This document shows, one piece after another, positions 1-64,000 of a stretch of 64,000 nucleotides of DNA. How positions within the stretch are numbered: position 1 is the stretch's first letter; the number at the start of each line of letters is the position of its first letter. The stretch lies in assembly GCF_900114605.1 (NCBI RefSeq), contig NZ_FOTP01000005.1, forward strand, positions 62,001-126,000, given 5' to 3'. Below the pieces are notes generated by a model, which was given only the letters and a program-made list of their open reading frames with translations, was not told the origin of the DNA and made no database searches. The stretch comes from Bradyrhizobium sp. NFR13 (GTDB lineage: Bacteria; Pseudomonadota; Alphaproteobacteria; Rhizobiales; Xanthobacteraceae). The position numbers and the translations under genes are program-made.

Positions 1-2
1 GG

Positions 3-629
3 ATCGAAGGCGTGTTCGCACCGGAGACCGCAGCGCATGCGTCGGGCACCGCGGCGCTGCTGCCGATGCTGGCGCTGGGCATTCCCGGTTCGGGCACTGC
101 GGCGATTTTGCTCGGTGGCCTGATGGTGTGGGGCCTCAATCCGGGGCCGCTGCTGTTCGTCGAGCACAAGGACTTCGTCTGGGGCCTGATTGCCTCGATG
201 TATCTCGGCAATGTGGTCGGCCTCGTCATTGTGCTGACCACGGTTCCGATCTTCGCCTCGATCCTGCGCGTGCCATTCGCGGCGGTGGCGCCGATGATCG
301 TGGTCTCCTGCGCGATCGGCGCCTATGCGATCCAGAACGCGATGTTCGACATCTGGCTGATGCTCGGTTTCGGCGTGGTCGGCTATGTGTTCAAGAAGAT
401 CGGCATTCCGCTGGCGCCGTTCACGCTGGCGCTGGTGCTCGGCAGCCGCGCCGAAGATGCGTTCCGCCTCGCCATGATCGGCTCCGGCGGCAGCGTCGGC
501 GTGTTCTGGTCCAACGGTCTCGTCGGCACCATCACCACGCTGGCGATCACGCTGCTGTTCTGGCCGGTGATCGACAAAGTGTTCAGCGGGGTGGGGCGGA
601 TGCTGAAGCCGGCTGCTCAAACGTCATAG
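3..629 (+). CDS. tctA: TctA-family permease, C-terminal part (cut by window edge)
   Basis: C-terminal 208 residues of the large membrane subunit of a tripartite tricarboxylate transporter, which imports carboxylates across the inner membrane together with a TctC binding protein and small TctB subunit. The frame is open to the left edge, so the true start lies outside; complete TctA proteins are about 500 residues. Visible are the conserved TctA loop GIPGSGTAAILLGG followed by GLNPGP, and several long hydrophobic segments (around IASMYLGNVVGLVIVL, MLGFGVVGYVF and ITTLAITLLFW). The TAG stop overlaps the TGA stop of the convergent hydrolase gene by six bases. Substrate cannot be deduced. Family assignment is secure; partner genes are out of view. 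Confidence 0.9.
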   Translation: MEGVFAPETAAHASGTAALLPMLALGIPGSGTAAILLGGLMVWGLNPGPLLFVEHKDFVWGLIASMYLGNVVGLVIVLTTVPIFASILRVPFAAVAPMIVVSCAIGAYAIQNAMFDIWLMLGFGVVGYVFKKIGIPLAPFTLALVLGSRAEDAFRLAMIGSGGSVGVFWSNGLVGTITTLAITLLFWPVIDKVFSGVGRMLKPAAQTS

Positions 630-2528
630 TGCTTGTGCTGCCCCGTGATCTAGGCCGTCACGGGTTGGATGTTCGCCAGAACCGCTCCGGTCATTTGATG
701 CTTGCTGATAGACGCAAGGCGCCGCGAAGCAGTCGAGAGGGGCTGACACTGCCAAGTCTGGCGATGCTACGAGCGGGGCTGGCGGCGAAGGTGGCACGAG
801 CACGTCGCACAACACGTTCGTCAGTCGCGCACGGGGACCCAAATGCGTGAAATTGTGGTCGGCATCCGGGATGATTGAAATCGATGCGTTCGGGTAGTCG
901 CGCAGCCGGGCACCTTTTCTTCCCATATAGGTCCGGAATTCGCTCAGCCCGTGATCTCCTTCCGAAAATATCATCGCTAAGCGAACACCACGATTTTCGA
1001 GAATTCGGAACCGGCGATGACCTTCTTTAAAGAGGTTCAGGCCGGGTGCGCCCGCCGGGATTTGGACAGGTTTTGGTGACATCATTCGAATGAGGCGTGT
1101 CGAGACACGGATGGCTGCAGCTTTGACGCGCAAATTGCCTGACAGCAGTCGTCTCAGGCTGCGTTTGCTGAAAAGCATCGACATCGAACCACCGATGGTT
1201 CGATGGGCCGATAGCAGCGCTTCTGCGACAGTCTCCCGGGGGTCCCAAACAAAGCGCATATTGTTGATGACGACAACTTTTCGAATGCGCTCGTCTTGCA
1301 CAGCTGTTTGGAATGCGGTGTAGGCGCCACTGCAGCGTCCGACCAGAGCGATAGGGCCGGCATCGAGCTTCTCAACATAATCGATCGCATGACTCAGGTC
1401 AGCAATCTGCTCGTCCGAATAGATTACTTCGGCCGGGGCGCTTGCCGAAGCCGGACTGTCGCCGATGCCGCCAGCGTCGAATCTAAACGAAGCGACACCG
1501 CGCTGAGCGAGGGAGCGCGCCTGTTCTACCGTCGTGCGACCCCAGCCGATGTGATAATCGCGCCCGGAATTAGCGAGGATCGCGATAGCTGAAGGCCTTC
1601 GGCCGAGCGGCTGACAGAGAACGCCGAAGAGCCGCTCGTCTGGACCGAATCGAGTTGGTAATTCCTGATAGTGAGGACCAGCGATTGGCCGCGCCGGCTC
1701 GAGCGCCTTGGCTGAAGAATCGACGTTTGCCGTTGGAAGATGCGCGAGATTGTCGATCCATGACACGATGCGTGTCAGCGTGCCGAGCTGCGGTTCAGCC
1801 AGAGTCGGATCTGCAAGGATCATTTCGTAACCCGCGTAGTCGATGTATGAAACATCGACTCCGAGCGTCTTGAAGTGGTTGCCGATCGAGCTATCGCGAG
1901 ACAATTGACCGCGCTCGACCAAAAGGACCTTGTTGGCAGGAGGCCGAGTAGCTCGCGTGAGATCGATTGCTTGGATCGCTGCGACGCGGCTGCTTGCCAG
2001 TGAAATGCCCGCGACGCGATACTGGTTGTCGCCGAGAGGGTCCGGCCCAATACCGATCCGCTCGGTCAACATGTGCGACCAGGCTTGAAGTTCACGAAGA
2101 TAGGTGCGGCCTTTTACCAATGGCGCCATCAAGACCGTTGCTGCGACGCCGGGCGCTTCGGAGCCGAGCTGAGCGGCCAGACTCGCGCCAAAGCCCTGTC
2201 CGACCAGAACGAGTTCGATTCCGGGATTGTGTTCTCGCAAGAATGCAATGCACTGACGGGCCGCAACGAGCCAGTCGGTGACGCCTTCGGCGTCGCCAAC
2301 TGGATCAACGGCGTCTGCAGTGCCGGGATAATCGAATCTGAGGCAGGCATGGCCTGCTGCAGCAATGTTCTCGGCCAAAGCGCGCCATGTAGCACGGGTA
2401 CAGAATTCTTCGTACCCGATCGGCGCTAGCAACAGCACCGCCTTGCGACCTTGCTGATGAATGCGGCCTGCATGATAGAAGCCGCCAAAAGTATCAAACG
2501 TTACCGGTATGCCATATCGGGAAGTCAT
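624..2528 (-). CDS. Tandem alpha/beta-hydrolase protein with Cys nucleophile in second domain
   Basis: A 634-residue protein with two successive alpha/beta-hydrolase folds (about 1-270 and 300-600) and a Pro/Ala-rich tail of about 70 residues. In domain 1 the nucleophile elbow reads GQGFG (110-114), with Gly where Ser is expected, so it is probably inactive. In domain 2 it reads GRCSG with Cys399 as nucleophile; Asp525 (SEGDHG) and His558 (DADHNF) complete a Cys-Asp-His triad. There is no signal peptide. It is transcribed divergently from the carrier-protein operon at 3041 and could be a thioesterase or acyl-transfer enzyme for it (inference from position only). Start chosen at ATG 2528 (MTSRYG); an in-frame TTG at 2606 would add 26 residues, and neither has a strong ribosome-binding site. 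Confidence 0.75.
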   Translation of the reverse strand: MTSRYGIPVTFDTFGGFYHAGRIHQQGRKAVLLLAPIGYEEFCTRATWRALAENIAAAGHACLRFDYPGTADAVDPVGDAEGVTDWLVAARQCIAFLREHNPGIELVLVGQGFGASLAAQLGSEAPGVAATVLMAPLVKGRTYLRELQAWSHMLTERIGIGPDPLGDNQYRVAGISLASSRVAAIQAIDLTRATRPPANKVLLVERGQLSRDSSIGNHFKTLGVDVSYIDYAGYEMILADPTLAEPQLGTLTRIVSWIDNLAHLPTANVDSSAKALEPARPIAGPHYQELPTRFGPDERLFGVLCQPLGRRPSAIAILANSGRDYHIGWGRTTVEQARSLAQRGVASFRFDAGGIGDSPASASAPAEVIYSDEQIADLSHAIDYVEKLDAGPIALVGRCSGAYTAFQTAVQDERIRKVVVINNMRFVWDPRETVAEALLSAHRTIGGSMSMLFSKRSLRRLLSGNLRVKAAAIRVSTRLIRMMSPKPVQIPAGAPGLNLFKEGHRRFRILENRGVRLAMIFSEGDHGLSEFRTYMGRKGARLRDYPNASISIIPDADHNFTHLGPRARLTNVLCDVLVPPSPPAPLVASPDLAVSAPLDCFAAPCVYQQASNDRSGSGEHPTRDGLDHGAAQAL

Positions 2529-3040
2529 GATCTGGAAGCATCGCCGTTCGTCTAAAAAGTTCGTTCGTCGAATTGGCTGGCATTTGATTATTTTAGTTAT
2601 CAGCAATCAGCCCTGGATGATGTCCATGCCTTAACCCACCGGTGACGAAACTGTCATCCAATATCACTTTCTATCATTAATGTATGTTCAGCGCTGCGCG
2701 TTTAGCCGTTCGCTAACTGATCGGAGACAAATGTCGCCGTTTCGATAACCTTTCGTCAATCACTAGGCCTCCGTCGGACGATTTGTAGGTCCCATCCTCG
2801 GGCCTCAGTGGTTTTTGTGGCGCACAGAATCGCAACCGCAGTAACTCGCAGCAAATCGCCAAGGCGTCAATTTTGCGCATTTGCATCCTCATTTTGTTAA
2901 GCTTGGTGCCGGATCGATCTGTTGCATTTGAGACTTTTTACGATTTTCTCGACATTTAGCTGATATCGCTCGATTTGCTTTAACGCCGCTCCCAGCCTTT
3001 GGCGAAGCGGTGGGCTTTGTATAATTGTGGAGGAAAAGTT
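2529..3040. other. Divergent intergenic region, A/T-rich
   Basis: About 510 bases between the divergent hydrolase gene and the carrier-protein operon. It is clearly richer in A/T than its surroundings (24 of 60 bases are G or C in 2881-2940, against 41 of 60 in 50101-50160). It must hold the promoters of both transcription units, but I could not pick a convincing -35/-10 pair. No open frame longer than a few dozen codons looks coding. The only clear signal is the ribosome-binding site GGAGG at its right end. Confidence 0.6.
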
Positions 3041-3286
3041 ATGCGTGATCGTGTCCGCGCCATTGTCGGATCAATGAACCTTCTCCCCGTTCCGGTTGAT
3101 GGCTTGTCCGATCAGGACAATCTGTTCGATGCGGGCATGACATCTTTCGGCTCTGTCCAGCTGATGATGGCGATCGAGGAAGAATTCGATATCGAATTTC
3201 CCAACAGTCTGCTGACTCGCAAGACATTCGCGACGCTTGGTGGATTGATTTCTGCTGTCGATCAGCTCGTCGGTCAGAAAGTCTGA
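3041..3286 (+). CDS. Acyl carrier protein (dedicated carrier for amino acid ligase)
   Basis: An 81-residue acidic helical protein of carrier-protein type. The phosphopantetheine attachment site is in LFDAGMTSFGSVQLM, with Ser35 as the modified residue. The start at ATG 3041 is fixed by a strong ribosome-binding site (GGAGGA at about 3028-3033); an upstream in-frame GTG at 2999 lacks one. It is the first gene of a tightly packed operon, four bases before the acyl-CoA-dehydrogenase-like gene and one gene before the amino acid:[carrier protein] ligase. In Bradyrhizobium japonicum such ligases are known to aminoacylate the phosphopantetheine thiol of a small carrier protein, and this protein is the obvious substrate here. 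It differs from the housekeeping AcpP, which carries a DSL motif at the attachment site. Confidence 0.9.
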   Translation: MRDRVRAIVGSMNLLPVPVDGLSDQDNLFDAGMTSFGSVQLMMAIEEEFDIEFPNSLLTRKTFATLGGLISAVDQLVGQKV

Positions 3287-3290
3287 CGTC

Positions 3291-4499
3291 ATGATCACGG
3301 GCGCGGTGAAGCAAGACATTAACGTCCCCGAAATCGCATCCTGGCGTGACGCGATGCAGCGGATTGCCGCCGACGTTGCAGCGCCAAACGCCGTTCTTGC
3401 GGACCGAACCGCGACGTTTCCGGCGCAGACATTTGAAGCTCTTCGCCGGAACGGCATGCTCGGCTTGATGGTGCCCAAAAGCCTTGGTGGCCAGGAATTA
3501 GGATTGCGCAAGATCGCTGATCTTTGCGCTGTTCTCGCGGGTGCATGCGGTGCGAGCGGCATGATTTACGCCATGCATCAGATCAAGCTTTCAAGTCTGG
3601 TCGCGCATGGTATGCAAACGGACTATCATCGTGCTCTGATGCGCGATGTGGCCGCGAAGCAGTTGTTGATCGCGTCGTCGACCACAGAGGCTGGCATCGG
3701 CGGCGATCTGCGGATCTCGAACTGCGCGATCGAGACCGCGGGCGACCGGGTTTCGCTGACCAAGCAGGCAAGCGTCCTGTCATACGCCATGGAGGCCGAC
3801 ATCATCATGGCGACCGCACGCCGCAGTCCGGCGTCGGTCGGTTCCGATCAGGTCCTGATCGCACTGCGTCGTGGCGACTATCAACTGGAACGTACCGGTG
3901 AGTGGGACACGCTGGGCATGCGCGCCACGTGTTCCGAGGGTTTCTTGCTGACGGCAACGGCCGGGGTCGATCAGATCTTTCCAAAGCCATTTCACGAGAT
4001 AGCAGTGCAATCCATGTTAGCCACCGCGCATGTATTGTGGGCTAGCGTCTGGTTTGGGATCGCGACCAATGCACTGTCGCGCGCGCATGCCTCGGTTCGC
4101 GCAACAGCGCGCCGCATGCCGTCGGATTTTCCAGGGCCGCTGCCAGGCGCCGCTCGACTGGCCGAGGCCACCGCAAAATTACAGACCTTCAAGTCGACGC
4201 TCGTTGCGCATATCGAACGGTTCGAAACGGCGAAACGTAACGAAGATGATCTCAGCTCGATCAATTTCGCGATCGAGATGAACAATCTTAAAGTCATGGC
4301 CTCGACCATGGCCGTCGATGTCGTGCGTGAAGCGTTGATGGTGACTGGCATCGCCGGTTATCGCAACGATGGACCGTTTTCTGTCGGCCGCCATCTCAGA
4401 GACGTGTTGTCGGCGCCGCTGATGGTGGCGAACGACCGTATCCTCGCCAATACCGCCGGATTGGTGGTCGCGAGCCGATTTGACTCAGGTCTGGAGTGA
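3291..4499 (+). CDS. Acyl-CoA-dehydrogenase-like flavoprotein lacking the usual catalytic Glu
   Basis: A 402-residue protein with the three-part acyl-CoA dehydrogenase fold: N-terminal helices containing [20 protein letters not shown], a middle beta domain with the flavin-binding region around [16 protein letters not shown], and a C-terminal helical domain ending [20 protein letters not shown]. The C-terminal motif that normally reads YEGT and supplies the catalytic Glu here reads VANDRIL, so the standard base is absent from that position. Its place between a carrier protein and an amino acid:carrier-protein ligase suggests that it acts on a carrier-bound thioester rather than on free acyl-CoA (inference). 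ATG 3291 lies four bases after the carrier-protein stop; the TGA stop at 4497-4499 lies just before the next start. Confidence 0.85.
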
Positions 4500-4504
4500 T
4501 AGTG

Positions 4505-5434
4505 ATGAACGCGCCTGCTAAACCCATGCAAAGCCCGGAAGCATTTCTCAACGCTCTGTTCGACGAATCGATCCTGATCAAGACTGGTGTCGACGGCCTC
4601 TATGGGCGCGCCGGTGTGTTCGAAGATGTCATCGATCGGTTCGAAGACGCGGTGACGAAAATGGCTGTTGGCGATCAGGCTACGCGGATTCATTTTCCCC
4701 CGGGCATGCCACGCAAGAATCTCGAGAAAGCAGGGTACCTGAAGAGCTTTCCGCAATTGGCAGGTTGCGTCCATTCGTTCATGGGTGACAATACCGACCA
4801 TGCCAAGCTTGTCGGGATGATCGAGCGGGGCGAAGACTGGACCGGGATGCAGGACGCGACGGAAGTCGCCCTGACGCCGGCTGCCTGTTACCCGCTATAT
4901 CCCACCGTCGCGGCAGCGGGGCCGGTGCCGGAGGGGGGGCGGCTATTCGATCTCAAGTCATACTGCTTCCGTCATGAACCTTCGAAAGATCCGGCGCGGA
5001 TGCAGCTGTTCCGGATGCGCGAATTCGTCCGTATCGGAACTGCCGACGAAGTGACGTCTTTCCGGGCCACGTGGCTCGAGCGGGGCGAAAAACTCATCGC
5101 GTCGTTGGGCTTGCCTTGCGTCATCGATCTCGCCAACGATCCGTTCTTCGGGCGTACCGGCCGTGTTCTGGCGTCGAGCCAGCGTGACCAGGGGCTGAAG
5201 TTTGAATTGTTGATCCCGGTCGCGAGCGATGAAAATCCGACGGCCTGTCTATCTTTCAACTATCACCAGAACCATTTCGGCAGTCTGTGGGGCATGCATT
5301 TTGCGGACGGCGATGTCGCGCATTCGGCCTGCGTCGGCTTCGGCCTTGAGCGGACGGCGCTGGCCCTGTTCCGTCACCACGGCACCAAGGTCGAAGCATG
5401 GCCTGCAGATGTCCGCCGCGTATTGTGGGGCTAG
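4505..5434 (+). CDS. Amino acid:[acyl-carrier-protein] ligase (class II aaRS-like, Bll0957 type)
   Basis: A 309-residue homologue of the atypical, zinc-dependent seryl-tRNA synthetase catalytic core without a tRNA-binding domain. Such proteins, characterised as Bll0957 of B. japonicum, activate glycine or alanine with ATP and load it onto the phosphopantetheine of a carrier protein. The three zinc ligands are recognisable: Cys128 ([10 protein letters not shown]), Glu173 ([11 protein letters not shown]) and Cys276 ([11 protein letters not shown]). If counted from the in-frame GTG at 4496 they become 131, 176 and 279, which matches the published numbering as I remember it. Class II motif 2 is [20 protein letters not shown] and motif 3 is [16 protein letters not shown] 4505 is preferred because GGAG (4493-4496) lies eight bases upstream. 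Amino acid specificity is not readable here. Confidence 0.93.
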
Positions 5435-5437
5435 GCC

Positions 5438-6430
5438 TTGCAATCCGTTTGCGCCATCGAGGGACTGGATCCCGCAACTTACACGCGGCATGGTCTGCAT
5501 GACGCCGCGCGGAATTGGCCCGAGACCAACTGCTATGTCGATCTGCTGATCGAAGTGCTGGCCCAGCGCGGACATGATCCTCGCGCCGCGCTGGCTTTCA
5601 CGGTCGCACAAGATTACGAAGGCGACCAGTTCACATTTTTCAAGGTTCCGTCCGCCGATCTTGCGTTGCTATACGGTGTCGAGATCCTGGAGCTCGCGAT
5701 CTTCGATCAATTGGAAGATCACGCGCGCGTACAGTTGGCACGGGGGCGTCTGCCGCTGATCGAGGTCGATTCCTACTATCTGCCGGATACCCGGGGCATC
5801 ACCTATCGCCGCAGCCACAGCAAAACGACAATCGGCGTCAACGTTCTGGATTCGGCCAACCGCCGGCTCGATTACTTTCACAATGCCGGATACTTCCGCC
5901 TGGAAGGCGAGGATTTCGACGCGCTATTGCGGCCGGCACATGACAAGGGACTGCCGCTGTTCCCCTATGTCGAATTTATCAAGTTTGGTCCGGCCCCGTC
6001 TGCGCGCGAACAAATGGAAATGTCGCGCATGCTGCTGGCGCACCATCTGCGTCGTCGTCCGGCGCAGAATCCGTTCACGGCATGGGGCGAGGTGATCAGT
6101 GTCGACATCGCTCGGCTGATGGAACGTCCAGCCGAGTGGTTTCACACTTACGCGTTCAGCACATTGCGCCAGGCTGGCGCCAATTTTGAACTGCTCGCGT
6201 CCTACTTGGCGTGGTTGCAAGAGCGGGGTCACCCGGCACCAGAGCGCGCCAGGTTGGCCGCAGAAGCGATTGCCAGTGGCACAAAGGTTATGCAGTTTCA
6301 GTTCGCCCGCGCATCGGCCCGAGGCAGGGTTCCTGATGTGACGGATGCCATCCGCCAGCTCGCGACCGACTACGACATCGTCCTCGATGGTCTCGCGAAC
6401 GATTTTGTTGCTCGTGGCACCGCTCTGTGA
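5438..6430 (+). CDS. DUF1839 protein, possible BtrH-like aminoacyl transferase
   Basis: A 330-residue protein of the DUF1839 family, which travels with amino acid:carrier-protein ligases; its function is not established. The N-terminal half has features of a papain-like fold: Cys32 at the head of a helix (PETNCYVDLLIEVL), a strand-rich stretch LPLIEVDSYYLPDT, and His127 in RRSHSKTTIGV, followed by Asp138 or Asp145. This layout resembles the N-terminal domain of BtrH, which transfers an acyl group from the carrier protein BtrI to an aminoglycoside (resemblance judged by eye). The C-terminal half (about 170-330) is helical. It starts at TTG 5438, three bases after the ligase stop, with GGGG a few bases upstream, so it is probably translationally coupled. 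A role in moving the amino acid from the carrier to an acceptor is an inference. Confidence 0.8.
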   Translation: MQSVCAIEGLDPATYTRHGLHDAARNWPETNCYVDLLIEVLAQRGHDPRAALAFTVAQDYEGDQFTFFKVPSADLALLYGVEILELAIFDQLEDHARVQLARGRLPLIEVDSYYLPDTRGITYRRSHSKTTIGVNVLDSANRRLDYFHNAGYFRLEGEDFDALLRPAHDKGLPLFPYVEFIKFGPAPSAREQMEMSRMLLAHHLRRRPAQNPFTAWGEVISVDIARLMERPAEWFHTYAFSTLRQAGANFELLASYLAWLQERGHPAPERARLAAEAIASGTKVMQFQFARASARGRVPDVTDAIRQLATDYDIVLDGLANDFVARGTAL

Positions 6431-6505
6431 TCGCAGCACGATCACCTATGCCGGCGCCCCATCATGGCATGGTCTCGCCATGACGTTTTCGGCTCATTTA
6501 TTGCC

Positions 6506-8968
6506 ATGACCGACATCCGCGCCATAACGGAACGAAAGGTGCAGCCGCTCGATAATGGCTGGGAACTGGCGCTGTCGGCACCTCAGGCCTGGCTGGAGCC
6601 GAGCGCGCTGAGTGAGGCCGTCTGGTTGCCCGCCATCGTCCCCGGGACGGCCGCCGGAGCGCTGCGTGCCCTCGGTCAATGGAGTTTCGATAGCCCTCAG
6701 CCGCTGCACGAAAAAGACGTCTGGTACCGGCTCCGCATCAGAGGGCAGGGCAAGCGCAAGTTGCGGTTTGAGGGGCTCGCGACATTCGCTGAGGTCTTCT
6801 TCGACGACAGGCTCATCCTGGCCAGCAGCTCGATGTTCGAGCCATATGAGGCCGAGATCGTTCTCGGCGGTGAGCATTGGGTCCATATCGCCTTCAGGAG
6901 CCTCCGCAGAGTGTTGGCGGAAACCAAAGGCCCCCGGGCACGCTGGAAGACCATGATGATCGAGGAGCCGCGGCTGCGGTTTCTGCGCACCACGCTGATC
7001 GGTCATATGCCCGGCTGGTGCCCTCCAGTAGAGGTCGTTGGCCCGTATCGCCAGGTCCTCCTGATCGAGGAGGGGCCGATCGTGGCCCGCAATGTCGATC
7101 TGCGCGCGCAGCTGGAACAAGCTGATGGCGTGCTTTCCATCTCGCTGGATTTGGAAGGCGTACCGGCGGACGCGATTCCGGTCCTCCGATGCGCCGGAGC
7201 GAGCGCACGGCTCATCCGGTCCCATCGGGAAACGACCTGGCAAGGGATGCTGCGTATTCCCGATGTCGCGCCATGGTGGCCGCACACGCATGGCACGCCG
7301 ACGCTCCATGCGGTCGGCATCCAAATCGGCGACGTCCATGTCGATCTCGGCCAGACGGGCTTTCGCAAAATCGAACTCGACCGGGGACCGGATGGCCACG
7401 GATTTGCGATCCTTGTGAACGGCGTGAGGATCTTCTGCCGCGGCGTGTGCTGGACCCCGGTCGATATCGTCAATCTGCAGGCGTCTGATGCCGACTACAT
7501 CCGAGAGCTTAGCCTGGTGCAAAGCGCCGGCCTGAACATGCTGCGCCTTAGCGGCACGATGCTGTACGAGACGTCTGAATTCCATCGTGCTTGCGATGAG
7601 ATGGGCATCCTCGTCTGGCAGGACGCGATGATGGCCAATTTTGATTATCCATCGGATACCGCATTCGCAGATACTGTCCGCAGCGAGATCACGACGCTCC
7701 TGCGCCGACTGAGCGCGTCGCCGTCTCTGGCCGTTATGTGCGGCGGGAGCGAAGTTGGACAGCAGGCAGCAATGATGGGGTTGCCGCGCCAGATGCGCGA
7801 CACACCACTTGCCGAGAGGGTGATCCCCGAGATTCTTGCGCAATGGTCGGACGCCGTCTATGCGCCAGGTTCGCCGTCGGGAGGAGCACTTCCGTTTGTG
7901 TCGGAAGCGGGGCCATCGCACTACTACGGCGTCGGTGCCTATATGCGGCCACTCGACGACGCACGCCGAGCTAATGTCCGCTTTGCGTCCGAATGCCTGG
8001 CTTTTGCCAACCTGCCGGACAATCGCCAATTTGAATCCTGTCAACTTGATCCGAGCGCTGATCCGGTCGGTTGGCTGAGACGTGTGCCCCGCGACGGCGG
8101 AGCATCCTGGGATTTCGAGGACGTCCGCGAGTATTATCTAACGGCACTTTGGAACGAAGACGGCCGCAGTCTGCGCCACAGCGATCCCATGCGCTGGCGC
8201 CAATTGTCGCGAGCGGTCGTCGCCGAGGTGATCGAACGCACCATCGATGAATGGCGCCGTCCCGCGTCCGCGACAGCGGGCGCACTGCTATGGCTGTGGC
8301 GCGACCTGTGGCCTGGTGCCGGCTGGGGTCTGGTGGATTCGGACGGGCGCCCCAAGTCTGCGGTCTACGCCCTTCGGCGGGCTTCCTTGCCACTGCGACT
8401 ATCCATCACCGACGAGGGCACCAATGGGCTTTACCTGCACCTCGTCAACGACACGCCACACGCCGTCACCGGCAGGCTCGTTTTGCGTTGCCTGAAAGAC
8501 GGCACGATACCGGTGATCGAAGCGGCCCGTGACGTGACGCTCGCGGCCCATGCAGGGCTTTCCATCGGGGCGTTCGACCTGTTCGATCGCTTCTTCGATG
8601 CGGGTCACTGTTATCGGTTTGGACCGGCTGCGCATGACGTGGTTCATGCGACGTTCGAGATGCCAACCGCAGGTCAGCCTGTCGAGGCTTTCCATTTTAT
8701 TGGGATTCCTACGGTCGAATCCAACCATGCCATCAATGCGGTGCTTGGCGAAGATCGAAACGGTTTCTTCCTGGAGCTCCAGACGGACGCAACAATGCGA
8801 TTCGTCGAGATCGCGGACGACAACTTTGTGCCCGACGACAATTACTTCCATCTCGTACCCGGACGTAAAAAAGTCGTTTGCTTCACACCGTCGTACCAAG
8901 CCGGCAAACACGTGCGCCCTGCAGGGCGGGTCTCGGTGCTGGGCGGAAGCGGCGATGTCAACTACTGA
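6506..8968 (+). CDS. Glycoside hydrolase family 2 protein (beta-mannosidase-like)
   Basis: An 820-residue GH2-type enzyme with an N-terminal galactose-binding-like beta domain (about 1-170), an immunoglobulin-like domain, a TIM-barrel (about 300-600) and C-terminal beta domains. Both catalytic glutamates appear present: acid/base Glu416 in MCGGSEVGQ and nucleophile Glu496 in RFASECLAF. There is no signal peptide, so it should act in the cytoplasm, unlike most polysaccharide-degrading relatives. It follows the DUF1839 gene by about 75 bases and probably belongs to the carrier-protein operon, which would make its substrate a glycoside linked to that pathway (inference). Start set at ATG 6506 (MTDIRA); an in-frame ATG at 6464 is possible and neither has a clear ribosome-binding site. 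Confidence 0.8.
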   Translation: MTDIRAITERKVQPLDNGWELALSAPQAWLEPSALSEAVWLPAIVPGTAAGALRALGQWSFDSPQPLHEKDVWYRLRIRGQGKRKLRFEGLATFAEVFFDDRLILASSSMFEPYEAEIVLGGEHWVHIAFRSLRRVLAETKGPRARWKTMMIEEPRLRFLRTTLIGHMPGWCPPVEVVGPYRQVLLIEEGPIVARNVDLRAQLEQADGVLSISLDLEGVPADAIPVLRCAGASARLIRSHRETTWQGMLRIPDVAPWWPHTHGTPTLHAVGIQIGDVHVDLGQTGFRKIELDRGPDGHGFAILVNGVRIFCRGVCWTPVDIVNLQASDADYIRELSLVQSAGLNMLRLSGTMLYETSEFHRACDEMGILVWQDAMMANFDYPSDTAFADTVRSEITTLLRRLSASPSLAVMCGGSEVGQQAAMMGLPRQMRDTPLAERVIPEILAQWSDAVYAPGSPSGGALPFVSEAGPSHYYGVGAYMRPLDDARRANVRFASECLAFANLPDNRQFESCQLDPSADPVGWLRRVPRDGGASWDFEDVREYYLTALWNEDGRSLRHSDPMRWRQLSRAVVAEVIERTIDEWRRPASATAGALLWLWRDLWPGAGWGLVDSDGRPKSAVYALRRASLPLRLSITDEGTNGLYLHLVNDTPHAVTGRLVLRCLKDGTIPVIEAARDVTLAAHAGLSIGAFDLFDRFFDAGHCYRFGPAAHDVVHATFEMPTAGQPVEAFHFIGIPTVESNHAINAVLGEDRNGFFLELQTDATMRFVEIADDNFVPDDNYFHLVPGRKKVVCFTPSYQAGKHVRPAGRVSVLGGSGDVNY

Positions 8969-9025
8969 AGGGACGATCAAGGGTGGGGCGGCATACCGCG
9001 CCGCGGCGTTTGACTGGACGTAGGC

Positions 9026-9955
9026 TTAATCCGGCAATGACGGCTGCGCCAGATACGCCAGGAGTTTTATCTCGCGGCGTCCGCGGGTGACTGTGTCGAG
9101 CACGAGGCCCGATGAAAATGAGAGCACGCCGACGATCATCAGGCCAGTCGAGAGCACCGCGGTAGGCAGCCGAGGCACCAACCCCGTTTCCAGATAGGTG
9201 ACGGTGACGGGAATCGCGAGGCCGATGGAGACGATGCCGAAAAAGAGGCCGATTGTGCCGAAGAAGCGCAGCGGCTTTTCCGAACGATAGAGCTTCATGA
9301 TGGTGCCGAGGATCCGGAAGCCATCCCTCCACGTGTTGAGCTTGCTGGTGGAGCCCTGCGGCCGCGCGAAATACGGCGTCTCGATTTCAGCGACCGGCAG
9401 AGCAAGCTGCAGCGCATGAACGCTCAGTTCTGTCTCGATCTCGAAGCCATCGGACAGCACCGGGAAGGATTTGACGAAGCGCCGCGAGAATACGCGATAG
9501 CCTGACAGCACATCCTTGAAGTTCTGACCGAACGTCATTGACAGAAAGCCGGTGAGCAGCGAGTTGCCGGTGCGGTGACCAAGGCGATAGGCAGCAACCT
9601 GTTGCTCGATGCGACGGCCCACGACCATGTCGAGGCGATCGTTTAACAGCGCTTCGATCATGGCTGGTGCCGATGTCGCGTCGTAGGTCGCATCGCCATC
9701 GACGAGAACGTAGACATCGGCATCGACGTCACCGAACATGCGGCGGACGACATGACCCTTGCCCTGGCGATGCTCGCTGCGAACAATCGCGCCCGCCTGC
9801 GACGCGACTTCGCGCGTGCGATCTGTCGAATTGTTGTCGTAGACGTAAATCGTGGCGGCCGGCAGCGCCTTGCGGAAATCGTTCACGACTGTTGCGACTG
9901 CGACCTCTTCATTGAAGCAGGGGATCAGGATAGCGACGCGGTGCGGTGCGGTCAT
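9026..9955 (-). CDS. GT2 family membrane-anchored glycosyltransferase (DPM1/GtrB-like)
   Basis: A 309-residue inverting GT-A glycosyltransferase. N-terminal catalytic domain: IPCFNEE, nucleotide-binding YDNNSTDRT and metal-binding DGD at 86-88. Two hydrophobic segments near the C-terminus (FFGTIGLFFGIVSIGLAIPV and VLSTGLMIVGVLSFSSGLVL) anchor it in the inner membrane. Relatives transfer a sugar from a nucleotide donor to a polyprenyl phosphate, or extend surface glycans. It is convergent with the GH2 gene (57 bases apart), so a link to the carrier-protein cluster is possible but not shown. Donor and acceptor are unknown. Confidence 0.85.
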   Translation of the reverse strand: MTAPHRVAILIPCFNEEVAVATVVNDFRKALPAATIYVYDNNSTDRTREVASQAGAIVRSEHRQGKGHVVRRMFGDVDADVYVLVDGDATYDATSAPAMIEALLNDRLDMVVGRRIEQQVAAYRLGHRTGNSLLTGFLSMTFGQNFKDVLSGYRVFSRRFVKSFPVLSDGFEIETELSVHALQLALPVAEIETPYFARPQGSTSKLNTWRDGFRILGTIMKLYRSEKPLRFFGTIGLFFGIVSIGLAIPVTVTYLETGLVPRLPTAVLSTGLMIVGVLSFSSGLVLDTVTRGRREIKLLAYLAQPSLPD

Positions 9956-10077
9956 GGAGCTTTCCGGCAGGTTCTAGGCGAAGCGCGATCTCCGATCGAC
10001 TGCACCTGGACGAAGATGTGCTCCCGATTAATGCAGCCTATGGCGTTAATTTTCACGGTATTTGACGGTTCGCGGCC

Positions 10078-11271
10078 TCAGACCACCTTGCCTCGTCGCA
10101 ATTCGGCGATCTCGTCGGCACCGAAGCCAAATTCGGCGAGTAGCTCCTCGGTCTGCTCGCCGACTTCCGGCGGCCGGGCGGCCATGTGGCTCGGCGTGCG
10201 TGACAGCGTGAAGGGCTGAGCGACCAGTGTGATCTTGCGGTTCTGGTCGTTGGGAACGTCCTGCGCGAGGCCCAGATGCTTGACCTGCGCATCGGCGAAC
10301 ATCTGATCGACGGAGTAGATCGGACCGCACGGCACACCGGCGGCATTGAGATCGTTGACCCATTCCTCGGTGGTGCGCTTTTCGGTGCAGGCGCTGATTG
10401 CGGCGTTGAGGGCGTCGCGGTTCTTGGAGCGGGCAGGGCCGGTGGCGTAATCGGGATGGGCGATCAGCTCGGGGGCACCGATCGCCTGCGCGCAGCGTTC
10501 CCAGATCTTGCCGCCGGTGGTGGCGATGTTGATGTAGCCGTCGGACGTCTTGAACACGCCGGTGGGAATGCTGGTCGGGTGGTTGTTGCCGGCCTGTCGC
10601 GGGACTTCGCCTTCCATCAGCCAGCGCGAGGCCTGGAAATCCAGCATGAAGATCTGGGCCTGCAGCAGCGAGGTCTGGACCCACTGGCCCTGGCCAGAGA
10701 CGTCGCGCTCCAGCAGCGCTGTAAGAACGCCCAGCGCGCAGAAAAGCCCCGCGGTGAGGTCGGCCACGGGGATACCGACCCGCATCGGGCCCTCGCCGGG
10801 GGCGCCTGTAATGGACATCAGGCCGCCCATGCCCTGGGCGATCTGATCGAAGCCCGGCCGCTTGTGGTAGGGGCCGTCCTGGCCGAAGCCGGAAATACTG
10901 GCATAGACAATGCCGGGATTGATCGCCTTCAGGCTCTCGTAATCGATGCCAAGCCGGGCTTTAACATCCGGACGAAAATTCTCGACCACCACATCGGCCT
11001 TTTCAACGAGCCGCTTGAACACGGCAAGGCCGCGCGGGTCCTTCAGGTTGAGGGTCATGGCGCGCTTGTTGCGGTGCAAATTCTGGAAGTCCGAGCCCTG
11101 CCGGGGGCCGCCCGGCTGCTCGGAACCGGCGTCATCGCTCAGCGCATCGATCTTGATGACGTTGGCGCCCCAATCCGCGAACTGGCGCACTGCTGTCGGG
11201 CCGGAACGGATCCGGGTGAGGTCGAGCACGGTAAAGCGGGAGAGGGCAGAGGAGGCGCGCGGGAAGGGCAT
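10078..11271 (-). CDS. CaiB/BaiF-type CoA-transferase (family III)
   Basis: A 397-residue single-domain family III CoA-transferase, which moves CoA between an acyl-CoA and a free acid through an aspartyl anhydride intermediate. The catalytic aspartate is Asp171 in GIPVADLTAG, close to Asp169 of formyl-CoA transferase. N-terminal landmarks: VLDLTRIRSGPTAVRQFADWGANVIKI in two pieces, HRNKRAMTLNL, VVVENFRPDV and a glycine-rich QGMGGLMSITG. Its length is normal for the family. It stands alone between a glycosyltransferase and a Nudix gene, so the donor and acceptor acids cannot be inferred. ATG 11271 is the natural start. Confidence 0.9.
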   Translation of the reverse strand: MPFPRASSALSRFTVLDLTRIRSGPTAVRQFADWGANVIKIDALSDDAGSEQPGGPRQGSDFQNLHRNKRAMTLNLKDPRGLAVFKRLVEKADVVVENFRPDVKARLGIDYESLKAINPGIVYASISGFGQDGPYHKRPGFDQIAQGMGGLMSITGAPGEGPMRVGIPVADLTAGLFCALGVLTALLERDVSGQGQWVQTSLLQAQIFMLDFQASRWLMEGEVPRQAGNNHPTSIPTGVFKTSDGYINIATTGGKIWERCAQAIGAPELIAHPDYATGPARSKNRDALNAAISACTEKRTTEEWVNDLNAAGVPCGPIYSVDQMFADAQVKHLGLAQDVPNDQNRKITLVAQPFTLSRTPSHMAARPPEVGEQTEELLAEFGFGADEIAELRRGKVV

Positions 11272-11517
11272 TCAGAGGGCTCCGGAATGACGCAATGTTC
11301 GGCCGAGACACTACCTTTCGCGCAAACCGGCGGGCTTGTCATGCCCCGCCGTCGCGGTCGGGGCGTGCATCCCCGCCATCCCGCGCAAAAATCGCTGTGA
11401 CCGGGCCGTCACGTCCGGTTGCAATTGGGGGGCGAACTCGCGCAGTCGCGTGCGGCAACGCGCAGCCAGACAACTCACTGAGTGTCCTGCGCCATCGCCA
11501 TGCCGGCTGAGGGGCCT

Positions 11518-12099
11518 TCACGCGGACTTGGGTGTGAAAAGATCCGGGCGCCTGATCTGCAAGGCTTGCACGAGTGCCAGCAATTTAATGTCGACGGTTG
11601 ACGCTGTCCGGACGTGATCGGCAAGCGTCGCGAGCGATATCTCGTCGACGTCGATGTCCTCGTTCTCGTGGGCGAGGCCGCCGCCGGACGCGACCCGGTC
11701 GGCAGCGCGGTACGGCGCCAGATACAATACCAGCCGTTCAGTCGAAACGGCCAGCATGGACCAGCAATTCGCAACCCTCTCCAGCGTTCCCAGGCGGACG
11801 CCTGCCTCTTCCATTGCTTCGCGCCGGGCACAGGCCTCGGCATCGCCATCGTCGTTCACCCCGGCAATTGGCTCGATAACATTGTCGGCCCCTGGCGATA
11901 TGTGCTCGACCGGTGTCCGGAACTGGCTGATGACAAGAGCGACCCGGCGTTCGTCATCATAGGGGAGAACCGCGACCGCATCGCCGTGATGCTCGATGTG
12001 CCGTGTGAACAACTGGCCTGTCGCGGATTTCACGTCTGCCAGAAACACCTTCATCCATCCATCTACGACGATCCGCACGTCCACTATGCTGTTCTTCAT
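11518..12099 (-). CDS. Nudix hydrolase, NudK (GDP-mannose pyrophosphatase)-like
   Basis: A 193-residue Nudix protein. The Nudix box spans residues 80-101 (GVNDDGDAEACARREAMEEAG) and is one residue shorter than the textbook spacing, with Asp at one Glu position. The same short form occurs in NudK (GDP-mannose hydrolase), as does the preceding VLVIxQFRTPV-like strand (here VALVISQFRTPVEH). Probable reaction: hydrolysis of a nucleoside diphosphate sugar or ADP-ribose. Since the window codes for GDP-mannose-dependent sugar synthesis, control of that pool is conceivable, but there is no operon link. The 246 bases between its stop and the CoA-transferase start hold no recognised feature. Confidence 0.85.
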   Translation of the reverse strand: MKNSIVDVRIVVDGWMKVFLADVKSATGQLFTRHIEHHGDAVAVLPYDDERRVALVISQFRTPVEHISPGADNVIEPIAGVNDDGDAEACARREAMEEAGVRLGTLERVANCWSMLAVSTERLVLYLAPYRAADRVASGGGLAHENEDIDVDEISLATLADHVRTASTVDIKLLALVQALQIRRPDLFTPKSA

Positions 12100-12376
12100 C
12101 GTTTATCCTTCGACTGTCCCAGGAATGTCTGTCGCATTTATTGCCCGGGCTGTCGCCTATCCATGGCTGCGCGCCGTGACGGGCACGTCGGGTCGATGTG
12201 TCGTCACGGCGAATGTATGTCCGTGTGGAGCGCTTCCCGGTTTGGTGCTAGTCACTTGCGGTGGCGCGTACGTCACCCGCCAAATGATTACTTGCCTTTG
12301 ACCGTTCCGGTGGCTTCCGCAGGCGCGGCCTTCTTGTCGTGGCGCTGATATTATGCGCGTTGGATCGGATTTTGGA

Positions 12377-13237
12377 ATGCAGAGCATTGTGTTGGGCGGC
12401 TCCGGCATCGTCGGTGGTCACATTGTTTCGAAGTTGATCATGGCTGGCGAACATCCCATCGCCATATCGCGATCGCCGCCGGCGGACAAACGAGCGGTCC
12501 GGTGGGTTCAGGGCGACCTGGCCCGTCCCGAAACCCTGCAACTGCCGCGCATCACCGCCGTTTATTGTACGGCACATTCGCTTTTGCTCGCGAAAGCGCT
12601 CCCCAGTCTGTTCAGCGACGAATTGCGGCGGGTCGTCCTGTTTACATCGACCAGCATTGTGACCAAGCTCAATTCCGACATTCCGGCCGAGCGCGAAGGC
12701 TTGCAGCGGCTGGCCGAGGGCGAGCAACAGACGATCGATCTGTGCACCCGCATGGGTGTCGGTTGGACTGTGCTGCGGCCGACGATGATCTATGACGAGG
12801 GGCGTGATGCCAATGTCTCGCGATTGGCGCGGCTGATTCAAAAGGTCGGGGTGATGCCGCTTGCGGGACGGGGAGCCGGATTGCGCCAACCGGTTCACGC
12901 TGAAGATCTTGCGATCGGCGCGCTGAACGCCGCATCCAGCGAGGCGGCTCGCGACAAGATCTATGCTCTGCCGGGGCCGGATGCGATCAGTTATCGCGAG
13001 ATGGTCGGCCGCATCTTCGACGGACTCGGCAAGCGCCGGCGTATCGTTACGGTGCCGCCCGTGCTGTGGAGGGCTGCATTTGCGCTGGCGGCGCCGCTAT
13101 TGCCGAATGCCAATGCGGCGATGGGCGAGCGCATGGCGAAGGACATGGTGTTCGATGCCGCGCCCGCGATCAGGGATTTTGGCTGGAGCCCGCGCAGCTT
13201 TCGTCCGCAGTTTGAGCGGGCATTCGGGCTTCAGTAG
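12377..13237 (+). CDS. NAD(P)-binding SDR family protein (NDUFA9-like atypical SDR)
   Basis: A 286-residue extended or atypical short-chain dehydrogenase/reductase. The Rossmann glycine motif is GGSGIVGGHIVSKL at the N-terminus; strands such as IAISRSPP and AVYCTAH follow, and a C-terminal substrate domain runs to the end. A canonical YxxxK is not clear, which fits the atypical subgroup that binds NAD(P) without classical catalysis. Start chosen at ATG 12377 (MQSIVLGGSG), directly before the first strand; an ATG at 12353 would add eight residues. It is convergent with the membrane glycosyltransferase at 13252. Substrate unknown. Confidence 0.75.
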   Translation: MQSIVLGGSGIVGGHIVSKLIMAGEHPIAISRSPPADKRAVRWVQGDLARPETLQLPRITAVYCTAHSLLLAKALPSLFSDELRRVVLFTSTSIVTKLNSDIPAEREGLQRLAEGEQQTIDLCTRMGVGWTVLRPTMIYDEGRDANVSRLARLIQKVGVMPLAGRGAGLRQPVHAEDLAIGALNAASSEAARDKIYALPGPDAISYREMVGRIFDGLGKRRRIVTVPPVLWRAAFALAAPLLPNANAAMGERMAKDMVFDAAPAIRDFGWSPRSFRPQFERAFGLQ

Positions 13238-13251
13238 ACGGTTGCGCTCCC

Positions 13252-15141
13252 TTAGTTGGATTTTTGTGGGATCGTTGAATCAGCCAGGATTGATCCCTTT
13301 GTGACACGCACCGTATTCAGCCGGGCATTGATATTGGACGTCAAGCGAATGCGGGGGTCAGATAGCGCTGGCACATCGACCAGTCTTTTCTGCACGAGCA
13401 TGCCGTCCTGGTCCCGATATGACAGCACATAATTGGCAAGCACTGACGGATCCATACGTTCGATGGTCACGGATATGCTGTCGATATGTCGATTGCCTGT
13501 GTCCCCCGTTATGTGCGCGATAGAGAAAACGAAGCGTCGCTCATTATCCAGAAGCTGGTAGTCGAGCGATGCTATGTTCTCGCTTGAGGCGGCGATTTCG
13601 GACGGCTTTGTATAAATCTGGACCGGGCGCTTGTATTTAGCTTTGACGTAAGCCGTCCAGTAGTCAGGGGGGACGACTGTGAACCAAGATCCGCTTCCGA
13701 ACCTTGGCGCAAAAATGACCGGCGAGGTCTGACCTGTGGCATCGATCGTCTTGAGGGCCAATGCAAGGATACGCCAGCGGCCTGCCTCCGGACGCATATC
13801 CGCTGCAACGGCATCGTTCATTCTGCTGCCGACGGCAGCAAAGGCACCCAATATGATTGCCAGCAGGAGCGCGATGACAATTCCAAGGCGGCGCAGGTGC
13901 ACGAACGGCATGAGGATGCCGGCAAGCATCATACTGACGCCGAAGTGCGACAGAATTGTCATGACGTATGAGTTGATGCCGTATTCAAGGCACCAAGTCT
14001 GATATTTCTGGGTCATCGCAACGGGCAGAATTGGCAAGAACGTGATCATACCTCCGATCAGGATGAGCGGGATGAACCTCCAGACTGTTACGCCCTGTCC
14101 GGGCATTCGTCGTAGTGTGATGAATGCTGCGTAGGCTGTCATGATCCCGACGAGGATCGTGCCCGGATAGGCGGCCAATTCGTTTACGTAAAGATAGATG
14201 TCGTAGACGATCGCGGTACCCGCACCCGTCAGGGTGTCCGCATACAGGACCTTGTAGGGAATAATGAGATCGTAGAGGACCGAGCCACTGAGCGAGAAAT
14301 TCAGCAGCGTCGTGGTAATGTTGGCGGCATCAAATGGGGCGAGCGAATGTCCGTTATACTTGGACGGATGTGCAACCATCCATCCAACCGCCAGCAACGC
14401 ATACAGGGCCGGAACGACGATGCTGACGAGGACTAGGTTGCGCGAGCGGCCATGCGTGAAGTCGCTGACTTTGAAGTTCGCGATCGATTTCTCGACAGCG
14501 AGATTACCCACAACGCTGAAAACGAACAGAAGACAGAAGAGTAGGACCACTCCTTCATTGTTGAATAGTGCCGCAAACAAGAACAGGGCGCTCGATGCGA
14601 GTGCGGCTCTCGAGGCTGAAAGATAGTAGCGACGTCCCGCCAATATCGCGAAGGCGCAGAGGGTTGCGGAAGGCCACACCAGAAGCGGATACGCGGTTAG
14701 TGCTGAGCCTTCCCAGCGCAGCGCCAGCAGACCCAAAAAGAGGCAGGCCGCAAAACCAGCCGTCCGACGGCCCCAGTAGGCTGATACAACTCCGTAAAAA
14801 CTGACGAAGAAAATGACAAAGCTGCCTAGTTTCAGGATGCTCTCCAAGGGAGTGCCTTCCCAAAACAGGGCGCGGAGCATCATGTTTCCGATAGGAAAGG
14901 CCCACACGCGCCCTTGGCTTCGCGCCCAGTCTCCGATCGGATCCGAGGCAGGCTGATGCGCATGCAACGCCCAAGCAGCGTCGTCGGTATGCATGGGTCC
15001 CATGCCCCACAATCGTAGGCACAGACAGGCCAGCAAAAGCGCAATGGCGAGACCATCGATGCCGACGAAATACATTGCCTGTATCAGACGCGCGTGAACT
15101 GCGGCTATCCGCTGACGGGTATCTTGCATCGAAGCGAGCAT
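13252..15141 (-). CDS. Multi-spanning membrane protein, GT-C type glycosyltransferase candidate
   Basis: A 629-residue protein with about ten to twelve hydrophobic segments and a soluble C-terminal region of about 190 residues. The first periplasmic loop carries PMHTDDAAWALH, a di-acidic motif at the place where GT-C enzymes keep their catalytic acid. It is the last gene of a minus-strand group with gtrA- and gtrB-like genes. In serotype-converting systems the third gene codes for the membrane enzyme that transfers the sugar from polyprenyl phosphate to the O-antigen, which makes this the likely transferase (inference from gene order). The match to any named Gtr enzyme is weak. ATG 15141 has AGGA a few bases upstream. 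Confidence 0.7.
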   Translation of the reverse strand: MLASMQDTRQRIAAVHARLIQAMYFVGIDGLAIALLLACLCLRLWGMGPMHTDDAAWALHAHQPASDPIGDWARSQGRVWAFPIGNMMLRALFWEGTPLESILKLGSFVIFFVSFYGVVSAYWGRRTAGFAACLFLGLLALRWEGSALTAYPLLVWPSATLCAFAILAGRRYYLSASRAALASSALFLFAALFNNEGVVLLFCLLFVFSVVGNLAVEKSIANFKVSDFTHGRSRNLVLVSIVVPALYALLAVGWMVAHPSKYNGHSLAPFDAANITTTLLNFSLSGSVLYDLIIPYKVLYADTLTGAGTAIVYDIYLYVNELAAYPGTILVGIMTAYAAFITLRRMPGQGVTVWRFIPLILIGGMITFLPILPVAMTQKYQTWCLEYGINSYVMTILSHFGVSMMLAGILMPFVHLRRLGIVIALLLAIILGAFAAVGSRMNDAVAADMRPEAGRWRILALALKTIDATGQTSPVIFAPRFGSGSWFTVVPPDYWTAYVKAKYKRPVQIYTKPSEIAASSENIASLDYQLLDNERRFVFSIAHITGDTGNRHIDSISVTIERMDPSVLANYVLSYRDQDGMLVQKRLVDVPALSDPRIRLTSNINARLNTVRVTKGSILADSTIPQKSN

Positions 15142-15217
15142 CAGTCCTGTTACAGGTTCGAGTGTACCGAAGGTGGGTTTCTCGGAGGCGAGGGGGGCGC
15201 CGCGGAGCGGCGTTGTA

Positions 15218-16159
15218 CTACTCGAAATTGACGCGCTCGCGTTCGATGACCATCGGGCGGCGCCTGACCTGATTGAAGATCGCGACGATGTATTCGCCTA
15301 GCAGGCCGAGGAACAGCATCTGAACGCCGCCGAAGAAAAAGATCGCGATGACAATTGTCGGTGTTCCCTGAGGACCAAGGTCAAAGCCGAGCAGCTTTAA
15401 GACAAGTAGAGTAAAGGCGTAGACGAAACTCAGGAACGCGATTCCGAAGCCTGCAAAAAAAGCGATACGCAGCGGCGCGCTGCTGAAGCTGATGATCCCG
15501 TTCAGGCCCTGATCGACAAGCTGCCAGAGCCGGTTTCGCGAAATTCCGTGCTTGCGGGGCTGCCACTTGTAGGGAATGCCGACCGATCGGAAGCCTGCGT
15601 CGAATGGCATCATGCGCATGAAGGGCTGTACATCCTCGAAGCGCTTCATGGCATCCAGGACTTTACGGTCCACGAGTTGATAGTCGCCGACATCTGCCGG
15701 ATAGGTCACGTAGGACATGCGGCTGATGAACTGATAGTAAAAATGCCGCGCCGTACGTAGCAAGATGGGTTCTTCGCGTTCCGCTCTAATTCCGAACACA
15801 ACCTCGTTGCCGGCTTCCCAGTGTTTGACAAAGGTGGTGATCAGTTCTGGGGGGTCCTGGAGGTCGGCCGGCACGAACAATACGATGGCGTCGCCAGTCG
15901 TGCTGAGGACTCCGTTATAGGTATTGCGCAGAATGCCGAAGTTGCGGGAATTGACGATGATTTTGACCGATGGATCCTCTGCTGCAATCGCCTTCAGGAT
16001 CTCGACCGTGCGGTCGCTCGATGCATTGTCGCAAAATATGTGCTCGCGATCGTAATCAGGTAGCTCGCGCGCAAACAGGTCCTTGATAGCCTGATAGCAC
16101 TCGGCGATCCCGTCCTCTTCGTTGAAGCATGGTGTCACGAGGCTGATCGTTTTACGCAC
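15218..16159 (-). CDS. gtrB: GtrB-like bactoprenol glucosyltransferase (GT2)
   Basis: A 313-residue GT2 enzyme with two C-terminal membrane segments (IAFFAGFGIAFLSFVYAFTL and IVIAIFFFGGVQMLFLGLLG), the family signature of GtrB/YfdH. Landmarks: VTPCFNEEDGI, CDNASSDRT, SRNFGILRNTYNG, PADLQDPPE (metal and donor site) and RKHGISRNRLWQLVDQGLNG in two pieces. Expected reaction: transfer of a hexose from UDP-sugar to undecaprenyl phosphate on the cytoplasmic face. Its ATG overlaps the end of the upstream gtrA-like gene by eight bases, indicating translational coupling. Together with the neighbours it forms a gtrA-gtrB-transferase triad for O-antigen modification. The exact sugar is unknown. Confidence 0.88.
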   Translation of the reverse strand: MRKTISLVTPCFNEEDGIAECYQAIKDLFARELPDYDREHIFCDNASSDRTVEILKAIAAEDPSVKIIVNSRNFGILRNTYNGVLSTTGDAIVLFVPADLQDPPELITTFVKHWEAGNEVVFGIRAEREEPILLRTARHFYYQFISRMSYVTYPADVGDYQLVDRKVLDAMKRFEDVQPFMRMMPFDAGFRSVGIPYKWQPRKHGISRNRLWQLVDQGLNGIISFSSAPLRIAFFAGFGIAFLSFVYAFTLLVLKLLGFDLGPQGTPTIVIAIFFFGGVQMLFLGLLGEYIVAIFNQVRRRPMVIERERVNFE

Positions 16160-16682
16160 TTGGCGAACTCCGAAACACGAATAGCTTAAGAACTAAAAAT
16201 GTGCCGATCACGACAGGCGGCAAAACGAGGGCCTGTGCGACCAGCGGATGAATGCCCCAGGCAAGCACAGTGCGTAGCAGGAGGACGTTAAATCCATAGA
16301 TGACGAGGTAAGCGAGCGCAAATTTGAGAAAGTTCTTGCCGCCGCCATTGCCGCGAAAGACAAGGCGGCCTGTCGTCATATAGTTGAATCCGACGGCGAT
16401 GACGACGGTTACAAATAGCGCCAGCTCCGGCGCAAGTCCCGCGAATATCCCCACGGCGTAGACCAGATAGCCGAATGCGGTATTCAACAGGCCAACGATC
16501 AGGAAACGGGCAAATTGACCAGCCGTCCGTCTGCGGTCGGCAGGGATCATTGGATGTAGCCAGTCGTCAACACGGGGTTGTTTTAGCCGTCGTTCGACAG
16601 GAAACGCGTATTCCTGCCTGAGCTGTCGTTCTATTCTGGGATCCACTCTGTATGGGAGGGATTGGCCGAATTCAAGCGACAA
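16152..16682 (-). CDS. gtrA: GtrA family putative polyprenyl-linked sugar flippase
   Basis: A 176-residue protein with a basic, soluble N-terminal stretch of about 55 residues and then four membrane segments: FLIVGLLNTAFGYLVYAVGI, LALFVTVVIAVGFNYMTTG, FALAYLVIYGFNVLLLRTVL and ALVLPPVVIGTFLVLKLFVF. The motif RFLIVGLLNTAFGYLVY and the closing FLVLKLFVFR are typical of GtrA, which is thought to flip the undecaprenyl-phosphate-linked sugar made by GtrB. The N-terminal extension is longer than in phage GtrA (about 120 residues). First gene of the minus-strand triad; divergent from rfbF across 95 bases. Confidence 0.85.
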   Translation of the reverse strand: MSLEFGQSLPYRVDPRIERQLRQEYAFPVERRLKQPRVDDWLHPMIPADRRRTAGQFARFLIVGLLNTAFGYLVYAVGIFAGLAPELALFVTVVIAVGFNYMTTGRLVFRGNGGGKNFLKFALAYLVIYGFNVLLLRTVLAWGIHPLVAQALVLPPVVIGTFLVLKLFVFRSSPSA

Positions 16683-16777
16683 TAGGCGGCCAAGCTGCAG
16701 TTGACAAAAACGCTTGGAAACGTGCAGTTACTTGAACCTAAAAGCCCGATTTATCTAGCATTTTCGAAAGTAGTCCG

Positions 16778-17548
16778 ATGAAAGTTGTCATCCTTGCAGG
16801 GGGCCTCGGTACGCGCCTGGCTGAGGAAACCAGCGTGCGGCCGAAGCCGATGGTGGAAGTCGGAGCAAGGCCGATTCTCTGGCACATCATGAAGATCTAC
16901 AGCCACTATGGCTTCAACGATTTCATCGTCTGCCTTGGGTACAAGGGATACGTCATCAAGGAATATTTTGCTAATTATTTCCTGCACATGACCGATGTGA
17001 CCTTTCACCTGGCCGAGAATCGCATGGAAGTTCATCGCGAGACAGCGGAGCCCTGGCGCGTGACGCTTGTGGACACGGGCGACGAGACGATGACCGGTGG
17101 GCGCCTGAAGAGAGTGCTGCCCTATGTCGGCGATGAAGAAGTATTTGCGATGACCTATGGCGACGGTGTCGCCAATATCGATCTGGCGGCCGAATTGGCT
17201 TTTCACAGGTCTCACGGCAAGCAGGCCACGGTGGCGGCGGTGCGTCCCGCCAAGCGTTTCGGCGCGATTTCGATCGAGGGTGATCACGTCAAGAGTTTCC
17301 AGGAAAAGCCGGCTGACGACGGCGGCTGGATTAATGGAGGCTTCTTTCTGCTCTCGCCGAGCGTCGGCAAACTGATCGCGGGCGATAGTACGGTCTGGGA
17401 AGGGGAACCGATGGAAACGCTGGCGCGGACTGATGAGTTGCGCGCTTACGTCCACCATGGCTTCTGGCATCCGATGGATACCATTCGCGACCGCACGTTC
17501 CTCGAGTCGCAGTGGACCGGCGGGAAAGCCGAGTGGAGAGTTTGGTGA
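16778..17548 (+). CDS. rfbF: Glucose-1-phosphate cytidylyltransferase
   Basis: A 256-residue nucleotidyltransferase, nearly the exact length of RfbF/DdhA. It makes CDP-glucose from CTP and glucose 1-phosphate, the first step to CDP-linked 6-deoxysugars. Landmarks: N-terminal LAGGLGTRLAEETSVRPKPM, GARPILWHIMKIYSHYG, and YGDGVANID for metal and sugar phosphate; the closing GFWHPMDTIRDRTFLE is specific to this subfamily rather than to glucose-1-phosphate thymidylyltransferases. It is first in a plus-strand operon with rfbG, a C-methyltransferase and a Gfo/Idh/MocA reductase, and its stop overlaps the probable GTG of rfbG. Confidence 0.95.
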   Translation: MKVVILAGGLGTRLAEETSVRPKPMVEVGARPILWHIMKIYSHYGFNDFIVCLGYKGYVIKEYFANYFLHMTDVTFHLAENRMEVHRETAEPWRVTLVDTGDETMTGGRLKRVLPYVGDEEVFAMTYGDGVANIDLAAELAFHRSHGKQATVAAVRPAKRFGAISIEGDHVKSFQEKPADDGGWINGGFFLLSPSVGKLIAGDSTVWEGEPMETLARTDELRAYVHHGFWHPMDTIRDRTFLESQWTGGKAEWRVW

Positions 17549-18606
17549 TTGATCCGGACTTCTGGCGCAACCGCCGCGTCTTTCTGACGGGGCATACGGG
17601 CTTCAAGGGTGCGTGGATGACACTGCTGCTGCGCTCGCTTGGTGCGCAGGTGTCCGGTTTTGCATTGCCGCCGGAGAACGAAAAAGATCTGTTCAACGTC
17701 GCTGGTGTGCAGAGCGATGTGGAACACCAGATCGGCGATGTGCGCGACCTTCCGCTCCTGCGCGATTCGCTACGGATGGCTAAGCCGGAAATCGTGATCC
17801 ACATGGCGGCACAATCGCTGGTCCGCCTGTCTTACGATGAGCCGGTCGAGACCTATGCAACCAATGTCATGGGTACAGTGCATCTTCTTGAGGCGGCCCG
17901 CTCGGTTCCAGAAGTCCGTGCCATCGTGGTGGTGACCAGTGACAAGTGTTACGAGAACACTGGCACGCTGCGGGGGTACAATGAAACGGATGCCATGGGC
18001 GGATACGATCCCTATAGCAGCAGCAAGGGATGCGCCGAGATCGTCACGGCAGCCTATCAGCGTAGTTTCTTCCACGATGGATCATCGGCGCTTGTGGCGA
18101 GCGCACGCGCCGGCAACGTGATCGGCGGCGGCGACTGGGCTCGCGACCGGCTCGTGCCGGATATCATGCGGTCATTCATGGCGGGGCAGGTGGTTCGGAT
18201 CCGGAATCCGGACGCGGTGCGCCCGTGGCAGCACGTCATGGATCCGGTGATTGGTTACCTGACGTTGGCTCAACGTCTGGTTCAGGGGGGGCGTCAATTT
18301 GCCGAAGGCTGGAACTTCGGCCCACATGAGGACAGCGAGGTCCCCGTCTCGACCCTTGTGCGGCAACTCGCGGCGCATTGGGGAGCGGATGCCCGATGGG
18401 ATCTGGACAAGGGTGACAATCCGCACGAAGCCGCGTATCTGAAACTGGATTGCAGCAAGGCGCGTGCGCGGCTTGAATGGAGCCCGGTCATCGAATTTGA
18501 TCGCGCGCTGCAACTGTCGTCGGAATGGTATCGCGCATTTCATGAGCACGCGGATATGCGCGCGCTGACCCTTCGCCAGATCAACGAGACAATCGGCGGC
18601 CGCTGA
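17545..18606 (+). CDS. rfbG: CDP-glucose 4,6-dehydratase
   Basis: A 353-residue extended SDR enzyme converting CDP-glucose to CDP-4-keto-6-deoxyglucose. Landmarks: GHTGFKGAWM (NAD-binding glycine motif), MAAQSLVRLSYDEP, VVTSDKCYEN, catalytic YDPYSSSKGCAE and NVIGGGDWARDRLVPD, all typical of RfbG/DdhB. The start is placed at GTG 17545, overlapping the rfbF stop with GGAGAG just upstream; in-frame GTG codons at 17512 and 17533 would lengthen it by 11 or 4 residues. Normally the next enzyme is the PLP-dependent dehydrase RfbH; here a sugar C-methyltransferase follows instead. Confidence 0.95.
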   Translation: MIDPDFWRNRRVFLTGHTGFKGAWMTLLLRSLGAQVSGFALPPENEKDLFNVAGVQSDVEHQIGDVRDLPLLRDSLRMAKPEIVIHMAAQSLVRLSYDEPVETYATNVMGTVHLLEAARSVPEVRAIVVVTSDKCYENTGTLRGYNETDAMGGYDPYSSSKGCAEIVTAAYQRSFFHDGSSALVASARAGNVIGGGDWARDRLVPDIMRSFMAGQVVRIRNPDAVRPWQHVMDPVIGYLTLAQRLVQGGRQFAEGWNFGPHEDSEVPVSTLVRQLAAHWGADARWDLDKGDNPHEAAYLKLDCSKARARLEWSPVIEFDRALQLSSEWYRAFHEHADMRALTLRQINETIGGR

Positions 18607-18649
18607 CAGATTTGACGGCTGCCTCGAAACGACATGCAGGAGATTAAGG

Positions 18650-19894
18650 GTGCTGGGTTCCATCGTTGAGATTAAGTCGTGTGAAGTGTGCGGTAGCTCG
18701 GACCTGAGCTCCGCCATCGACCTTGGCCTGCACCCGATGTGCGATGATCTCGTTCCTGTTGGTAATGGTTATGTCTGCAAGGAATATCCGATCGACATTC
18801 TGTACTGCAGCTCGTGCCGTACCGCGCACCAGCGCTTTCAGATTCCGAAACGAGAGCTGTTTCCAGCCACCTATCACTATCGCTCGCGCCATACGATGGA
18901 CGTGCTGAATGGCATGAAGGATCTGGTCGCTGCCTGCGAAGTGACGTTGGGAAATCTATCGGACAAGAAAGTACTCGATATCGGTTGTAACGACGGAAGT
19001 CTGCTGTCCTTTTTCGCAGAAAAAGGCGCCAAGACATTCGGCATCGAACCGACCGGTGCTGCCGCCGATGCCGCGGAGCGCGGGCACGTTGTCATCAATG
19101 ATTTCTTTTCCGAAGAAGTTGCGGATCAATTCGTGCGCAAGAACGGCAAGCCTGACGTCATCACGTTCACGAACGTCTTTGCTCATATCGAAGACCTGAA
19201 GGGCGTGATCCGCGCGTTGAAAATCGCTGCGCATGACAAAACGCTGATCGTTATTGAGAACCACTATCTCGGCGCGATCCTCGAACGAAATCAGTTCGAT
19301 ACATTTTATCATGAGCATCCGCGCACCTACAGTCTGACTTCTTTCGTTCACATCGCAAAGTCGCTTGGCATGGAAATCGCGCTGGCCGAATTTCCCAAGC
19401 GTTATGGTGGCAATGTTCGCGTGTTTCTCCGAGCAGCATCGGGCGATGGGGCTGTTCGCGAGAAGCTTGCGGAGATCGACAGCCTGGAAGGCGGATTCGG
19501 CGACGGACTGACGAAGCTGGCGGCACAGGTTGCCATCTGGAAAGACAACAAATACGCGCAGATTCAGGCAGAGGTTGCCAAGTACGGGCCGCTTGCCGTC
19601 AAGGCATTTCCCGGACGTGCCGCGATTCCGGTGAAGATGCTCAATCTATCGACCGATCATATTTCGGCTGCCTATGAGAAGCCGTCCTCCGCCAAGATTG
19701 GACACTACATTCCGGGCACACGGATTCCCATTCGCTCGGACGACGAATTCACGCCGGCGCTGATTGGCGATGCTCCGCTGCTGAATCTAGCCTGGCATAT
19801 CGCAGATGAGATCAAGGGATACCTGCGTCAGCGCGGCTTTAACGGTCCAATCATAGACATCATTGCGCCGGAAGATTTTCTGGAGCGACGGTGA
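18650..19894 (+). CDS. NDP-hexose C-methyltransferase (TylCIII-like) with zinc-binding N-domain
   Basis: A 414-residue sugar C-methyltransferase of three parts: an N-terminal zinc-knuckle domain with CEVCG and YCSSC cysteine pairs, a central SAM-binding domain (VLDIGCNDGSLLSFF) and a C-terminal substrate domain of about 140 residues. Characterised relatives (TylCIII, TcaB9) methylate C3 of a 4-keto-deoxysugar nucleotide. The conserved NHYLG and FYHEHPRTYS segments match the active-site region of this family. GTG 18650 is preceded by AGGAG with seven-base spacing. Directly after rfbG, it should use CDP-4-keto-6-deoxyglucose, giving a branched CDP-sugar (inference). Confidence 0.88.
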   Translation: MLGSIVEIKSCEVCGSSDLSSAIDLGLHPMCDDLVPVGNGYVCKEYPIDILYCSSCRTAHQRFQIPKRELFPATYHYRSRHTMDVLNGMKDLVAACEVTLGNLSDKKVLDIGCNDGSLLSFFAEKGAKTFGIEPTGAAADAAERGHVVINDFFSEEVADQFVRKNGKPDVITFTNVFAHIEDLKGVIRALKIAAHDKTLIVIENHYLGAILERNQFDTFYHEHPRTYSLTSFVHIAKSLGMEIALAEFPKRYGGNVRVFLRAASGDGAVREKLAEIDSLEGGFGDGLTKLAAQVAIWKDNKYAQIQAEVAKYGPLAVKAFPGRAAIPVKMLNLSTDHISAAYEKPSSAKIGHYIPGTRIPIRSDDEFTPALIGDAPLLNLAWHIADEIKGYLRQRGFNGPIIDIIAPEDFLERR

Positions 19895-20823
19895 CCTTCG
19901 CGATCTTCGGATCCGGCTTCGGGCTTTACGGCTATCTTCCGGCGTTGATCGGTTGCGGTCAGCATGTGGTTCTTCCAGAGCGATATCGTGAGCGCTTTCT
20001 GACGCGCACGGAGCTGGTGCGATTTTCCGGGGACATCGAATGGGCGACCGACGAGGCGGCGGCATTGGCGCGTGCCGATGGCGTTGTTGTCGCACTGCGG
20101 CCCGGCGATCAGGCAGCGTGGCTTCCGCGTTGCGTTACGCAGCCTCAGCTTGCAAGGCTGATGCTTGAAAAGCCATTGGCGCAGACGCCCGACGAAGCCC
20201 TGCGATTGCAGAAGCTGTTGCGTGACAGTGGAAAGTCGTTTCGCATCGGCTACACGTTTTGCGGAACGCCGTGGGCGGCGGACATTCGCGAGTTCGTCGC
20301 TCAAGATCAGGGTGGCTTGCTCGCGATTGACTGGCAGTTCATGGCGCACCATTACCGGCACGATCTGCCGAACTGGAAAAGATCGCATCCCGAAGGCGGC
20401 GGCGCGATCCGCTTCTATGGCATTCAACTGATCGCAGTACTTGCCGAACTCGGCTATCGGGAGGTCGCCGAAAGCCACTCGTTCGGGCCAAGCGAACAGG
20501 AAATCATGCGATGGACCGCCACGGTTGCGGGCAAGGGCCTGCCGGACTGTCGGATCGTCGTCGATTGCAGATCAGACGTCACGGAGTTCGTGATTCAGGC
20601 TCAGTCGCCCCGCGGTCCACAGAAGCGTCGGTTCGGCAATCGTGATCCGTTCGGGGACGACGCCCGCATGGCGACGCCGAATGCGCTCGACAGCCGCGTA
20701 GGTCTGCTACAAGGGCTAATCAACCCTCTGCTTCACCCTGGCAGCGGAGGCCCGGCTTGGTACGACGATGTTCTGTTGCTGTGGCAGAACATCGAGGCTC
20801 GCTCGACCTTCTCGCTCGCCTGA
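19891..20823 (+). CDS. Gfo/Idh/MocA family sugar nucleotide oxidoreductase
   Basis: A 310-residue NAD(P)-dependent oxidoreductase. Rossmann start FAIFGSGFGLYGYLPAL and the EKP signature (93-95, with Lys94 as the expected catalytic or cofactor-proximal lysine) are clear. The second active-site segment reads GGGAIRFYGIQLIAVL; where most members have a His after the helix turn (GIH), this has Gln. Its GTG overlaps the stop of the C-methyltransferase by four bases, so the two are coupled. The likely job is reduction of the keto group of the C-methylated CDP-sugar, a step usually done by an SDR enzyme. Last gene of the operon; the convergent wzt gene ends two bases away. Confidence 0.8.
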   Translation: MTFAIFGSGFGLYGYLPALIGCGQHVVLPERYRERFLTRTELVRFSGDIEWATDEAAALARADGVVVALRPGDQAAWLPRCVTQPQLARLMLEKPLAQTPDEALRLQKLLRDSGKSFRIGYTFCGTPWAADIREFVAQDQGGLLAIDWQFMAHHYRHDLPNWKRSHPEGGGAIRFYGIQLIAVLAELGYREVAESHSFGPSEQEIMRWTATVAGKGLPDCRIVVDCRSDVTEFVIQAQSPRGPQKRRFGNRDPFGDDARMATPNALDSRVGLLQGLINPLLHPGSGGPAWYDDVLLLWQNIEARSTFSLA

Positions 20824-20824
20824 A

Positions 20825-21595
20825 TTATTGACCGGTATGGGCGGCGTACTGGTCGAGAATCTCGTCGATCGGACCGATGGCGCGCACCTGGCCGGTTTCC
20901 ATCCAGATACCGCGGTTACAGAACCGGCGGCAGATCGCCTGGCTGTGCGAAGCAAGCACCATGATGCTCGCTTTTTCAACGAAACGCTGGATGCGATGCT
21001 CGGCTTTGGAAATAAAGCCAGCGTCGCCCGCCATGATCCACTCATCCATCAAGAGGATTTCGGGTGCGAAGCAGGTCGCCACGGCGAAGGTGAGGCGGGT
21101 CATCATGCCCGATGAATAGGTGCGCACGGGAATATCGAGGTAGTCACCAAGCTCGGTGAAATCGATGATGTCCTGCATCCGTTCTTCGATCTCGTCCGGA
21201 CGCAGCCCGAGGATCAGTCCGCGCAGCCGGATATTCTCGTACCCGCTGATTTCCTGGTCGATGCCGAGCCCGATATCGAACATCGGGGAGATGCGCCCGC
21301 GGCTCGTGACGGTCCCCGAGACCGGCTCATAGATGCCGGCCATGACGCGTAGCAGCGTGGTCTTGCCGGCGCCATTCGAGCCGATCAATGCAACCCGGTC
21401 GCCAGCCTGAATGTTCATCGAAATGTTGCGCAGCGCCTCGACTGTGATGCGGTGGCTGGCGTCGGTTGCGAGATGGCCACCGGATCCGCGAAACATCAGG
21501 CTCTTCTTCAGCGAGCGCGAGCCGCCATGATAGATCGGAAACGAGACGCTGACGTCTTGAAGGACAAGCTCGGTTACGGTCGATTGATCGGTCAT
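20825..21595 (-). CDS. wzt: ABC polysaccharide exporter, ATP-binding subunit (Wzt/KpsT), no C-terminal domain
   Basis: A 256-residue ATPase of the polysaccharide export family. Walker A is GSNGAGKTT (72-80), the signature is the family-specific YSSGMMTRL (160-168), and Walker B is ILLMDEW (180-186). It powers export of undecaprenyl-linked polysaccharide through the Wzm channel. The protein stops soon after the nucleotide-binding domain: there is no C-terminal carbohydrate-binding domain such as the one in E. coli O9a Wzt (about 430 residues) that reads a capped chain end. It lies three bases downstream of wzm in the same direction. Confidence 0.92.
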   Translation of the reverse strand: MTDQSTVTELVLQDVSVSFPIYHGGSRSLKKSLMFRGSGGHLATDASHRITVEALRNISMNIQAGDRVALIGSNGAGKTTLLRVMAGIYEPVSGTVTSRGRISPMFDIGLGIDQEISGYENIRLRGLILGLRPDEIEERMQDIIDFTELGDYLDIPVRTYSSGMMTRLTFAVATCFAPEILLMDEWIMAGDAGFISKAEHRIQRFVEKASIMVLASHSQAICRRFCNRGIWMETGQVRAIGPIDEILDQYAAHTGQ

Positions 21596-21598
21596 GAA

Positions 21599-22450
21599 TC
21601 AGACCCAGTACGAAATGCGAGAGCGGAAGCGAGCAAAGAACATGCCGGCAACGACGAGGTTGAGCAGGGTGATGATGAAAGCAGCCAGATAATGTTTCGG
21701 ATCCGGCACGCTGCCAAGCAGAGGCCCGCGGATGATCTCGACCAGGTGAAAGAACGGATTGGCGTCCGCAATATACGTCCGATGCTGAAGAAGTTCCGGC
21801 TTCCACATGATGGGAGTTACGAAGAACACAATCTGTACGACAGAGTTGACGAGCTGCGGAATGTCCCGGAAGCGTGCCGAGATCATGCCGAGGGTAAGAC
21901 TTGTCAGCGCGCCGTTGAGGAGGAGAATAGCGAGGCCCGGAACGGCCAGCAGCGCGGTCGCGCCCGGCCAGATGCCGAAGTACCAAATGACGCCAAAGTA
22001 AATCAGAAAATTATGGAAGAAGATGATCAGCTTGCTCCAGCATGATCTGAAAACATAGACAGTGTACGGCAGCCGGACTTGCTTGATGTAGGATTCCGAG
22101 CCCGTGAACAGCGTGCCGCCTTCCATCAGAAAAGTGGACATTAGATTCCAGATGAGAAGTCCGACGCAGAGAAACGGCAGAAAGTCGTTGATCGGCGTCT
22201 TGAACAGTTCCGCATAAAGGATGCCGAGAGAAACGACCATGATTGCCATGCTTGCCGTCAGCCACAGCGGGCCCAGCATCGAGCGGCGATAACGCTGCAG
22301 AATGTCGTTCCAGCCGAGGCGCCCCCATAGCGGCCACAGCGTAAGGCCCGTCCTGATATCCAGCCAGGCGCGGCCCCAGGATTTGTTGTGCCCGCGAACA
22401 ACAGGTTGCTTCTGCATCGTGGCCAACTCGACATTATCGGTTACGGGCAT
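21599..22450 (-). CDS. wzm: ABC polysaccharide exporter, permease subunit (Wzm)
   Basis: A 283-residue ABC-2 type membrane protein with six membrane segments after a cytoplasmic N-terminus of about 60 residues (YRRSMLGPLWLTASMAIMVV begins the first). LIWNLMSTFLMEGGTLF and NPFFHLVEIIRGPLLG are typical of Wzm/KpsM-like O-antigen and teichoic-acid exporters. It forms the export channel with the following wzt. Its start overlaps the end of the upstream glycosyltransferase by ten bases, so export and assembly genes are co-translated. Its presence, with no Wzx or Wzy seen, indicates an ABC-dependent O-antigen pathway. Confidence 0.93.
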   Translation of the reverse strand: MPVTDNVELATMQKQPVVRGHNKSWGRAWLDIRTGLTLWPLWGRLGWNDILQRYRRSMLGPLWLTASMAIMVVSLGILYAELFKTPINDFLPFLCVGLLIWNLMSTFLMEGGTLFTGSESYIKQVRLPYTVYVFRSCWSKLIIFFHNFLIYFGVIWYFGIWPGATALLAVPGLAILLLNGALTSLTLGMISARFRDIPQLVNSVVQIVFFVTPIMWKPELLQHRTYIADANPFFHLVEIIRGPLLGSVPDPKHYLAAFIITLLNLVVAGMFFARFRSRISYWV

Positions 22451-23655
22451 CCGGTCTTGTCCTGCATGCTGTTACGCGGCTTCCGACGAAGAACATCCTC
22501 GTAGACCTCTTCCATCCGCGAAACATATTTTTCCTGACTGTATTCCGATCGCGCACGCGCCTTGCCGGCTTCGCTCAGCCTTTGAGCGAGGGCTGCGTCA
22601 TCCAGAATACGGCTGATGGCCTCGGCAAGCCCCCGGGAATCCTGCGGTTTCACCGTCAGGGCTTCCTGGTTGTGCCGCGCGATATGCGGGACCGCAGTTG
22701 TGAGCGACGTATTCACGATCGGCAAGCCGGCCGCCATCGCTTCGAGCTGGACGATGCCGAAGGCTTCTGCACGCGTCACCGATGGAAAGGCAAACACCTT
22801 TGCCGCGTGGAGATAGGCTTTGATCTGGCCTGCACTTACGCGGCCGGCGAATGTCACACGCTCTGCGATACCGGTTTCGTTCGCGACCTTCTGCAGATTC
22901 TCGCGAAGCGGCCCTTCACCGATGAACACGACATGCCCGTCAATGTGGCGGAGTGCTTCCAGAAGGACGTCGAAGCCCTTGTAAGATACCAGGCGGCCGG
23001 TCGCGATGATCATGCGCGGATGCTTATGCTGCAGGCGTTCCGCTTCGGCCTGTTCTTCCGCCGTGCAGGTTGCCCAGTAATCGATATCGATTCCGTACGG
23101 TACGATTGCGCATTTATCCGCAAACGCAGGCAGAAACGGCGAACCGTCAATCGTGGATTGGTCGGCGACGACGATCTTGTCCGCGCGCGCCAGCGTCCTG
23201 ACAATCGAGGGCGACAACAGCTTCTTCAGCAACGCCCTGCCGACGATGTCAGCGTGCCAGAAAACGATCAGCGGCTTTTCGCGGGGCAGATACGGAACCG
23301 TGACGTCCACGATGGGGAAGGGCGCATGATGGACCAGAATGTCATTGGATTTGACGCGATCCATCAAGGTGAAAGGGTAACCGGGGGCAATCGGTGTCGA
23401 GAACAGATTGCCCAATGACGCCACTGCACGTACTGGCACGCCATCGAGCTCGAATTCCCGGGCCATGCCGAGCAGTCGCGCGACAAGAATCTCGTTCTGC
23501 GTGCCCGCAGGCGATGGTCTGCTCAGGGTCGCCATTGCGAACGGGATCCCGCCGTCCACGTCGGGCCGGTAGACCTTATAGCTGTGCAGGACTTTCAGTG
23601 CGGCGCTCATGGCGCGGAGAAACCTCGGAAATCGAATGACAAGATCGGTGGCCAT
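22441..23655 (-). CDS. GT4 family glycosyltransferase
   Basis: A 404-residue retaining GT-B enzyme. The N-terminal acceptor domain starts KVLHSYKVYRPDVDGGI (a layout common in mannosyl- and rhamnosyltransferases); the C-terminal donor domain contains ATGRLVSYKGFDVLLEAL and the E-x7-E motif RAEAFGIVQLEAMAAG. Cytoplasmic, working on the growing O-antigen. ATG 23655 is used; an internal ATG at 23610 (MSAALKVLHSY) sits closer to the first strand and could be the true start. Co-transcribed with wzm and wzt. The donor is probably a GDP-sugar, given gmd and rmd in the locus (inference). Confidence 0.9.
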   Translation of the reverse strand: MATDLVIRFPRFLRAMSAALKVLHSYKVYRPDVDGGIPFAMATLSRPSPAGTQNEILVARLLGMAREFELDGVPVRAVASLGNLFSTPIAPGYPFTLMDRVKSNDILVHHAPFPIVDVTVPYLPREKPLIVFWHADIVGRALLKKLLSPSIVRTLARADKIVVADQSTIDGSPFLPAFADKCAIVPYGIDIDYWATCTAEEQAEAERLQHKHPRMIIATGRLVSYKGFDVLLEALRHIDGHVVFIGEGPLRENLQKVANETGIAERVTFAGRVSAGQIKAYLHAAKVFAFPSVTRAEAFGIVQLEAMAAGLPIVNTSLTTAVPHIARHNQEALTVKPQDSRGLAEAISRILDDAALAQRLSEAGKARARSEYSQEKYVSRMEEVYEDVLRRKPRNSMQDKTGCP

Positions 23656-23705
23656 CGGGTTACCGACGTCCGCGCGCGATCTACCTGTCCCTGAAGCGGG
23701 GTATT

Positions 23706-23721
23706 GGGCCGGCGCCGGCCC
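23706..23721. repeat. Perfect 16-bp GC palindrome between two glycosyltransferase genes
   Basis: GGGCCGGCGCCGGCCC reads the same on both strands and can form a six-pair hairpin with a four-base loop. It sits in the 135-base gap between two minus-strand glycosyltransferase genes. It could weaken read-through between the downstream export genes and the upstream assembly genes, but there is no T-run on the minus strand, so a terminator role is uncertain. Confidence 0.35.
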
Positions 23722-23790
23722 TAAGTAAAGTCATTTATTGTCGCTGGATATGACCGTTTCAGGCCGAGGGAGAATGTCGCGTGGATGTTC

Positions 23791-25026
23791 TTAAGCCATT
23801 GATTCAGCGGTTAATTCGTAGGCTTTCGTGACGATTTCGGCGCTCCCGCGCCAACTGAATGCGCTGGCCAGTGCGATTCGCTCTTGCACGCGTTGGTCAT
23901 CCTTCGTGGACTCGTCCATCAGTCGGCGCATCGGGGCGACCCAGGCGTGAACATCGGTCGCCGCGACGGTGATGGCGTGGCCGCGTGTAATCTCGTCCAT
24001 GCATGTATTTTCACCATGGACGACCTCGGTGCCACAGGCGAGGGCCTCGACGACCGGCATACCGAAGCCCTCGTAAATCGACGGAAACAACAGGGCTACA
24101 GCTCCCTCATACAACGCGCGCAGTTCGGTGTCCGAGACCGACCCGAGGAAACGCAGGCTGCCTTCGCTTACCAGGTTTGCGGTTTCGGGTGGCAATTCGA
24201 GCTGCCCCCAACCACTGTTGCCAACAACTGCCAGCGGCATTCGGCGGCGTTCGGCGGGAGACAACTGGGCGTAGGCCATGATCAGCGTCCGAAGGTTCTT
24301 GCGGGGCTCCAGAGTGCCTACGGCCAGGAAATAAGCCTTGTAGGGTACGTCAAACCTGGCGAGCGCCTGCTCGGTCGCGGCCTGTCCCAGCGGCCGAAAG
24401 ATGCTGCCGGCGGCGGGTGGTGCGACAACGATCTTGTCCGGCGCGCATCCATAGACATCCACGATCTCGGCTTTGCTGAATTCAGAGATGGTATGCACGA
24501 CCGCGGCGCGTTCCACGACCTTTGGCAGCTTTTCCAATTGGCGAAGGCGGTCTTTGGGATGTGCGTCGGGATATCGAACAAAAGAGAGGTCGTAGACGAC
24601 AGGAAGTACCGGGACGTTCAGGTCAGCGAACGGCACGTAGCGAAAGGCGTGGAAGACGTCGAGGGATACATTCTGGGGAATTCGCTGAAACCGGATGGCT
24701 TGAAACTCGCGATAGAGGCGGCGAGCAGTCGGCGCCTGCGCCAGTTTCGCCCGCAAGGCGAGCGAGGCCTTGCGGGCGAGCGACGCGCGCAGCGACAGCT
24801 TCTGGCTGTCGGCGTGTTTGCCCTGCATCTGCTCGATCCGCGCGAGATCTTCCGGACCGAAAGGGCGGCATGCCATATGCGAGAATTCATAGAATTCGAG
24901 CGCTGCCTTCTGCTCCAACAGGGCTTTCACCAGATGAAAACAGTAGTTGCCGATCCCGGTCATCGAGCCGCGCAGGATGTCCGTTTCGAAGCCGACCGAT
25001 ATTGGAGTCACTTTTTCCAGTACCAA
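23791..25026 (-). CDS. GT4 family glycosyltransferase
   Basis: A 411-residue retaining GT-B glycosyltransferase. The acceptor domain begins ISVGFETDILRGSMTGIGNYC, the typical glycine-rich loop of mannosyltransferases; the donor domain has VGTLEPRKNLRTLIMAY and the E-x7-E motif SIYEGFGMPVVEALACG. It resembles the first and third domains of the adjacent 1256-residue enzyme, suggesting duplication. Its start overlaps the end of that gene by 19 bases, so the two are translationally coupled. Expected to add a hexose or deoxyhexose to the O-antigen repeat in the cytoplasm; linkage unknown. Confidence 0.9.
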   Translation of the reverse strand: MVLEKVTPISVGFETDILRGSMTGIGNYCFHLVKALLEQKAALEFYEFSHMACRPFGPEDLARIEQMQGKHADSQKLSLRASLARKASLALRAKLAQAPTARRLYREFQAIRFQRIPQNVSLDVFHAFRYVPFADLNVPVLPVVYDLSFVRYPDAHPKDRLRQLEKLPKVVERAAVVHTISEFSKAEIVDVYGCAPDKIVVAPPAAGSIFRPLGQAATEQALARFDVPYKAYFLAVGTLEPRKNLRTLIMAYAQLSPAERRRMPLAVVGNSGWGQLELPPETANLVSEGSLRFLGSVSDTELRALYEGAVALLFPSIYEGFGMPVVEALACGTEVVHGENTCMDEITRGHAITVAATDVHAWVAPMRRLMDESTKDDQRVQERIALASAFSWRGSAEIVTKAYELTAESMA

Positions 25027-28000
25027 TTATTCTTCACGACGACCTCGATCAACGCTTCCGTACTTTGCTCCCATGTCAGGCGCTTCATGCCGGTCGAACA
25101 AGGAGATGTTTTGGCCGCAGATGCGGCTAGCCACTGCTCGATATCCTGTGCAAGTGCGTTCGGATCTTCAGTCTTTACGAAGGTTGCGTGTCCGTCGGCG
25201 ATCTCGCGGAACACCGCGATGTCGGAGCAGATAATCGGTGTGCCGTAACTTGCACTTTCAACGAGCGGCAGGCCGAACCCTTCGCCCTTGCTCAGGAAGA
25301 GAAATACCGATGCCTTTCGATAGAGTTCGGCGATCTGGGTGTCGTCGAAATCCTCGAAAAGAAACAGAGTCGTGCCAAGCGCAGGATGGTTGCGCAGCCG
25401 GTTCATGAATTCTTCGAGAAGCCAACCCTTGCGACCGGCGATCGCGAGCGACAGTTTCGAACCTTTTTGCCAGAGACGTTCGAATGTGTTGAGGGCAAGT
25501 TCATGGTTTTTGCGAGGCTCGATCGTCCCGACCATGAGCGCGTAGGGCAGAGCGGCGTCCAGAGTCGAATCCGAGTTCGCCTGATCGGGCGAGAGCGGCG
25601 GCAATGACCCGAGATGCCAATAGCCGACCTGCAGACCCGGGGCTCCGAGATCGTGCTGCGTCATATACGCAATGAGCTCGTCGGCAATCGTGCGCGATAT
25701 GCAAAGCAGATTGTCGCTTGCTGCAATCGCACTGCGTACCCATCCCTCAAACCATATCTTGCCACCGCTGACGACGTCGGTTGGCGGCAGCGTAATGGGC
25801 AGCAGATCATAGATCGCCGTCGTGATGGGGACATGCGCAGCGCGGGCGCGCTGAAAAATCTCCGCAAACTGATCGTATTCGGCCCACGACGAATCCAGCA
25901 TCAGCAAACGGTCTCCGGACCTGAATGTGATGGGTTTTCGGATGGCTGGAGACCCTTCGAACGGCAGGGTCAATCCCTGCTGTTCGAGCCATGACGTCGC
26001 CGGGAAGATCTCGTTGCCCTCGCGTTGAAAAGCGACCACGTCGAAATCGTTGCGCCCGCGCAGATATGCGGCGCGCAGTGTTTCTCTGACGACACGCGGA
26101 ATGCCGGTGCCATGATCGCCTTTTGCGATATGGCTGACGTCGATCAGCAAGCGAGGGCGAAGGAACCCTGGAGCCTTAAAGGCGCTGGCGAAATTTGCCA
26201 CGGAAGCTGCCGCGCGCGCCGGTTGGGGAGTGGCCGCCAGATAAGGGCCGATCTCGGTCGCAAGTCCCTCGATCCTGGCTGCCGCATTACGGCTGACAAA
26301 TTCATTGATCGCGGCCGCGTATTCCTGCGCGCACTGACGAGGGTTGTGATGAGTGCGGACATAATCCAGGGCTCTGCCGGCAAGTTCTCTGCGTTGCTCC
26401 GGCAACTGACGAAGCGTCAGAAGGCTCTGCGCGATTTCGGCGGCGTCCGGATCTGCGCTGAGTTTGACAACCACGTTGTCCGGATAGTCGCGGTAACTCG
26501 CTTCTTCATTCACGATCACCGGTACGCCATAGGCCAGGCAATCGAGGACGCCTTTCGGCGTGCCGCCGCGACTCTTGGTGCGGAGTTGCACCGCGATATC
26601 GACGATACGCATATACGTCGCGTAGTCCTCGTCGGACACAAAGCCGGTGACCTTGATCCGTTCGCCCAGTCTGGACTTCTTGATCCGATCGCCAAGATCA
26701 AATCCGAAGTGATCCTTCGCCAATTCTCCCACGAACACCAAATGACATCTGGCATCATCAGCGAGGGTCGAATCCAGCACAGCGTCCAGCAGACGATCGC
26801 CACATTTCGTCCAGGCCACGTGGCCGAATGTTGCGATGACGACATCGGCGGGCGCAAAGTCGTGCTTTGCGCGTTCTGCGTCGCGGCGCGCGGGACTCCA
26901 GGCTTCCGGAACGATCACCATTTGCGGAATGGTGCGGTAAGGTGCCCGGCAACCCTCCGGATAAAACTGGCGGGCAACTTCCAGATTGAATGGCGAGTGA
27001 GAAATGACGCCGATCGCCTGGTTTAGTACGCTTTTCGTGCAAGGCAGATTGACGACGGTCTCGCCGACTGGATCGGGATTCTTGGCGACTGGTGCGAACG
27101 CCTTCCGCGCGACTCCGCCATGGGCTTCGAGCATTTCGTGCGGATATCGGTTCGTTTCACCCAGATGGTAGTCGAGGTAAGCAAACAGGCCGCTGAGATA
27201 AGCGTCATGCAAACCGACGATACCGGGAAATTCCTGCAGCAGCGGCAGCATATGCGCATGGAATTCCGAATTCCCGAACTCGTAGAGGATCGCGTCATAT
27301 GCCTTGGCATTGGCTGCGAAGTCGGCATCATCGAAAATGCGGAATGCTGCATTGAGTTCTGACCCGGTAACATTGTCGCCTACAATGTAGACATCAACAT
27401 CGAAATGCTCGGCCAGAAATGGCAGGAACTGCGCATTGTAATCCGCGATCCCGGAGCGGGCCGGGGGCAGTGGCGTCAAGACTGCAAGACGATTGCGCTT
27501 CAGCCAGCCGGCGGCGGCGGTCGAAATACCGGCGTGCCGTTTGCGGCGAACGGCCTCGTCAAAGGCCTCGATCGCCTGACTGGCAGCAGATGGCCAATTG
27601 AAGCGGGCCGCCCGCTTGGGGCCGTACTGACGCAGATCTGCAGCAAGGCCGGGCGTGCTGAGGACACGATGCATGGCCTCGGCGGTGGCAGCCGGCTTGC
27701 TGGAATCGAACAACGCATCGGAACGGTCGATCAGTTCCTTGATGCTGGAATTGTTGCCGCCGATGACCGGAGCACCACAAGCCATGGCTTCGAGAACCGG
27801 CAGGCCAAGCCCTTCGTAAAGCGATGGGAACACGAACAGGTCGCAGGTCGAATAGAGGCCGACCAGATCTTCCTCGGGGAGATACCCCAGGAACAGGATG
27901 TCGTCGTCGGCGAGGCCTGCCTGTTTTGCAGCGGCTTCCAGAGCCAGCTTGCGGTCGGGCGTCAGCGCACAGACGATCACAAGCTGTGTGTTAGCTCGCG

Positions 28001-28778
28001 TTTCGGCCGGCAGCTCGGCATAGCCGTTGATTGCTCCCTGCAGATTCTTTCGATGATCGTCGCCGCCAGTGTAGAGAATGAACCGCGGCCGTGAAATCTG
28101 GTAACGTGCCACGAGTTGCGCGCGGACAGTTATCGCATCGACGACCGGCTGGAAGTGGTCGGAGATGCCGCCGTAGATCGTGACAACCCTGGACGGATCG
28201 AGCCCTAGCAAATCGATCGCGTCCTGACGACTCGATTCCGAAATCGCAAGAAGCAGGTCAGCATGCCGCAGCAATTGCACGCGCTGCATGTACCAGGCTT
28301 GAAACCGCTTATCCCGGAAATAGTAATCGCTGAACCGCATCGGTATGAGGTCATAAAGCGTCGCCGAGAACACCTGACCGATCGGGCGGTTCTTGATAAA
28401 AGGGATAGCAACCCTGTCGCTATATCCTTCGAACAGATGTGAGACGTGAACGATGTCCGGCAGGGCTGAGGCGACGATGCTTGCATAGAGCGCAGCATCG
28501 AGTGCGTCCTGTTCTCCACCCTCGAAGCTGCGTCGCCCCGCCAGTTCAGGCAGGACCGGTGGGCGGATCATTCGCTCTTCGGGAACTTCCGGCCATGACA
28601 CTGCGAATGGCAGATGCGGAGCCGCAAGCCCTAGAAACTCGCGATGCCCAGCCTGGCGGACCATTTCGAGGAACAGAGAACGCGAATATCGGCCAACGCC
28701 ACGGTGGGCGGAGCCCGCCGTCTGGCAAGCCTGCAGGTCCAACGCAATGCGGATCGATCGAATATCGATTTCACGCAT
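25008..28778 (-). CDS. Three-domain GT4 glycosyltransferase (1256 residues)
   Basis: A large cytoplasmic protein with three GT-B/GT4 units. Unit 1 (about 10-410) begins IRIALDLQACQT and has the E-x7-E motif SLYEGLGLPVLEAMACG near 318-335. Unit 2 (about 429-800) begins RLAVLTPLPPARSGIADYN; its corresponding motif is GGTPKGVLDCLAYG near 740-750, where the first Glu is Gly and the second is Asp. Unit 3 (about 874-1256) begins LLIDVSHIAKGDHGTGIPRV and has SKGEGFGLPLVESASYG near 1166. Multi-domain polymerases of this sort (for example WbdA of E. coli O9a) build repeating polymannose. Here it probably makes the O-antigen backbone with alternating linkages. ATG 28778; it overlaps the small upstream gene. 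Confidence 0.92.
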   Translation of the reverse strand: MREIDIRSIRIALDLQACQTAGSAHRGVGRYSRSLFLEMVRQAGHREFLGLAAPHLPFAVSWPEVPEERMIRPPVLPELAGRRSFEGGEQDALDAALYASIVASALPDIVHVSHLFEGYSDRVAIPFIKNRPIGQVFSATLYDLIPMRFSDYYFRDKRFQAWYMQRVQLLRHADLLLAISESSRQDAIDLLGLDPSRVVTIYGGISDHFQPVVDAITVRAQLVARYQISRPRFILYTGGDDHRKNLQGAINGYAELPAETRANTQLVIVCALTPDRKLALEAAAKQAGLADDDILFLGYLPEEDLVGLYSTCDLFVFPSLYEGLGLPVLEAMACGAPVIGGNNSSIKELIDRSDALFDSSKPAATAEAMHRVLSTPGLAADLRQYGPKRAARFNWPSAASQAIEAFDEAVRRKRHAGISTAAAGWLKRNRLAVLTPLPPARSGIADYNAQFLPFLAEHFDVDVYIVGDNVTGSELNAAFRIFDDADFAANAKAYDAILYEFGNSEFHAHMLPLLQEFPGIVGLHDAYLSGLFAYLDYHLGETNRYPHEMLEAHGGVARKAFAPVAKNPDPVGETVVNLPCTKSVLNQAIGVISHSPFNLEVARQFYPEGCRAPYRTIPQMVIVPEAWSPARRDAERAKHDFAPADVVIATFGHVAWTKCGDRLLDAVLDSTLADDARCHLVFVGELAKDHFGFDLGDRIKKSRLGERIKVTGFVSDEDYATYMRIVDIAVQLRTKSRGGTPKGVLDCLAYGVPVIVNEEASYRDYPDNVVVKLSADPDAAEIAQSLLTLRQLPEQRRELAGRALDYVRTHHNPRQCAQEYAAAINEFVSRNAAARIEGLATEIGPYLAATPQPARAAASVANFASAFKAPGFLRPRLLIDVSHIAKGDHGTGIPRVVRETLRAAYLRGRNDFDVVAFQREGNEIFPATSWLEQQGLTLPFEGSPAIRKPITFRSGDRLLMLDSSWAEYDQFAEIFQRARAAHVPITTAIYDLLPITLPPTDVVSGGKIWFEGWVRSAIAASDNLLCISRTIADELIAYMTQHDLGAPGLQVGYWHLGSLPPLSPDQANSDSTLDAALPYALMVGTIEPRKNHELALNTFERLWQKGSKLSLAIAGRKGWLLEEFMNRLRNHPALGTTLFLFEDFDDTQIAELYRKASVFLFLSKGEGFGLPLVESASYGTPIICSDIAVFREIADGHATFVKTEDPNALAQDIEQWLAASAAKTSPCSTGMKRLTWEQSTEALIEVVVKNNWYWKK

Positions 28779-29061
28779 CGATCCGCTTTCCCGGGTTCCA
28801 GATGGCTGTTTCTCGGTTCAGGCAAATCATCATGGCTTTGTACGCTTCAGTCGTTTCATCGACGTCTGGTGCGGGGAGTGGAGCGGTTTGGCCGGCATAT
28901 ACAGCGGAACGGTACAGCCCCGGATGCGCCAGACGACGATAGACCCCGCGAAGAATTCGGTTTGACGCGATGTATTCAAAAAGCCCGGGCGCACGCGATC
29001 GTGCCGCTTGCGCGCACCGACGCAGAATACCTCCCAAGTTTAGTCGATGAGCCAAAGGCAT
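28771..29061 (-). CDS. Small basic protein of unknown function, coupled to the large glycosyltransferase
   Basis: A 96-residue open frame directly before the three-domain glycosyltransferase; its TGA lies inside the first codons of that gene (overlap of eight bases). ATG 29061 has GGAG about four bases upstream. The N-terminal part is basic and helical (LRRCAQAARSRAPGLFEYI, NRILRGVYRRLAHPGLY), the C-terminal part neutral. No family was recognised. Placement, start signal and coupling support a real gene; the alternative is a leader or a remnant of a larger gene. No membrane segment or Cys-rich motif is seen. Confidence 0.5.
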   Translation of the reverse strand: MPLAHRLNLGGILRRCAQAARSRAPGLFEYIASNRILRGVYRRLAHPGLYRSAVYAGQTAPLPAPDVDETTEAYKAMMICLNRETAIWNPGKRIDA

Positions 29062-29202
29062 CTTGCTCCAATTCAACCAAAGATATCGACATGCGCCAAC
29101 AACGGATTGCCGCCTCGGGACACCAGACCGACGTTGATTCTGGCCCAGACTATAACTGTTCTATTATGCTGTTTTCGGATCGCGCGTGGCAACCGCTATG
29201 TA

Positions 29203-30171
29203 TTACGGCTTGTCGGACGTCGCTGTGACGGTCTTGCGCGCGTGTTCCAGGATTTGCCTCAGAGTTTCATCAAACTCAAAACGGGGTTGCCAGCCCAGAA
29301 CATCTCGGGCGCGAGCCGCGTCGCCGACAAAGCGAGGTGTATCCACGGCCCGTAGCCGCGAGCTGTCCTGTTCAATGGCGATTTTCGTTCCGCTGATCTG
29401 AATGAGGCGGTCGAGGACATCGCCGACCCGGCGTGGAACACCCGATGCTATGTTCAAGATCATCCCATGAGAAAGCGCCGCCGAGCGAGCGACAACGCAT
29501 GCATAGGCCGTGGTGACGTCACGCACGTCGAGAAAATCGCGTTCCGCGTCCAGATTTCCGACATGGATAACCGGCGGCTGCTGGTTGGATTCGATCCGTG
29601 CTATCTGCATGGCAAAGCTCGGAATGACGAACTCCTCGCTTTGTCCCGGCCCGGTATGATTGAAGGGCCGCATTCGGACACATCTCAGACCACGCTCTGC
29701 CATGGCACCGAGCGCGAGATCCGCCGCAGCCTTGGTGACGGCATAATCGTTGGTAGGAGCGAGCAGGGCTTGCTCGGTCAGCGGCAGTCCAAGCCGTGCC
29801 GTGGACCCGTAGACCTGGCCGGAGCCGATAAACACGAGAGTGCATTCAGGCACATGGCGCAGGATCGCGTTTGCAAGGTTCAGCGTTCCGAACACGTGAA
29901 CCTGCCAGGCAACATTCGCCTGGGCGCTCGCCGCGGGGACCGCCGCAAGACCGGCCAGATGGATGATATGATCAGGGCGGAAACGCGCAATCGCTGACAT
30001 CACCGCGGCTTCGTCGGTGACATCCAGCGGTACAACGGGCAAATCCGATAATGACGTTTCGCCGGACTTCGACGTCAGGCAGATATCGACGTCGGTTCCA
30101 AATTCCTGCCTGAGCGAACCGATCAGATGCCCGCCGACAAACCCGGTTCCACCCGTAACGAGAACTTTCAT
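29203..30171 (-). CDS. rmd: GDP-4-keto-6-deoxy-D-mannose reductase
   Basis: A 322-residue extended SDR enzyme. NAD(P)-binding VTGGTGFVGGHL, HLAGLAAVPAASAQ, FIGSGQVYG (Ser equivalent), catalytic YAVTKAAAD and RPFNHTGPGQ, all as in Rmd. It reduces the 4-keto product of Gmd to GDP-D-rhamnose. It lies 27-44 bases downstream of gmd in the same direction, a conventional gmd-rmd pair. The 140 bases after its stop lead to the small glycosyltransferase-coupled gene. Rmd is preferred over GDP-fucose synthase because the fucose epimerase signature is not seen. Confidence 0.9.
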   Translation of the reverse strand: MKVLVTGGTGFVGGHLIGSLRQEFGTDVDICLTSKSGETSLSDLPVVPLDVTDEAAVMSAIARFRPDHIIHLAGLAAVPAASAQANVAWQVHVFGTLNLANAILRHVPECTLVFIGSGQVYGSTARLGLPLTEQALLAPTNDYAVTKAAADLALGAMAERGLRCVRMRPFNHTGPGQSEEFVIPSFAMQIARIESNQQPPVIHVGNLDAERDFLDVRDVTTAYACVVARSAALSHGMILNIASGVPRRVGDVLDRLIQISGTKIAIEQDSSRLRAVDTPRFVGDAARARDVLGWQPRFEFDETLRQILEHARKTVTATSDKP

Positions 30172-30214
30172 GTCAAATCTTCACGAGTCGGAGCGCCGTT
30201 GGTCGGTCGGATGA

Positions 30215-31249
<1,035 letters not shown>

Positions 31250-31263
31250 TCAGGAACGGCGGC

Positions 31264-32505
31264 TTAGATGATCTCGATCTCAGGCAGCGGAATGATCAGC
31301 TTGCCGCCCTTGTCGAGATACTCTTTCTCGCGCCGCAGAATTCCTTCCTTGAAGTGCCATGGGAGCACGAGCATGTAGTCGGGCTTCATGGCCTTGGCGT
31401 CAGCTTCCGACACGATTGGAATTTTCGTGCCGGGCGTGAACGCGCCATACTTGTCGGGATTGACCTCGGCGATAGCCATGAGGTGTTTCTCGGTGATCCC
31501 GCAGAACTGCAGAAGCACGTTGCCCTTTGTCGAGGCGCCATAGCCCACGATCTTCTTTCCGTCTGCAATCAATCCATCGAGCAGGCGCATGAGGTCTTCG
31601 CGATGGCGATAAACGCGTTCTTCAAAATCGCGAAACGGCTTCGGCGTCTTGAGGCCCATGCGGTCCTCCTGCTGAAGCATCCAGTCGATCACCGCGCGGT
31701 TGACCGCCACCTTGCTGCTCTGCTTCGCAGCGGTGACCGCGAAACTGCCGCCGTTGACAGCATTCATCTGGACATCGACGACCTTCATTCCCGCGGCCTT
31801 GACAATGGTTTCGACGGCCGTGAGCGAGTAGTACTCAATATGCTCATGGCAGATCGTGTCGTAGGAACACGTCCGCAGCATTGACGGCATGTAGCTCTGC
31901 TCGAAATGCCACAGGCCGTCCGGCGCCAGAATTTCCTCGATTTGCCGTGCGAACGAAACGGGGTCTTCAAGATCGTAGAACATCGCGATCGATGTCACGA
32001 TCTGGGCCGGTTTGTCGGTCGACTTGCGGTAGTTCTCGGCGGTGAAGAAATCGGGAACCAGGGTAACATCGTCGGGATAGTATTGTTTGAACTTGGCTCC
32101 GGTGGGGTCGATGCCGATCCGGGTCAGATTCGCGGTTTCATAGGCACGCAGCGAGGTGCTGTCATTCGAACCGATGTCGAGGACGGCCATGCCGGGCTTG
32201 AGATCGGCGCGCCGTTCCAGCGCACGAATTTTGCGCGTCAGATGCTCGACCATCGACTGATTGAGGCCTGATCGGTAGCCATAGTTATCGCCATACATTT
32301 CGTTGGCGTCATAGGAATGGGCCAGCTGCAGCAGCCCGCTGTCCGGACACCACAGCAGCTCCAGTGGGCCGTTGGTGATCTCGGTGTCACGATTCTTCGG
32401 GAAGACGCCGGTGAGCTGTTGCGATCCGAGATTCAGGACCGAAACGAGATTCGTGCTGCCACTCAATCGGCAGCGATCGATTCGGCGATATCCAACGTTA
32501 TTCAT
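31264..32505 (-). CDS. Sugar C-methyltransferase-like protein with reduced zinc knuckles
   Basis: A 413-residue three-domain methyltransferase related to the one at 18650. The central domain has VLDIGSNDSTSLRAYE for SAM binding and FEQSYMPSML plus CHEHIEYYS for the active site; the C-terminal domain has GYGASTKGNVLLQFC. In the N-terminal domain the zinc pairs are reduced to single cysteines (RCRLSGS and LWCPDSG), where the other copy has CxxC. It precedes gmd and rmd on the same strand, so GDP-4-keto-6-deoxymannose is a plausible substrate (inference). ATG 32505 is preceded by AAGGAAG; an in-frame upstream start at 32535 is less likely. Confidence 0.85.
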   Translation of the reverse strand: MNNVGYRRIDRCRLSGSTNLVSVLNLGSQQLTGVFPKNRDTEITNGPLELLWCPDSGLLQLAHSYDANEMYGDNYGYRSGLNQSMVEHLTRKIRALERRADLKPGMAVLDIGSNDSTSLRAYETANLTRIGIDPTGAKFKQYYPDDVTLVPDFFTAENYRKSTDKPAQIVTSIAMFYDLEDPVSFARQIEEILAPDGLWHFEQSYMPSMLRTCSYDTICHEHIEYYSLTAVETIVKAAGMKVVDVQMNAVNGGSFAVTAAKQSSKVAVNRAVIDWMLQQEDRMGLKTPKPFRDFEERVYRHREDLMRLLDGLIADGKKIVGYGASTKGNVLLQFCGITEKHLMAIAEVNPDKYGAFTPGTKIPIVSEADAKAMKPDYMLVLPWHFKEGILRREKEYLDKGGKLIIPLPEIEII

Positions 32506-33035
32506 TTGCTTCCTTGTCGAGATAACAGGGGGCATCTAGCCCGAAGTTACGACAGTTTTATGTGTCCTTGTCGCCAAGGTCTACTCCGCGGGGAGGCTTT
32601 TAGGCAATGTCTGCGGGTGGGGAAAGGGGACTTTAGGCACGTCGCGGCCGAAAGGCGCCGCTCGTCAGTTGCCCATTTTATGGTGCTTCCGCAACGTACT
32701 AGAGTTCCAGATAATAATGGAAGGCCGCGTCCAGCAACGAAAACGGGCGTGTGCTTTGAAAATAGGGGGCATCGTATTGTTTTTATTGGGTAATATTCGC
32801 GGCTGGGCTTATGGTTTCTTGGCTCGCTTTTTCGAGGCGCATAAGTCGATCCGCCGAGTGCTCATCGTTACGCCTTGAAATCCCAGAGACCATCTCGCCG
32901 ATTGTGAAATAACTGCGATGTTTGCGGTCGGCAGACAGAAGCGATGTCTGAGTTGCAGCTATCTTGTGGTTTTGCGAAGGTACGCGGATCGTGCCGGGCT
33001 GGCGCAAGTTTAGTGAGCGCGTGCGGCCAGTTTGG
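32506..33035. other. Intergenic region without recognised gene
   Basis: About 530 bases between two minus-strand genes. It is A/T-richer than the flanks and must hold the promoter of the methyltransferase-gmd-rmd unit. A short hydrophobic open frame on the plus strand (32717-32878, about 53 codons, containing LKIGGIVLFLLGNIRGW) has no convincing start signal and is not called. A six-pair hairpin (CAGACA 32932-32937 / TGTCTG 32945-32950) is present but weak. Nothing else is recognised. Confidence 0.5.
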
Positions 33036-33974
33036 TTACCGTCTTTTGCCTTTGAGAACTGTACCAAGAGCGCGCAGTGGGCCTGTTGCTTTCCAAAATG
33101 AGCTGTTTGTTATCGCAATAAGCTCGCCTCTAAGAGCATACAATTCTTGCTGCAGTTCAGTGCTTTTTTCTTGCTGGTTTTGACGCTGCTCTTTAAGCGT
33201 CGCGTTTTCTTGGATGAGTTGCTCTTTCTGCAGCTGAGCCTCTCTTAGAGTGTATTGGTCAGCAGGAATCTGCAGAATGGGCAAAAGTTCGGAGTGTTCG
33301 CGCGAGACGTAGTACCTGTTAACCCGGTCGTGTCCTGCAAAGAGATATCCGTTAGCTATGAGTGTCGGTTCCCAATCGAAGTGATTGGCAGTCGTCGTCA
33401 TTGGCTCGGTCGCTTCAATCAGAACGATCCATGGCCGATACTTTGCGAAATCGCTGCCGTCGATGACTGATTTTTCGGCGCCTTCGACATCGATCTTCAG
33501 GAAATGAATGTCGCCGCGCACATACTCATTGCAGATATCTTCAAGCCGTCGTGTTTCAACACGGATCGTCGTACCGGGATAGCCGGCTGCGGCTCCGCGC
33601 TCGGCAAATTTATCCACAAGCGTCGACAAGCCTGTCCCAGCAATATCGTGAAAAGTGGCTTCGCCCGCAGCGGACGATGCGGCAAGCTTCAGATTGATAT
33701 CGCGCGGGCGGTCTTTGACCAATTCGTCGAACCAGCTCGGGCTTGGTTCGATGTTGATCCCATTCCAACCCTTTTCGTAGAAAAGCTTGGTGACAGAGTG
33801 ATCGAGCGGGTGGTTCGCACCAACGTCGATATAGAAGCCATTCTCAATATCTTTGAGAGCACGATGAAGGCGGATGTCCTCCAGAAACTGAGCGTATGAA
33901 ACGAGCTCCAAAGTCAAAGTCCTTATTGTAAGATAGAGATCAGTTAAGGCCGTTACGACATGTAGCACTGCCAT
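33036..33974 (-). CDS. FkbM family methyltransferase with C-terminal coiled coil
   Basis: A 312-residue FkbM-type SAM-dependent O-methyltransferase. Landmarks: GFYIDVGANHPLDHSVTKLF (SAM site), INIEPSPSWFDEL, and HFLKIDVEGAEKSVIDG, the FkbM hallmark. After about residue 235 follows a heptad-rich stretch dense in Gln, Glu and Leu (EKSTELQQELYALRGEL) predicted to form a coiled coil, with a short basic tail. Probable role: O-methylation of a glycan residue, with the coil serving to bind a partner or measure chain length (inference). The DNA is visibly less G+C-rich (31 of 60 in 33181-33240), suggesting transfer. Start uncertain: ATG 33974, or TTG 34001. Confidence 0.8.
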   Translation of the reverse strand: MAVLHVVTALTDLYLTIRTLTLELVSYAQFLEDIRLHRALKDIENGFYIDVGANHPLDHSVTKLFYEKGWNGINIEPSPSWFDELVKDRPRDINLKLAASSAAGEATFHDIAGTGLSTLVDKFAERGAAAGYPGTTIRVETRRLEDICNEYVRGDIHFLKIDVEGAEKSVIDGSDFAKYRPWIVLIEATEPMTTTANHFDWEPTLIANGYLFAGHDRVNRYYVSREHSELLPILQIPADQYTLREAQLQKEQLIQENATLKEQRQNQQEKSTELQQELYALRGELIAITNSSFWKATGPLRALGTVLKGKRR

Positions 33975-34204
33975 CGAGGTCAGTGCTCTGCTGGGTGACA
34001 ATGTGGGTGTGTCTAAGAGTCTCTAGGCTTGGTGTCTTGGCTCGGATCTGCGAGCGAAAACTGCGAAGCCGTCAAACGATGGGCTGAATCTCCGACGCGT
34101 GGCTCGCAGCCGGTTCTGCATGATTTTTTAGCATGAAATCTTTGAAGCGGTCAAAACGTAACTGGTCGAGTTGCCGAGCCATATGCGTCGCGATATTGTT
34201 CTGA

Positions 34205-35194
34205 ATGAACCAAGATCCAAACCGCTTTCGAATAGAGCTCACGGTCAGTTGCGTGGATTGCGCGTCTATACCCAAAGTTGGTGGTGCGGGGAAAATATTT
34301 GAGGAGGCGGGCACACAGTATCAGTTGATGCATAATGGCCTACGCGTGATTTCGGGCGGCTACCATGGTGGCTGGATGTCGGAGATCATCGAACGGCTCG
34401 AAGGGCATCACGAGCCTCAGGAAGAGGTCATTTTTCACGAGATACTGCGACATGTCGGTCCGGCTGCGACTATGGTCGAGTTGGGAGGGTTCTGGTCCTA
34501 CTACTCCCTCTGGTTTCTCCGCGGATTTGAAGAACGTCGCGCCGTCGTCCTGGAGCCAGATCCGTCCCATCTGGCGGTAGGTCGTGCCAACGCATCGCTT
34601 AACGGGGCCGCTCGCATCGAGTTTGTCCAGGGTAGTGTGGGTGCCGTCTCTGCTGGCCCGCAGCCTTTTCCGACTGAGACATCGGGTACGCTGGAGATTC
34701 CGGAATTCGCCGTAACCGATATCCTTGCTGGCCGGGAAATCGGCGTGCTGGATATTTTGCATTGCGATACGCAAGGTGCAGAGACCTCCGTCATCGCGTC
34801 TTGTGAGGCCCTATTTAAGGCGCGGAAGATCAGATTCGGAATATTCTCGACGCATGCTTACCAGATCAGCGGCGATGCCCTGACGCATCAAAAATGTCTT
34901 TCGATGCTGAAAGATTTTGGCGGACAGATATTGGCGGAGCACGATGTCCATGAGAGCTTTAGCGGTGATGGGTTGATTGCAGTCTATTTCGGAGCTGAGC
35001 CGTTGGCCTGGAATGCACCGAAACTCAGCTTCAACCGGTACTCTAACGGAATTTTTCGTAACCCGATTTACGATCTGGCAGAGGCACAGCAGGCGCTCAG
35101 ACTAGCTCCGCAGCCAGCACCGCCGCCGGCCGCTCCGCAGGCGCTCACCGAGCTCGGTCCGAAATCCCTTTTGTCACGGTTGTTCGCAAGATAG
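34205..35194 (+). CDS. FkbM family methyltransferase (second type)
   Basis: A 329-residue FkbM-type methyltransferase of a different subgroup, with the N-terminal signature CVDCASIPKVGGAGKIFE, YQLMHNGLRVISGGYHG and GHHEPQEE that marks this clade. SAM-binding MVELGGFWSYYSLWFL, the acidic VLEPDPSHLAVG and DILHCDTQGAETSVI (the KIDVEG equivalent, with Gln-Gly) follow. A proline/alanine-rich linker (about 300-315) precedes a short C-terminal tail. Expected to O-methylate a sugar hydroxyl or carboxyl of the surface polysaccharide. ATG 34205. It is divergent from the first FkbM gene; the roughly 230 bases between hold no recognised gene. Confidence 0.82.
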   Translation: MNQDPNRFRIELTVSCVDCASIPKVGGAGKIFEEAGTQYQLMHNGLRVISGGYHGGWMSEIIERLEGHHEPQEEVIFHEILRHVGPAATMVELGGFWSYYSLWFLRGFEERRAVVLEPDPSHLAVGRANASLNGAARIEFVQGSVGAVSAGPQPFPTETSGTLEIPEFAVTDILAGREIGVLDILHCDTQGAETSVIASCEALFKARKIRFGIFSTHAYQISGDALTHQKCLSMLKDFGGQILAEHDVHESFSGDGLIAVYFGAEPLAWNAPKLSFNRYSNGIFRNPIYDLAEAQQALRLAPQPAPPPAAPQALTELGPKSLLSRLFAR

Positions 35195-35321
35195 TTGCTT
35201 CCGGCGGTAGTTGGATTCGTAGCCCTGTCTCAGGCTCGTAACATCCTGGAAACGGCCCGGGGATGTTATAGGGGGCGCGACTATCGTTGCGCGCGTGCGT
35301 GTTGCTGCCTGGGGCGTTTTG

Positions 35322-36944
35322 ATGAGAATTACTAGTTCAGCCCTGTTGGCCTTGGCCGCCAGCGCATGGTGTTGTGTCCTGTTCCTGAGCGCCCGGGCGA
35401 CTTCGTCCGCTTTCGTGTTCGGCGACGAGGCCGGCTATTTCTTGCCCATCATCTTTGGGACATCGCCGGCAAATTACCAGAAATGGGGAGCCGTGATGGA
35501 GTATCCGGCCTACCTCTACTTCTGGCTCTATTCATTCCTGCCGCGCGAGAATCTTCATCTGTGGATCAAGGCGCTGAACGCCATCTTTATCGCGGCGGCG
35601 GCGGCGCCGGCCTATCTGATCGCGAAGCGCTTTATGACGGGGACGGCGGCACTGTTGTTCGCCTGCTTCGTCATCGCAATGCCGATCGCGTCATTCGTGC
35701 GCTATGTAATGCCGGAACCGATGTATTTTTTCGGGTTCTGGTTCGCACTATGGGTGATCTGGCGTGCGCTGGACTGGTCTCCATTTGCCGCCGTGATTGC
35801 CGGCGGTGTGGTGTTCGGCTTGCTGGCGCTGGTCAAGCCGCACGCGGTTGCATTGGCGGTTGCGCTGTCGCTGTTTCTTGCGTTGAGACAGTTGAATCTC
35901 CGAGGCGTCTTGGCCGCCATCGTGCAATTTGGCCTGTTCCTGCTCGTGCACGCCGGCGTTGGCTATTTGCTCACGGGACATCCCGTCTGGTCGCTCTCGA
36001 GTGGGTCTTATGCCGGAACGATGCAAACACGCGTCGACGTTTTGGCAGCGCTGATCAACATGGCGGGCCATAGCGCGGCGCTCGCGACGCTGCTGGGACC
36101 GCTCGTGATCGTGCCCGTTGTCGTCTGGTGGCGCGATCGGTCGGGCGCGATGGGGCAGTTCAGCCTGCTCGCTATATGCCTTCTTTTGGCGATGCTCGCC
36201 ATGACCGTTTATTTCTCGCAGGGCGTCTACCAGATCGCGCCGGCAACCGAGCGGATTACGCGCCTCCACGGCCGCTATTATCTGTATGCGTTCCCACTGT
36301 TTTTGCTGATCGGAGCGGTTGCGCTGTATCGCAATCCAGCGGCGCCCATCTCCGCGAAGATGTGGCCAATGGCATTTTTGATCGCGTCGCCGCTGTGCGG
36401 CGCAGCGATCCTGCTGTTCTACGAGGTCGGCCCGGTCGATTTCCCCGATCTCGCTTTGTGGGGTGGGCGCTATTTGCTGCCGGTTTCGATTGCCTTCATC
36501 GGGCTACAGGCAGGGCTCGCGATCTATGGCTGGTTTTACGCGAGTGCACGGCGGCTTGTTGCGATCTCATGTGCCGTGTTCGTGTTGTTCGCATTGGCGA
36601 CGACCTGCGCATTCGTCCTTGCTGCGCCTCTGACTCTGGCCCGGAAGCCATTCGATGCAGCGTTCCTCAATGCGCCTCCGACGAGCCAGTTGGGCCAACT
36701 GATCGGCCGATCCGACGGTGTTGTGATTGGCCGGGAGTCGAAGGCGGATGAACTCGCCCGGGCTTTGTTCTATCTGAAGTCGCTTAGCCAGGGTCGGTTT
36801 GCGCCATCTCACGATCGGTTCGATGACACAAACCTGTCGGACGGTATCAAGTGGGCGCTTGTGTTGCCTGGCGTTAAATATCTCGGCACGCAGCGAGTGG
36901 TGACCGAAGGAGAATTTGCTGTGGTGTGGCGGGACGCGAGATAG
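35322..36944 (+). CDS. PMT/ArnT-like (GT39/GT83) membrane glycosyltransferase
   Basis: A 540-residue protein with about 11-12 membrane segments and the GT-C layout of ArnT-type enzymes. The first periplasmic loop has VFGDEAGYFLPI, where the acidic DE pair is the expected catalytic/metal site. These enzymes transfer a sugar from a polyprenyl phosphate donor to lipid A, a protein or a glycan in the periplasm. The start is taken at ATG 35322 (MRITSSALLALA), whose first segment follows directly; an in-frame GTG at 35295 adds nine residues. It lies in the O-antigen locus, so polysaccharide decoration is more likely than protein glycosylation. Confidence 0.78.
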   Translation: MRITSSALLALAASAWCCVLFLSARATSSAFVFGDEAGYFLPIIFGTSPANYQKWGAVMEYPAYLYFWLYSFLPRENLHLWIKALNAIFIAAAAAPAYLIAKRFMTGTAALLFACFVIAMPIASFVRYVMPEPMYFFGFWFALWVIWRALDWSPFAAVIAGGVVFGLLALVKPHAVALAVALSLFLALRQLNLRGVLAAIVQFGLFLLVHAGVGYLLTGHPVWSLSSGSYAGTMQTRVDVLAALINMAGHSAALATLLGPLVIVPVVVWWRDRSGAMGQFSLLAICLLLAMLAMTVYFSQGVYQIAPATERITRLHGRYYLYAFPLFLLIGAVALYRNPAAPISAKMWPMAFLIASPLCGAAILLFYEVGPVDFPDLALWGGRYLLPVSIAFIGLQAGLAIYGWFYASARRLVAISCAVFVLFALATTCAFVLAAPLTLARKPFDAAFLNAPPTSQLGQLIGRSDGVVIGRESKADELARALFYLKSLSQGRFAPSHDRFDDTNLSDGIKWALVLPGVKYLGTQRVVTEGEFAVVWRDAR

Positions 36945-36999
36945 TCTCTCGCGCCGCCGCGACATCCTTCAGAGCCGTGCGGTATCCGGGCAAATACTT

Positions 37000-38253
37000 T
37001 CAACTGGACGCGCGTGAGAAGCGTATGGGCAAATCGCATTCCACCTTGATTCTTCCGCGCGAAATGCAGCGCGCCTGAATGCCGAATTCGAGATCCTTCA
37101 GAGTGAAGGCGAGGCTTACCTGACCCGCCGCAGCTTGAATATCCTGGCCTGAATAGTCTTGCGCCACGATGACGCGTCCCTGGTCTCCGAGAATGTCGCA
37201 TCGGACGGCGTTGCCGGAGTCTGTCGGGTCAGACACCCGGAGATGAAACGATGCAGTGTAGTCGCCGCTCTCCAAAGGCATATAAGGGCCATAGACCATC
37301 ACGCCGCTGGTACCGGCGGGGCACTGGATGGCCTCCTGATCGCCAACTTGCACACGGTCGCCTGCGAGAGACAGATATCTGCGCTGACGTTCCGGCCATG
37401 CAGCGGCGAAAATCCGATCCATCTCGGCCTTGAGTTCTGTCGGGCGCGGCTCCGAGGCCTTGCGTGCCTCAAGCCACCAGATGAACGAATTGTCGGGATC
37501 GTTCTCGGCCGTTAGGAGACGTTCGGCATAGGTGAAATCCGGATCCACGATTGCCGGATCAAGCGGCAGCATCCGGCCAGTTCGGGGATCGCGACAAAGC
37601 CATATGCCCTTAACCGTGGTCACCTCGAAACCGGCCAGTTCTGCGAGTCTGCGGGCTTCCGCCGGTGTCACCTCGACGGTGTGCTCCGGATGACTCCATA
37701 CGAGCGGCTCTGTGATGAGGCGGTTGGGACTGTCGACAATCAAAAGTCCTCCCTGTTTCAGAACGCGATGACTTTCCAGGAAGAACCCGACCACATCCTG
37801 CGGCCATAGATGTTCAAGATTCTCTCCGGAAAACACAACGTCACAGGTCGCGTTCGCCACTGCGTTCATATCGCCGGCGGTGTTTGCGATCCACTCGACA
37901 TTGGCTGGCAGGTCTGCCGGCTTCGGGCTATAGAATTCAATGCCGATATGCCGACCCTGATGGCCGGTCCGCGCTTCGATCCAGTCGAAGTACCATCGCC
38001 CGGCGCATCCGGCACTCAACATCGTTCCTGAGAACTGCGGCAACTGCCGAAGTCTCGCAGAGCGCGAATCGTGCAGCGTGTAATTGATATCCGGAAGTTT
38101 GGTATCGACAGGCGGCTTTCCCGAACTGCTGCTTTTTGCGGCCACAAAAGCATCGATACGATCGCGGAGTGCGATGAGCTTGGCCTTTGCCAGCCGTAAT
38201 ATTTTGAGACGGATGGTACGTGCGACGGCCTGGAGACGAAAGATCAAGCTCAT
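37000..38253 (-). CDS. SAM methyltransferase fused to a C-terminal beta-rich domain
   Basis: A 417-residue protein. Residues about 75-240 form a class I methyltransferase: MLSAGCAGRWYFDWIEA (SAM site), IGIEFYSPKPADLP, VVFSGENLEHLWPQDVVGF and QGGLLIVDSPN. Residues about 280-417 look like a beta-sandwich: alternating strands such as GVMVYGPYMPLESGDYTASFHL and GQVSLAFTLKDLEFGIQARC in pieces, as in carbohydrate-binding modules. The N-terminal 70 residues are helical and basic. Plausible as a methyltransferase that recognises a glycan chain, for example at its end (inference). ATG 38253 preferred over an upstream in-frame start at 38277. Confidence 0.75.
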   Translation of the reverse strand: MSLIFRLQAVARTIRLKILRLAKAKLIALRDRIDAFVAAKSSSSGKPPVDTKLPDINYTLHDSRSARLRQLPQFSGTMLSAGCAGRWYFDWIEARTGHQGRHIGIEFYSPKPADLPANVEWIANTAGDMNAVANATCDVVFSGENLEHLWPQDVVGFFLESHRVLKQGGLLIVDSPNRLITEPLVWSHPEHTVEVTPAEARRLAELAGFEVTTVKGIWLCRDPRTGRMLPLDPAIVDPDFTYAERLLTAENDPDNSFIWWLEARKASEPRPTELKAEMDRIFAAAWPERQRRYLSLAGDRVQVGDQEAIQCPAGTSGVMVYGPYMPLESGDYTASFHLRVSDPTDSGNAVRCDILGDQGRVIVAQDYSGQDIQAAAGQVSLAFTLKDLEFGIQARCISRGRIKVECDLPIRFSRASS

Positions 38254-38435
38254 GGGGTTATTACCGTGTGGGTCCAAAGTGAAGGGCGGCTTCCTGAAGG
38301 TGCCTTTTATCTCTCGAGCGGGGCTGATAGTTTGAGCGAAGCCACGACGTTGACACGAAATAGATGCATGAGGTCAATGGCCCGTTCACTTCGAGCGGGT
38401 TTATTCGAGTTCATCTGGAAAGGCCTAGGATCGAA

Positions 38436-39596
38436 ATGGCTGATGCTGGCAGCACCGCAGGAGAGACACGCACTCACCTACACGGTATCGTTGAAACGTT
38501 GAAGTCCCAGATAGTTACTTATGCTCTGCCGTTGTGGTCCTCCGAAGGGTGGGATTTCCGAGCCGGCGGCTTTATCGAAAAGCTCGATGCTGTTGGTCGG
38601 GCTGACGCGGACGCCCCCCGCCGCGTCCGTGTCCAAGCCCGCCAGATTTACTGCTTCGCGAAGGCCGCGCAGCTTGGCTGGTATCCGCAGGGCGCCGAGA
38701 TCGCGCGCAAAGGCCTCGATTATATGCTCGCGAAGGCGAAGGCGCCGGATGGCAAGCCGGGCTTCGTGCATATTCTCGCGCCCGATGGTTCGGTGCTGAA
38801 TCCGCTGCGTGACACCTATGACCACGCTTTCGTCCTGCTGGCACTGGCGACGGTCTATCAGATGGATCGCGATGCAAAGGTGCGCGCCGAGATCGACGAA
38901 TTGATGCAGTTCATCGATACGCAGTTGCGTTCGCCCGACGGCGGTTATCTCGAGGGTGTGCCGGCTTCGATGCCGCGTCGGCAGAATCCGCAGATGCATC
39001 TGCTGGAGGCCTTCATCGCTGCCTTTGACGCGACCCATGATCAGGCATTTCAGGCGCGGGCCGGTGATCTGTTCGGTCTGTTCTCGTCGAATCTGTTCGA
39101 TGCAAAGAAGGGCGTACTCGGCGAATATTTCGAACAGGACTGGTCGCGGATCGAGCCGGTCAGCGTCGAGCCCGGCCATCAGGCAGAATGGGTCTGGCTG
39201 CTCAAGGGATTCGAACGCATCACCGGCTGCCCGACCGGCAAGCAACGTGCCGCGTTGCTCGAATCCGCGCTGCGCTATCGCGATGCCACCGGCTGTCTGG
39301 TGGACGAAGGCGACGCCCAAGGCAATATCGTCAAGGCAACACGGCGCTGCTGGCCGCAGACCGAGATCATCAAGGCCTTTGTCGCGCAGGCGGAGTCAGG
39401 GGTCCAGGGCGCGGCCGAGGAGGCACGCGCGGCGCTGACGCGGCTGGACAAATATTATCTGCAGCATCCCGTCAAAGGCGGCTGGTACGATCAGTTCGAC
39501 GGTGAGGGACGCTCGCTGGTGGATGCGATCCCGGCGTCATCCTTCTATCATATTCTATGCGCGGTCGCCGAAGCCGAACGGGTGCTTGGCGCCTGA
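38436..39596 (+). CDS. AGE family epimerase/isomerase (mannose-6-phosphate isomerase-like)
   Basis: A 386-residue (alpha/alpha)6-barrel protein of the N-acylglucosamine 2-epimerase family. Landmarks: RVRVQARQIYCFAKAA, RDTYDHAFVLLALA with the conserved His, VEPGHQAEWVWLLKGF with the catalytic His, and RRCWPQTEIIKAFVAQ. Members interconvert aldoses and ketoses or epimerise at C2; in O-antigen and alginate loci they often supply mannose 6-phosphate. Here that would feed the GDP-mannose needed by gmd (inference). ATG 38436 (MADAGSTAG) is chosen over the ATG at 38364 since AGGA precedes it. Divergent from the methyltransferase fusion. Confidence 0.85.
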   Translation: MADAGSTAGETRTHLHGIVETLKSQIVTYALPLWSSEGWDFRAGGFIEKLDAVGRADADAPRRVRVQARQIYCFAKAAQLGWYPQGAEIARKGLDYMLAKAKAPDGKPGFVHILAPDGSVLNPLRDTYDHAFVLLALATVYQMDRDAKVRAEIDELMQFIDTQLRSPDGGYLEGVPASMPRRQNPQMHLLEAFIAAFDATHDQAFQARAGDLFGLFSSNLFDAKKGVLGEYFEQDWSRIEPVSVEPGHQAEWVWLLKGFERITGCPTGKQRAALLESALRYRDATGCLVDEGDAQGNIVKATRRCWPQTEIIKAFVAQAESGVQGAAEEARAALTRLDKYYLQHPVKGGWYDQFDGEGRSLVDAIPASSFYHILCAVAEAERVLGA

Positions 39597-39609
39597 CGGC
39601 CTGCGCGAT

Positions 39610-40095
39610 CTAGCGGATGGCTTCGTTCCGATCCGTCGGCTTGGTCCGAAACACCACGAAATGCGACATCGTGAAATTCACGATGAAGCTGACCAAAATG
39701 GCCAGAAGCTTGGCGGCATAGACCGGCATGAAATGCGACAGCACCACGAGCGTGGTGGTGGTCGCGATCACGCCTAATATGCCCGAGGCAACGAAGCTGA
39801 GATAATCCTTCCGGCGCAGCACGCGGCCGGATTCGGCGCGGAACGTGATCATGGTGTTCATCACGTAGGAACACGATACGGCCACCAGCCACGCTATGAC
39901 ATTGGCGGGCACCAGCGGCAGCTGCAGCACCTGATAGGCGAGGGTGAAGACACCGAGATCGATGACGGTGTTGCCGAGACCGATCACGCCGAAGCTGATG
40001 ATCTTCGACACTGTGGGGCGCGACAGCCAGGTCTCGACAATTTGTGGTAAAATCAGTCTCACGGAAGCAGGCATCCTCGATCTGGGCGGCTGCAT
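39610..40095 (-). CDS. GtrA family membrane protein
   Basis: A 161-residue GtrA-like protein with four membrane segments: IISFGVIGLGNTVIDLGVFT, NVIAWLVAVSCSYVMNTMIT, YLSFVASGILGVIATTTTLV and LLAILVSFIVNFTMSHFVVF. This is the second GtrA in the window; it has no adjacent gtrB partner. The nearest membrane glycosyltransferase on offer is the ArnT-like one at 35322. Probable flippase for a polyprenyl-phosphate sugar. ATG 40095 (MQPPRSRM) is used; ATG 40074 is a close alternative. It converges with the AGE gene, 13 bases apart. Confidence 0.85.
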   Translation of the reverse strand: MQPPRSRMPASVRLILPQIVETWLSRPTVSKIISFGVIGLGNTVIDLGVFTLAYQVLQLPLVPANVIAWLVAVSCSYVMNTMITFRAESGRVLRRKDYLSFVASGILGVIATTTTLVVLSHFMPVYAAKLLAILVSFIVNFTMSHFVVFRTKPTDRNEAIR

Positions 40096-40153
40096 AGCAG
40101 GATCGCCCGGGGAAGTCCGGCTTTTTATGATGCGCCGCGGCGGTCCTGCGCGG

Positions 40154-41383
40154 TCAGTTCCCGCGCTCGTCCGCGATGATCTTGCCGTCATTAGGGAGGG
40201 AGGCCGGCGCCACCAGCTCCACGGCCCCACCGAGCTTGCTCACGGCCCTGAGCGTGGTCGTGACGGCCTCCTGCAGGCCGGGCTTGTCCTGGGCCGCCGC
40301 TTCGGCTTTCAGCACCATGGCGTCATTTTCACCGTCCCTGGACACGACCAGCCGTAGCCGGCCGAGTTCCGGGTGCCGCTTGCCGATTTCGGCGACCTGT
40401 TCGGGCCGCACGAACATGCCCTTGACCTTGGTGGCCTGGTCGGCGCGGCCCATCCAGCCCTTGATGCGCATATTGCTCCGGCCGCAGGCGCTGGGGCCGG
40501 GCAAGGCGGCCGTCAGGTCGCCCAGAGCCAGCCGGATCCACGGGTGATGCGGATCCAGCGACGTCACCACGATCTCGCCGACATCGCCCTCGGCCACGGG
40601 GTCGCCTGTCCCGGGGGTCACGATTTCCAGGATCAGGTCCTCGTTGACGATCAGGCCATCGCGGGCAGTGCTCTCATAGGCGATGAAGCCCAGATCGGCT
40701 GTGGCGAAGGCCTGATAGGCGTCGACACCGCGGGAGGCGATTTCGGCTTGCAACGATGGCGGGAAGGCTGCGCCGGACACCATGGCGCGCTTGATCGAGG
40801 AAATGTCGCGCTGGGCGGCGTTGCCGGCATCGAGCAGGATCTTCAGGAAATCCGGCGTGCCGCTATAGGCTGATGGACGATAGGCCTCGATCAGTTCGAG
40901 TTGTTGTTCGGTATTACCCGGGCCGGCGGGGATCACGGCGCAGCCGAGTGCCCGTGCCGCGCCGTCGAAGATGAAGCCGCCGGGGGTCAGGTGGTAGCTG
41001 AAAGTATTCAGCACCACGTCGCCCGCGCGGAAACCTGCGGCATAGAGTGCCCGCGCGCCACGCCAGGGATCGGCCTGTTTCGACTCCGGCTCGAAAATGG
41101 GGCCCGGCGAGGTGAACAACCGGCCGAACGAGCCGGTCGCGCCTGACACGAAGCCGCCGAACGGTGGGTTGGCCTTGTGCAGGGCCGGCAGGTCGGATTT
41201 GCGCAGCACCGGCAATTGCGCCAGCGCCGCGCGGTTGATAACAGCCGCGGGATCGATGCCCTTGAGATGCTCCGCATAAGCGGGCGCCTGCATGGCGTGG
41301 CGCAGCACATCCGGCAGGCGCGAAAACAGATTGGCCTGACGCTGCGACGGATCGCAATTTTCGAGTGTGTCGAAGTGGCGCAT
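40154..41383 (-). CDS. PaaK-like AMP-forming ligase family protein
   Basis: A 409-residue adenylate-forming protein of the phenylacetate-CoA ligase family. Visible: the ATP-binding loop in the variant form SGATGSFGRLFTSPGPIFEP, YHLTPGGFIFDGAARALGC, YSGTPDFLKILLDA, and the C-terminal hinge GRADQATKVKGMFVRPEQV. The family activates aromatic or other carboxylic acids as CoA thioesters. The canonical TE dipeptide of the adenylate-binding motif appears as ATADLG, so substrate or activity may differ from PaaK. No other phenylacetate genes are nearby. Length normal for the family (about 400-440). Confidence 0.85.
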   Translation of the reverse strand: MRHFDTLENCDPSQRQANLFSRLPDVLRHAMQAPAYAEHLKGIDPAAVINRAALAQLPVLRKSDLPALHKANPPFGGFVSGATGSFGRLFTSPGPIFEPESKQADPWRGARALYAAGFRAGDVVLNTFSYHLTPGGFIFDGAARALGCAVIPAGPGNTEQQLELIEAYRPSAYSGTPDFLKILLDAGNAAQRDISSIKRAMVSGAAFPPSLQAEIASRGVDAYQAFATADLGFIAYESTARDGLIVNEDLILEIVTPGTGDPVAEGDVGEIVVTSLDPHHPWIRLALGDLTAALPGPSACGRSNMRIKGWMGRADQATKVKGMFVRPEQVAEIGKRHPELGRLRLVVSRDGENDAMVLKAEAAAQDKPGLQEAVTTTLRAVSKLGGAVELVAPASLPNDGKIIADERGN

Positions 41384-41456
41384 CTGGGTGTGTCCTGGTG
41401 GTTTGGCGTCGTCGCGGTTGTTCCGGTAGCCTGTGGCGCCGTGCTAGTGGGAAATC

Positions 41457-42083
41457 ATGTTGTCAGAACGTATCGTCCAATGGCTCGAAAGCTTCGGCCA
41501 ACTCGATCTTCCTGCTGCCGTTGTGCTCGCCGCATTGGTTGTTGGCTCTTCGTTTTTGCCGGTCCCGCGAACATTCATCGTGCTCGGCGCCGGTGCTGCA
41601 TTCGGTTTGCGCTCTCTCGTCGTCATTCTTCCAGTCGCCGCGGCTGCATCCGCTCTGGCCTTCATGCTGGCGCGCTCTGTTCTGCGCGGTTGGGTGGAAC
41701 GGCAGACCGAGAAACGCGCGGCCTGGCGTCTCATTGCCCGGGCCGTCGATGACGAGGGCTGGCGCATTGTCGCACTGATGCGGTTCGGCGGACCGTTGCC
41801 CAACTCGGTGCAGAATTATCTGTTTGGTTTGACAAATATCGGACTGCTCCCGTTTGCCCTGGTCACGTTCCTGTTCACGCTGCCGCAGATCGTGCTTTAC
41901 GTGTATCTCGGTGCGTCCGGACGGGCGTTGTTGCTTGATGATGGACCAATGCCGCTCAACCGTGTGCTGATTGCCATGACCCTGGTCATTGTGCTCGTCA
42001 TCCTGTTGCTGGTGGCGCGCCGCATTCGCGCGATCCTTGCGTGCAAGACCGGCGTCATGACGGCAGAGTCTGCCAGCAGCTAA
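41457..42083 (+). CDS. VTT (SNARE-associated/TVP38) domain membrane protein
   Basis: A 208-residue inner-membrane protein of the DedA/TMEM64/VTT group with about five hydrophobic segments. The core motif FGGPLPNSVQNYLFGLTNIG, with the conserved re-entrant Pro and Asn, is clear, followed by FALVTFLFTLPQIVLYVYLG. VTT proteins are linked to phospholipid scrambling and polyprenyl-phosphate recycling; the precise role here is unknown. Start at ATG 41457. The TAA stop overlaps the stop of the convergent livF gene (42080-42083). Confidence 0.85.
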   Translation: MLSERIVQWLESFGQLDLPAAVVLAALVVGSSFLPVPRTFIVLGAGAAFGLRSLVVILPVAAAASALAFMLARSVLRGWVERQTEKRAAWRLIARAVDDEGWRIVALMRFGGPLPNSVQNYLFGLTNIGLLPFALVTFLFTLPQIVLYVYLGASGRALLLDDGPMPLNRVLIAMTLVIVLVILLLVARRIRAILACKTGVMTAESASS

Positions 42084-42919
42084 AGCCATCGCTTGCGTCG
42101 CTTGAAGCTCTTCAGATTCTTGAAGCTCTTGCGCTGGTCGCCGGCGCCGCCGAGGTAGAATTCCTTCACGTCCTCGTTGTCGCGGAGTTCGTCGGCGGTT
42201 CCGTCGAGCACCACCTTGCCCTGTTCCATGATGTAGCCATGGCTGGCGACGGAGAGTGCCGCGCGGGCATTCTGTTCGACTAGCAGGATGGTGACGCCGA
42301 GATCGCGGTTGATCTTCTTGATGATGGCGAACACTTCTTTCACCAGCAGTGGCGAGAGGCCCATGGACGGCTCGTCCATCAGAATCATTTTCGGCCGCGC
42401 CATCAGTGCACGCCCGATCGCCAGCATCTGCTGCTCGCCGCCGGAGAGATAGCCGGCAAGGCCGGTACGTTCCTTCAGGCGCGGGAAATAATCGAACACC
42501 ATGTCGATATCGGAGGCGACCTCGTTGTCGCGCCGGGTGAAGGCGCCGAGGCGGAGGTTTTCCAGCGAGGTCATGTCGGACACGATGCGGCGGCCTTCCA
42601 TCACCTGGAAGATGCCGCGGCGGACGATCTTGTCGGGATCGATGCCGTCGATGCGCGCGCCATCGAACAGGATCTCGCCGCGCGTGACTTCGCCGTCCTC
42701 GGTTTTCAACAGACCGGAGATCGCCTTCAATGTGGTCGACTTGCCGGCACCGTTGGCGCCGAGCAGCGCGACGATCGCGCCCTTCGGCACCTCCATGCTC
42801 AACCCGCGCAGCACGAGGATCACGTCGTCATAGACGACCTCGATGTTACGGACGTCGAGCAGGGGGGCAGTGGCGGGCGTCACTGCTGGTCGCGTGCCGG
42901 TGTCGATGGTTGGCTGCAC
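42080..42919 (-). CDS. livF: HAAT ABC transporter ATP-binding protein (LivF type), cassette 1
   Basis: A 279-residue ATPase of the LivF group. Walker A GANGAGKST, signature LSGGEQQMLAIGRAL, Walker B MILMDEPSMGLSP and the switch His region are intact. An extra N-terminal stretch of about 20 residues and a basic C-terminal tail (KSFKNLKSFKRRKRWL) are unusual for LivF (about 235 residues). Last gene of the minus-strand cassette, separated from the binding-protein gene by a strong hairpin. It pairs with livG at 48248. Substrate is likely a carboxylate or amino acid. Confidence 0.93.
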   Translation of the reverse strand: MQPTIDTGTRPAVTPATAPLLDVRNIEVVYDDVILVLRGLSMEVPKGAIVALLGANGAGKSTTLKAISGLLKTEDGEVTRGEILFDGARIDGIDPDKIVRRGIFQVMEGRRIVSDMTSLENLRLGAFTRRDNEVASDIDMVFDYFPRLKERTGLAGYLSGGEQQMLAIGRALMARPKMILMDEPSMGLSPLLVKEVFAIIKKINRDLGVTILLVEQNARAALSVASHGYIMEQGKVVLDGTADELRDNEDVKEFYLGGAGDQRKSFKNLKSFKRRKRWL

Positions 42920-42941
42920 AGGATGAACTCCGTCTTTCTTA

Positions 42942-42978
42942 TCCCTCCCTCAAGCGGCGAAGCCACTTGAGGGAGGGA
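42942..42978. terminator. Strong hairpin between substrate-binding gene and livF
   Basis: Two 17-base arms (42942-42958 and 42962-42978) pair with one mismatch around a three-base loop GAA; the stem core is CCCTCCCTCAAG / CTTGAGGGAGGG. It lies 19 bases after the stop of the binding-protein gene (minus strand) and 23 bases before the livF start. There is no T-run, so partial termination or protection of the upstream mRNA end is more likely than full termination; this would allow more binding protein than ATPase to be made. Confidence 0.6.
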
Positions 42979-42997
42979 GGCGATTGGTCAGTTCAAA

Positions 42998-44278
42998 CTA
43001 CCACCCATGCCATTCCGGCTTGCGCGGTAGCTCGACTGTCTTGACCTTCTCGAGCTTGATCGTGCCCTTGGCCATCAGGTCGTTGAGATCGCCATCGGTC
43101 GAGCCGGAAACCTTCGAGCGATACAGATCGACCTTGGTGGTCGGGCGGTGATCCTTGTCGGTCCAGGTCGAGGGATTGCAGACGCCTTCCATGCCGGCTG
43201 GCACCCAGTCCTTCTTCTGGTAGAAGCCCTTGGCGACGTTCTCACCGGTGGCGCCGCCGTTCTTCGCGGCCCAGTCCAGCGCTTCCTTCATGTAAAGCGA
43301 GGTGCAGACCGCCGCGACGTAGTGCACCGGGCGATAGATCTTGCCGGACGGGTCGGAGATCTTGGAAATCTCCTGCACCGTCTTCATGCCTGGCGCGTTG
43401 CCGCCCCAGCCCACCGCCGTGCGCAGCGGGAAAATCACGCCGTCGGCAGCATCGCCTGCCGCCTTCGCAGCGTTCTCGTCCATGCCCCACACATTGCTCA
43501 TGAACTGCACGTCGACGCCGGCTGCCTTGCAGGCCTTCATCACCGAAATGTTCGAAGCTGCGGTGTTGCCGAGATAAGCATAGTTGGCGCCGGCGCTCTT
43601 CAGGCTGAGGCACTGTGCGGAGTAGTCGCCGGGCGTCAGTGCGAAGACCAGCGGCGGCAGGACTTCAAAACCGAGTTCGGCAGCGAGCGCTTCACCCGCG
43701 GCCTTGGGCGCGTTGGGGTAGGGATGGTTGGCGCCCATATGGACATATTTCGGCTTGCCCGACTTGCCCTTGGACTTCCAGTCCTCCGCTGCCCAGGTGA
43801 GTTCTGCACGCAGCGCGTCCGAATAGGACGGGCCATAGAAGAAATTATAGGGCGCAGGCTTCGCCTTGCCGCCGGCACCGGTCGGGTCGGTCAGTGCGGC
43901 CGAGTAGGAGCCCGAGATGTCCGGGATCTTGTCCTGCGCGAGGAAACCGGTGAGCGCTTCGGTATCCGCCGTGCCCCAGCCCATGATCGCTGCAACCTTG
44001 TCGGCGCCGGACCACTTCTTGTACAGCGCGATCGCGCGCGGCACTTGATAGCCATAATCGTTGCTATCGAGATTGACCTGCTTGCCGCCGATGCCGCCGT
44101 TCTTGTTGACCCAGGCATAGGTGTCGACCACGCCCTGGCCATAGGGCGTGCCGACGTCGGAAGTGCCGCCGGAGTAGTCGGCGAGATGGCCGACGGCGAT
44201 CTGCGCCTGCGCGCTGGCGGACGCGCCCGCGATGAGAAGGGCAATGGATGCGGACGCAAGATATGATTTCATCGTCAT
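42998..44278 (-). CDS. HAAT ABC transporter periplasmic binding protein, cassette 1
   Basis: A 426-residue secreted solute-binding protein of the Leu/Ile/Val-binding fold. Signal peptide at 1-25: LASASIALLIAGASASAQAQ with cleavage after AQA. The mature start IAVGHLADYSGGTSDVG is typical of the family's first strand; VAAIMGWGTADTEAL and NYAYLGNTAASNISVMKAC outline the ligand cleft. ATG 44278 (MTMKSYLA) is chosen because GGGAGA lies six bases upstream; ATG 44284 overlaps that site. Members of this longer (about 420 residues) subgroup often sit beside acyl-CoA ligase genes, as here, suggesting a carboxylate ligand (inference). Confidence 0.9.
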   Translation of the reverse strand: MTMKSYLASASIALLIAGASASAQAQIAVGHLADYSGGTSDVGTPYGQGVVDTYAWVNKNGGIGGKQVNLDSNDYGYQVPRAIALYKKWSGADKVAAIMGWGTADTEALTGFLAQDKIPDISGSYSAALTDPTGAGGKAKPAPYNFFYGPSYSDALRAELTWAAEDWKSKGKSGKPKYVHMGANHPYPNAPKAAGEALAAELGFEVLPPLVFALTPGDYSAQCLSLKSAGANYAYLGNTAASNISVMKACKAAGVDVQFMSNVWGMDENAAKAAGDAADGVIFPLRTAVGWGGNAPGMKTVQEISKISDPSGKIYRPVHYVAAVCTSLYMKEALDWAAKNGGATGENVAKGFYQKKDWVPAGMEGVCNPSTWTDKDHRPTTKVDLYRSKVSGSTDGDLNDLMAKGTIKLEKVKTVELPRKPEWHGW

Positions 44279-44338
44279 GAGCATTCTCCCGTTGGTTTTT
44301 ATGTTTTGTCGTCTCGTCCAGTCTGTCCCGTTCCAGCG

Positions 44339-45412
44339 TCAATGCGAGAACGGGTAGAGTTTCCAGTAGGTCTTGATCTGCCGCCAGCGATGCGCGAGCC
44401 CGTCCGGTTCGAACACCAGAAACGCGATGATGATGACGCCGATGGCGATCTCGCGCAGAAAGGTCAGGTTGTTGTTGAGCGCCAGCGCCTTGTCGATGAC
44501 GCCGCCCTTGAGCTCCATGCTGATCCATTCCATCGCTTCCGGCACCAGCACCACGAAGGCTGTGCCCATCAGCGTTCCCATGATGGAGCCGGTCCCGCCG
44601 ATGATGACCATGGCCAGGAACAGGATCGAGCGTTCGATGCCGAAACCCTCGTTGGAGACCACGAGCTGGTTATGCGCGTAGAGCGCGCCGGCGATACCGG
44701 CGAAGAACGCCGCGAGGCCGAAGGACAGCGTGCGATATTTGGTGAGATTGATGCCCATGATTTCGGCCGAGAGATAGTGATCACGCACAGCCACCAGCGC
44801 GCGGCCGTCGCGCGAGCGCATCAAGTTGGTAACCAGCAGATAGCTCGCCACCACATAGGCCAGCACCACATAGAAATACTGTCGGTCGCCGCGCAGCGTA
44901 TAGTCGAAGATCGAGAACTGCTTGGCCGTCGCCGGCACCGAGCCCCCGCTGAACCAGTCAGCGCGGGAGAAGAAGTCGAGCAAAATGTATTGCGCGGCCA
45001 GCGTGGCGATGACGAGGTACAACCCTTTCAACCGTGCCGCCGGCAGGCCGAAAACGAGTCCCACGATGGCCGTTACCACGCCGGCGATGGGAATGGAGAA
45101 AAACACCGGGATTGGATAGTTGTTGGAGATATAGGCCGAGGTGAAAGCGCCGAACAGGAAGAACGCTGCGTGGCCGATGGAAATCTGGCCGGTAAAGCCG
45201 ACCAGGATGTTGAGCCCCAGCGCCGCGATGCCGTAGATGCCGATCATGATCAGCTGGCTCAGCCAGTATTCGCTGAGCAGTTGCGGCGCGAAGCAGGCGA
45301 GGACGATACCGAGGATCGCAAAGTTGCGGCTGGTCGTGGTCGGGAAGATGGTGGTGTCGACCGCATAGCTGGTGCGGAAGTCGCCGGCCGGGATGAGGGA
45401 GGGACTGGCCAT
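44339..45412 (-). CDS. livM: HAAT ABC transporter permease LivM type, cassette 1
   Basis: A 357-residue inner-membrane permease with about eight to ten segments. GLNILVGFTGQISIGHAAFFLFGAF is the LivM hallmark in two pieces, and the cytoplasmic EAA-like loop lies around LVAVRDHYLSAEIMGINLTKYR. It has a soluble N-terminal stretch of about 30 residues before the first segment. The start ATG 45412 is three bases after the livH stop. It forms the translocation pore with LivH; the ATPases are at 42080 and 48248. Confidence 0.93.
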   Translation of the reverse strand: MASPSLIPAGDFRTSYAVDTTIFPTTTSRNFAILGIVLACFAPQLLSEYWLSQLIMIGIYGIAALGLNILVGFTGQISIGHAAFFLFGAFTSAYISNNYPIPVFFSIPIAGVVTAIVGLVFGLPAARLKGLYLVIATLAAQYILLDFFSRADWFSGGSVPATAKQFSIFDYTLRGDRQYFYVVLAYVVASYLLVTNLMRSRDGRALVAVRDHYLSAEIMGINLTKYRTLSFGLAAFFAGIAGALYAHNQLVVSNEGFGIERSILFLAMVIIGGTGSIMGTLMGTAFVVLVPEAMEWISMELKGGVIDKALALNNNLTFLREIAIGVIIIAFLVFEPDGLAHRWRQIKTYWKLYPFSH

Positions 45413-45415
45413 GTG

Positions 45416-46309
45416 TTACACCCGCTCGATGTCTTTGGTGCCGAACAGGCCGTAAGGCTTGATCATGAGGATGATGATGAGCACGTAGAACGGGGCGACT
45501 TCATAGAGATTGCCCCAGTGCAGATATTCGCTATCGATGAACTGCGCGAAGTTCTCGAGGAGCCCGATGATGATGCCGCCGACCACCGCACCGCCGATGG
45601 AGTCGAGGCCGCCGAGGATGACCGCCGGAAACACCTTGATGCCGTAGATCGACAGGCCCGATGACACGCCGTTGACGACGGCGACCACCACGCCGGCGAC
45701 AGCGGAGACCATCGCCGAGATCGCCCAGGCCATGGCGAAGACCGTCTTGACGGAGATGCCCAACGATTGCGCCACCTGCTGGTTGAACGCGGTGGCGCGC
45801 ATCGCCAGACCCCACTTCGATACTTTGAAGAACCACGCCATGCCGATCATCATCGCGACCGATACTACGAGGCTCATCACATAGACGGTCTGGATCTGTA
45901 GGCTACCGATCGTCACCGACTGGCTGGTGAAGACGCGCGGGAACGGTTGCGGGTTGACGCCATAGATCCACTTCAGCGCCGCCTGGAACACGGCGGACAG
46001 CGCAATGGTCACCATGATCACCGAGATGATCGGCTCGCCGATCAGCGGCCGCAGGATCACGACCTGCACGAGGATGCCGAAAGCGAACATGAAGACCAGG
46101 GTCATCGGCATGCCCAGCCAGAACGGCACCTGGTATTTGGTCAGCAGCGTCCAGCACACCCAGGCGCCGATCAGCAGCAATTCGCCCTGCGCGAAGTTGA
46201 CGACCTGTGTCGCCTTGTAGATCAGCACGAACGACATCGCGACCACGCCATAGAGCGTGCCGACTACGAGGCCGTTGACGAGAAGCTGAAGGAGGAACTG
46301 CGTGTTCAT
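45416..46309 (-). CDS. livH: HAAT ABC transporter permease LivH type, cassette 1
   Basis: A 297-residue permease with eight segments. NGLVVGTLYGVVAMSFVLIY, NFAQGELLLIGAW and the cytoplasmic loop MRATAFNQQVAQSLGI match LivH. The C-terminal GGLDSIGGAVVGGIIIGLLE is the family repeat. ATG 46309 (MNTQFLLQLL) has AAGGAGGA several bases upstream on the coding strand, which settles the start over longer in-frame options. It follows the synthetase gene by ten bases, so both belong to one operon. Confidence 0.94.
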   Translation of the reverse strand: MNTQFLLQLLVNGLVVGTLYGVVAMSFVLIYKATQVVNFAQGELLLIGAWVCWTLLTKYQVPFWLGMPMTLVFMFAFGILVQVVILRPLIGEPIISVIMVTIALSAVFQAALKWIYGVNPQPFPRVFTSQSVTIGSLQIQTVYVMSLVVSVAMMIGMAWFFKVSKWGLAMRATAFNQQVAQSLGISVKTVFAMAWAISAMVSAVAGVVVAVVNGVSSGLSIYGIKVFPAVILGGLDSIGGAVVGGIIIGLLENFAQFIDSEYLHWGNLYEVAPFYVLIIILMIKPYGLFGTKDIERV

Positions 46310-46319
46310 GCTGTCGGTC

Positions 46320-48251
46320 TCATTCGGCGGCCTGTGCGTGTGCTGCATCCCGCGCCATATCCACAACGACCAATCGCGTGCGGATGCGCTGGGAGGTACC
46401 GTCCTGGAAGCGGATGGTGGTGTCGACGGGGATATCCCGCGCGCCGCCATAGATGCCGTCGATGATATCGGCGTATTTCTCGTTGATGACGCTGCGGCGG
46501 ACTTTGCGGGTGCGGGTCAACTCGCCGTCGTCGGCGTCGAGCTCCTTGTAGAGCAGCAGGAACTTGGCGATACGCTGCGCGGGCGGCAGCGTGGCATTCA
46601 CCGTCTCGACTTCCTTGCGGATCATCTCGTAGACCTCCGGGCGCGAGGAGAGGTCGGTATAGGTCGTGAACGAGATGCGGTTCTTCTCGGCCCATTTCGA
46701 GATGATCGAGAAGCGGATGCAGATCATCGCCGCAAGCGCGTCGCGGTTGTCACCAAGCACCACGGTCTCGGCGATATAGGGGGAGAACTTCAGCTTGTTC
46801 TCGATATATTGCGGCGAGAAGCGTTCGCCGCGGGCAGTCTGCGCGAGATCCTTGATGCGGTCGATGACCACGAGCTGTTTAGCGTCGTTGAAATAGCCGG
46901 CGTCGCCGGAATGCATCCAGCCGTCGCGCAGGTCGGCAGCGGAGGCTTCCGGTGCCTTGTAGTAACCGAGGAACATGTTGGGGTGCCTCACCACGATTTC
47001 GCCGACGCCCTGCACATCGGGATCGCGGACTTCGATTTCGATGCCACTACCCATGGCGATGCCGGTGGTGTCGGGATCGACGGCGTCCGGCGGATGCAGC
47101 GTGAAGGCGCCGAGTGTTTCGGTCTGGCCATAGAGCGTGCGCAGGGGCACGCCCATGGCGCGGAAGAACTTGAAAGTGTCGGGGCCGAGCGCCGCGCCGC
47201 CGGTGGCGGCCGAGCGCAGCCGCGTGAATCCGAGTCGATCGCGCAGGGCACGGAACAACAGCGTATTGGCCACGGCCGAGCGTTTGCCTTGCGCGAGTGC
47301 GGACAGGCCGGACTTCATGCCGAGCTCATATAGGCTCTGCTTGAGGGGAGAGGAATCCATCACCCGCGCGCGCACGTCAGCTGCGATCCCCTCCCAGACG
47401 CGCGGCGCGAACAGCACGAAGGTAGGCGCGATCTCGCGAAAATCGTTCATCATGGTGTCGGCCTGCTCGACGAAGTTGACCTTCATCCGGCTCAAGAGGC
47501 CTTTGCCGAGCGCATAGACCTGTTCCATGATCCAGGGCAGCGGCAGGACCGAAACATATTCGTCATCCGGTCCCTTCGGATCGAACGACAGATACACCGC
47601 GCAATGGCCGAGCACGCGGCCCGCAGCGAGCATCGCCAGCTTCGGGTTGGATGTGGTGCCTGACGTGGTGCAGAGGATCGCGACATCCTCGCCCCGCGTC
47701 GCATCGACCAGTTGATCGTAAAGCCCGGGTTCGTATGTGGCGCGGTTGCGGCCCATCTGCGCAAGCTTGTCGGCTTCCAGCAGCCGTGGGTCGTCGTATT
47801 TCCGCATGCCGCGCGGGTCGCTGTAGACGATATGCTTCAGCGCGGGCACTCGGTCGGCGAGGGTGAGGAGCTTGTCGACCTGTTCTTCATCCTCGGCGAA
47901 TACGATCTTCGCTTCGCCGTAGTTCAGGAGATAGGCGGCTTCCTCATCCAGCACGTCGCGATAGAGACCGAGGCTCATGCCTCCGATGGCATGCGCGGCG
48001 ATCTCGGCAGCGACCCAGTCCGGCCGGTTGTCGCCGATAATGCCGATGACGTCGCCACGGGCGATACCGAGCTCGACCATGCCGAGTGTGAAATCCTTCA
48101 CCCGGGCGTGGTAGTCGTTCCAGGTGAATTCACGCCACAGGCCGAAATCCTTCTCGCGCAGCGCGATCTCGCCGCCATGCTCCCTGGCATTGAGGCGCAG
48201 CAGCTTCGGATAGGTATCGGCCTGTTTGACGCGTCCGGCGTAGTCCATCAT
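46320..48251 (-). CDS. Long-chain acyl-CoA synthetase-like AMP-dependent ligase
   Basis: A 643-residue adenylate-forming enzyme of the FadD/ACSL group. ATP loop LCTTSGTTSNPKLAML, adenylate motif LYGQTETLGAFTLHP, and the hinge DRIKDLAQTARGERFSPQYI with the following ENKLKFSP are intact. It converts a carboxylic acid to its CoA thioester. ATG 48251 overlaps the TGA of livG (ATGA), which fixes start and coupling. Placement inside a transport operon suggests that it activates the imported substrate. Relatives in other alphaproteobacteria occur in the same gene order. The exact acid is unknown. Confidence 0.9.
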   Translation of the reverse strand: MMDYAGRVKQADTYPKLLRLNAREHGGEIALREKDFGLWREFTWNDYHARVKDFTLGMVELGIARGDVIGIIGDNRPDWVAAEIAAHAIGGMSLGLYRDVLDEEAAYLLNYGEAKIVFAEDEEQVDKLLTLADRVPALKHIVYSDPRGMRKYDDPRLLEADKLAQMGRNRATYEPGLYDQLVDATRGEDVAILCTTSGTTSNPKLAMLAAGRVLGHCAVYLSFDPKGPDDEYVSVLPLPWIMEQVYALGKGLLSRMKVNFVEQADTMMNDFREIAPTFVLFAPRVWEGIAADVRARVMDSSPLKQSLYELGMKSGLSALAQGKRSAVANTLLFRALRDRLGFTRLRSAATGGAALGPDTFKFFRAMGVPLRTLYGQTETLGAFTLHPPDAVDPDTTGIAMGSGIEIEVRDPDVQGVGEIVVRHPNMFLGYYKAPEASAADLRDGWMHSGDAGYFNDAKQLVVIDRIKDLAQTARGERFSPQYIENKLKFSPYIAETVVLGDNRDALAAMICIRFSIISKWAEKNRISFTTYTDLSSRPEVYEMIRKEVETVNATLPPAQRIAKFLLLYKELDADDGELTRTRKVRRSVINEKYADIIDGIYGGARDIPVDTTIRFQDGTSQRIRTRLVVVDMARDAAHAQAAE

Positions 48252-49069
48252 GCGGCAGTCTCCGCAGCGATAGGCGTATCGTCGGGATCGACGAGGGCTT
48301 CGTCTTCTTCTCCGAGATAGGCGCGCTTGACGTGCGGATCGGCGAGCACGGCAGCCGGATCGCCCTCGGCGATCTTGCGGCCGAAATCCAGCACCATCAC
48401 GCGATGGGAGATGTCCATTACGACGCCCATGTCGTGCTCGATCATCATCACCGTCATCCCGTATTCTTCGTTGAGATCGACGATGTAACGCGCCATGTCC
48501 TCCTTCTCCTCGAAGTTCATGCCGGCCATCGGCTCGTCGAGGAGGATAAGGTTCGGCTCCAGCGCCATCGCGCGCGCGAGTTCGACGCGCTTGCGCAACC
48601 CGTAGGGAAGGGTGCCGGCGGTGGCTTTGCGTACGCTCTGCAAATCGAGGAAGTCGATGATCTCCTCGACCTTGCGGCGGTGCTCGAGCTCTTCCTTGCG
48701 CGCGCCGGTCAGCCAGCACAGCGAGCCGGTGAGGAAGTTGTTCTTCAGGAGGTGATGGCGGCCGACCATGATATTGTCGAGCACGCTCATATGGTGGAAC
48801 AGCGCGAGGTTCTGAAAGGTGCGGCCGATGCCGAGGCCCGGACGGGCATTCGGGTTGAGGCCGGTGATGTCCTTGCCGTGATAAAACAGCTGGCCTTCGG
48901 TGGGGCGATAGCGGCCCGAGATGCAGTTGACGATGGAGGTCTTGCCGGCGCCGTTCGGCCCGATGATCGAAAACAGCTCGCCGTCATTGACGGCAAAACT
49001 CACATCGGTGAGCGCGCGAACGCCACCAAAGCGCAGCGACACCGCGCGTACGTCCAAAGCAACCGTCAC
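48248..49069 (-). CDS. livG: HAAT ABC transporter ATP-binding protein LivG type, cassette 1
   Basis: A 273-residue LivG-type ATPase. Walker A GPNGAGKTS, the long LivG insert GIGRTFQNLALFHHMSVLDN, signature TLPYGLRKRVELARAM and Walker B LILLDEPMAGMN are present. The start is GTG 49069, six bases after a perfect GGAGG; a longer in-frame ORF to 49150 lacks any such site. It opens the minus-strand operon livG-ligase-livH-livM-binding protein-livF. The promoter must lie in the 228 bases shared with the divergent Crp/Fnr gene. Confidence 0.93.
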   Translation of the reverse strand: MTVALDVRAVSLRFGGVRALTDVSFAVNDGELFSIIGPNGAGKTSIVNCISGRYRPTEGQLFYHGKDITGLNPNARPGLGIGRTFQNLALFHHMSVLDNIMVGRHHLLKNNFLTGSLCWLTGARKEELEHRRKVEEIIDFLDLQSVRKATAGTLPYGLRKRVELARAMALEPNLILLDEPMAGMNFEEKEDMARYIVDLNEEYGMTVMMIEHDMGVVMDISHRVMVLDFGRKIAEGDPAAVLADPHVKRAYLGEEDEALVDPDDTPIAAETAA

Positions 49070-49297
49070 TCGCGTCCTCCCAGATACGGCGCTTAACGCG
49101 CTCTTTATCCATGTCCCTCGAACGGTTCCGAGCCTACATCGCCCGGTCACGCTAAGCCATTCTACTAATGACCTTTCGTGATGGTCTTCCCTACGTCAAA
49201 TCGGTATCCTGAAATGTCTCGCGGCGGACAATCTGCCTGCCAATTTGTCGCGCGGGCGTTCTTTTGCGTCGCAACATTCGAAGTGAAGCCAGACCCT

Positions 49298-49972
49298 ATG
49301 ATTGCTGCAGATCATCTCAAGCGTATCGCGGCCTGGGCGCGGGACCTGAACGAGAAGGAGATCGAGGTCGCGCGCGCGGGCATCGTCGAGAAGTCGTTCA
49401 AGGCAAATGAATTCGTCTGCATGCGCGGTGACCAGTTCGAATACTGGACCGGCGTGGTGAGTGGTTTGGCGAAGATCGGCACCATCTCACGCAGTGGCAA
49501 GGAGGTCAGCATCACTGGTCTCACGGCCGGCGCGTGGTTCGGCGAGGGCAGCGTGCTGAAGAACGAACCGCGGCGTTACGACATTGTCCCGCTACGCGAC
49601 TCCAAGCTCGCCTTCATGGAGCGCCCGGCATTCATGTGGCTGTTCGAGAACAGTGTCGGTTTCAACCGCTTCCTGGTCTCGCTGTTGAACGAACGGCTCG
49701 GTCAGTTCATCGCACTGACTGAATATGGCCGCAGGCTCGATGCCACCGGGCGTCTCGCGCGCTGCATTGCCTCGCTCTTCAACCCGATCCTCTATCGCGA
49801 CGCGACCCGCCATCTGGAGATCACCCAGGAGGAGCTCGGCGCCATCACCGGCATTTCGAGGCAGAAGGCCAACCAGTGTCTGCAGACTCTGGAGAAGGAG
49901 GGCCTGCTCCGCCTGGAATATGGCGGCGTCACAGTGGTCGATCTCGAAAAGCTGGGCAGCTACGGCGATTAG
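49298..49972 (+). CDS. Crp/Fnr family transcriptional regulator
   Basis: A 224-residue regulator with an N-terminal cyclic-nucleotide-binding-type beta roll (about 10-130; VVSGLAKIGTISRSGKEVSITGL in two pieces, AGAWFGEGSVL) and a C-terminal winged helix (HLEITQEELGAITGISRQKANQCLQTL). No Fnr cysteine cluster is visible, so oxygen sensing through an Fe-S centre is unlikely. ATG 49298 (MIAADHLKRI) is used; in-frame ATGs farther upstream, at 49178 and beyond, are less likely. It sits between two transport operons, divergent from the first, and may control either. No recognised palindromic site was found. Confidence 0.85.
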   Translation: MIAADHLKRIAAWARDLNEKEIEVARAGIVEKSFKANEFVCMRGDQFEYWTGVVSGLAKIGTISRSGKEVSITGLTAGAWFGEGSVLKNEPRRYDIVPLRDSKLAFMERPAFMWLFENSVGFNRFLVSLLNERLGQFIALTEYGRRLDATGRLARCIASLFNPILYRDATRHLEITQEELGAITGISRQKANQCLQTLEKEGLLRLEYGGVTVVDLEKLGSYGD

Positions 49973-49979
49973 GTGATGC

Positions 49980-50675
49980 TCAGACTTCCAGCCATTCCCT
50001 GCGCACGGCGTCATTGGCCTTGAGTTCGGCGGGCGTGCCTTCGAATACGATACGGCCGTGGCCCATCACATAGACCCGGTGCGAGATGCGCAGTGCGATC
50101 GACAGCTTCTGCTCGACCAGCAGGATCGCGACGCCGCGGCGCGCGATCTCGGCGATGAGATCGCCGACCTGCTGGACGATGATCGGCGCGAGGCCTTCGG
50201 TCGGCTCGTCGATCATCACCAGTTCAGGATCGCCCATGAGCGTGCGGCAGATCGTCAACATCTGCTTCTCGCCGCCGGAGAGCACGCCCGCTGCGGTATC
50301 GGCGCGCGCGGCGAGGTTCGGAAACATGCCCAGCATGTCATCGAGCTTCCACTTGCCGGGATGACGCGGATCCTTGATGCCCAGCATCAGGTTCTGCCGC
50401 ACCGTGAGGCCCGGAAAGATGTCGCGATGCTCCGGCACATAGCCGAGGCCGAGATGCGCGATCTTGAAGCTCGGCAGGCCGGCGATATTGGTGCCCTTGA
50501 AGGTGATCGTGCCGTGCGGCGGCACTTCACCCATAATGGCCTTCACGGTGGTCGAACGCCCGACGCCGTTGCGGCCGAGCAGGCTGACCACTTCGCCGCC
50601 ATCGATATGCAGGTCGACGCCCTGCAGGATGTGGCTCTTGCCGTAATAGGCGTGCAGGTCCTGAACTTGCAGCAT
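49980..50675 (-). CDS. livF: HAAT ABC transporter ATP-binding protein LivF type, cassette 2
   Basis: A 231-residue LivF ATPase of standard length. Walker A GRNGVGRST (variant: Val and Arg replace Ala and Lys, so the usual lysine is Arg), signature LSGGEKQMLTICRTL, Walker B LVMIDEPTEGLAP. The Arg in place of the Walker A lysine is notable since that lysine contacts the ATP phosphates. Its ATG overlaps the TGA of the preceding livG by one base (TGATG). Convergent with the Crp/Fnr gene seven bases away. Last gene of cassette 2. Confidence 0.92.
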   Translation of the reverse strand: MLQVQDLHAYYGKSHILQGVDLHIDGGEVVSLLGRNGVGRSTTVKAIMGEVPPHGTITFKGTNIAGLPSFKIAHLGLGYVPEHRDIFPGLTVRQNLMLGIKDPRHPGKWKLDDMLGMFPNLAARADTAAGVLSGGEKQMLTICRTLMGDPELVMIDEPTEGLAPIIVQQVGDLIAEIARRGVAILLVEQKLSIALRISHRVYVMGHGRIVFEGTPAELKANDAVRREWLEV

Positions 50676-51424
50676 CAGGCAGCCTCCTCGCCGAGATAGG
50701 CTTCCTTGACCTTCGGATTGCCGCGGATTTCCTCAGGCGTGCCCGAGGCGATGATCTGGCCGTAAACGAGAACCGAGATGCGGTCGGCGAGGCCGAATAC
50801 CACGCTCATATCGTGCTCGACGATCAAAAGCGTGCGTCCTTCAGTGAGACGTCGGATCAGCGCCACGGCGCGTTCGGTTTCGGCATGGCTCATGCCGGCG
50901 GTGGGCTCATCCAGCAGGATGACGTCGGCGCCCCCCGCAATGGTGATGCCGATTTCAAGCGCGCGCTGTTCGGCATAGGTCAACAGACCCGCGGGGACGT
51001 CCCGGCGCGACACGAGATTGATATCCTGCAGAATCTGCGCAGTGCGGTCGCGCACCTCGGGCAGGTTGTCGACATTCTTCCAGAATGCGTAACGATGGCC
51101 GGTGGCCCACAGCACGGCGCAGCGCAGATTCTCCCAGACGCTCATCTTGGCGAAGACGTTGGTGACCTGAAAGCTGCGTGACAGCCCGCGGCGATTGATC
51201 TGGAACGGCGGCAGGCCGGAGATCACCTGATCTCGCAGCAGGATGCTGCCGACTGATGGTTTCATATAGCCTGATATCAGATTGAACAGTGTCGACTTGC
51301 CGGCGCCGTTGGGGCCGATCAGCGCGTGGCGTTCGCCTTGCGCGACCGTCAGATTGACGTTGCGTATCACGGAGGTGATGCCGAAGGTCTTTTCGACGCC
51401 GCGCAGTTCAATGGCGGTGCTCAT
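50675..51424 (-). CDS. livG: HAAT ABC transporter ATP-binding protein LivG type, cassette 2
   Basis: A 249-residue LivG ATPase. Walker A GPNGAGKST, LSRSFQVTNVFAKMSVWEN insert, signature LLTYAEQRALEIGITIAGG in the LivG style and Walker B VILLDEPTAGMS. ATG 51424 overlaps the livM stop (ATGA), so a far longer upstream in-frame extension inside livM is not coding. C-terminal KVKEAYLGEEAA is the usual LivG tail. Pairs with the livF that follows; both serve the permeases at 51421 and 52731. Confidence 0.94.
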   Translation of the reverse strand: MSTAIELRGVEKTFGITSVIRNVNLTVAQGERHALIGPNGAGKSTLFNLISGYMKPSVGSILLRDQVISGLPPFQINRRGLSRSFQVTNVFAKMSVWENLRCAVLWATGHRYAFWKNVDNLPEVRDRTAQILQDINLVSRRDVPAGLLTYAEQRALEIGITIAGGADVILLDEPTAGMSHAETERAVALIRRLTEGRTLLIVEHDMSVVFGLADRISVLVYGQIIASGTPEEIRGNPKVKEAYLGEEAA

Positions 51425-52734
51425 GCGGCCACTCCCTTCTCGCGCGCAGTGGTGAGGGCGTCGTCCCAGCTTGCCGCGACGCGTGCCCATGTCCTGCGCG
51501 CGATCATGAAGCCGCCGATCAGAAGCACAGCCGCAACGACCCAGATCGCAGGGTTCGCTGCATCGAACGGGATCCCGAACGCCTTGATGTGTGAGTCCTC
51601 GCCGGGATTGACGGTGAAGTGCACGATGGTCTCGATCCCCAGCATCAGGCCGGTGATCATTGCCAGCGTCGGTATGAAGGCAACGAGATAGCTTGGCAGC
51701 ACCTGACCGAGCGTGCCGGCCTTCAGCAGCGGACGATGCATCATCAACAGGCCGGTGATGCCGCCGGGCGCGAACATCACCACGGCGATGAAAATCAGGC
51801 CGAAATAGAGCTGCCAGACCTGCGTGAGATCGGAGAGGCCGAGCGACAGCAGCGTGACGAAGATCGCGCCGACGATCGGACCGATGAAGAAGCCGACGCC
51901 GCCGATATAGGTGGCGAACAGCACGGTGCCCGATTGCACGGCGCCGAGATAGGCCGAATTGGCGATCTCGAAATTGATCGCGGCTAGCGCGCCCGCTATG
52001 CCGGCGAACAGGCCGGAGAAGCAGAAGGCGATATAGCGGATGATATGCGGGTCGTAGCCGACGAATTGCACGCGTTCGGGATTGTCGCGCACGGCGTTGC
52101 ACATGCGGCCCAGCGGCGTGCGGGTGAGGGCATACATCGCGATGACGGCGATCAGCGTCCAGGCCGCGACCAGATAATAGATCTGGATCTGCGGGCCGAA
52201 GCTCCAGTCGAACAGACGCAGGACTTTGGTGCGATTGGCGGAGACGCCGGCTTCACCGCCGAAGAAGGTGCGCAGGATCAGTGCCGAGGATGCGACGAGT
52301 TCTGCGACACCAAGCGAGATCATCGCAAAGGCCGTACCGGAGCGCCGCGTCGACACCCAGCCGAGCAGCATGGCGAAGACGAGGCCAGCCGCGCCGCCGA
52401 CCAGCGGCACGAGCGGCAGCGGGATCGCGAACTTGTTCCTGGCGATGATGTTGATGGCGTGGATCGCGAGGAAGCCGCCGAGGCCGTAATAGACCGCGTG
52501 GCCGAACGACAGCATGCCGGTCTGGCCGAGCAGGATATTGTAGGACAGCGAGAAGATGATCGAAATGCCGATCAGGCTGAAGGTGGTCAGCGATCCGCCC
52601 GACGAGAACAGTTTCGGCAGCACCAGCAGCGCCAGTGCGGCGGCGATCCAGATGCCGTAGAACTTCAGCCGGTCGGAGGCGGCGGGGCGGGGCGGCGCGA
52701 TGGTTGCTGGAATTTTGGCGGTGGCGTCGCTCAT
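51421..52734 (-). CDS. livM: HAAT ABC transporter permease LivM type, cassette 2
   Basis: A 437-residue LivM permease, longer than the copy in cassette 1 because of an extra C-terminal membrane segment and tail (VLPSYLVAFIPTLAMITGLM onward, with WVVAAVLLIGGFMIARRTWA near the end). LivM hallmark: SLSYNILLGQTGMLSFGHAV and YALTRTPLGRMCNAVRDNPERVQ in pieces. It starts at ATG 52734, overlapping the livH stop by four bases. Inner membrane. Gene order livH-livM-livG-livF is standard. Confidence 0.94.
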   Translation of the reverse strand: MSDATAKIPATIAPPRPAASDRLKFYGIWIAAALALLVLPKLFSSGGSLTTFSLIGISIIFSLSYNILLGQTGMLSFGHAVYYGLGGFLAIHAINIIARNKFAIPLPLVPLVGGAAGLVFAMLLGWVSTRRSGTAFAMISLGVAELVASSALILRTFFGGEAGVSANRTKVLRLFDWSFGPQIQIYYLVAAWTLIAVIAMYALTRTPLGRMCNAVRDNPERVQFVGYDPHIIRYIAFCFSGLFAGIAGALAAINFEIANSAYLGAVQSGTVLFATYIGGVGFFIGPIVGAIFVTLLSLGLSDLTQVWQLYFGLIFIAVVMFAPGGITGLLMMHRPLLKAGTLGQVLPSYLVAFIPTLAMITGLMLGIETIVHFTVNPGEDSHIKAFGIPFDAANPAIWVVAAVLLIGGFMIARRTWARVAASWDDALTTAREKGVAA

Positions 52735-53678
52735 GTGTCGCGTGTTCCCAGCAGGCCCATCGGGCGGAAGATCAGGATCAGCACCAGCAGCAGATAGGGC
52801 ATGATCGGCGCGATCTGGGCGACGGTGACGTTCCAGATGTCGGACAGCCAGGTGGCGGCGTAGTCAGGGCTGAGCGGGCCGAAGGCGCCGGCCAGCGAGC
52901 CGTTCATCGACACAGCAAAAGTCTGCACGAGGCCGATCAGCAATGATGCGATGAAGGCACCGGGCAGCGAGCCGAGGCCACCAACGACCACGACGACGAA
53001 CAGGATCGGACCCAGCAGACCGGCCATGTTGGATTGCGTGACTAGGGCCGGGCCTGCGATCACGCCAGCGACGGCCGCAAGCGCTGTGCCGACGCCGAAC
53101 ACCAGCATGAAGATGCGACCGACATTGTGCCCGAGATGGCCGACCATATGCGGATGGGTCAGCGCCGCCTGTACGATCAGGCCGATGCGCGTGCGCTTCA
53201 GCACCACCAGCAATCCGATGAAGATCACGATGGAGACGACCAGCATGAAGATCTTGAAGGCCGGGTAGTTGGTGGAGAACAGCGTGAAGGCCGGGAAGTC
53301 GAGCAGCGGCGGTACGCGGAAATCGACCGGGCTCTTGCCCCAGATAATCTGCACGATCTCCTCGATGGCGAAAGCAAGCCCGAAGGTGAACAGCAGCTCG
53401 GCGACGTGGCCGTTTTTGTGGACGTGACGCAGGCCGTAGCGTTCGACGGCGGCGCCGAGCGCGCCGGCGAGCAGCGGCGCAAGGATCAGCGCGGGCCAGA
53501 AGCCGAACCAGCGGCTGATCTGGAAGCCGAAGAAGGCGCCGAGCATGTAGAAACTGGCATGGGCGAAGTTCAGCACGCCGAGCATGCTGAAGATCACCGT
53601 CAGGCCAGAGGCCATCAGGAACAGCAGCATGCCGTAGAGGACGCCGTTGAGCGTGGAAATGACGATCAGTTCAAGCAC
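52731..53678 (-). CDS. livH: HAAT ABC transporter permease LivH type, cassette 2
   Basis: A 315-residue LivH permease. NGVLYGMLLFLMASGLTVIF, LNFAHASFYMLGAFFGFQIS and the cytoplasmic IVQAALTHPHMVGHLGHNVG region mark the family; GGLGSLPGAFIASLLIGLVQ is the C-terminal repeat. ATG 53678 follows the palindromic repeat region that separates it from the binding-protein gene. Co-transcribed with livM, livG and livF by overlapping stops and starts. Confidence 0.94.
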   Translation of the reverse strand: MLELIVISTLNGVLYGMLLFLMASGLTVIFSMLGVLNFAHASFYMLGAFFGFQISRWFGFWPALILAPLLAGALGAAVERYGLRHVHKNGHVAELLFTFGLAFAIEEIVQIIWGKSPVDFRVPPLLDFPAFTLFSTNYPAFKIFMLVVSIVIFIGLLVVLKRTRIGLIVQAALTHPHMVGHLGHNVGRIFMLVFGVGTALAAVAGVIAGPALVTQSNMAGLLGPILFVVVVVGGLGSLPGAFIASLLIGLVQTFAVSMNGSLAGAFGPLSPDYAATWLSDIWNVTVAQIAPIMPYLLLVLILIFRPMGLLGTRDT

Positions 53679-53730
53679 GAAGTATCTGCCTCTCGGGTGA
53701 GGAGTGTGCCGGAGTGCGGCGGCGTCTTAA

Positions 53731-53874
53731 CCTCTCCCCGCTTGCGGGGAGAGGTCGGATTGCGCAGCAATCCGGGTGAGGGGGAGGCAGTGAGTGAAAC
53801 TGAGAGTCCCCCTCATCCGTCCCGAACTTGCTCTGCAAGTTCGGTCCACCTTCTCCCCGCAGGCGGGGAGAAGG
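53731..53874. repeat. Rhizobiales-type palindromic repeat pair (RPE/BIME-like)
   Basis: Two repeat units in opposite orientation. Unit A: perfect hairpin 53731-53754 (CCTCTCCCCGC, two-base loop, GCGGGGAGAGG) followed by hairpin 53756-53774 (CGGATTGC / GCAATCCG). Unit B: hairpin 53823-53843 (CGAACTTGC / GCAAGTTCG) then 53849-53874 (CCTTCTCCCCGC / GCGGGGAGAAGG). The inner flanks GTGAGGGGGA and TCCCCCTCA are also complementary, so the whole block can fold as a cruciform. Such elements are common between Rhizobiales genes. It sits directly after the binding-protein stop (53881) and before livH. Confidence 0.85.
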
Positions 53875-53880
53875 CAGGGC

Positions 53881-55113
53881 TTACGGCCGTTCCATCTTGC
53901 AGGTGGTCGGCAGCACCGTCTGCGGCGTGTCGATCTTCGCGGCCAGCTTCCAGCCCCAGCCAGTCTTTTCCTCGTCGAACGGCTCCTTGTCGGTGCGCTC
54001 GCCGAACGAGGCGATATACATCGGCTGGAAGAACTGATGGTCGTCCTTGCGCATATTGCCCTTGCCGCCGTCGAACACCTCGAACTCCATGCCTTCGAGG
54101 GCTGCGGCCACCTTCACCGGATCGAGCGACTTGGCCTTCTCGGCGGCTGCGGCGAACATGCGCATCTCGTTCACGGCGCGCGGATAGAACAGGCTGAAGT
54201 CATACTTGGCGCGCAGTGCCTTTTCGAACACGTCGGCCGAGGCGTGGCCGAGATTCGGAATGCCTTCGGCGATCTGGAACACCTGATGGTTCAGGCCGGC
54301 CTGCTTGATCGCGGTCGGGCCGCCGGTGCCGCCGGCATAATAGGTGAACCAGCTCACCTTCAGGCCCGCGTCAGCCGCAGCCTTCAGCAAGAGGGCAAAA
54401 TCCTGACCCCAGTTGCCGGTGATGACGCTGTCGGCGCCAGATGCCTTGATCTTCGCAATATAGGGCGCGAAGTCGGTGATCTTTAGCAGCGGATGCAGCT
54501 CGTCGCCGACGATCTTCACGTCGGGCCGCTTGGCGCCGAGCATGGCGCGCGCCTGGCTGCGCACCGACTGACCGAACGAGTAGTCCTGATTGATCAGGTA
54601 GACGTTCTTCACCGCAGGCACGGTCTTGATGTAGTTGGTGAGCGCTTCCATCTTGATGTCTGAATTGGCATCCCAGCGGAAATGCCAGAAGCTGCATTTC
54701 TCGTTGGTCAGAACCGGATCAACCGCGGCATAGTTGAAGTACAGGACTTCCTTGCCGGGATTGCGGTCATTGAACTTGGTGACGAAATCCGACAGCGCAC
54801 CGGCGACCGACGAGCCGTTGCCCTGGGTGATGTAGCGAATGCCGCCATCGATCGCCTTCTGCGCCTGGATCAGGCTTTCCTGCGGATTGGTCTTGTTGTC
54901 GAGTGGGACGATCTCGACCTTCTTGCCGAGAATGCCGCCCTTGGCGTTCAGCTCGTCGGCGAGAAACTGGAAGGTCTTGAGGCCGACTTCGCCGACGCTG
55001 GCGCCGCCGCCGGACAGTGGATCGATATAACCGATCTTCACGGTCTCCTGCGCCATCGCCGTGCCGCCGAGCATCGGCAGCGCAATGGACGCAATGAGGG
55101 CTAGTTTGCGCAT
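53881..55113 (-). CDS. HAAT ABC transporter periplasmic binding protein, cassette 2
   Basis: A 410-residue solute-binding protein. Signal peptide MRKLALIASIALPMLGGTAMAQ, cleaved after AMA; the mature start ETVKIGYIDPLSGGGASVGE is characteristic. RYITQGNGSSVAGALSDFV and TGNWGQDFALLLKAAADAG outline the binding cleft. ATG 55113 is preceded by GGGAGA at about eight bases; a longer in-frame extension to 55245 has no such site. First gene of cassette 2. The ligand is unknown; amino acids, amides and aromatic acids all occur in this family. Confidence 0.93.
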   Translation of the reverse strand: MRKLALIASIALPMLGGTAMAQETVKIGYIDPLSGGGASVGEVGLKTFQFLADELNAKGGILGKKVEIVPLDNKTNPQESLIQAQKAIDGGIRYITQGNGSSVAGALSDFVTKFNDRNPGKEVLYFNYAAVDPVLTNEKCSFWHFRWDANSDIKMEALTNYIKTVPAVKNVYLINQDYSFGQSVRSQARAMLGAKRPDVKIVGDELHPLLKITDFAPYIAKIKASGADSVITGNWGQDFALLLKAAADAGLKVSWFTYYAGGTGGPTAIKQAGLNHQVFQIAEGIPNLGHASADVFEKALRAKYDFSLFYPRAVNEMRMFAAAAEKAKSLDPVKVAAALEGMEFEVFDGGKGNMRKDDHQFFQPMYIASFGERTDKEPFDEEKTGWGWKLAAKIDTPQTVLPTTCKMERP

Positions 55114-55241
55114 GGTGTTTCTCCCTGGAAGCATTTGTGCTGACCGTTTTCGCGACGCCGAATCTTTTGATCCATCCGCCGCTGGCCTTAGGTCGGGAGT
55201 GTGAGCCAAGGCAGTAGAAGCTGCAAGCCTCACTTGCACTA

Positions 55242-57686
55242 TCAATTAGGCTTGGGCGCAGCTTTCGCTTTCTTGGATATTGCCGTGTCGCCGATGATTT
55301 CCGCAGCGCGCAATTCGTCGATTTCGGCTGCGCTGAGGCCCAGGATGTCGCGCAGGACTTCCTCATTGTGCTGGCCGAGTGTCGGCGCCAGGCACTCGAT
55401 CGGGTAGGGCAATTTTGCACTGCCTTCGCGATAGGCAACGGAGGGCAGCAGATGCGGGCCCATAAATACCTTGGTAACGGGCTGCCAATGTCCGACTGCG
55501 AGCAGGTGCGGATCGCCGGCCAGGTCCAGCGGCAGCCGCGCGGTACCGGCAGGCACACCGGCGTCCTGCAGCGTCACCATCGCGAGGTCAGGCCGCACGG
55601 TCGTCGTCCAATGCCGGATCGCGACCTCGATACGGTCCTCCTCGGCGCGGCGTCCCTCGGCACTGGCGAGTGCGGCGTCATCGGCCAGATCAGCGCGATG
55701 CATCACCTTGCACAGCGCCTGCCATTCATCGTCGCTGCGCACAGCAATGGTGATCCATTGATCTTCGCCGAGACACGGGAAGCAGCCATTCGGCACGAAG
55801 CGCGGATGCCGGTTGCCGATGCGCGGGCCGGATTTGCCGGTGGCGGATTGCTCGATGACAGAAGGCGCGACCAGCGGCAGCAGGGCTTCTGTTGCGCTAA
55901 GGTCGATGTGCTGCCCCTGTCCGGTATTCTTCTGATGCATGAAGCCGAGCATCAATGCTGCCGCGGCACTGACGCCGCCGAAGGGATCGCCGAGTGCAGC
56001 ATGCAGCATGGTCGGCGGGTCGCCCTCGCGGCCGGTGACGGAGGGCAGGCCAGAGGCCTGTTCCAGCGTCGAGCCATAGGCGCGCACACCGCTCCATGGA
56101 CCGGTCATGCCGAAGGCCGGCATAGTCACGACGACGAGACGCGGATTGATCTTGTGCATCGCTGCCGCATCGAGGCCCATGCGTGGCAGCACATCGGCAG
56201 CATAGTTGTCGATCACCGCATCGGCGCCGGCGAGCAGTTGTTTCAGCAACTCTTTGCCGCGGGGATTGGTGAGATCCAGCGTGATGCCGCGCTTGTTGCG
56301 ATTCATCTGCTGAAACCAGTAAATTTTCTCGTAGGTGCGTTCTGGAAAATACGGGCCGCGTGGATCGGTGCCGCGAAACCAGTCGGGATACTGACAGGAC
56401 TCGACCTTGATGATGTCGGCGCCGAGATCGCCCATCTGCCGCGTTGCCGATGGCCCGGCCCAACCCATGGTGAGATCGATAATGCGCAGGCCCTTCAGCG
56501 GTTGCGGATCATCCGGCGTTGCTTGCCTCGTCGCGAGGCGCTGATGCGCTGGCAGGGCATCGATCGTGTCGTCGCCGGCAAATGGCGCGCGGCCGTTCGG
56601 CTTCGGCCGCGAGCCGGTAAGCGTCTGCGGCAGCACCGGCGCATCGAATGATGCTGTTCCAATCTCGACTTTCGCGAAGGCGCCGCGATCGCGGTAGTAT
56701 TGCTGCTTCAGCAGCGTCTCCATGTCCGGCACCACCGCGAGCGGAAGACGCAGCTCGATGCCCATCTCGAACCACTCATGGGCGCTCTTGTGCATCAGGA
56801 TCGGCTGGAAGATATCGAACAGCGCCTTGGAATTATTCGTGCGTGCGAGGCCGTCGTTGAACTGCGGCTCGGTTTCCAGTTCGGGCAGCCCGATCATCTG
56901 ACAGAACGCGGCCCATTGCGCCGGCGTCACGACGGTGATGCCGAGCCAGCCGTCTTTGGTCGGGAAATTGCCGACGGGATAGCCGCGGCCGAAGCGATTG
57001 AGGGCCATGCGGGGCCGTGTGAACCCGACTTCCAGCGCGAGTCCTGTGTCGAACTCGCTGATCTGCAGCATCGCCTCATGCGCGCTGACGGCAAAGCGTC
57101 GTGCGCCGGTCTTGCGACCATACATGCCGGCCAGCGTCGGGATGAACGCAGTGAGGCCGGCCATAACAGCGATCTGTCCGTCGCGCGGCAGCACCGGCGG
57201 GCCTTCCTGCGCCCCGACCAGTTTCACGCTGCCCGCGAGACTCCGACAGACGGAGTCCGTTGCCTGGTAGTTGCTGTAGAGCCCGTGTTCGCCGAACCAT
57301 GAGATCGCGGTGATGGCGAGGCCGGGTTGTTCCTTGCGCAGATCGTCATGCGTCAAGAGCGACTTGGGAATCTCCGAAGGCGCGCGCGCGTCGATCAGCA
57401 GGTCGCATGTCGCAAGCAATGCGCGGACACGCGCCACATCATCGGGCTTGTCGAGATCGGCGATGACGCTGCGCTTGTTGGTATTCAGCCAGGCGAAATA
57501 TCCACTCTCGCGGCGGCCGTTGCCGGCATCGACGAGCGGCGGATAGTGCCGCGCAGGATCGCCATCGGGCGGTTCGATCTTGATGACCTCGGCGCCGAAA
57601 TCGGAAAACAGTTTGCCGCAGTAATCCAGCGTATCGCCGGACCCGATTTCCGCGACGCGCAAATCCGATAATGGCAAGTTTGGCAT
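55242..57686 (-). CDS. Tandem (fused) CaiB/BaiF CoA-transferase, 814 residues
   Basis: Two family III CoA-transferase domains in one chain. Domain 1 (about 1-385) begins LRVAEIGSGDTLDYCGKLFSD; domain 2 (about 395-814) begins LRIIDLTMGWAGPSATRQMGD. Domain 2 holds a clear catalytic Asp in LHAALGDPFGG; at the matching place domain 1 has LPRDGQIAVMAG, so its catalytic Asp is doubtful. Family members normally act as interlocked homodimers of about 400 residues; the fusion may be a built-in heterodimer. It lies upstream of the second transport cassette on the same strand, about 130 bases away, hinting at CoA transfer onto the imported acid (inference). Confidence 0.9.
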   Translation of the reverse strand: MPNLPLSDLRVAEIGSGDTLDYCGKLFSDFGAEVIKIEPPDGDPARHYPPLVDAGNGRRESGYFAWLNTNKRSVIADLDKPDDVARVRALLATCDLLIDARAPSEIPKSLLTHDDLRKEQPGLAITAISWFGEHGLYSNYQATDSVCRSLAGSVKLVGAQEGPPVLPRDGQIAVMAGLTAFIPTLAGMYGRKTGARRFAVSAHEAMLQISEFDTGLALEVGFTRPRMALNRFGRGYPVGNFPTKDGWLGITVVTPAQWAAFCQMIGLPELETEPQFNDGLARTNNSKALFDIFQPILMHKSAHEWFEMGIELRLPLAVVPDMETLLKQQYYRDRGAFAKVEIGTASFDAPVLPQTLTGSRPKPNGRAPFAGDDTIDALPAHQRLATRQATPDDPQPLKGLRIIDLTMGWAGPSATRQMGDLGADIIKVESCQYPDWFRGTDPRGPYFPERTYEKIYWFQQMNRNKRGITLDLTNPRGKELLKQLLAGADAVIDNYAADVLPRMGLDAAAMHKINPRLVVVTMPAFGMTGPWSGVRAYGSTLEQASGLPSVTGREGDPPTMLHAALGDPFGGVSAAAALMLGFMHQKNTGQGQHIDLSATEALLPLVAPSVIEQSATGKSGPRIGNRHPRFVPNGCFPCLGEDQWITIAVRSDDEWQALCKVMHRADLADDAALASAEGRRAEEDRIEVAIRHWTTTVRPDLAMVTLQDAGVPAGTARLPLDLAGDPHLLAVGHWQPVTKVFMGPHLLPSVAYREGSAKLPYPIECLAPTLGQHNEEVLRDILGLSAAEIDELRAAEIIGDTAISKKAKAAPKPN

Positions 57687-57747
57687 TTCCGCCCGATCAT
57701 TTTTTTATGTGTCGGGGCATCATGTCGAGATGTGTGCGGGCGTCAAG

Positions 57748-58584
57748 TCATTCGGCGCGCGCTGCAGCCTTGTCGAGCGCAATCGACATCGCCGAGATCA
57801 GCGGCTTCATGAAGAACGCATCATTTGCCGGAGTGATGTCGGCTTCGAGGCCGTACGATTTCAACTCGTCTGACACGACAGGGCCGACCGACGCGATCGG
57901 TGTTTTCGCAAGTGCACTGCGCAATTGATCCTCGCGGTCATGCGCCTTCGCAGCATCGACGAGACGACGCACCTGACCCGAACTCGTCAGCGCGATGGCA
58001 TCGACGCGGCCGGCTTCCATTTCGTCGATGGCCGAGAGGATGTTCGTTTCGGCCGCCTTGGAGTCGTAGACGTAAGGCAGCACGGTATCGACCTCGGCGC
58101 CGCAGGCGGTGATCGCTGATATCAGAACGCTGTGGTCCTTCTCGGGATAGAGCTGCAGGCCGAGACGGTGACCTTTGAGATCGAGCTTCGACAGCATTTC
58201 GGCGACGCCTTCGGAGGTCGGCTTCTCGGTGGTGATGTCAGCCTCGAGTCCGATCTCGCGCAAGGCGCGCCCGGGCTTTGGTCCGCGTGCGAATTTGCGT
58301 GATTTGCCGACCGCGGCGACGAACTCTTTTTCGATGCCGCGGTGACGCACGATTTTCATCATCCGGCGAAGCCCTTCGCCGGTCATTAAAACGAGGTCGT
58401 CGAACGGGTTAGCGATAAACCGGCCGATCCAGGCCTCGACCGGGGCAGGATCTGGCGCGTCCTCGATGGTGAACATCGGACATTGCAGCACATTGGCGCC
58501 CTGTTCGGTCAGCAGGCGGGAGAACTGCGCTTCCTCGCGGGTCTCCAGGATCAGGATGCGGTAACCGTTGAGCTTGTCAGCCAT
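57748..58584 (-). CDS. hemD: Uroporphyrinogen-III synthase family protein (HemD-like)
   Basis: A 278-residue two-domain HEM4-type protein. It shows the family layout rather than strong motifs: ILILETREEAQFSRLLTEQGA at the start, VLMTGEGLRRMMKIV, VAAVGKSRKFARGPKPGRAL, then IALTSSGQVRRLVDAA and PIASVGPVVSDELKSYGLEAD. These synthases close hydroxymethylbilane to uroporphyrinogen III. No hemC or hemE is adjacent, and the family has low sequence conservation, so this might be the genome's hemD or a paralogue used as a domain-family protein. No membrane segment. Upstream it is divergent from purU. Confidence 0.75.
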   Translation of the reverse strand: MADKLNGYRILILETREEAQFSRLLTEQGANVLQCPMFTIEDAPDPAPVEAWIGRFIANPFDDLVLMTGEGLRRMMKIVRHRGIEKEFVAAVGKSRKFARGPKPGRALREIGLEADITTEKPTSEGVAEMLSKLDLKGHRLGLQLYPEKDHSVLISAITACGAEVDTVLPYVYDSKAAETNILSAIDEMEAGRVDAIALTSSGQVRRLVDAAKAHDREDQLRSALAKTPIASVGPVVSDELKSYGLEADITPANDAFFMKPLISAMSIALDKAAARAE

Positions 58585-58727
58585 CTCTGTTTTCTGCCTG
58601 TTTTCGCACGTTAATTCGCTGGCAATGACGTCTATATTGCAGCGCGCAATTGGATTGGCGCAAGCTTGCTTCGGATGATAGAGCAGGGCTTCAATTTCCG
58701 GTTCACCTGAAGCAGATCAGCCCGCCC

Positions 58728-59603
58728 ATGTCCGTTCAAGCCATGTCTCATCAATACGTTCTGACCCTGTCCTGTCCAGATCGCCCCGGCATCGTGTCCG
58801 CGGTATCGACCTTCCTGGCCCAAAATGGCCAGAACATTCTCGATGCCCAGCAGTTCAACGATGTCGAGACCGGCCACTTCTTCATGCGCGTCGTATTCAA
58901 TGCCGCGGATGTGAATGTCGAGCTGGCAGCGCTGAAGACCGGCTTCGGGGCCATTGCAGAGCGCTTCAAGATGGACTGGCAGATGCGGGACCGGGCGACG
59001 CGTCGCCGGGTCATGCTGCTGGTGTCGAAGTCCGATCACTGCCTCGTCGATATCCTGTATCGCTGGCGCACCGGCGATCTCGACATGATCCCCACCGCGA
59101 TCGTCTCGAACCATCCGCGCGAAGCCTTCAAGGATCTCGATTTCGGCGACATCCCGTTCCACCACATGCCGATCACCAAGGAGACCAAGCGCGAGCAGGA
59201 GCAGGCGATCTGGGATCTGGTCGGCACGACCGAGACCGAGCTCGTGGTGCTGGCGCGTTACATGCAGATCCTGTCCGACGAGATGTCGGCCAAGCTGTCT
59301 GGCAAGTGCATCAACATCCACCATTCGTTCCTGCCGGGCTTCAAGGGCGCACGTCCCTATCACCAGGCCCATGCGCGCGGCGTCAAGCTGATCGGCGCCA
59401 CGGCACATTATGTGACCAGTGATCTCGACGAAGGTCCGATCATCGATCAGGACGTCGAGCGCATCAGCCATCGCGATACGCCGGAAGAGCTGGTGGCGAA
59501 GGGCCGTGACATCGAGCGCCGCGTTCTCGCGCGTGCCGTGCGCTATCACCTCGAGGATCGCGTGATCCTCAACGGCAAGAAGACCGTCGTTTTCGTGAAT
59601 TGA
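58728..59603 (+). CDS. purU: Formyltetrahydrofolate deformylase
   Basis: A 291-residue PurU. An N-terminal ACT domain ([20 protein letters not shown]) is followed by a formyltransferase-fold catalytic domain. The catalytic triad region is clear: [20 protein letters not shown] (Asn and His) and [16 protein letters not shown] (Asp). It hydrolyses 10-formyltetrahydrofolate to formate and tetrahydrofolate, balancing one-carbon pools. ATG 58728 (MSVQAM) or ATG 58743 (MSHQYV) are both possible; neither has a strong site and both give normal length. Stands as a single gene. Confidence 0.95.
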
Positions 59604-59604
59604 G

Positions 59605-59623
59605 CGACGCCGTCGCGGCGTCG
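59605..59623. terminator. GC-rich hairpin between convergent purU and lipoprotein genes
   Basis: CGACGCCG (59605-59612), a three-base loop and CGGCGTCG (59616-59623) form a perfect eight-pair stem one base after the purU stop and 14 bases before the end of the convergent lipoprotein gene. Its place suggests a bidirectional terminator, though neither strand shows a T-run. Confidence 0.5.
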
Positions 59624-59636
59624 GACGATAGCGCGA

Positions 59637-59903
59637 TCAGCGAACAGCCTCTGCCGAGGGCGATGTAGCCGGGTCCGGTCCCGTCATGGCGCCGGATTGC
59701 TGCTGCTCGTGCCGCTTCGCATAGGCTTCGTATTCGGGAGAGCCCGGACGCGGCGGCGCATCGGCGGGCAGGCCGCCAGCCCATGCCGGGATCAGGTCGG
59801 CCATGCCGCCGGCCATGAACGAACTGATCGAGCCACAACCGCCAAGACTGCAGGACAGCAGTACAAGACAGACAAAAGCGGGGACGCGGCGGGCTACTGG
59901 CAT
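59637..59903 (-). CDS. Small putative lipoprotein
   Basis: An 88-residue protein with a lipoprotein signal: basic start MPVARRVPAFVCLVLLSC, then lipobox SLGGC with Cys23 as the acylation site. The mature part is about 65 residues, rich in Pro, Ala and Gly (DAPPRPGSPEYEAYAKRHEQ) and likely disordered. It should sit in the inner or outer membrane facing the periplasm. Function unknown. Convergent with purU; no operon partner. Confidence 0.7.
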   Translation of the reverse strand: MPVARRVPAFVCLVLLSCSLGGCGSISSFMAGGMADLIPAWAGGLPADAPPRPGSPEYEAYAKRHEQQQSGAMTGPDPATSPSAEAVR

Positions 59904-60488
59904 GGCGGCAACATCATTTGAGGCGGTCTGCGGAATATAGCAGATCTGCGACGGGTTTTGCCGACAATTGAAGGCAAATCAATGGTCGAATATTACCGAG
60001 CGTGGCTGGGCGGCCTCAGTGTTCCGGCAATCCGGCATCGACCATGGACTGGACGACCCGAGGACTCGCCTCGAGAAATACCGAGCTGGCGTTCCTGCTC
60101 GGCGGCGAGACATTGAGCGCCGTCGTGCCGGGCCGCAGCCTTTAGTCCCTGACCACGGCCTCTGCCGAGATGGCCTTCATCAGTGGCCTCTCGCTCGCCG
60201 CCACCTTCGAAGGCGAGTTCTCGGACGTGACGCGCTCCTATGCCGGCAAGGGGACGGTTCGCTACACATGGTGATTGAACCAACCTTCACGGGTGCGTCG
60301 GCTTGGCCGTCGTGCAAGGACGCGCCAACGGGTTGTGACTTTCCGGCGACATTGCCGGGGGAATCTCCTGTCGAACCGCCCATTTTTGGGGGCCGCGCGT
60401 CGCTTTGCGCAAAATGCGAGGACGGCGCGGTTCCATTGTGGCAGGGTCCGCTCCGATACACGGCTTCGCCGCGCCCTTGGGCGTCGAA
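59904..60488. other. Intergenic stretch containing an autotransporter remnant
   Basis: About 585 bases between the lipoprotein start and the autotransporter start. It holds the autotransporter tail remnant described separately (60146-60274). The remaining 210 bases before the intact gene must contain its promoter; no clear hexamer pair was found. Open frames in this stretch look like chance frames of G+C-rich DNA. Confidence 0.5.
60146..60274 (+). pseudogene. Duplicated autotransporter C-terminal tail (remnant)
   Basis: In frame, 42 codons ending in TGA read SLTTASAEMAFISGLSLAAT and then FEGEFSDVTRSYAGKG, closing VRYTW. This is almost the same as the last 42 residues of the intact autotransporter 3.4 kb downstream (which has SEMSFISGF and closes ARYTW). 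An in-frame TAG at 60143-60145 cuts it from anything upstream. The preceding 100 bases stay open in the same frame (SRNTELAFLLGGETL) with only faint likeness to the barrel. It is therefore a dead remnant of a second autotransporter or of a partial duplication. Confidence 0.8.
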
Positions 60489-63400
60489 ATGCAACGGGGT
60501 GAGCGGGTGGCGATACGGGGTCTCAACGATCGATTCGGCGCGGCGCGGCGGTTGCGGGCCATTTTGCTGGCGTCGTCGGCGCTGTGCTTGGCGCCCTTTT
60601 GGGCGGCGCTGCCGGCGGCGGCGCAGGACGCAACCTGGCTGAGCGCGCCTGGCTCGGGCGACTTCAACACGGCAGCGAACTGGGGCCCGGCCGCGGTGCC
60701 GACCGGCACCGCGTTCTTCGGCACGTCCGGCGTCGCTGCGCTGTCATTTTCGGCCTCTACGACCCTCGGCGGCTGGACCTTCTATGCCGGTGCTTCGGCT
60801 TACAGCTTCACCGTCGGCAGCAGTCTCTTTTTCGTCGGCGCCGGCATCGTCGTCAACGGCGGCTCAGTCGACATCACCAACAACAGCGTCATGACTTTCG
60901 CCAACTCCAGCACGGCCGGCAGTGCCACCATCGCCAACAACTTCCAACTGCAATTCATTAACACCAGCACGGCCGGCAACGCGGCTATCACCAATGGCGC
61001 GGCGGGTACCACGGATTTCGGCGGATCGACCGGCCCCCTTGGCGACAACAAGCTCAGCGCCGGCTCGATCAACGGCGGCGGCACTTTCAGACTGGGCCAA
61101 AACGAGTTGACGGTCGGTGGCAACAACTTCTCCACCAACGTCACCGGCGTCATCGCCGACGGCGGCACCGGCGGCTCGCTGGTGAAGACCGGCGCCGGCA
61201 CGATGATCCTGTCCGGGATCAACACCTACACCGGCGGCACGACCTTTGCCGGCGGCACGATTAGCGTCGCGCAGGATGCCAATCTCGGCGGCGCAGCGGG
61301 GGCGCTGACCTTCACCGGCGGCACGCTGCAGACGACTGCCGGCTTTTCATCGGCGCGCAGCATTGCTTTGGGCACTGGCGGCGGCACCCTGCAGGTCGAT
61401 ACCGGCACTCTCGAACTGTCCGGCAATATCGCGGACAGCGGCGGGACGCCTGGCGCATTGAACAAGACCGGCGCCGGTACACTGTCGCTCACCGGCAACA
61501 GCATTTATTCCGGCGCCACCAATATTCTTGCCGGCACGCTGCTCGCGAGCGGCTCGCTCAGCCCGGACAGCGCCTATGCGATCGCGGCCGGCGCCACGCT
61601 GGCCCTCGACAGCCCGTTCCAGTTCATCGGCTCGCTGGCCGGCGCCGGCAACGTGACCAATGCCAACGCCGCCGATGCGGTTCTGGTCGTCGGCCTCAAC
61701 AACAGCAGCACGACCTTTGCCGGTGTGATCAAGGATGGCGCGGCGGCGAAGATGTCGCTGTGGATCGACGGCACCGGCGTCACGACACTGACCGGCGCCA
61801 ACACCTATACCGGCGGCACCGCGATCTGCTTCTGCTCGACGCTGCAGATCGGCAATGGCGGCACCACCGGTTCGATCGTCGGCGATGTCGCCAACGGCGG
61901 CACGCTGATCTTCAATCGCTCGAACTTCTACAGCTTCGACGGAGTCATTTCCGACAGCGGCGCCGACCAGGGCAAACTGGTGAAGACCGGTGCGGGCAAC
62001 ACCGTGCTGAGCGGGATCAACACCTATACCGGCACGACGACGGTCGACGTCGGCACGCTCAGCGTCAACGGTTCGATCGCATCGTCGTCGCTGACCACGG
62101 TGAATTCAGGCGGCACGCTCGGCGGCAACGGCTTTGTCGGCGACACGCTGATCAATGGCGGCACGCTGGCGCCGGGCAATTCTATCGGCACGCTCAATGT
62201 CACTGGCAGCCTGACGATGACGGCGGCATCGACCTATCTGGTGCAGATCTCCGGAGCATCATCCGACAAGACCATCGTCACCGGCACCGCGACGCTGGCT
62301 GGTAAGGTCACGGTCGATCCGCTGGCGCGCATCGCCGCGACGACGACCTATACGATCCTGACTGCCGGCACGATCAGCGGCAGCTTCGACACGACAACCC
62401 TGCTTAACAACTTCGCGCGCAATGCGCGGCTGAGCTATGTGGGCAACGACGTGTTGCTGACCGTCGATCCCGGCCTGCTCAGCCCGAACCTGCCGGACAG
62501 TGCCAGCCGCAATCAGAAGGCCGTCGCAACCGCCATCGACAATGCGCTCATGAGCGGCGGCACGATGCCGAGCCAGTTCAACGCGCTGTTTGCGCTCACC
62601 GGCGACGCGCTGCGCAACGCGCTGACGCAGACCTCGGGGGAAACCGCGACGGGATCGCAGCAGACGACATTCAACGCCATGACGCAGTTCATGGGCGTGA
62701 TGACCGATCCGTTCCGCGCGAGCAGGGGCTTTGATACGCCGGGCGCGATGGGCTACGCGGATGCGCGCAAGCCGCGTGATGCCTTCGCGATGTTGACCAA
62801 GGCGCCGCCGCGCGCGCCATCCTTCGAGACGCGCTGGAGCGTCTGGGCGTCGGGCTTCGGCGGATCGCAGACCACCGACGGCAATGCGGCGACGGGATCG
62901 AACACCGCGCGCAGCAGCATCGGCGGCATCGCTGTCGGCGCCGACGTGCTGTTATCTCCGAACACGGTGGCCGGTTTCTCGCTTGCGGGCGCCGGCACGA
63001 ATTTCTCCGTGGCCAATGGCGGCAGCGGTCATTCGGACATGTTTCAGATGGGCGCCTTCGTGCGCCACAGCGTGTCGTCGGCCTATATCACCGCCGCCGC
63101 CGCCTATGGCTGGCAGGACATCACCACCGATCGCATCGTCACCGTCGCCGGTCTCGATCGCCTGCATGCGCAATTCAATGCGAATTCCTATTCGGCGCGG
63201 GTCGAAGGCGGTAACCGCACTGTGAGTTCATGGCTCGGCGGCGTCGGCGTGACGCCCTATGTCGCCGCGCAGGTGATCGCATTCGACCTGCCGTCCTATG
63301 CGGAAACCGTCAATGGCGGCGCCAGCACCTTTGCGCTGAACTACGCGGGCAAAACAGTGACATCGACCCGCAGCGAACTCGGCCTGCGCACCGACAAGTC

Positions 63401-63677
63401 CTTCGCCGTCAACGATGCAATCCTGACGCTGCGTGGCCGCGCCGCGTGGGCGCACGACTTCAACAGCGATCGCAGCATCGCCGCCACGTTCCAGTCACTG
63501 CCCGGCGCATCGTTCACGGTGTCCGGCGCAGCGCCGGCACGCGATGCGGCGCTGACAACCGCCTCGGCCGAGATGAGCTTCATCAGCGGCTTCTCGCTGG
63601 CAGCGACGTTCGAGGGCGAGTTCTCGGATGTCACGCGCAGCTATGCCGGCAAGGGTGTTGCGCGTTATACGTGGTAG
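60489..63677 (+). CDS. Autotransporter (type V secretion) with repeat passenger and beta-barrel
   Basis: A 1062-residue autotransporter. An N-terminal region with a basic patch and hydrophobic segment LRAILLASSALCLAPFWAAL ends at a likely signal cleavage after AAAQ. The passenger (about 35-690) is Gly/Thr/Ser-rich with passenger-associated transport repeats: VKTGAGTMILSGINTYTGGT, NKTGAGTLSLTGNSIYSGAT and VKTGAGNTVLSGINTYTGTT. The C-terminal barrel (about 790-1062) begins RWSVWASGFGGSQTTDG and ends in GVARYTW, with the terminal aromatic needed for outer-membrane insertion by BAM. Unusually for a passenger, it has CFC at 447-449. ATG 60489 is taken; an ATG at 60405 would add 28 residues before the signal. 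Confidence 0.88.
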   Translation: MQRGERVAIRGLNDRFGAARRLRAILLASSALCLAPFWAALPAAAQDATWLSAPGSGDFNTAANWGPAAVPTGTAFFGTSGVAALSFSASTTLGGWTFYAGASAYSFTVGSSLFFVGAGIVVNGGSVDITNNSVMTFANSSTAGSATIANNFQLQFINTSTAGNAAITNGAAGTTDFGGSTGPLGDNKLSAGSINGGGTFRLGQNELTVGGNNFSTNVTGVIADGGTGGSLVKTGAGTMILSGINTYTGGTTFAGGTISVAQDANLGGAAGALTFTGGTLQTTAGFSSARSIALGTGGGTLQVDTGTLELSGNIADSGGTPGALNKTGAGTLSLTGNSIYSGATNILAGTLLASGSLSPDSAYAIAAGATLALDSPFQFIGSLAGAGNVTNANAADAVLVVGLNNSSTTFAGVIKDGAAAKMSLWIDGTGVTTLTGANTYTGGTAICFCSTLQIGNGGTTGSIVGDVANGGTLIFNRSNFYSFDGVISDSGADQGKLVKTGAGNTVLSGINTYTGTTTVDVGTLSVNGSIASSSLTTVNSGGTLGGNGFVGDTLINGGTLAPGNSIGTLNVTGSLTMTAASTYLVQISGASSDKTIVTGTATLAGKVTVDPLARIAATTTYTILTAGTISGSFDTTTLLNNFARNARLSYVGNDVLLTVDPGLLSPNLPDSASRNQKAVATAIDNALMSGGTMPSQFNALFALTGDALRNALTQTSGETATGSQQTTFNAMTQFMGVMTDPFRASRGFDTPGAMGYADARKPRDAFAMLTKAPPRAPSFETRWSVWASGFGGSQTTDGNAATGSNTARSSIGGIAVGADVLLSPNTVAGFSLAGAGTNFSVANGGSGHSDMFQMGAFVRHSVSSAYITAAAAYGWQDITTDRIVTVAGLDRLHAQFNANSYSARVEGGNRTVSSWLGGVGVTPYVAAQVIAFDLPSYAETVNGGASTFALNYAGKTVTSTRSELGLRTDKSFAVNDAILTLRGRAAWAHDFNSDRSIAATFQSLPGASFTVSGAAPARDAALTTASAEMSFISGFSLAATFEGEFSDVTRSYAGKGVARYTW

Positions 63678-64000
63678 CAGGCGCCGAGGGCGCGCTGCGC
63701 TGCGCGCATTCGTTCGGCAGGAATTTGAAAATAATCCTTGACGTTGTTTTCGAGGAGATTATATTCCATTGCATCCCGTCCCACTTTGAGGGGCGTTGCC
63801 AGGGACGCTTGTTAGCGCGGGGCGGGATGTGGCGCCTGCGGGCGGGAGGAAGACGTTTCCTCACGCACTCGGGAGGCCCTGGGTCACCGTCCGGCCCCAC
63901 TACGGGGGTCTGCCACTCATGCTGGCTGGACGTGGCATTGGTGAACGGCGGGAAACCGTCGGGATAAGCGGACTGCGGAGGTCTGCGCCTTTGCCCGGAA
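63678..64000. other. Non-coding end of window, possibly a dispersed Bradyrhizobium-type repeat
   Basis: No gene is recognised. From about 63770 the sequence (CATCCCGTCCCACTTTGAGG, then GGGAGGCCCTGGGTCACC further on) resembles, as I remember it, a dispersed non-coding element seen in many Bradyrhizobium and Rhodopseudomonas genomes, where translated frames ending WLDVALVNGGKPSG are often mis-annotated as proteins. The frame visible here ends with just that string. The element would continue beyond the window. The assignment rests on recall only. Just after the autotransporter stop a GC-rich near-palindrome (GCGCGCTGCGCTGCGCGC) might act as a terminator. Confidence 0.4.

Follow-up and report, generated by a model that had tools for sequence, protein, structure and literature searches.

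Layout of the locus and assignment of its genes

The window analyzed here is a stretch of 64,000 nucleotides from Bradyrhizobium sp. NFR13 (contig NZ_FOTP01000005.1, positions 62,001 to 126,000). It contains five closely packed genes on the forward strand and a sixth gene, likely starting at ~2528, that is divergent from them. The features are as follows:

624..2606, minus strand: tandem alpha/beta hydrolase, the sixth component (profile matches; Cys425 invariance; co-occurrence with the ligase)
3041..3286, plus strand: aminoacyl carrier protein with phosphopantetheine site Ser35 (profiles, alignment, solved relatives)
3291..4499, plus strand: acyl-CoA-dehydrogenase-like flavoenzyme (PF02771, PF00441; residue at the MCAD Glu376 position)
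4496..5434, plus strand: amino acid–carrier protein (aa:CP) ligase, class-II synthetase-like (PRK07080; Bll0957 structures)
5438..6430, plus strand: DUF1839 protein, papain-like cysteine enzyme that probably acts as a carrier-dependent acyl (amide) transferase (PF08893; invariant residues; model; fold matches)
6506..8968, plus strand (open frame from 6464): GH2 beta-mannosidase-like enzyme (profiles; Glu430/Glu510 invariant)
9026..9955, minus strand: glycosyltransferase family 2 neighbor, context outside the conserved set (profile matches)
15218..28778, no strand given: polysaccharide-type genes, context, selected frames only (frame annotation: GT2, nucleotidyltransferase, sugar-nucleotide dehydratase-like protein, methyltransferase, ABC ATPase, GT4 and a triple-GT4 protein)

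The preliminary description of this locus had named the five forward-strand genes, and profile searches and alignments confirm all of their identities and positions, as well as the tight packing that it reported as far as the DUF1839 gene (intergenic spacings of only +4, -4 and +3 bases). The gap of ~75 bases that it placed before the GH2 gene holds if translation starts at the ATG at 6506, but is 33 bases if the first ATG of the frame is used; in a Tardiphaga relative (L005), the GH2 frame starts at the residue that matches the ATG at 6506. The cluster was said to begin at 2529, a boundary that includes ~510 bases ahead of the carrier gene and adjoins the start of the sixth gene while omitting it. 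The five genes were also called a complete set, which must be revised, as the tandem hydrolase belongs with them.

The carrier protein matches PF00550 (E 7e-11) and scores 89 bits against the curated family PRK07081 (cut-off 72), and among solved structures it is closest to the carrier of 4h2w and to Atu2571 (2jq4; E 2e-18). Ser35, the site assigned earlier, is invariant in all 46 aligned sequences, the window's included. The ligase scores 482.7 bits against PRK07080 (curated cut-off 357), and the Bll0957 structures are its closest solved relatives (E 2e-95). Its 312 amino acids form a catalytic core that lacks a tRNA-binding domain, and two serine–tRNA ligase profiles (518 positions) match it only over the last ~200 positions. 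The Cys/Glu/Cys triplet described previously, which we take to be the zinc ligands, is formed by Cys131, Glu176 and Cys279, and is retained in 56 of 56 sequences. The flavoenzyme matches PF02771 and PF00441 above cut-off. At the position of MCAD Glu376, which we take to be the catalytic base, it contains valine or isoleucine instead of glutamate in all 52 sequences; this position derives from an alignment with 7p98, and other base positions are possible. The closest solved relative of the GH2 protein is a beta-mannosidase (E 1e-49), and Glu430 and Glu510, which are invariant in 54 of 54 sequences, align with motifs of 2je8 that are presumably catalytic. Inspection of the protein by eye revealed no signal peptide. 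Frames with stops, proteins shorter than 80% of the window protein, duplicates and loci L001 and L060-L063 were left out of the residue alignments.

Distribution of the gene set and its tandem hydrolase

Co-occurrence of the five genes beyond the window had been set beforehand as the survey that could refute the cluster, and all five are present at 50 of 55 DUF1839 loci, 49 of them in the window's order and one (Mycolicibacterium) reordered. Gene presence was counted by tblastn at loci collected with a DUF1839 query and conserved peptides, a procedure that may miss distant copies; because DUF1839 served as the query, this set is uninformative on ligases without it. Among 289 genomes of the window's class, DUF1839 occurs in four, and the same four contain the GH2 orthologue (E<=3e-209; the next match, in G040, has an E of 6e-36). 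The fused hydrolase (E<=2e-147) is found in these four and in G131, which has the ligase without DUF1839. In each genome, these searches scored no more than a few candidates, and the survey samples are small and partly related; in the family sample, eight of the nine DUF1839 genomes come from one genus. A mirror-tree comparison of 45 loci gave correlations of 0.94-0.98, which are expected for linked genes and were not counted as proof. A chance neighborhood is ruled out by the co-occurrence surveys.

The genes also occur together when they are dispersed. In two Propionibacteriaceae, the DUF1839-GH2 and carrier-flavoenzyme-ligase genes are located on separate contigs, and in one of these the hydrolase follows the ligase, while G186 carries carrier, flavoenzyme, ligase and DUF1839 on one contig and GH2 and hydrolase on another. 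The hydrolase was found farther off or elsewhere in all 11 tested DUF1839 genomes that lack it within 6 kb (10 of the 11 such loci, L025 being omitted, plus G186); it lies ~7 kb away in L045 and ~12 kb away in L055, on the same contig. The sixth gene accompanies the set even when unlinked. The hydrolase match in G815 has an internal stop. Two samples yielded 44 genomes (41 + 3) that contain an over-cut-off ligase without DUF1839, seven of which were tested for GH2. Of six examined for the hydrolase, it is absent from G297, G403, G499, G070 and G140 and present in G131; two more of the 44, those of L091 and L095, also have it, and L080, L091 and L095 combine ligase and hydrolase without DUF1839 and GH2. 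Within the window's own family, five loci (L089, L090, L092-L094) have the ligase without DUF1839 or hydrolase, and none of the four corresponding genomes that were tested contains GH2; because of these loci, Bll0957 may represent a different version of the pathway.

The N-terminal half of the tandem hydrolase resembles hydr2_PEP and its C-terminal half hydr1_PEP, families associated with exosortase-A (XrtA) clusters. Scores of 43.7 bits against hydr2_PEP (cut-off 202.75) and 90.4 bits against hydr1_PEP (cut-off 168.45) identify it, at the level of sequence profiles, as a relative and not a member of these families. Cys425 is invariant in 39 of 39 sequences, and in a wider set of 26 fused proteins the cysteine nucleophile is always present, the aspartate aligns in 24, and the N-terminal half lacks Ser or Cys at the nucleophile position in 25 (the exception is L086). 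The XrtA proteins exhibit the same pattern, with a cysteine nucleophile in 8/8 hydr1 and Ser/Cys missing in 8/8 hydr2 sequences, and the cysteine, aspartate and histidine of the window protein are common to hydr1. This two-part pattern was derived within the present analysis; the XrtA loci covered come from 8 of 15 over-cut-off exosortase-A genomes and two below cut-off, with the hydr1 of L123 left out. A structure search was uninformative as to the specific function of the hydrolase, matching alpha/beta hydrolases only; the best 50 matches of its model are ordinary esterases, lipases and similar enzymes.

The genomic setting of the hydrolase points to polysaccharides. In Rhizobium it forms a fusion with a Wzx-type flippase, and copies located away from the core adjoin GT4, WecG, GH5, Bac_transf, Wzx and Wzy genes (matches from L141, L142, L144 and L147); the single neighbor scanned in each of L140 and L146 gave no match.

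DUF1839 as a candidate amide-forming enzyme

The DUF1839 protein scores 408 bits against PF08893 (cut-off 22.5), and its Cys32, His127, Thr130 and His148 are invariant in 57 of 57 sequences. A Foldseek search of the PDB with its predicted structure (pLDDT 91) returned 14 matches at E<=0.001, all of which are AziU2/U3 (three chains; E 1.7e-8), CtaG (eight; 3.3e-7) or CcbD (three; 5.6e-5), with TM-scores of 0.53-0.66 against CtaG and CcbD. Sequence homology to solved proteins was rejected, as a profile of 29 DUF1839 proteins searched against PDB sequences finds no AziU2/U3, CtaG or CcbD up to an E of 10. CcbD is a cysteine enzyme that, in lincosamide synthesis, joins a carrier-bound amino acid to an amino sugar through an amide bond, CtaG is a proposed carrier-dependent peptidyl transferase, and both function in antibiotic pathways. 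AziU2/U3 likewise function in an antibiotic pathway. One paper assigned a Cys-(Thr/Ser)-His triad; judged from sequence conservation, the Cys-Thr-His of DUF1839 appears to differ from the Cys-His-Glu of CcbD. A 2015 paper detected no protein similar to LmbD/CcbD (PMC4351081). Based on the modeled fold, DUF1839 is a probable carrier-dependent acyl (amide) transferase, and it is likely the enzyme that makes the product of the cluster.

Proposed pathway and comparison with known systems

The locus is best read as a load, carry and transfer system: the gene set probably attaches a small amino acid to the carrier and passes it to a cell-surface sugar. In our full proposal, to which we give even chances, the six genes form one pathway that loads, oxidizes and transfers the group to an amine via DUF1839, with a hydrolase step tied to surface polysaccharide. 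The ligase, judging from its family membership, would activate a small amino acid and load it onto the phosphopantetheine arm of the carrier, reactions that others have shown in vitro for its relatives. The flavoenzyme would then oxidize the aminoacyl group on the carrier or, alternatively, the sugar that accepts it; its lack of an agreed role counts against the proposal. Cys32 of DUF1839 would accept the aminoacyl group for transfer to an amine. As with CcbD, a sugar amino group is the likeliest acceptor, and this step is proposed because of the fold and the invariant residues. Finally, the dead-looking hydr2-like half and the cysteine-type hydr1-like half of the hydrolase may catalyze either a further acyl transfer or a release step, and the pair would connect the module with the assembly or export of surface polysaccharide, while the GH2 enzyme would serve the glycosidic side of the branch that depends on DUF1839. 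Further points against the proposal are the retention of both catalytic Glu in the GH2 enzyme, for which the pathway gives no reason, the absence of sequence relatives of DUF1839 among solved structures, its TM-scores, its residues that appear to differ from the CcbD triad, the loci where ligase and hydrolase occur without DUF1839 and GH2, the DUF1839-GH2 pair of L041, and the size and relatedness of the samples.

The central idea has been in print since 2010, when a note in proof described the same neighborhood, proposed that an amino acid is ligated to a cell-surface sugar, and predicted that the conserved uncharacterized Agrobacterium protein Atu2574, located beside such a ligase, is the amide ligase (PMC2922099). 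Judging from its position, Atu2574 is presumably a DUF1839 protein. Atu2573 is merely listed by name in one further paper (PMC11941606), and a table in another places Bll0957 beside the acyl-CoA dehydrogenase bll0958 (PMC10888616). The preliminary description had tentatively suggested a sugar or glycan acceptor from the GH2 enzyme; that argument alone is weak, and the acceptor is better supported by the DUF1839-CcbD fold match and the polysaccharide setting of the hydrolase.

The product could instead be a soluble aminoacylated sugar or signal, similar to the lincosamide-like small molecules, which we consider unlikely. CcbD, CtaG and AziU2/U3 all come from antibiotic pathways, the GH2 protein has no signal peptide visible by eye, and in L041 the DUF1839-GH2 pair lies beside citrate synthase and elongation factor G genes and not glycan genes; however, the flippase fusion and the polysaccharide neighbors of the hydrolase argue for a surface product. 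We also think it rather improbable that the cysteine-type hydrolase is itself the transferase onto the sugar, with DUF1839 joining a second amine or amino acid earlier in a peptide-type step. This arrangement would fit the proposed peptidyl transferase role of CtaG, the residues shared with hydr1, the carrier protein that accompanies hydrolase relatives in exosortase-A clusters, and the loci at which the hydrolase accompanies loading genes without DUF1839 and GH2, but because its best 50 structural matches are ordinary hydrolases, hydrolytic release is as possible as transfer. A lipid pathway, in which a fatty acyl group would be processed by the carrier together with the dehydrogenase-like protein, has the acyl-CoA dehydrogenase fold in its favor but is very improbable, as the MCAD base is replaced by Val/Ile and the carrier and ligase score with aminoacyl-loading families.

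Returning to transfer by DUF1839 onto a surface sugar, we suggest, tentatively and with more doubt than conviction, that DUF1839 founds a group of carrier-dependent amide synthases acting on a surface-polysaccharide precursor, and that the pseudo-hydrolase/cysteine acyltransferase pair is a transfer device common to exosortase-A clusters. If true, loading by a synthetase-like and by an AMP-forming ligase would be two interchangeable systems that feed one route from amino acids to surface polysaccharides, and the aa:CP ligases, whose biological role section 12 of a 2022 review calls unknown (PMC9437257), would gain their missing function. New here are the DUF1839 fold match, the sixth gene, the exosortase-A parallel and the flippase and polysaccharide links of the hydrolase, which is an extra gene for any reconstitution or deletion set. 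The ties of the pathway to surface polysaccharides and exosortase-A clusters make the question testable in laboratory strains.

Among known systems, the aa:CP ligase Bll0957 and the Agrobacterium carrier Atu2571 correspond to the loading half, the only half studied so far: ligase and carrier of the window pass curated cut-offs and have these proteins as nearest PDB entries. The lincosamide synthetase CcbD/LmbD shares the carrier-bound amino acid, the papain-like cysteine enzyme, the amine acceptor and a similar fold, whereas its loading relies on LmbC, an A-domain ligase, where the window has a synthetase-like one; it has an apparently different triad order and lacks detectable sequence similarity to DUF1839; we know of no GH2 enzyme or hydrolase pair in that system. 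D-alanylation of teichoic acids by Dlt resembles the proposal in logic only, with a ligase-loaded carrier serving a cell-surface polymer. DltA is AMP-forming and transfer proceeds via the membrane protein DltB, and no DltB-type gene was found among the neighbors scanned.

The exosortase-A module consists of a TIGR03098 ligase, a TIGR03099 decarboxylase, a carrier, hydr2 and hydr1. Its AMP-forming ligase and decarboxylase replace the synthetase-like ligase and flavoenzyme of the window, and no DUF1839, GH2 or synthetase-like ligase was found in ten 19-kb XrtA stretches. Terms on exosortase-A hydrolases gave no match in the 2006 exosortase paper (PMC1569441), and the authors of a paper on an exopolysaccharide cluster that includes a TIGR03100-type gene suggest no more than quality control (PMC3584217). 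As in the window, the XrtA carrier has a hydr2/hydr1 pair as its neighbor; the cysteine box is the same, the hydr2 likewise lacks a nucleophile, and at the XrtA locus L127 the two hydrolases are fused, as they are here.

Gene content and co-inheritance of the locus

The five-gene carrier-protein aminoacylation cluster of the preliminary description is confirmed as an observation, and the identities it gave to the five genes were borne out by a profile and coordinate check of the window. A tandem alpha/beta hydrolase gene faces the set.

Genes of the locus in the window
3041-3286, + strand: carrier protein, five-gene set
3291-4499, + strand: flavoenzyme with an acyl-CoA-dehydrogenase fold, five-gene set
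4496-5434, + strand: ligase, five-gene set
5438-6430, + strand: DUF1839 protein, five-gene set
about 6506-8968, + strand: GH2 beta-mannosidase-like protein, five-gene set
624-2606, - strand: tandem alpha/beta hydrolase facing the five-gene set; its halves are nearest hydr2_PEP and hydr1_PEP (families tied to exosortase-A clusters), each below cut-off

The DUF1839 loci closest to the window are four Tardiphaga records (85-89% identity), and by sequence its source genome is Tardiphaga-like. The five genes also co-occur outside the window: all are present at 50 of 55 DUF1839 loci, 49 of these in the order carrier-flavoenzyme-ligase-DUF1839-GH2. Among the five incomplete loci, the L050 contig stops within DUF1839 and the L015 contig starts just ahead of the ligase. 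L027, a Rhizobium leguminosarum Vaf-46 contig, has a shortened ligase and GH2 gene, lacks carrier and flavoenzyme, and is a broken copy or a poor assembly. L038 and L041, both Propionibacteriaceae, lack the loading genes (carrier, flavoenzyme and ligase) locally and carry them on a separate contig, where the hydrolase is next in one case and the contig stops within the ligase in the other. One Mycolicibacterium has the five genes in a different order with a hydrolase match ~12 kb off, and in genome G186 the carrier, flavoenzyme, ligase and DUF1839 share one contig, with GH2 and hydrolase on another.

A class survey (289 genomes) gave seven genomes with a ligase over cut-off and four with DUF1839, every one adjoining the ligase. 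The GH2 orthologue (E<=3e-209) was confined to the same four genomes, and the fused hydrolase (E<=2e-147) to these and G131, which also has the ligase; weaker matches were the C half of the hydrolase in G147 (5e-46) and a different GH2 protein in G040 (6e-36). In a family survey (248 genomes) the ligase exceeded cut-off in 50 genomes; DUF1839 was present in nine and adjoined the ligase in all of them, eight belonging to one genus. The hydrolase was distant or elsewhere in all 11 DUF1839 genomes tested for it (ten without a copy inside 6 kb, plus G186). Among tested ligase genomes without DUF1839, the hydrolase was found in 0/3 and GH2 in 0/7. The locus is a six-gene unit with the hydrolase as sixth member: the hydrolase tracks the set, which was not complete in the earlier description.

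Candidate enzymes for loading and transfer

The predicted DUF1839 model (mean pLDDT 91.1, pTM 0.90) had 14 Foldseek matches in the PDB at E<=0.001 (AziU2/U3, three chains; CtaG, eight; CcbD, three). Cysteine proteases, staphopain first, come next, none better than E 0.04. CcbD takes a carrier-bound amino acid onto its own cysteine and hands it to a thiooctose amine (PMC12945683), and CtaG has been proposed as a carrier-dependent peptidyl transferase (PMC6772006). A 2023 paper counts DUF1839 among the papain-like folds, assigns it a Cys-(Thr/Ser)-His triad and suggests cell-wall glycans for it (PMC10318531). Cys32, His127, Thr130 and His148 are invariant in 57/57 sequences. TM-scores to the fold relatives are moderate and a sequence search of DUF1839 against PDB proteins found nothing; the relation is one of fold and logic, not of family membership. 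DUF1839 is likely an amide-forming enzyme.

The hydrolase C half has an invariant Cys425 (in a G-x-C-x-G box), Asp551 and His584 (39/39); in a wider set of 26, Cys and His are kept in all and Asp is aligned in 24. At the nucleophile place of the N half, Gly or Arg stands in 39/39, and neither Ser nor Cys in 25/26 of the wider set, the exception being Ser at L086.

In the flavoenzyme, Val or Ile stands in place of the usual catalytic residue of medium-chain dehydrogenase in 52/52. Its remote solved relatives are topped by many dehydrogenases and include the amino-sugar N-oxygenases DnmZ, 4kcf and a nitrososynthase; the group oxidised may be the aminoacyl group or a sugar. In the GH2 protein the two catalytic Glu residues are invariant (54/54), and no signal peptide was seen in it by eye.

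Settings of the ligase and the candidate acceptor

The ligase occurs in three settings: (i) with DUF1839 and GH2, as in the window; (ii) with carrier and hydrolase but without DUF1839, at L091, L095 and L080, the last also lacking the flavoenzyme; and (iii) with the flavoenzyme but neither hydrolase nor DUF1839, where genes for an AMP-binding enzyme and a short-chain dehydrogenase lie close by. Setting (iii) comprises L089 by neighbour scan, L092-L094 by similarity to L089, and L090 by one other shared neighbour. L089 and L092-L094, ligase loci from the window's own family, possibly represent a different pathway on the same ligase family, and Bll0957 may be of this type.

Polysaccharide genes recur around the hydrolase. 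A Wzx gene lies near L091, where Wzz also matches weakly, and at L035 (Rhizobium) the tandem hydrolase follows a Wzx-type flippase within one 1103-aa protein (14755-18066). Among copies off the core, that of L141 neighbours GT4 genes and that of L147 neighbours WecG; the L142 copy has a GH5, a GT4 and a weak MatE match beside it, and the L144 copy Bac_transf, Wzx and Wzy genes. A group of polysaccharide-type genes starts ~6 kb downstream in the window; one of its products (25008-28778, - strand) is 1256 aa long and contains three GT4-type glycosyltransferase stretches. At 9026-9955 (- strand) lies a bacterial GT2 protein like the archaeal S-layer glycosyltransferase AglJ (TIGR04182, 225 bits; cut-off 325).

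A 2022 review calls the biological role of loaded carriers still unknown (PMC9437257). For the window pathway, the loading step is judged highly likely and transfer by DUF1839 probable; a surface-polysaccharide precursor is a slightly favoured acceptor.

Comparison with exosortase-A clusters and earlier work

A carrier-like protein was called in eight of nine exosortase-A loci (L119-L127, except L124), adjoining hydr2 and hydr1, with a ligase and a decarboxylase near (names TIGR03098, TIGR03099, TIGR03100 and TIGR03101 checked at L125, partly at L127). Eight hydr1 proteins of these loci share Cys, Asp and His with the C half of the window hydrolase, and in eight hydr2 proteins the nucleophile is replaced by Arg. 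A hydr1 with a cysteine nucleophile, a hydr2 without one and an adjoining carrier together suggest an acyl-transfer device rather than a plain hydrolase pair; at L127 the two are joined in one protein, like the window hydrolase.

The earlier outline, an amino acid passed to an acceptor, perhaps a sugar or glycan, stands, and part of it had been published by 2010, when a paper's note in proof set out the ligase neighbourhood: a carrier, a redox enzyme, a glycosidase, liposaccharide genes and the highly conserved uncharacterised Atu2574 (PMC2922099). The present reading sharpens it with a six-gene unit, a likely amide-forming enzyme and a tie to surface polysaccharides and exosortase-A clusters.
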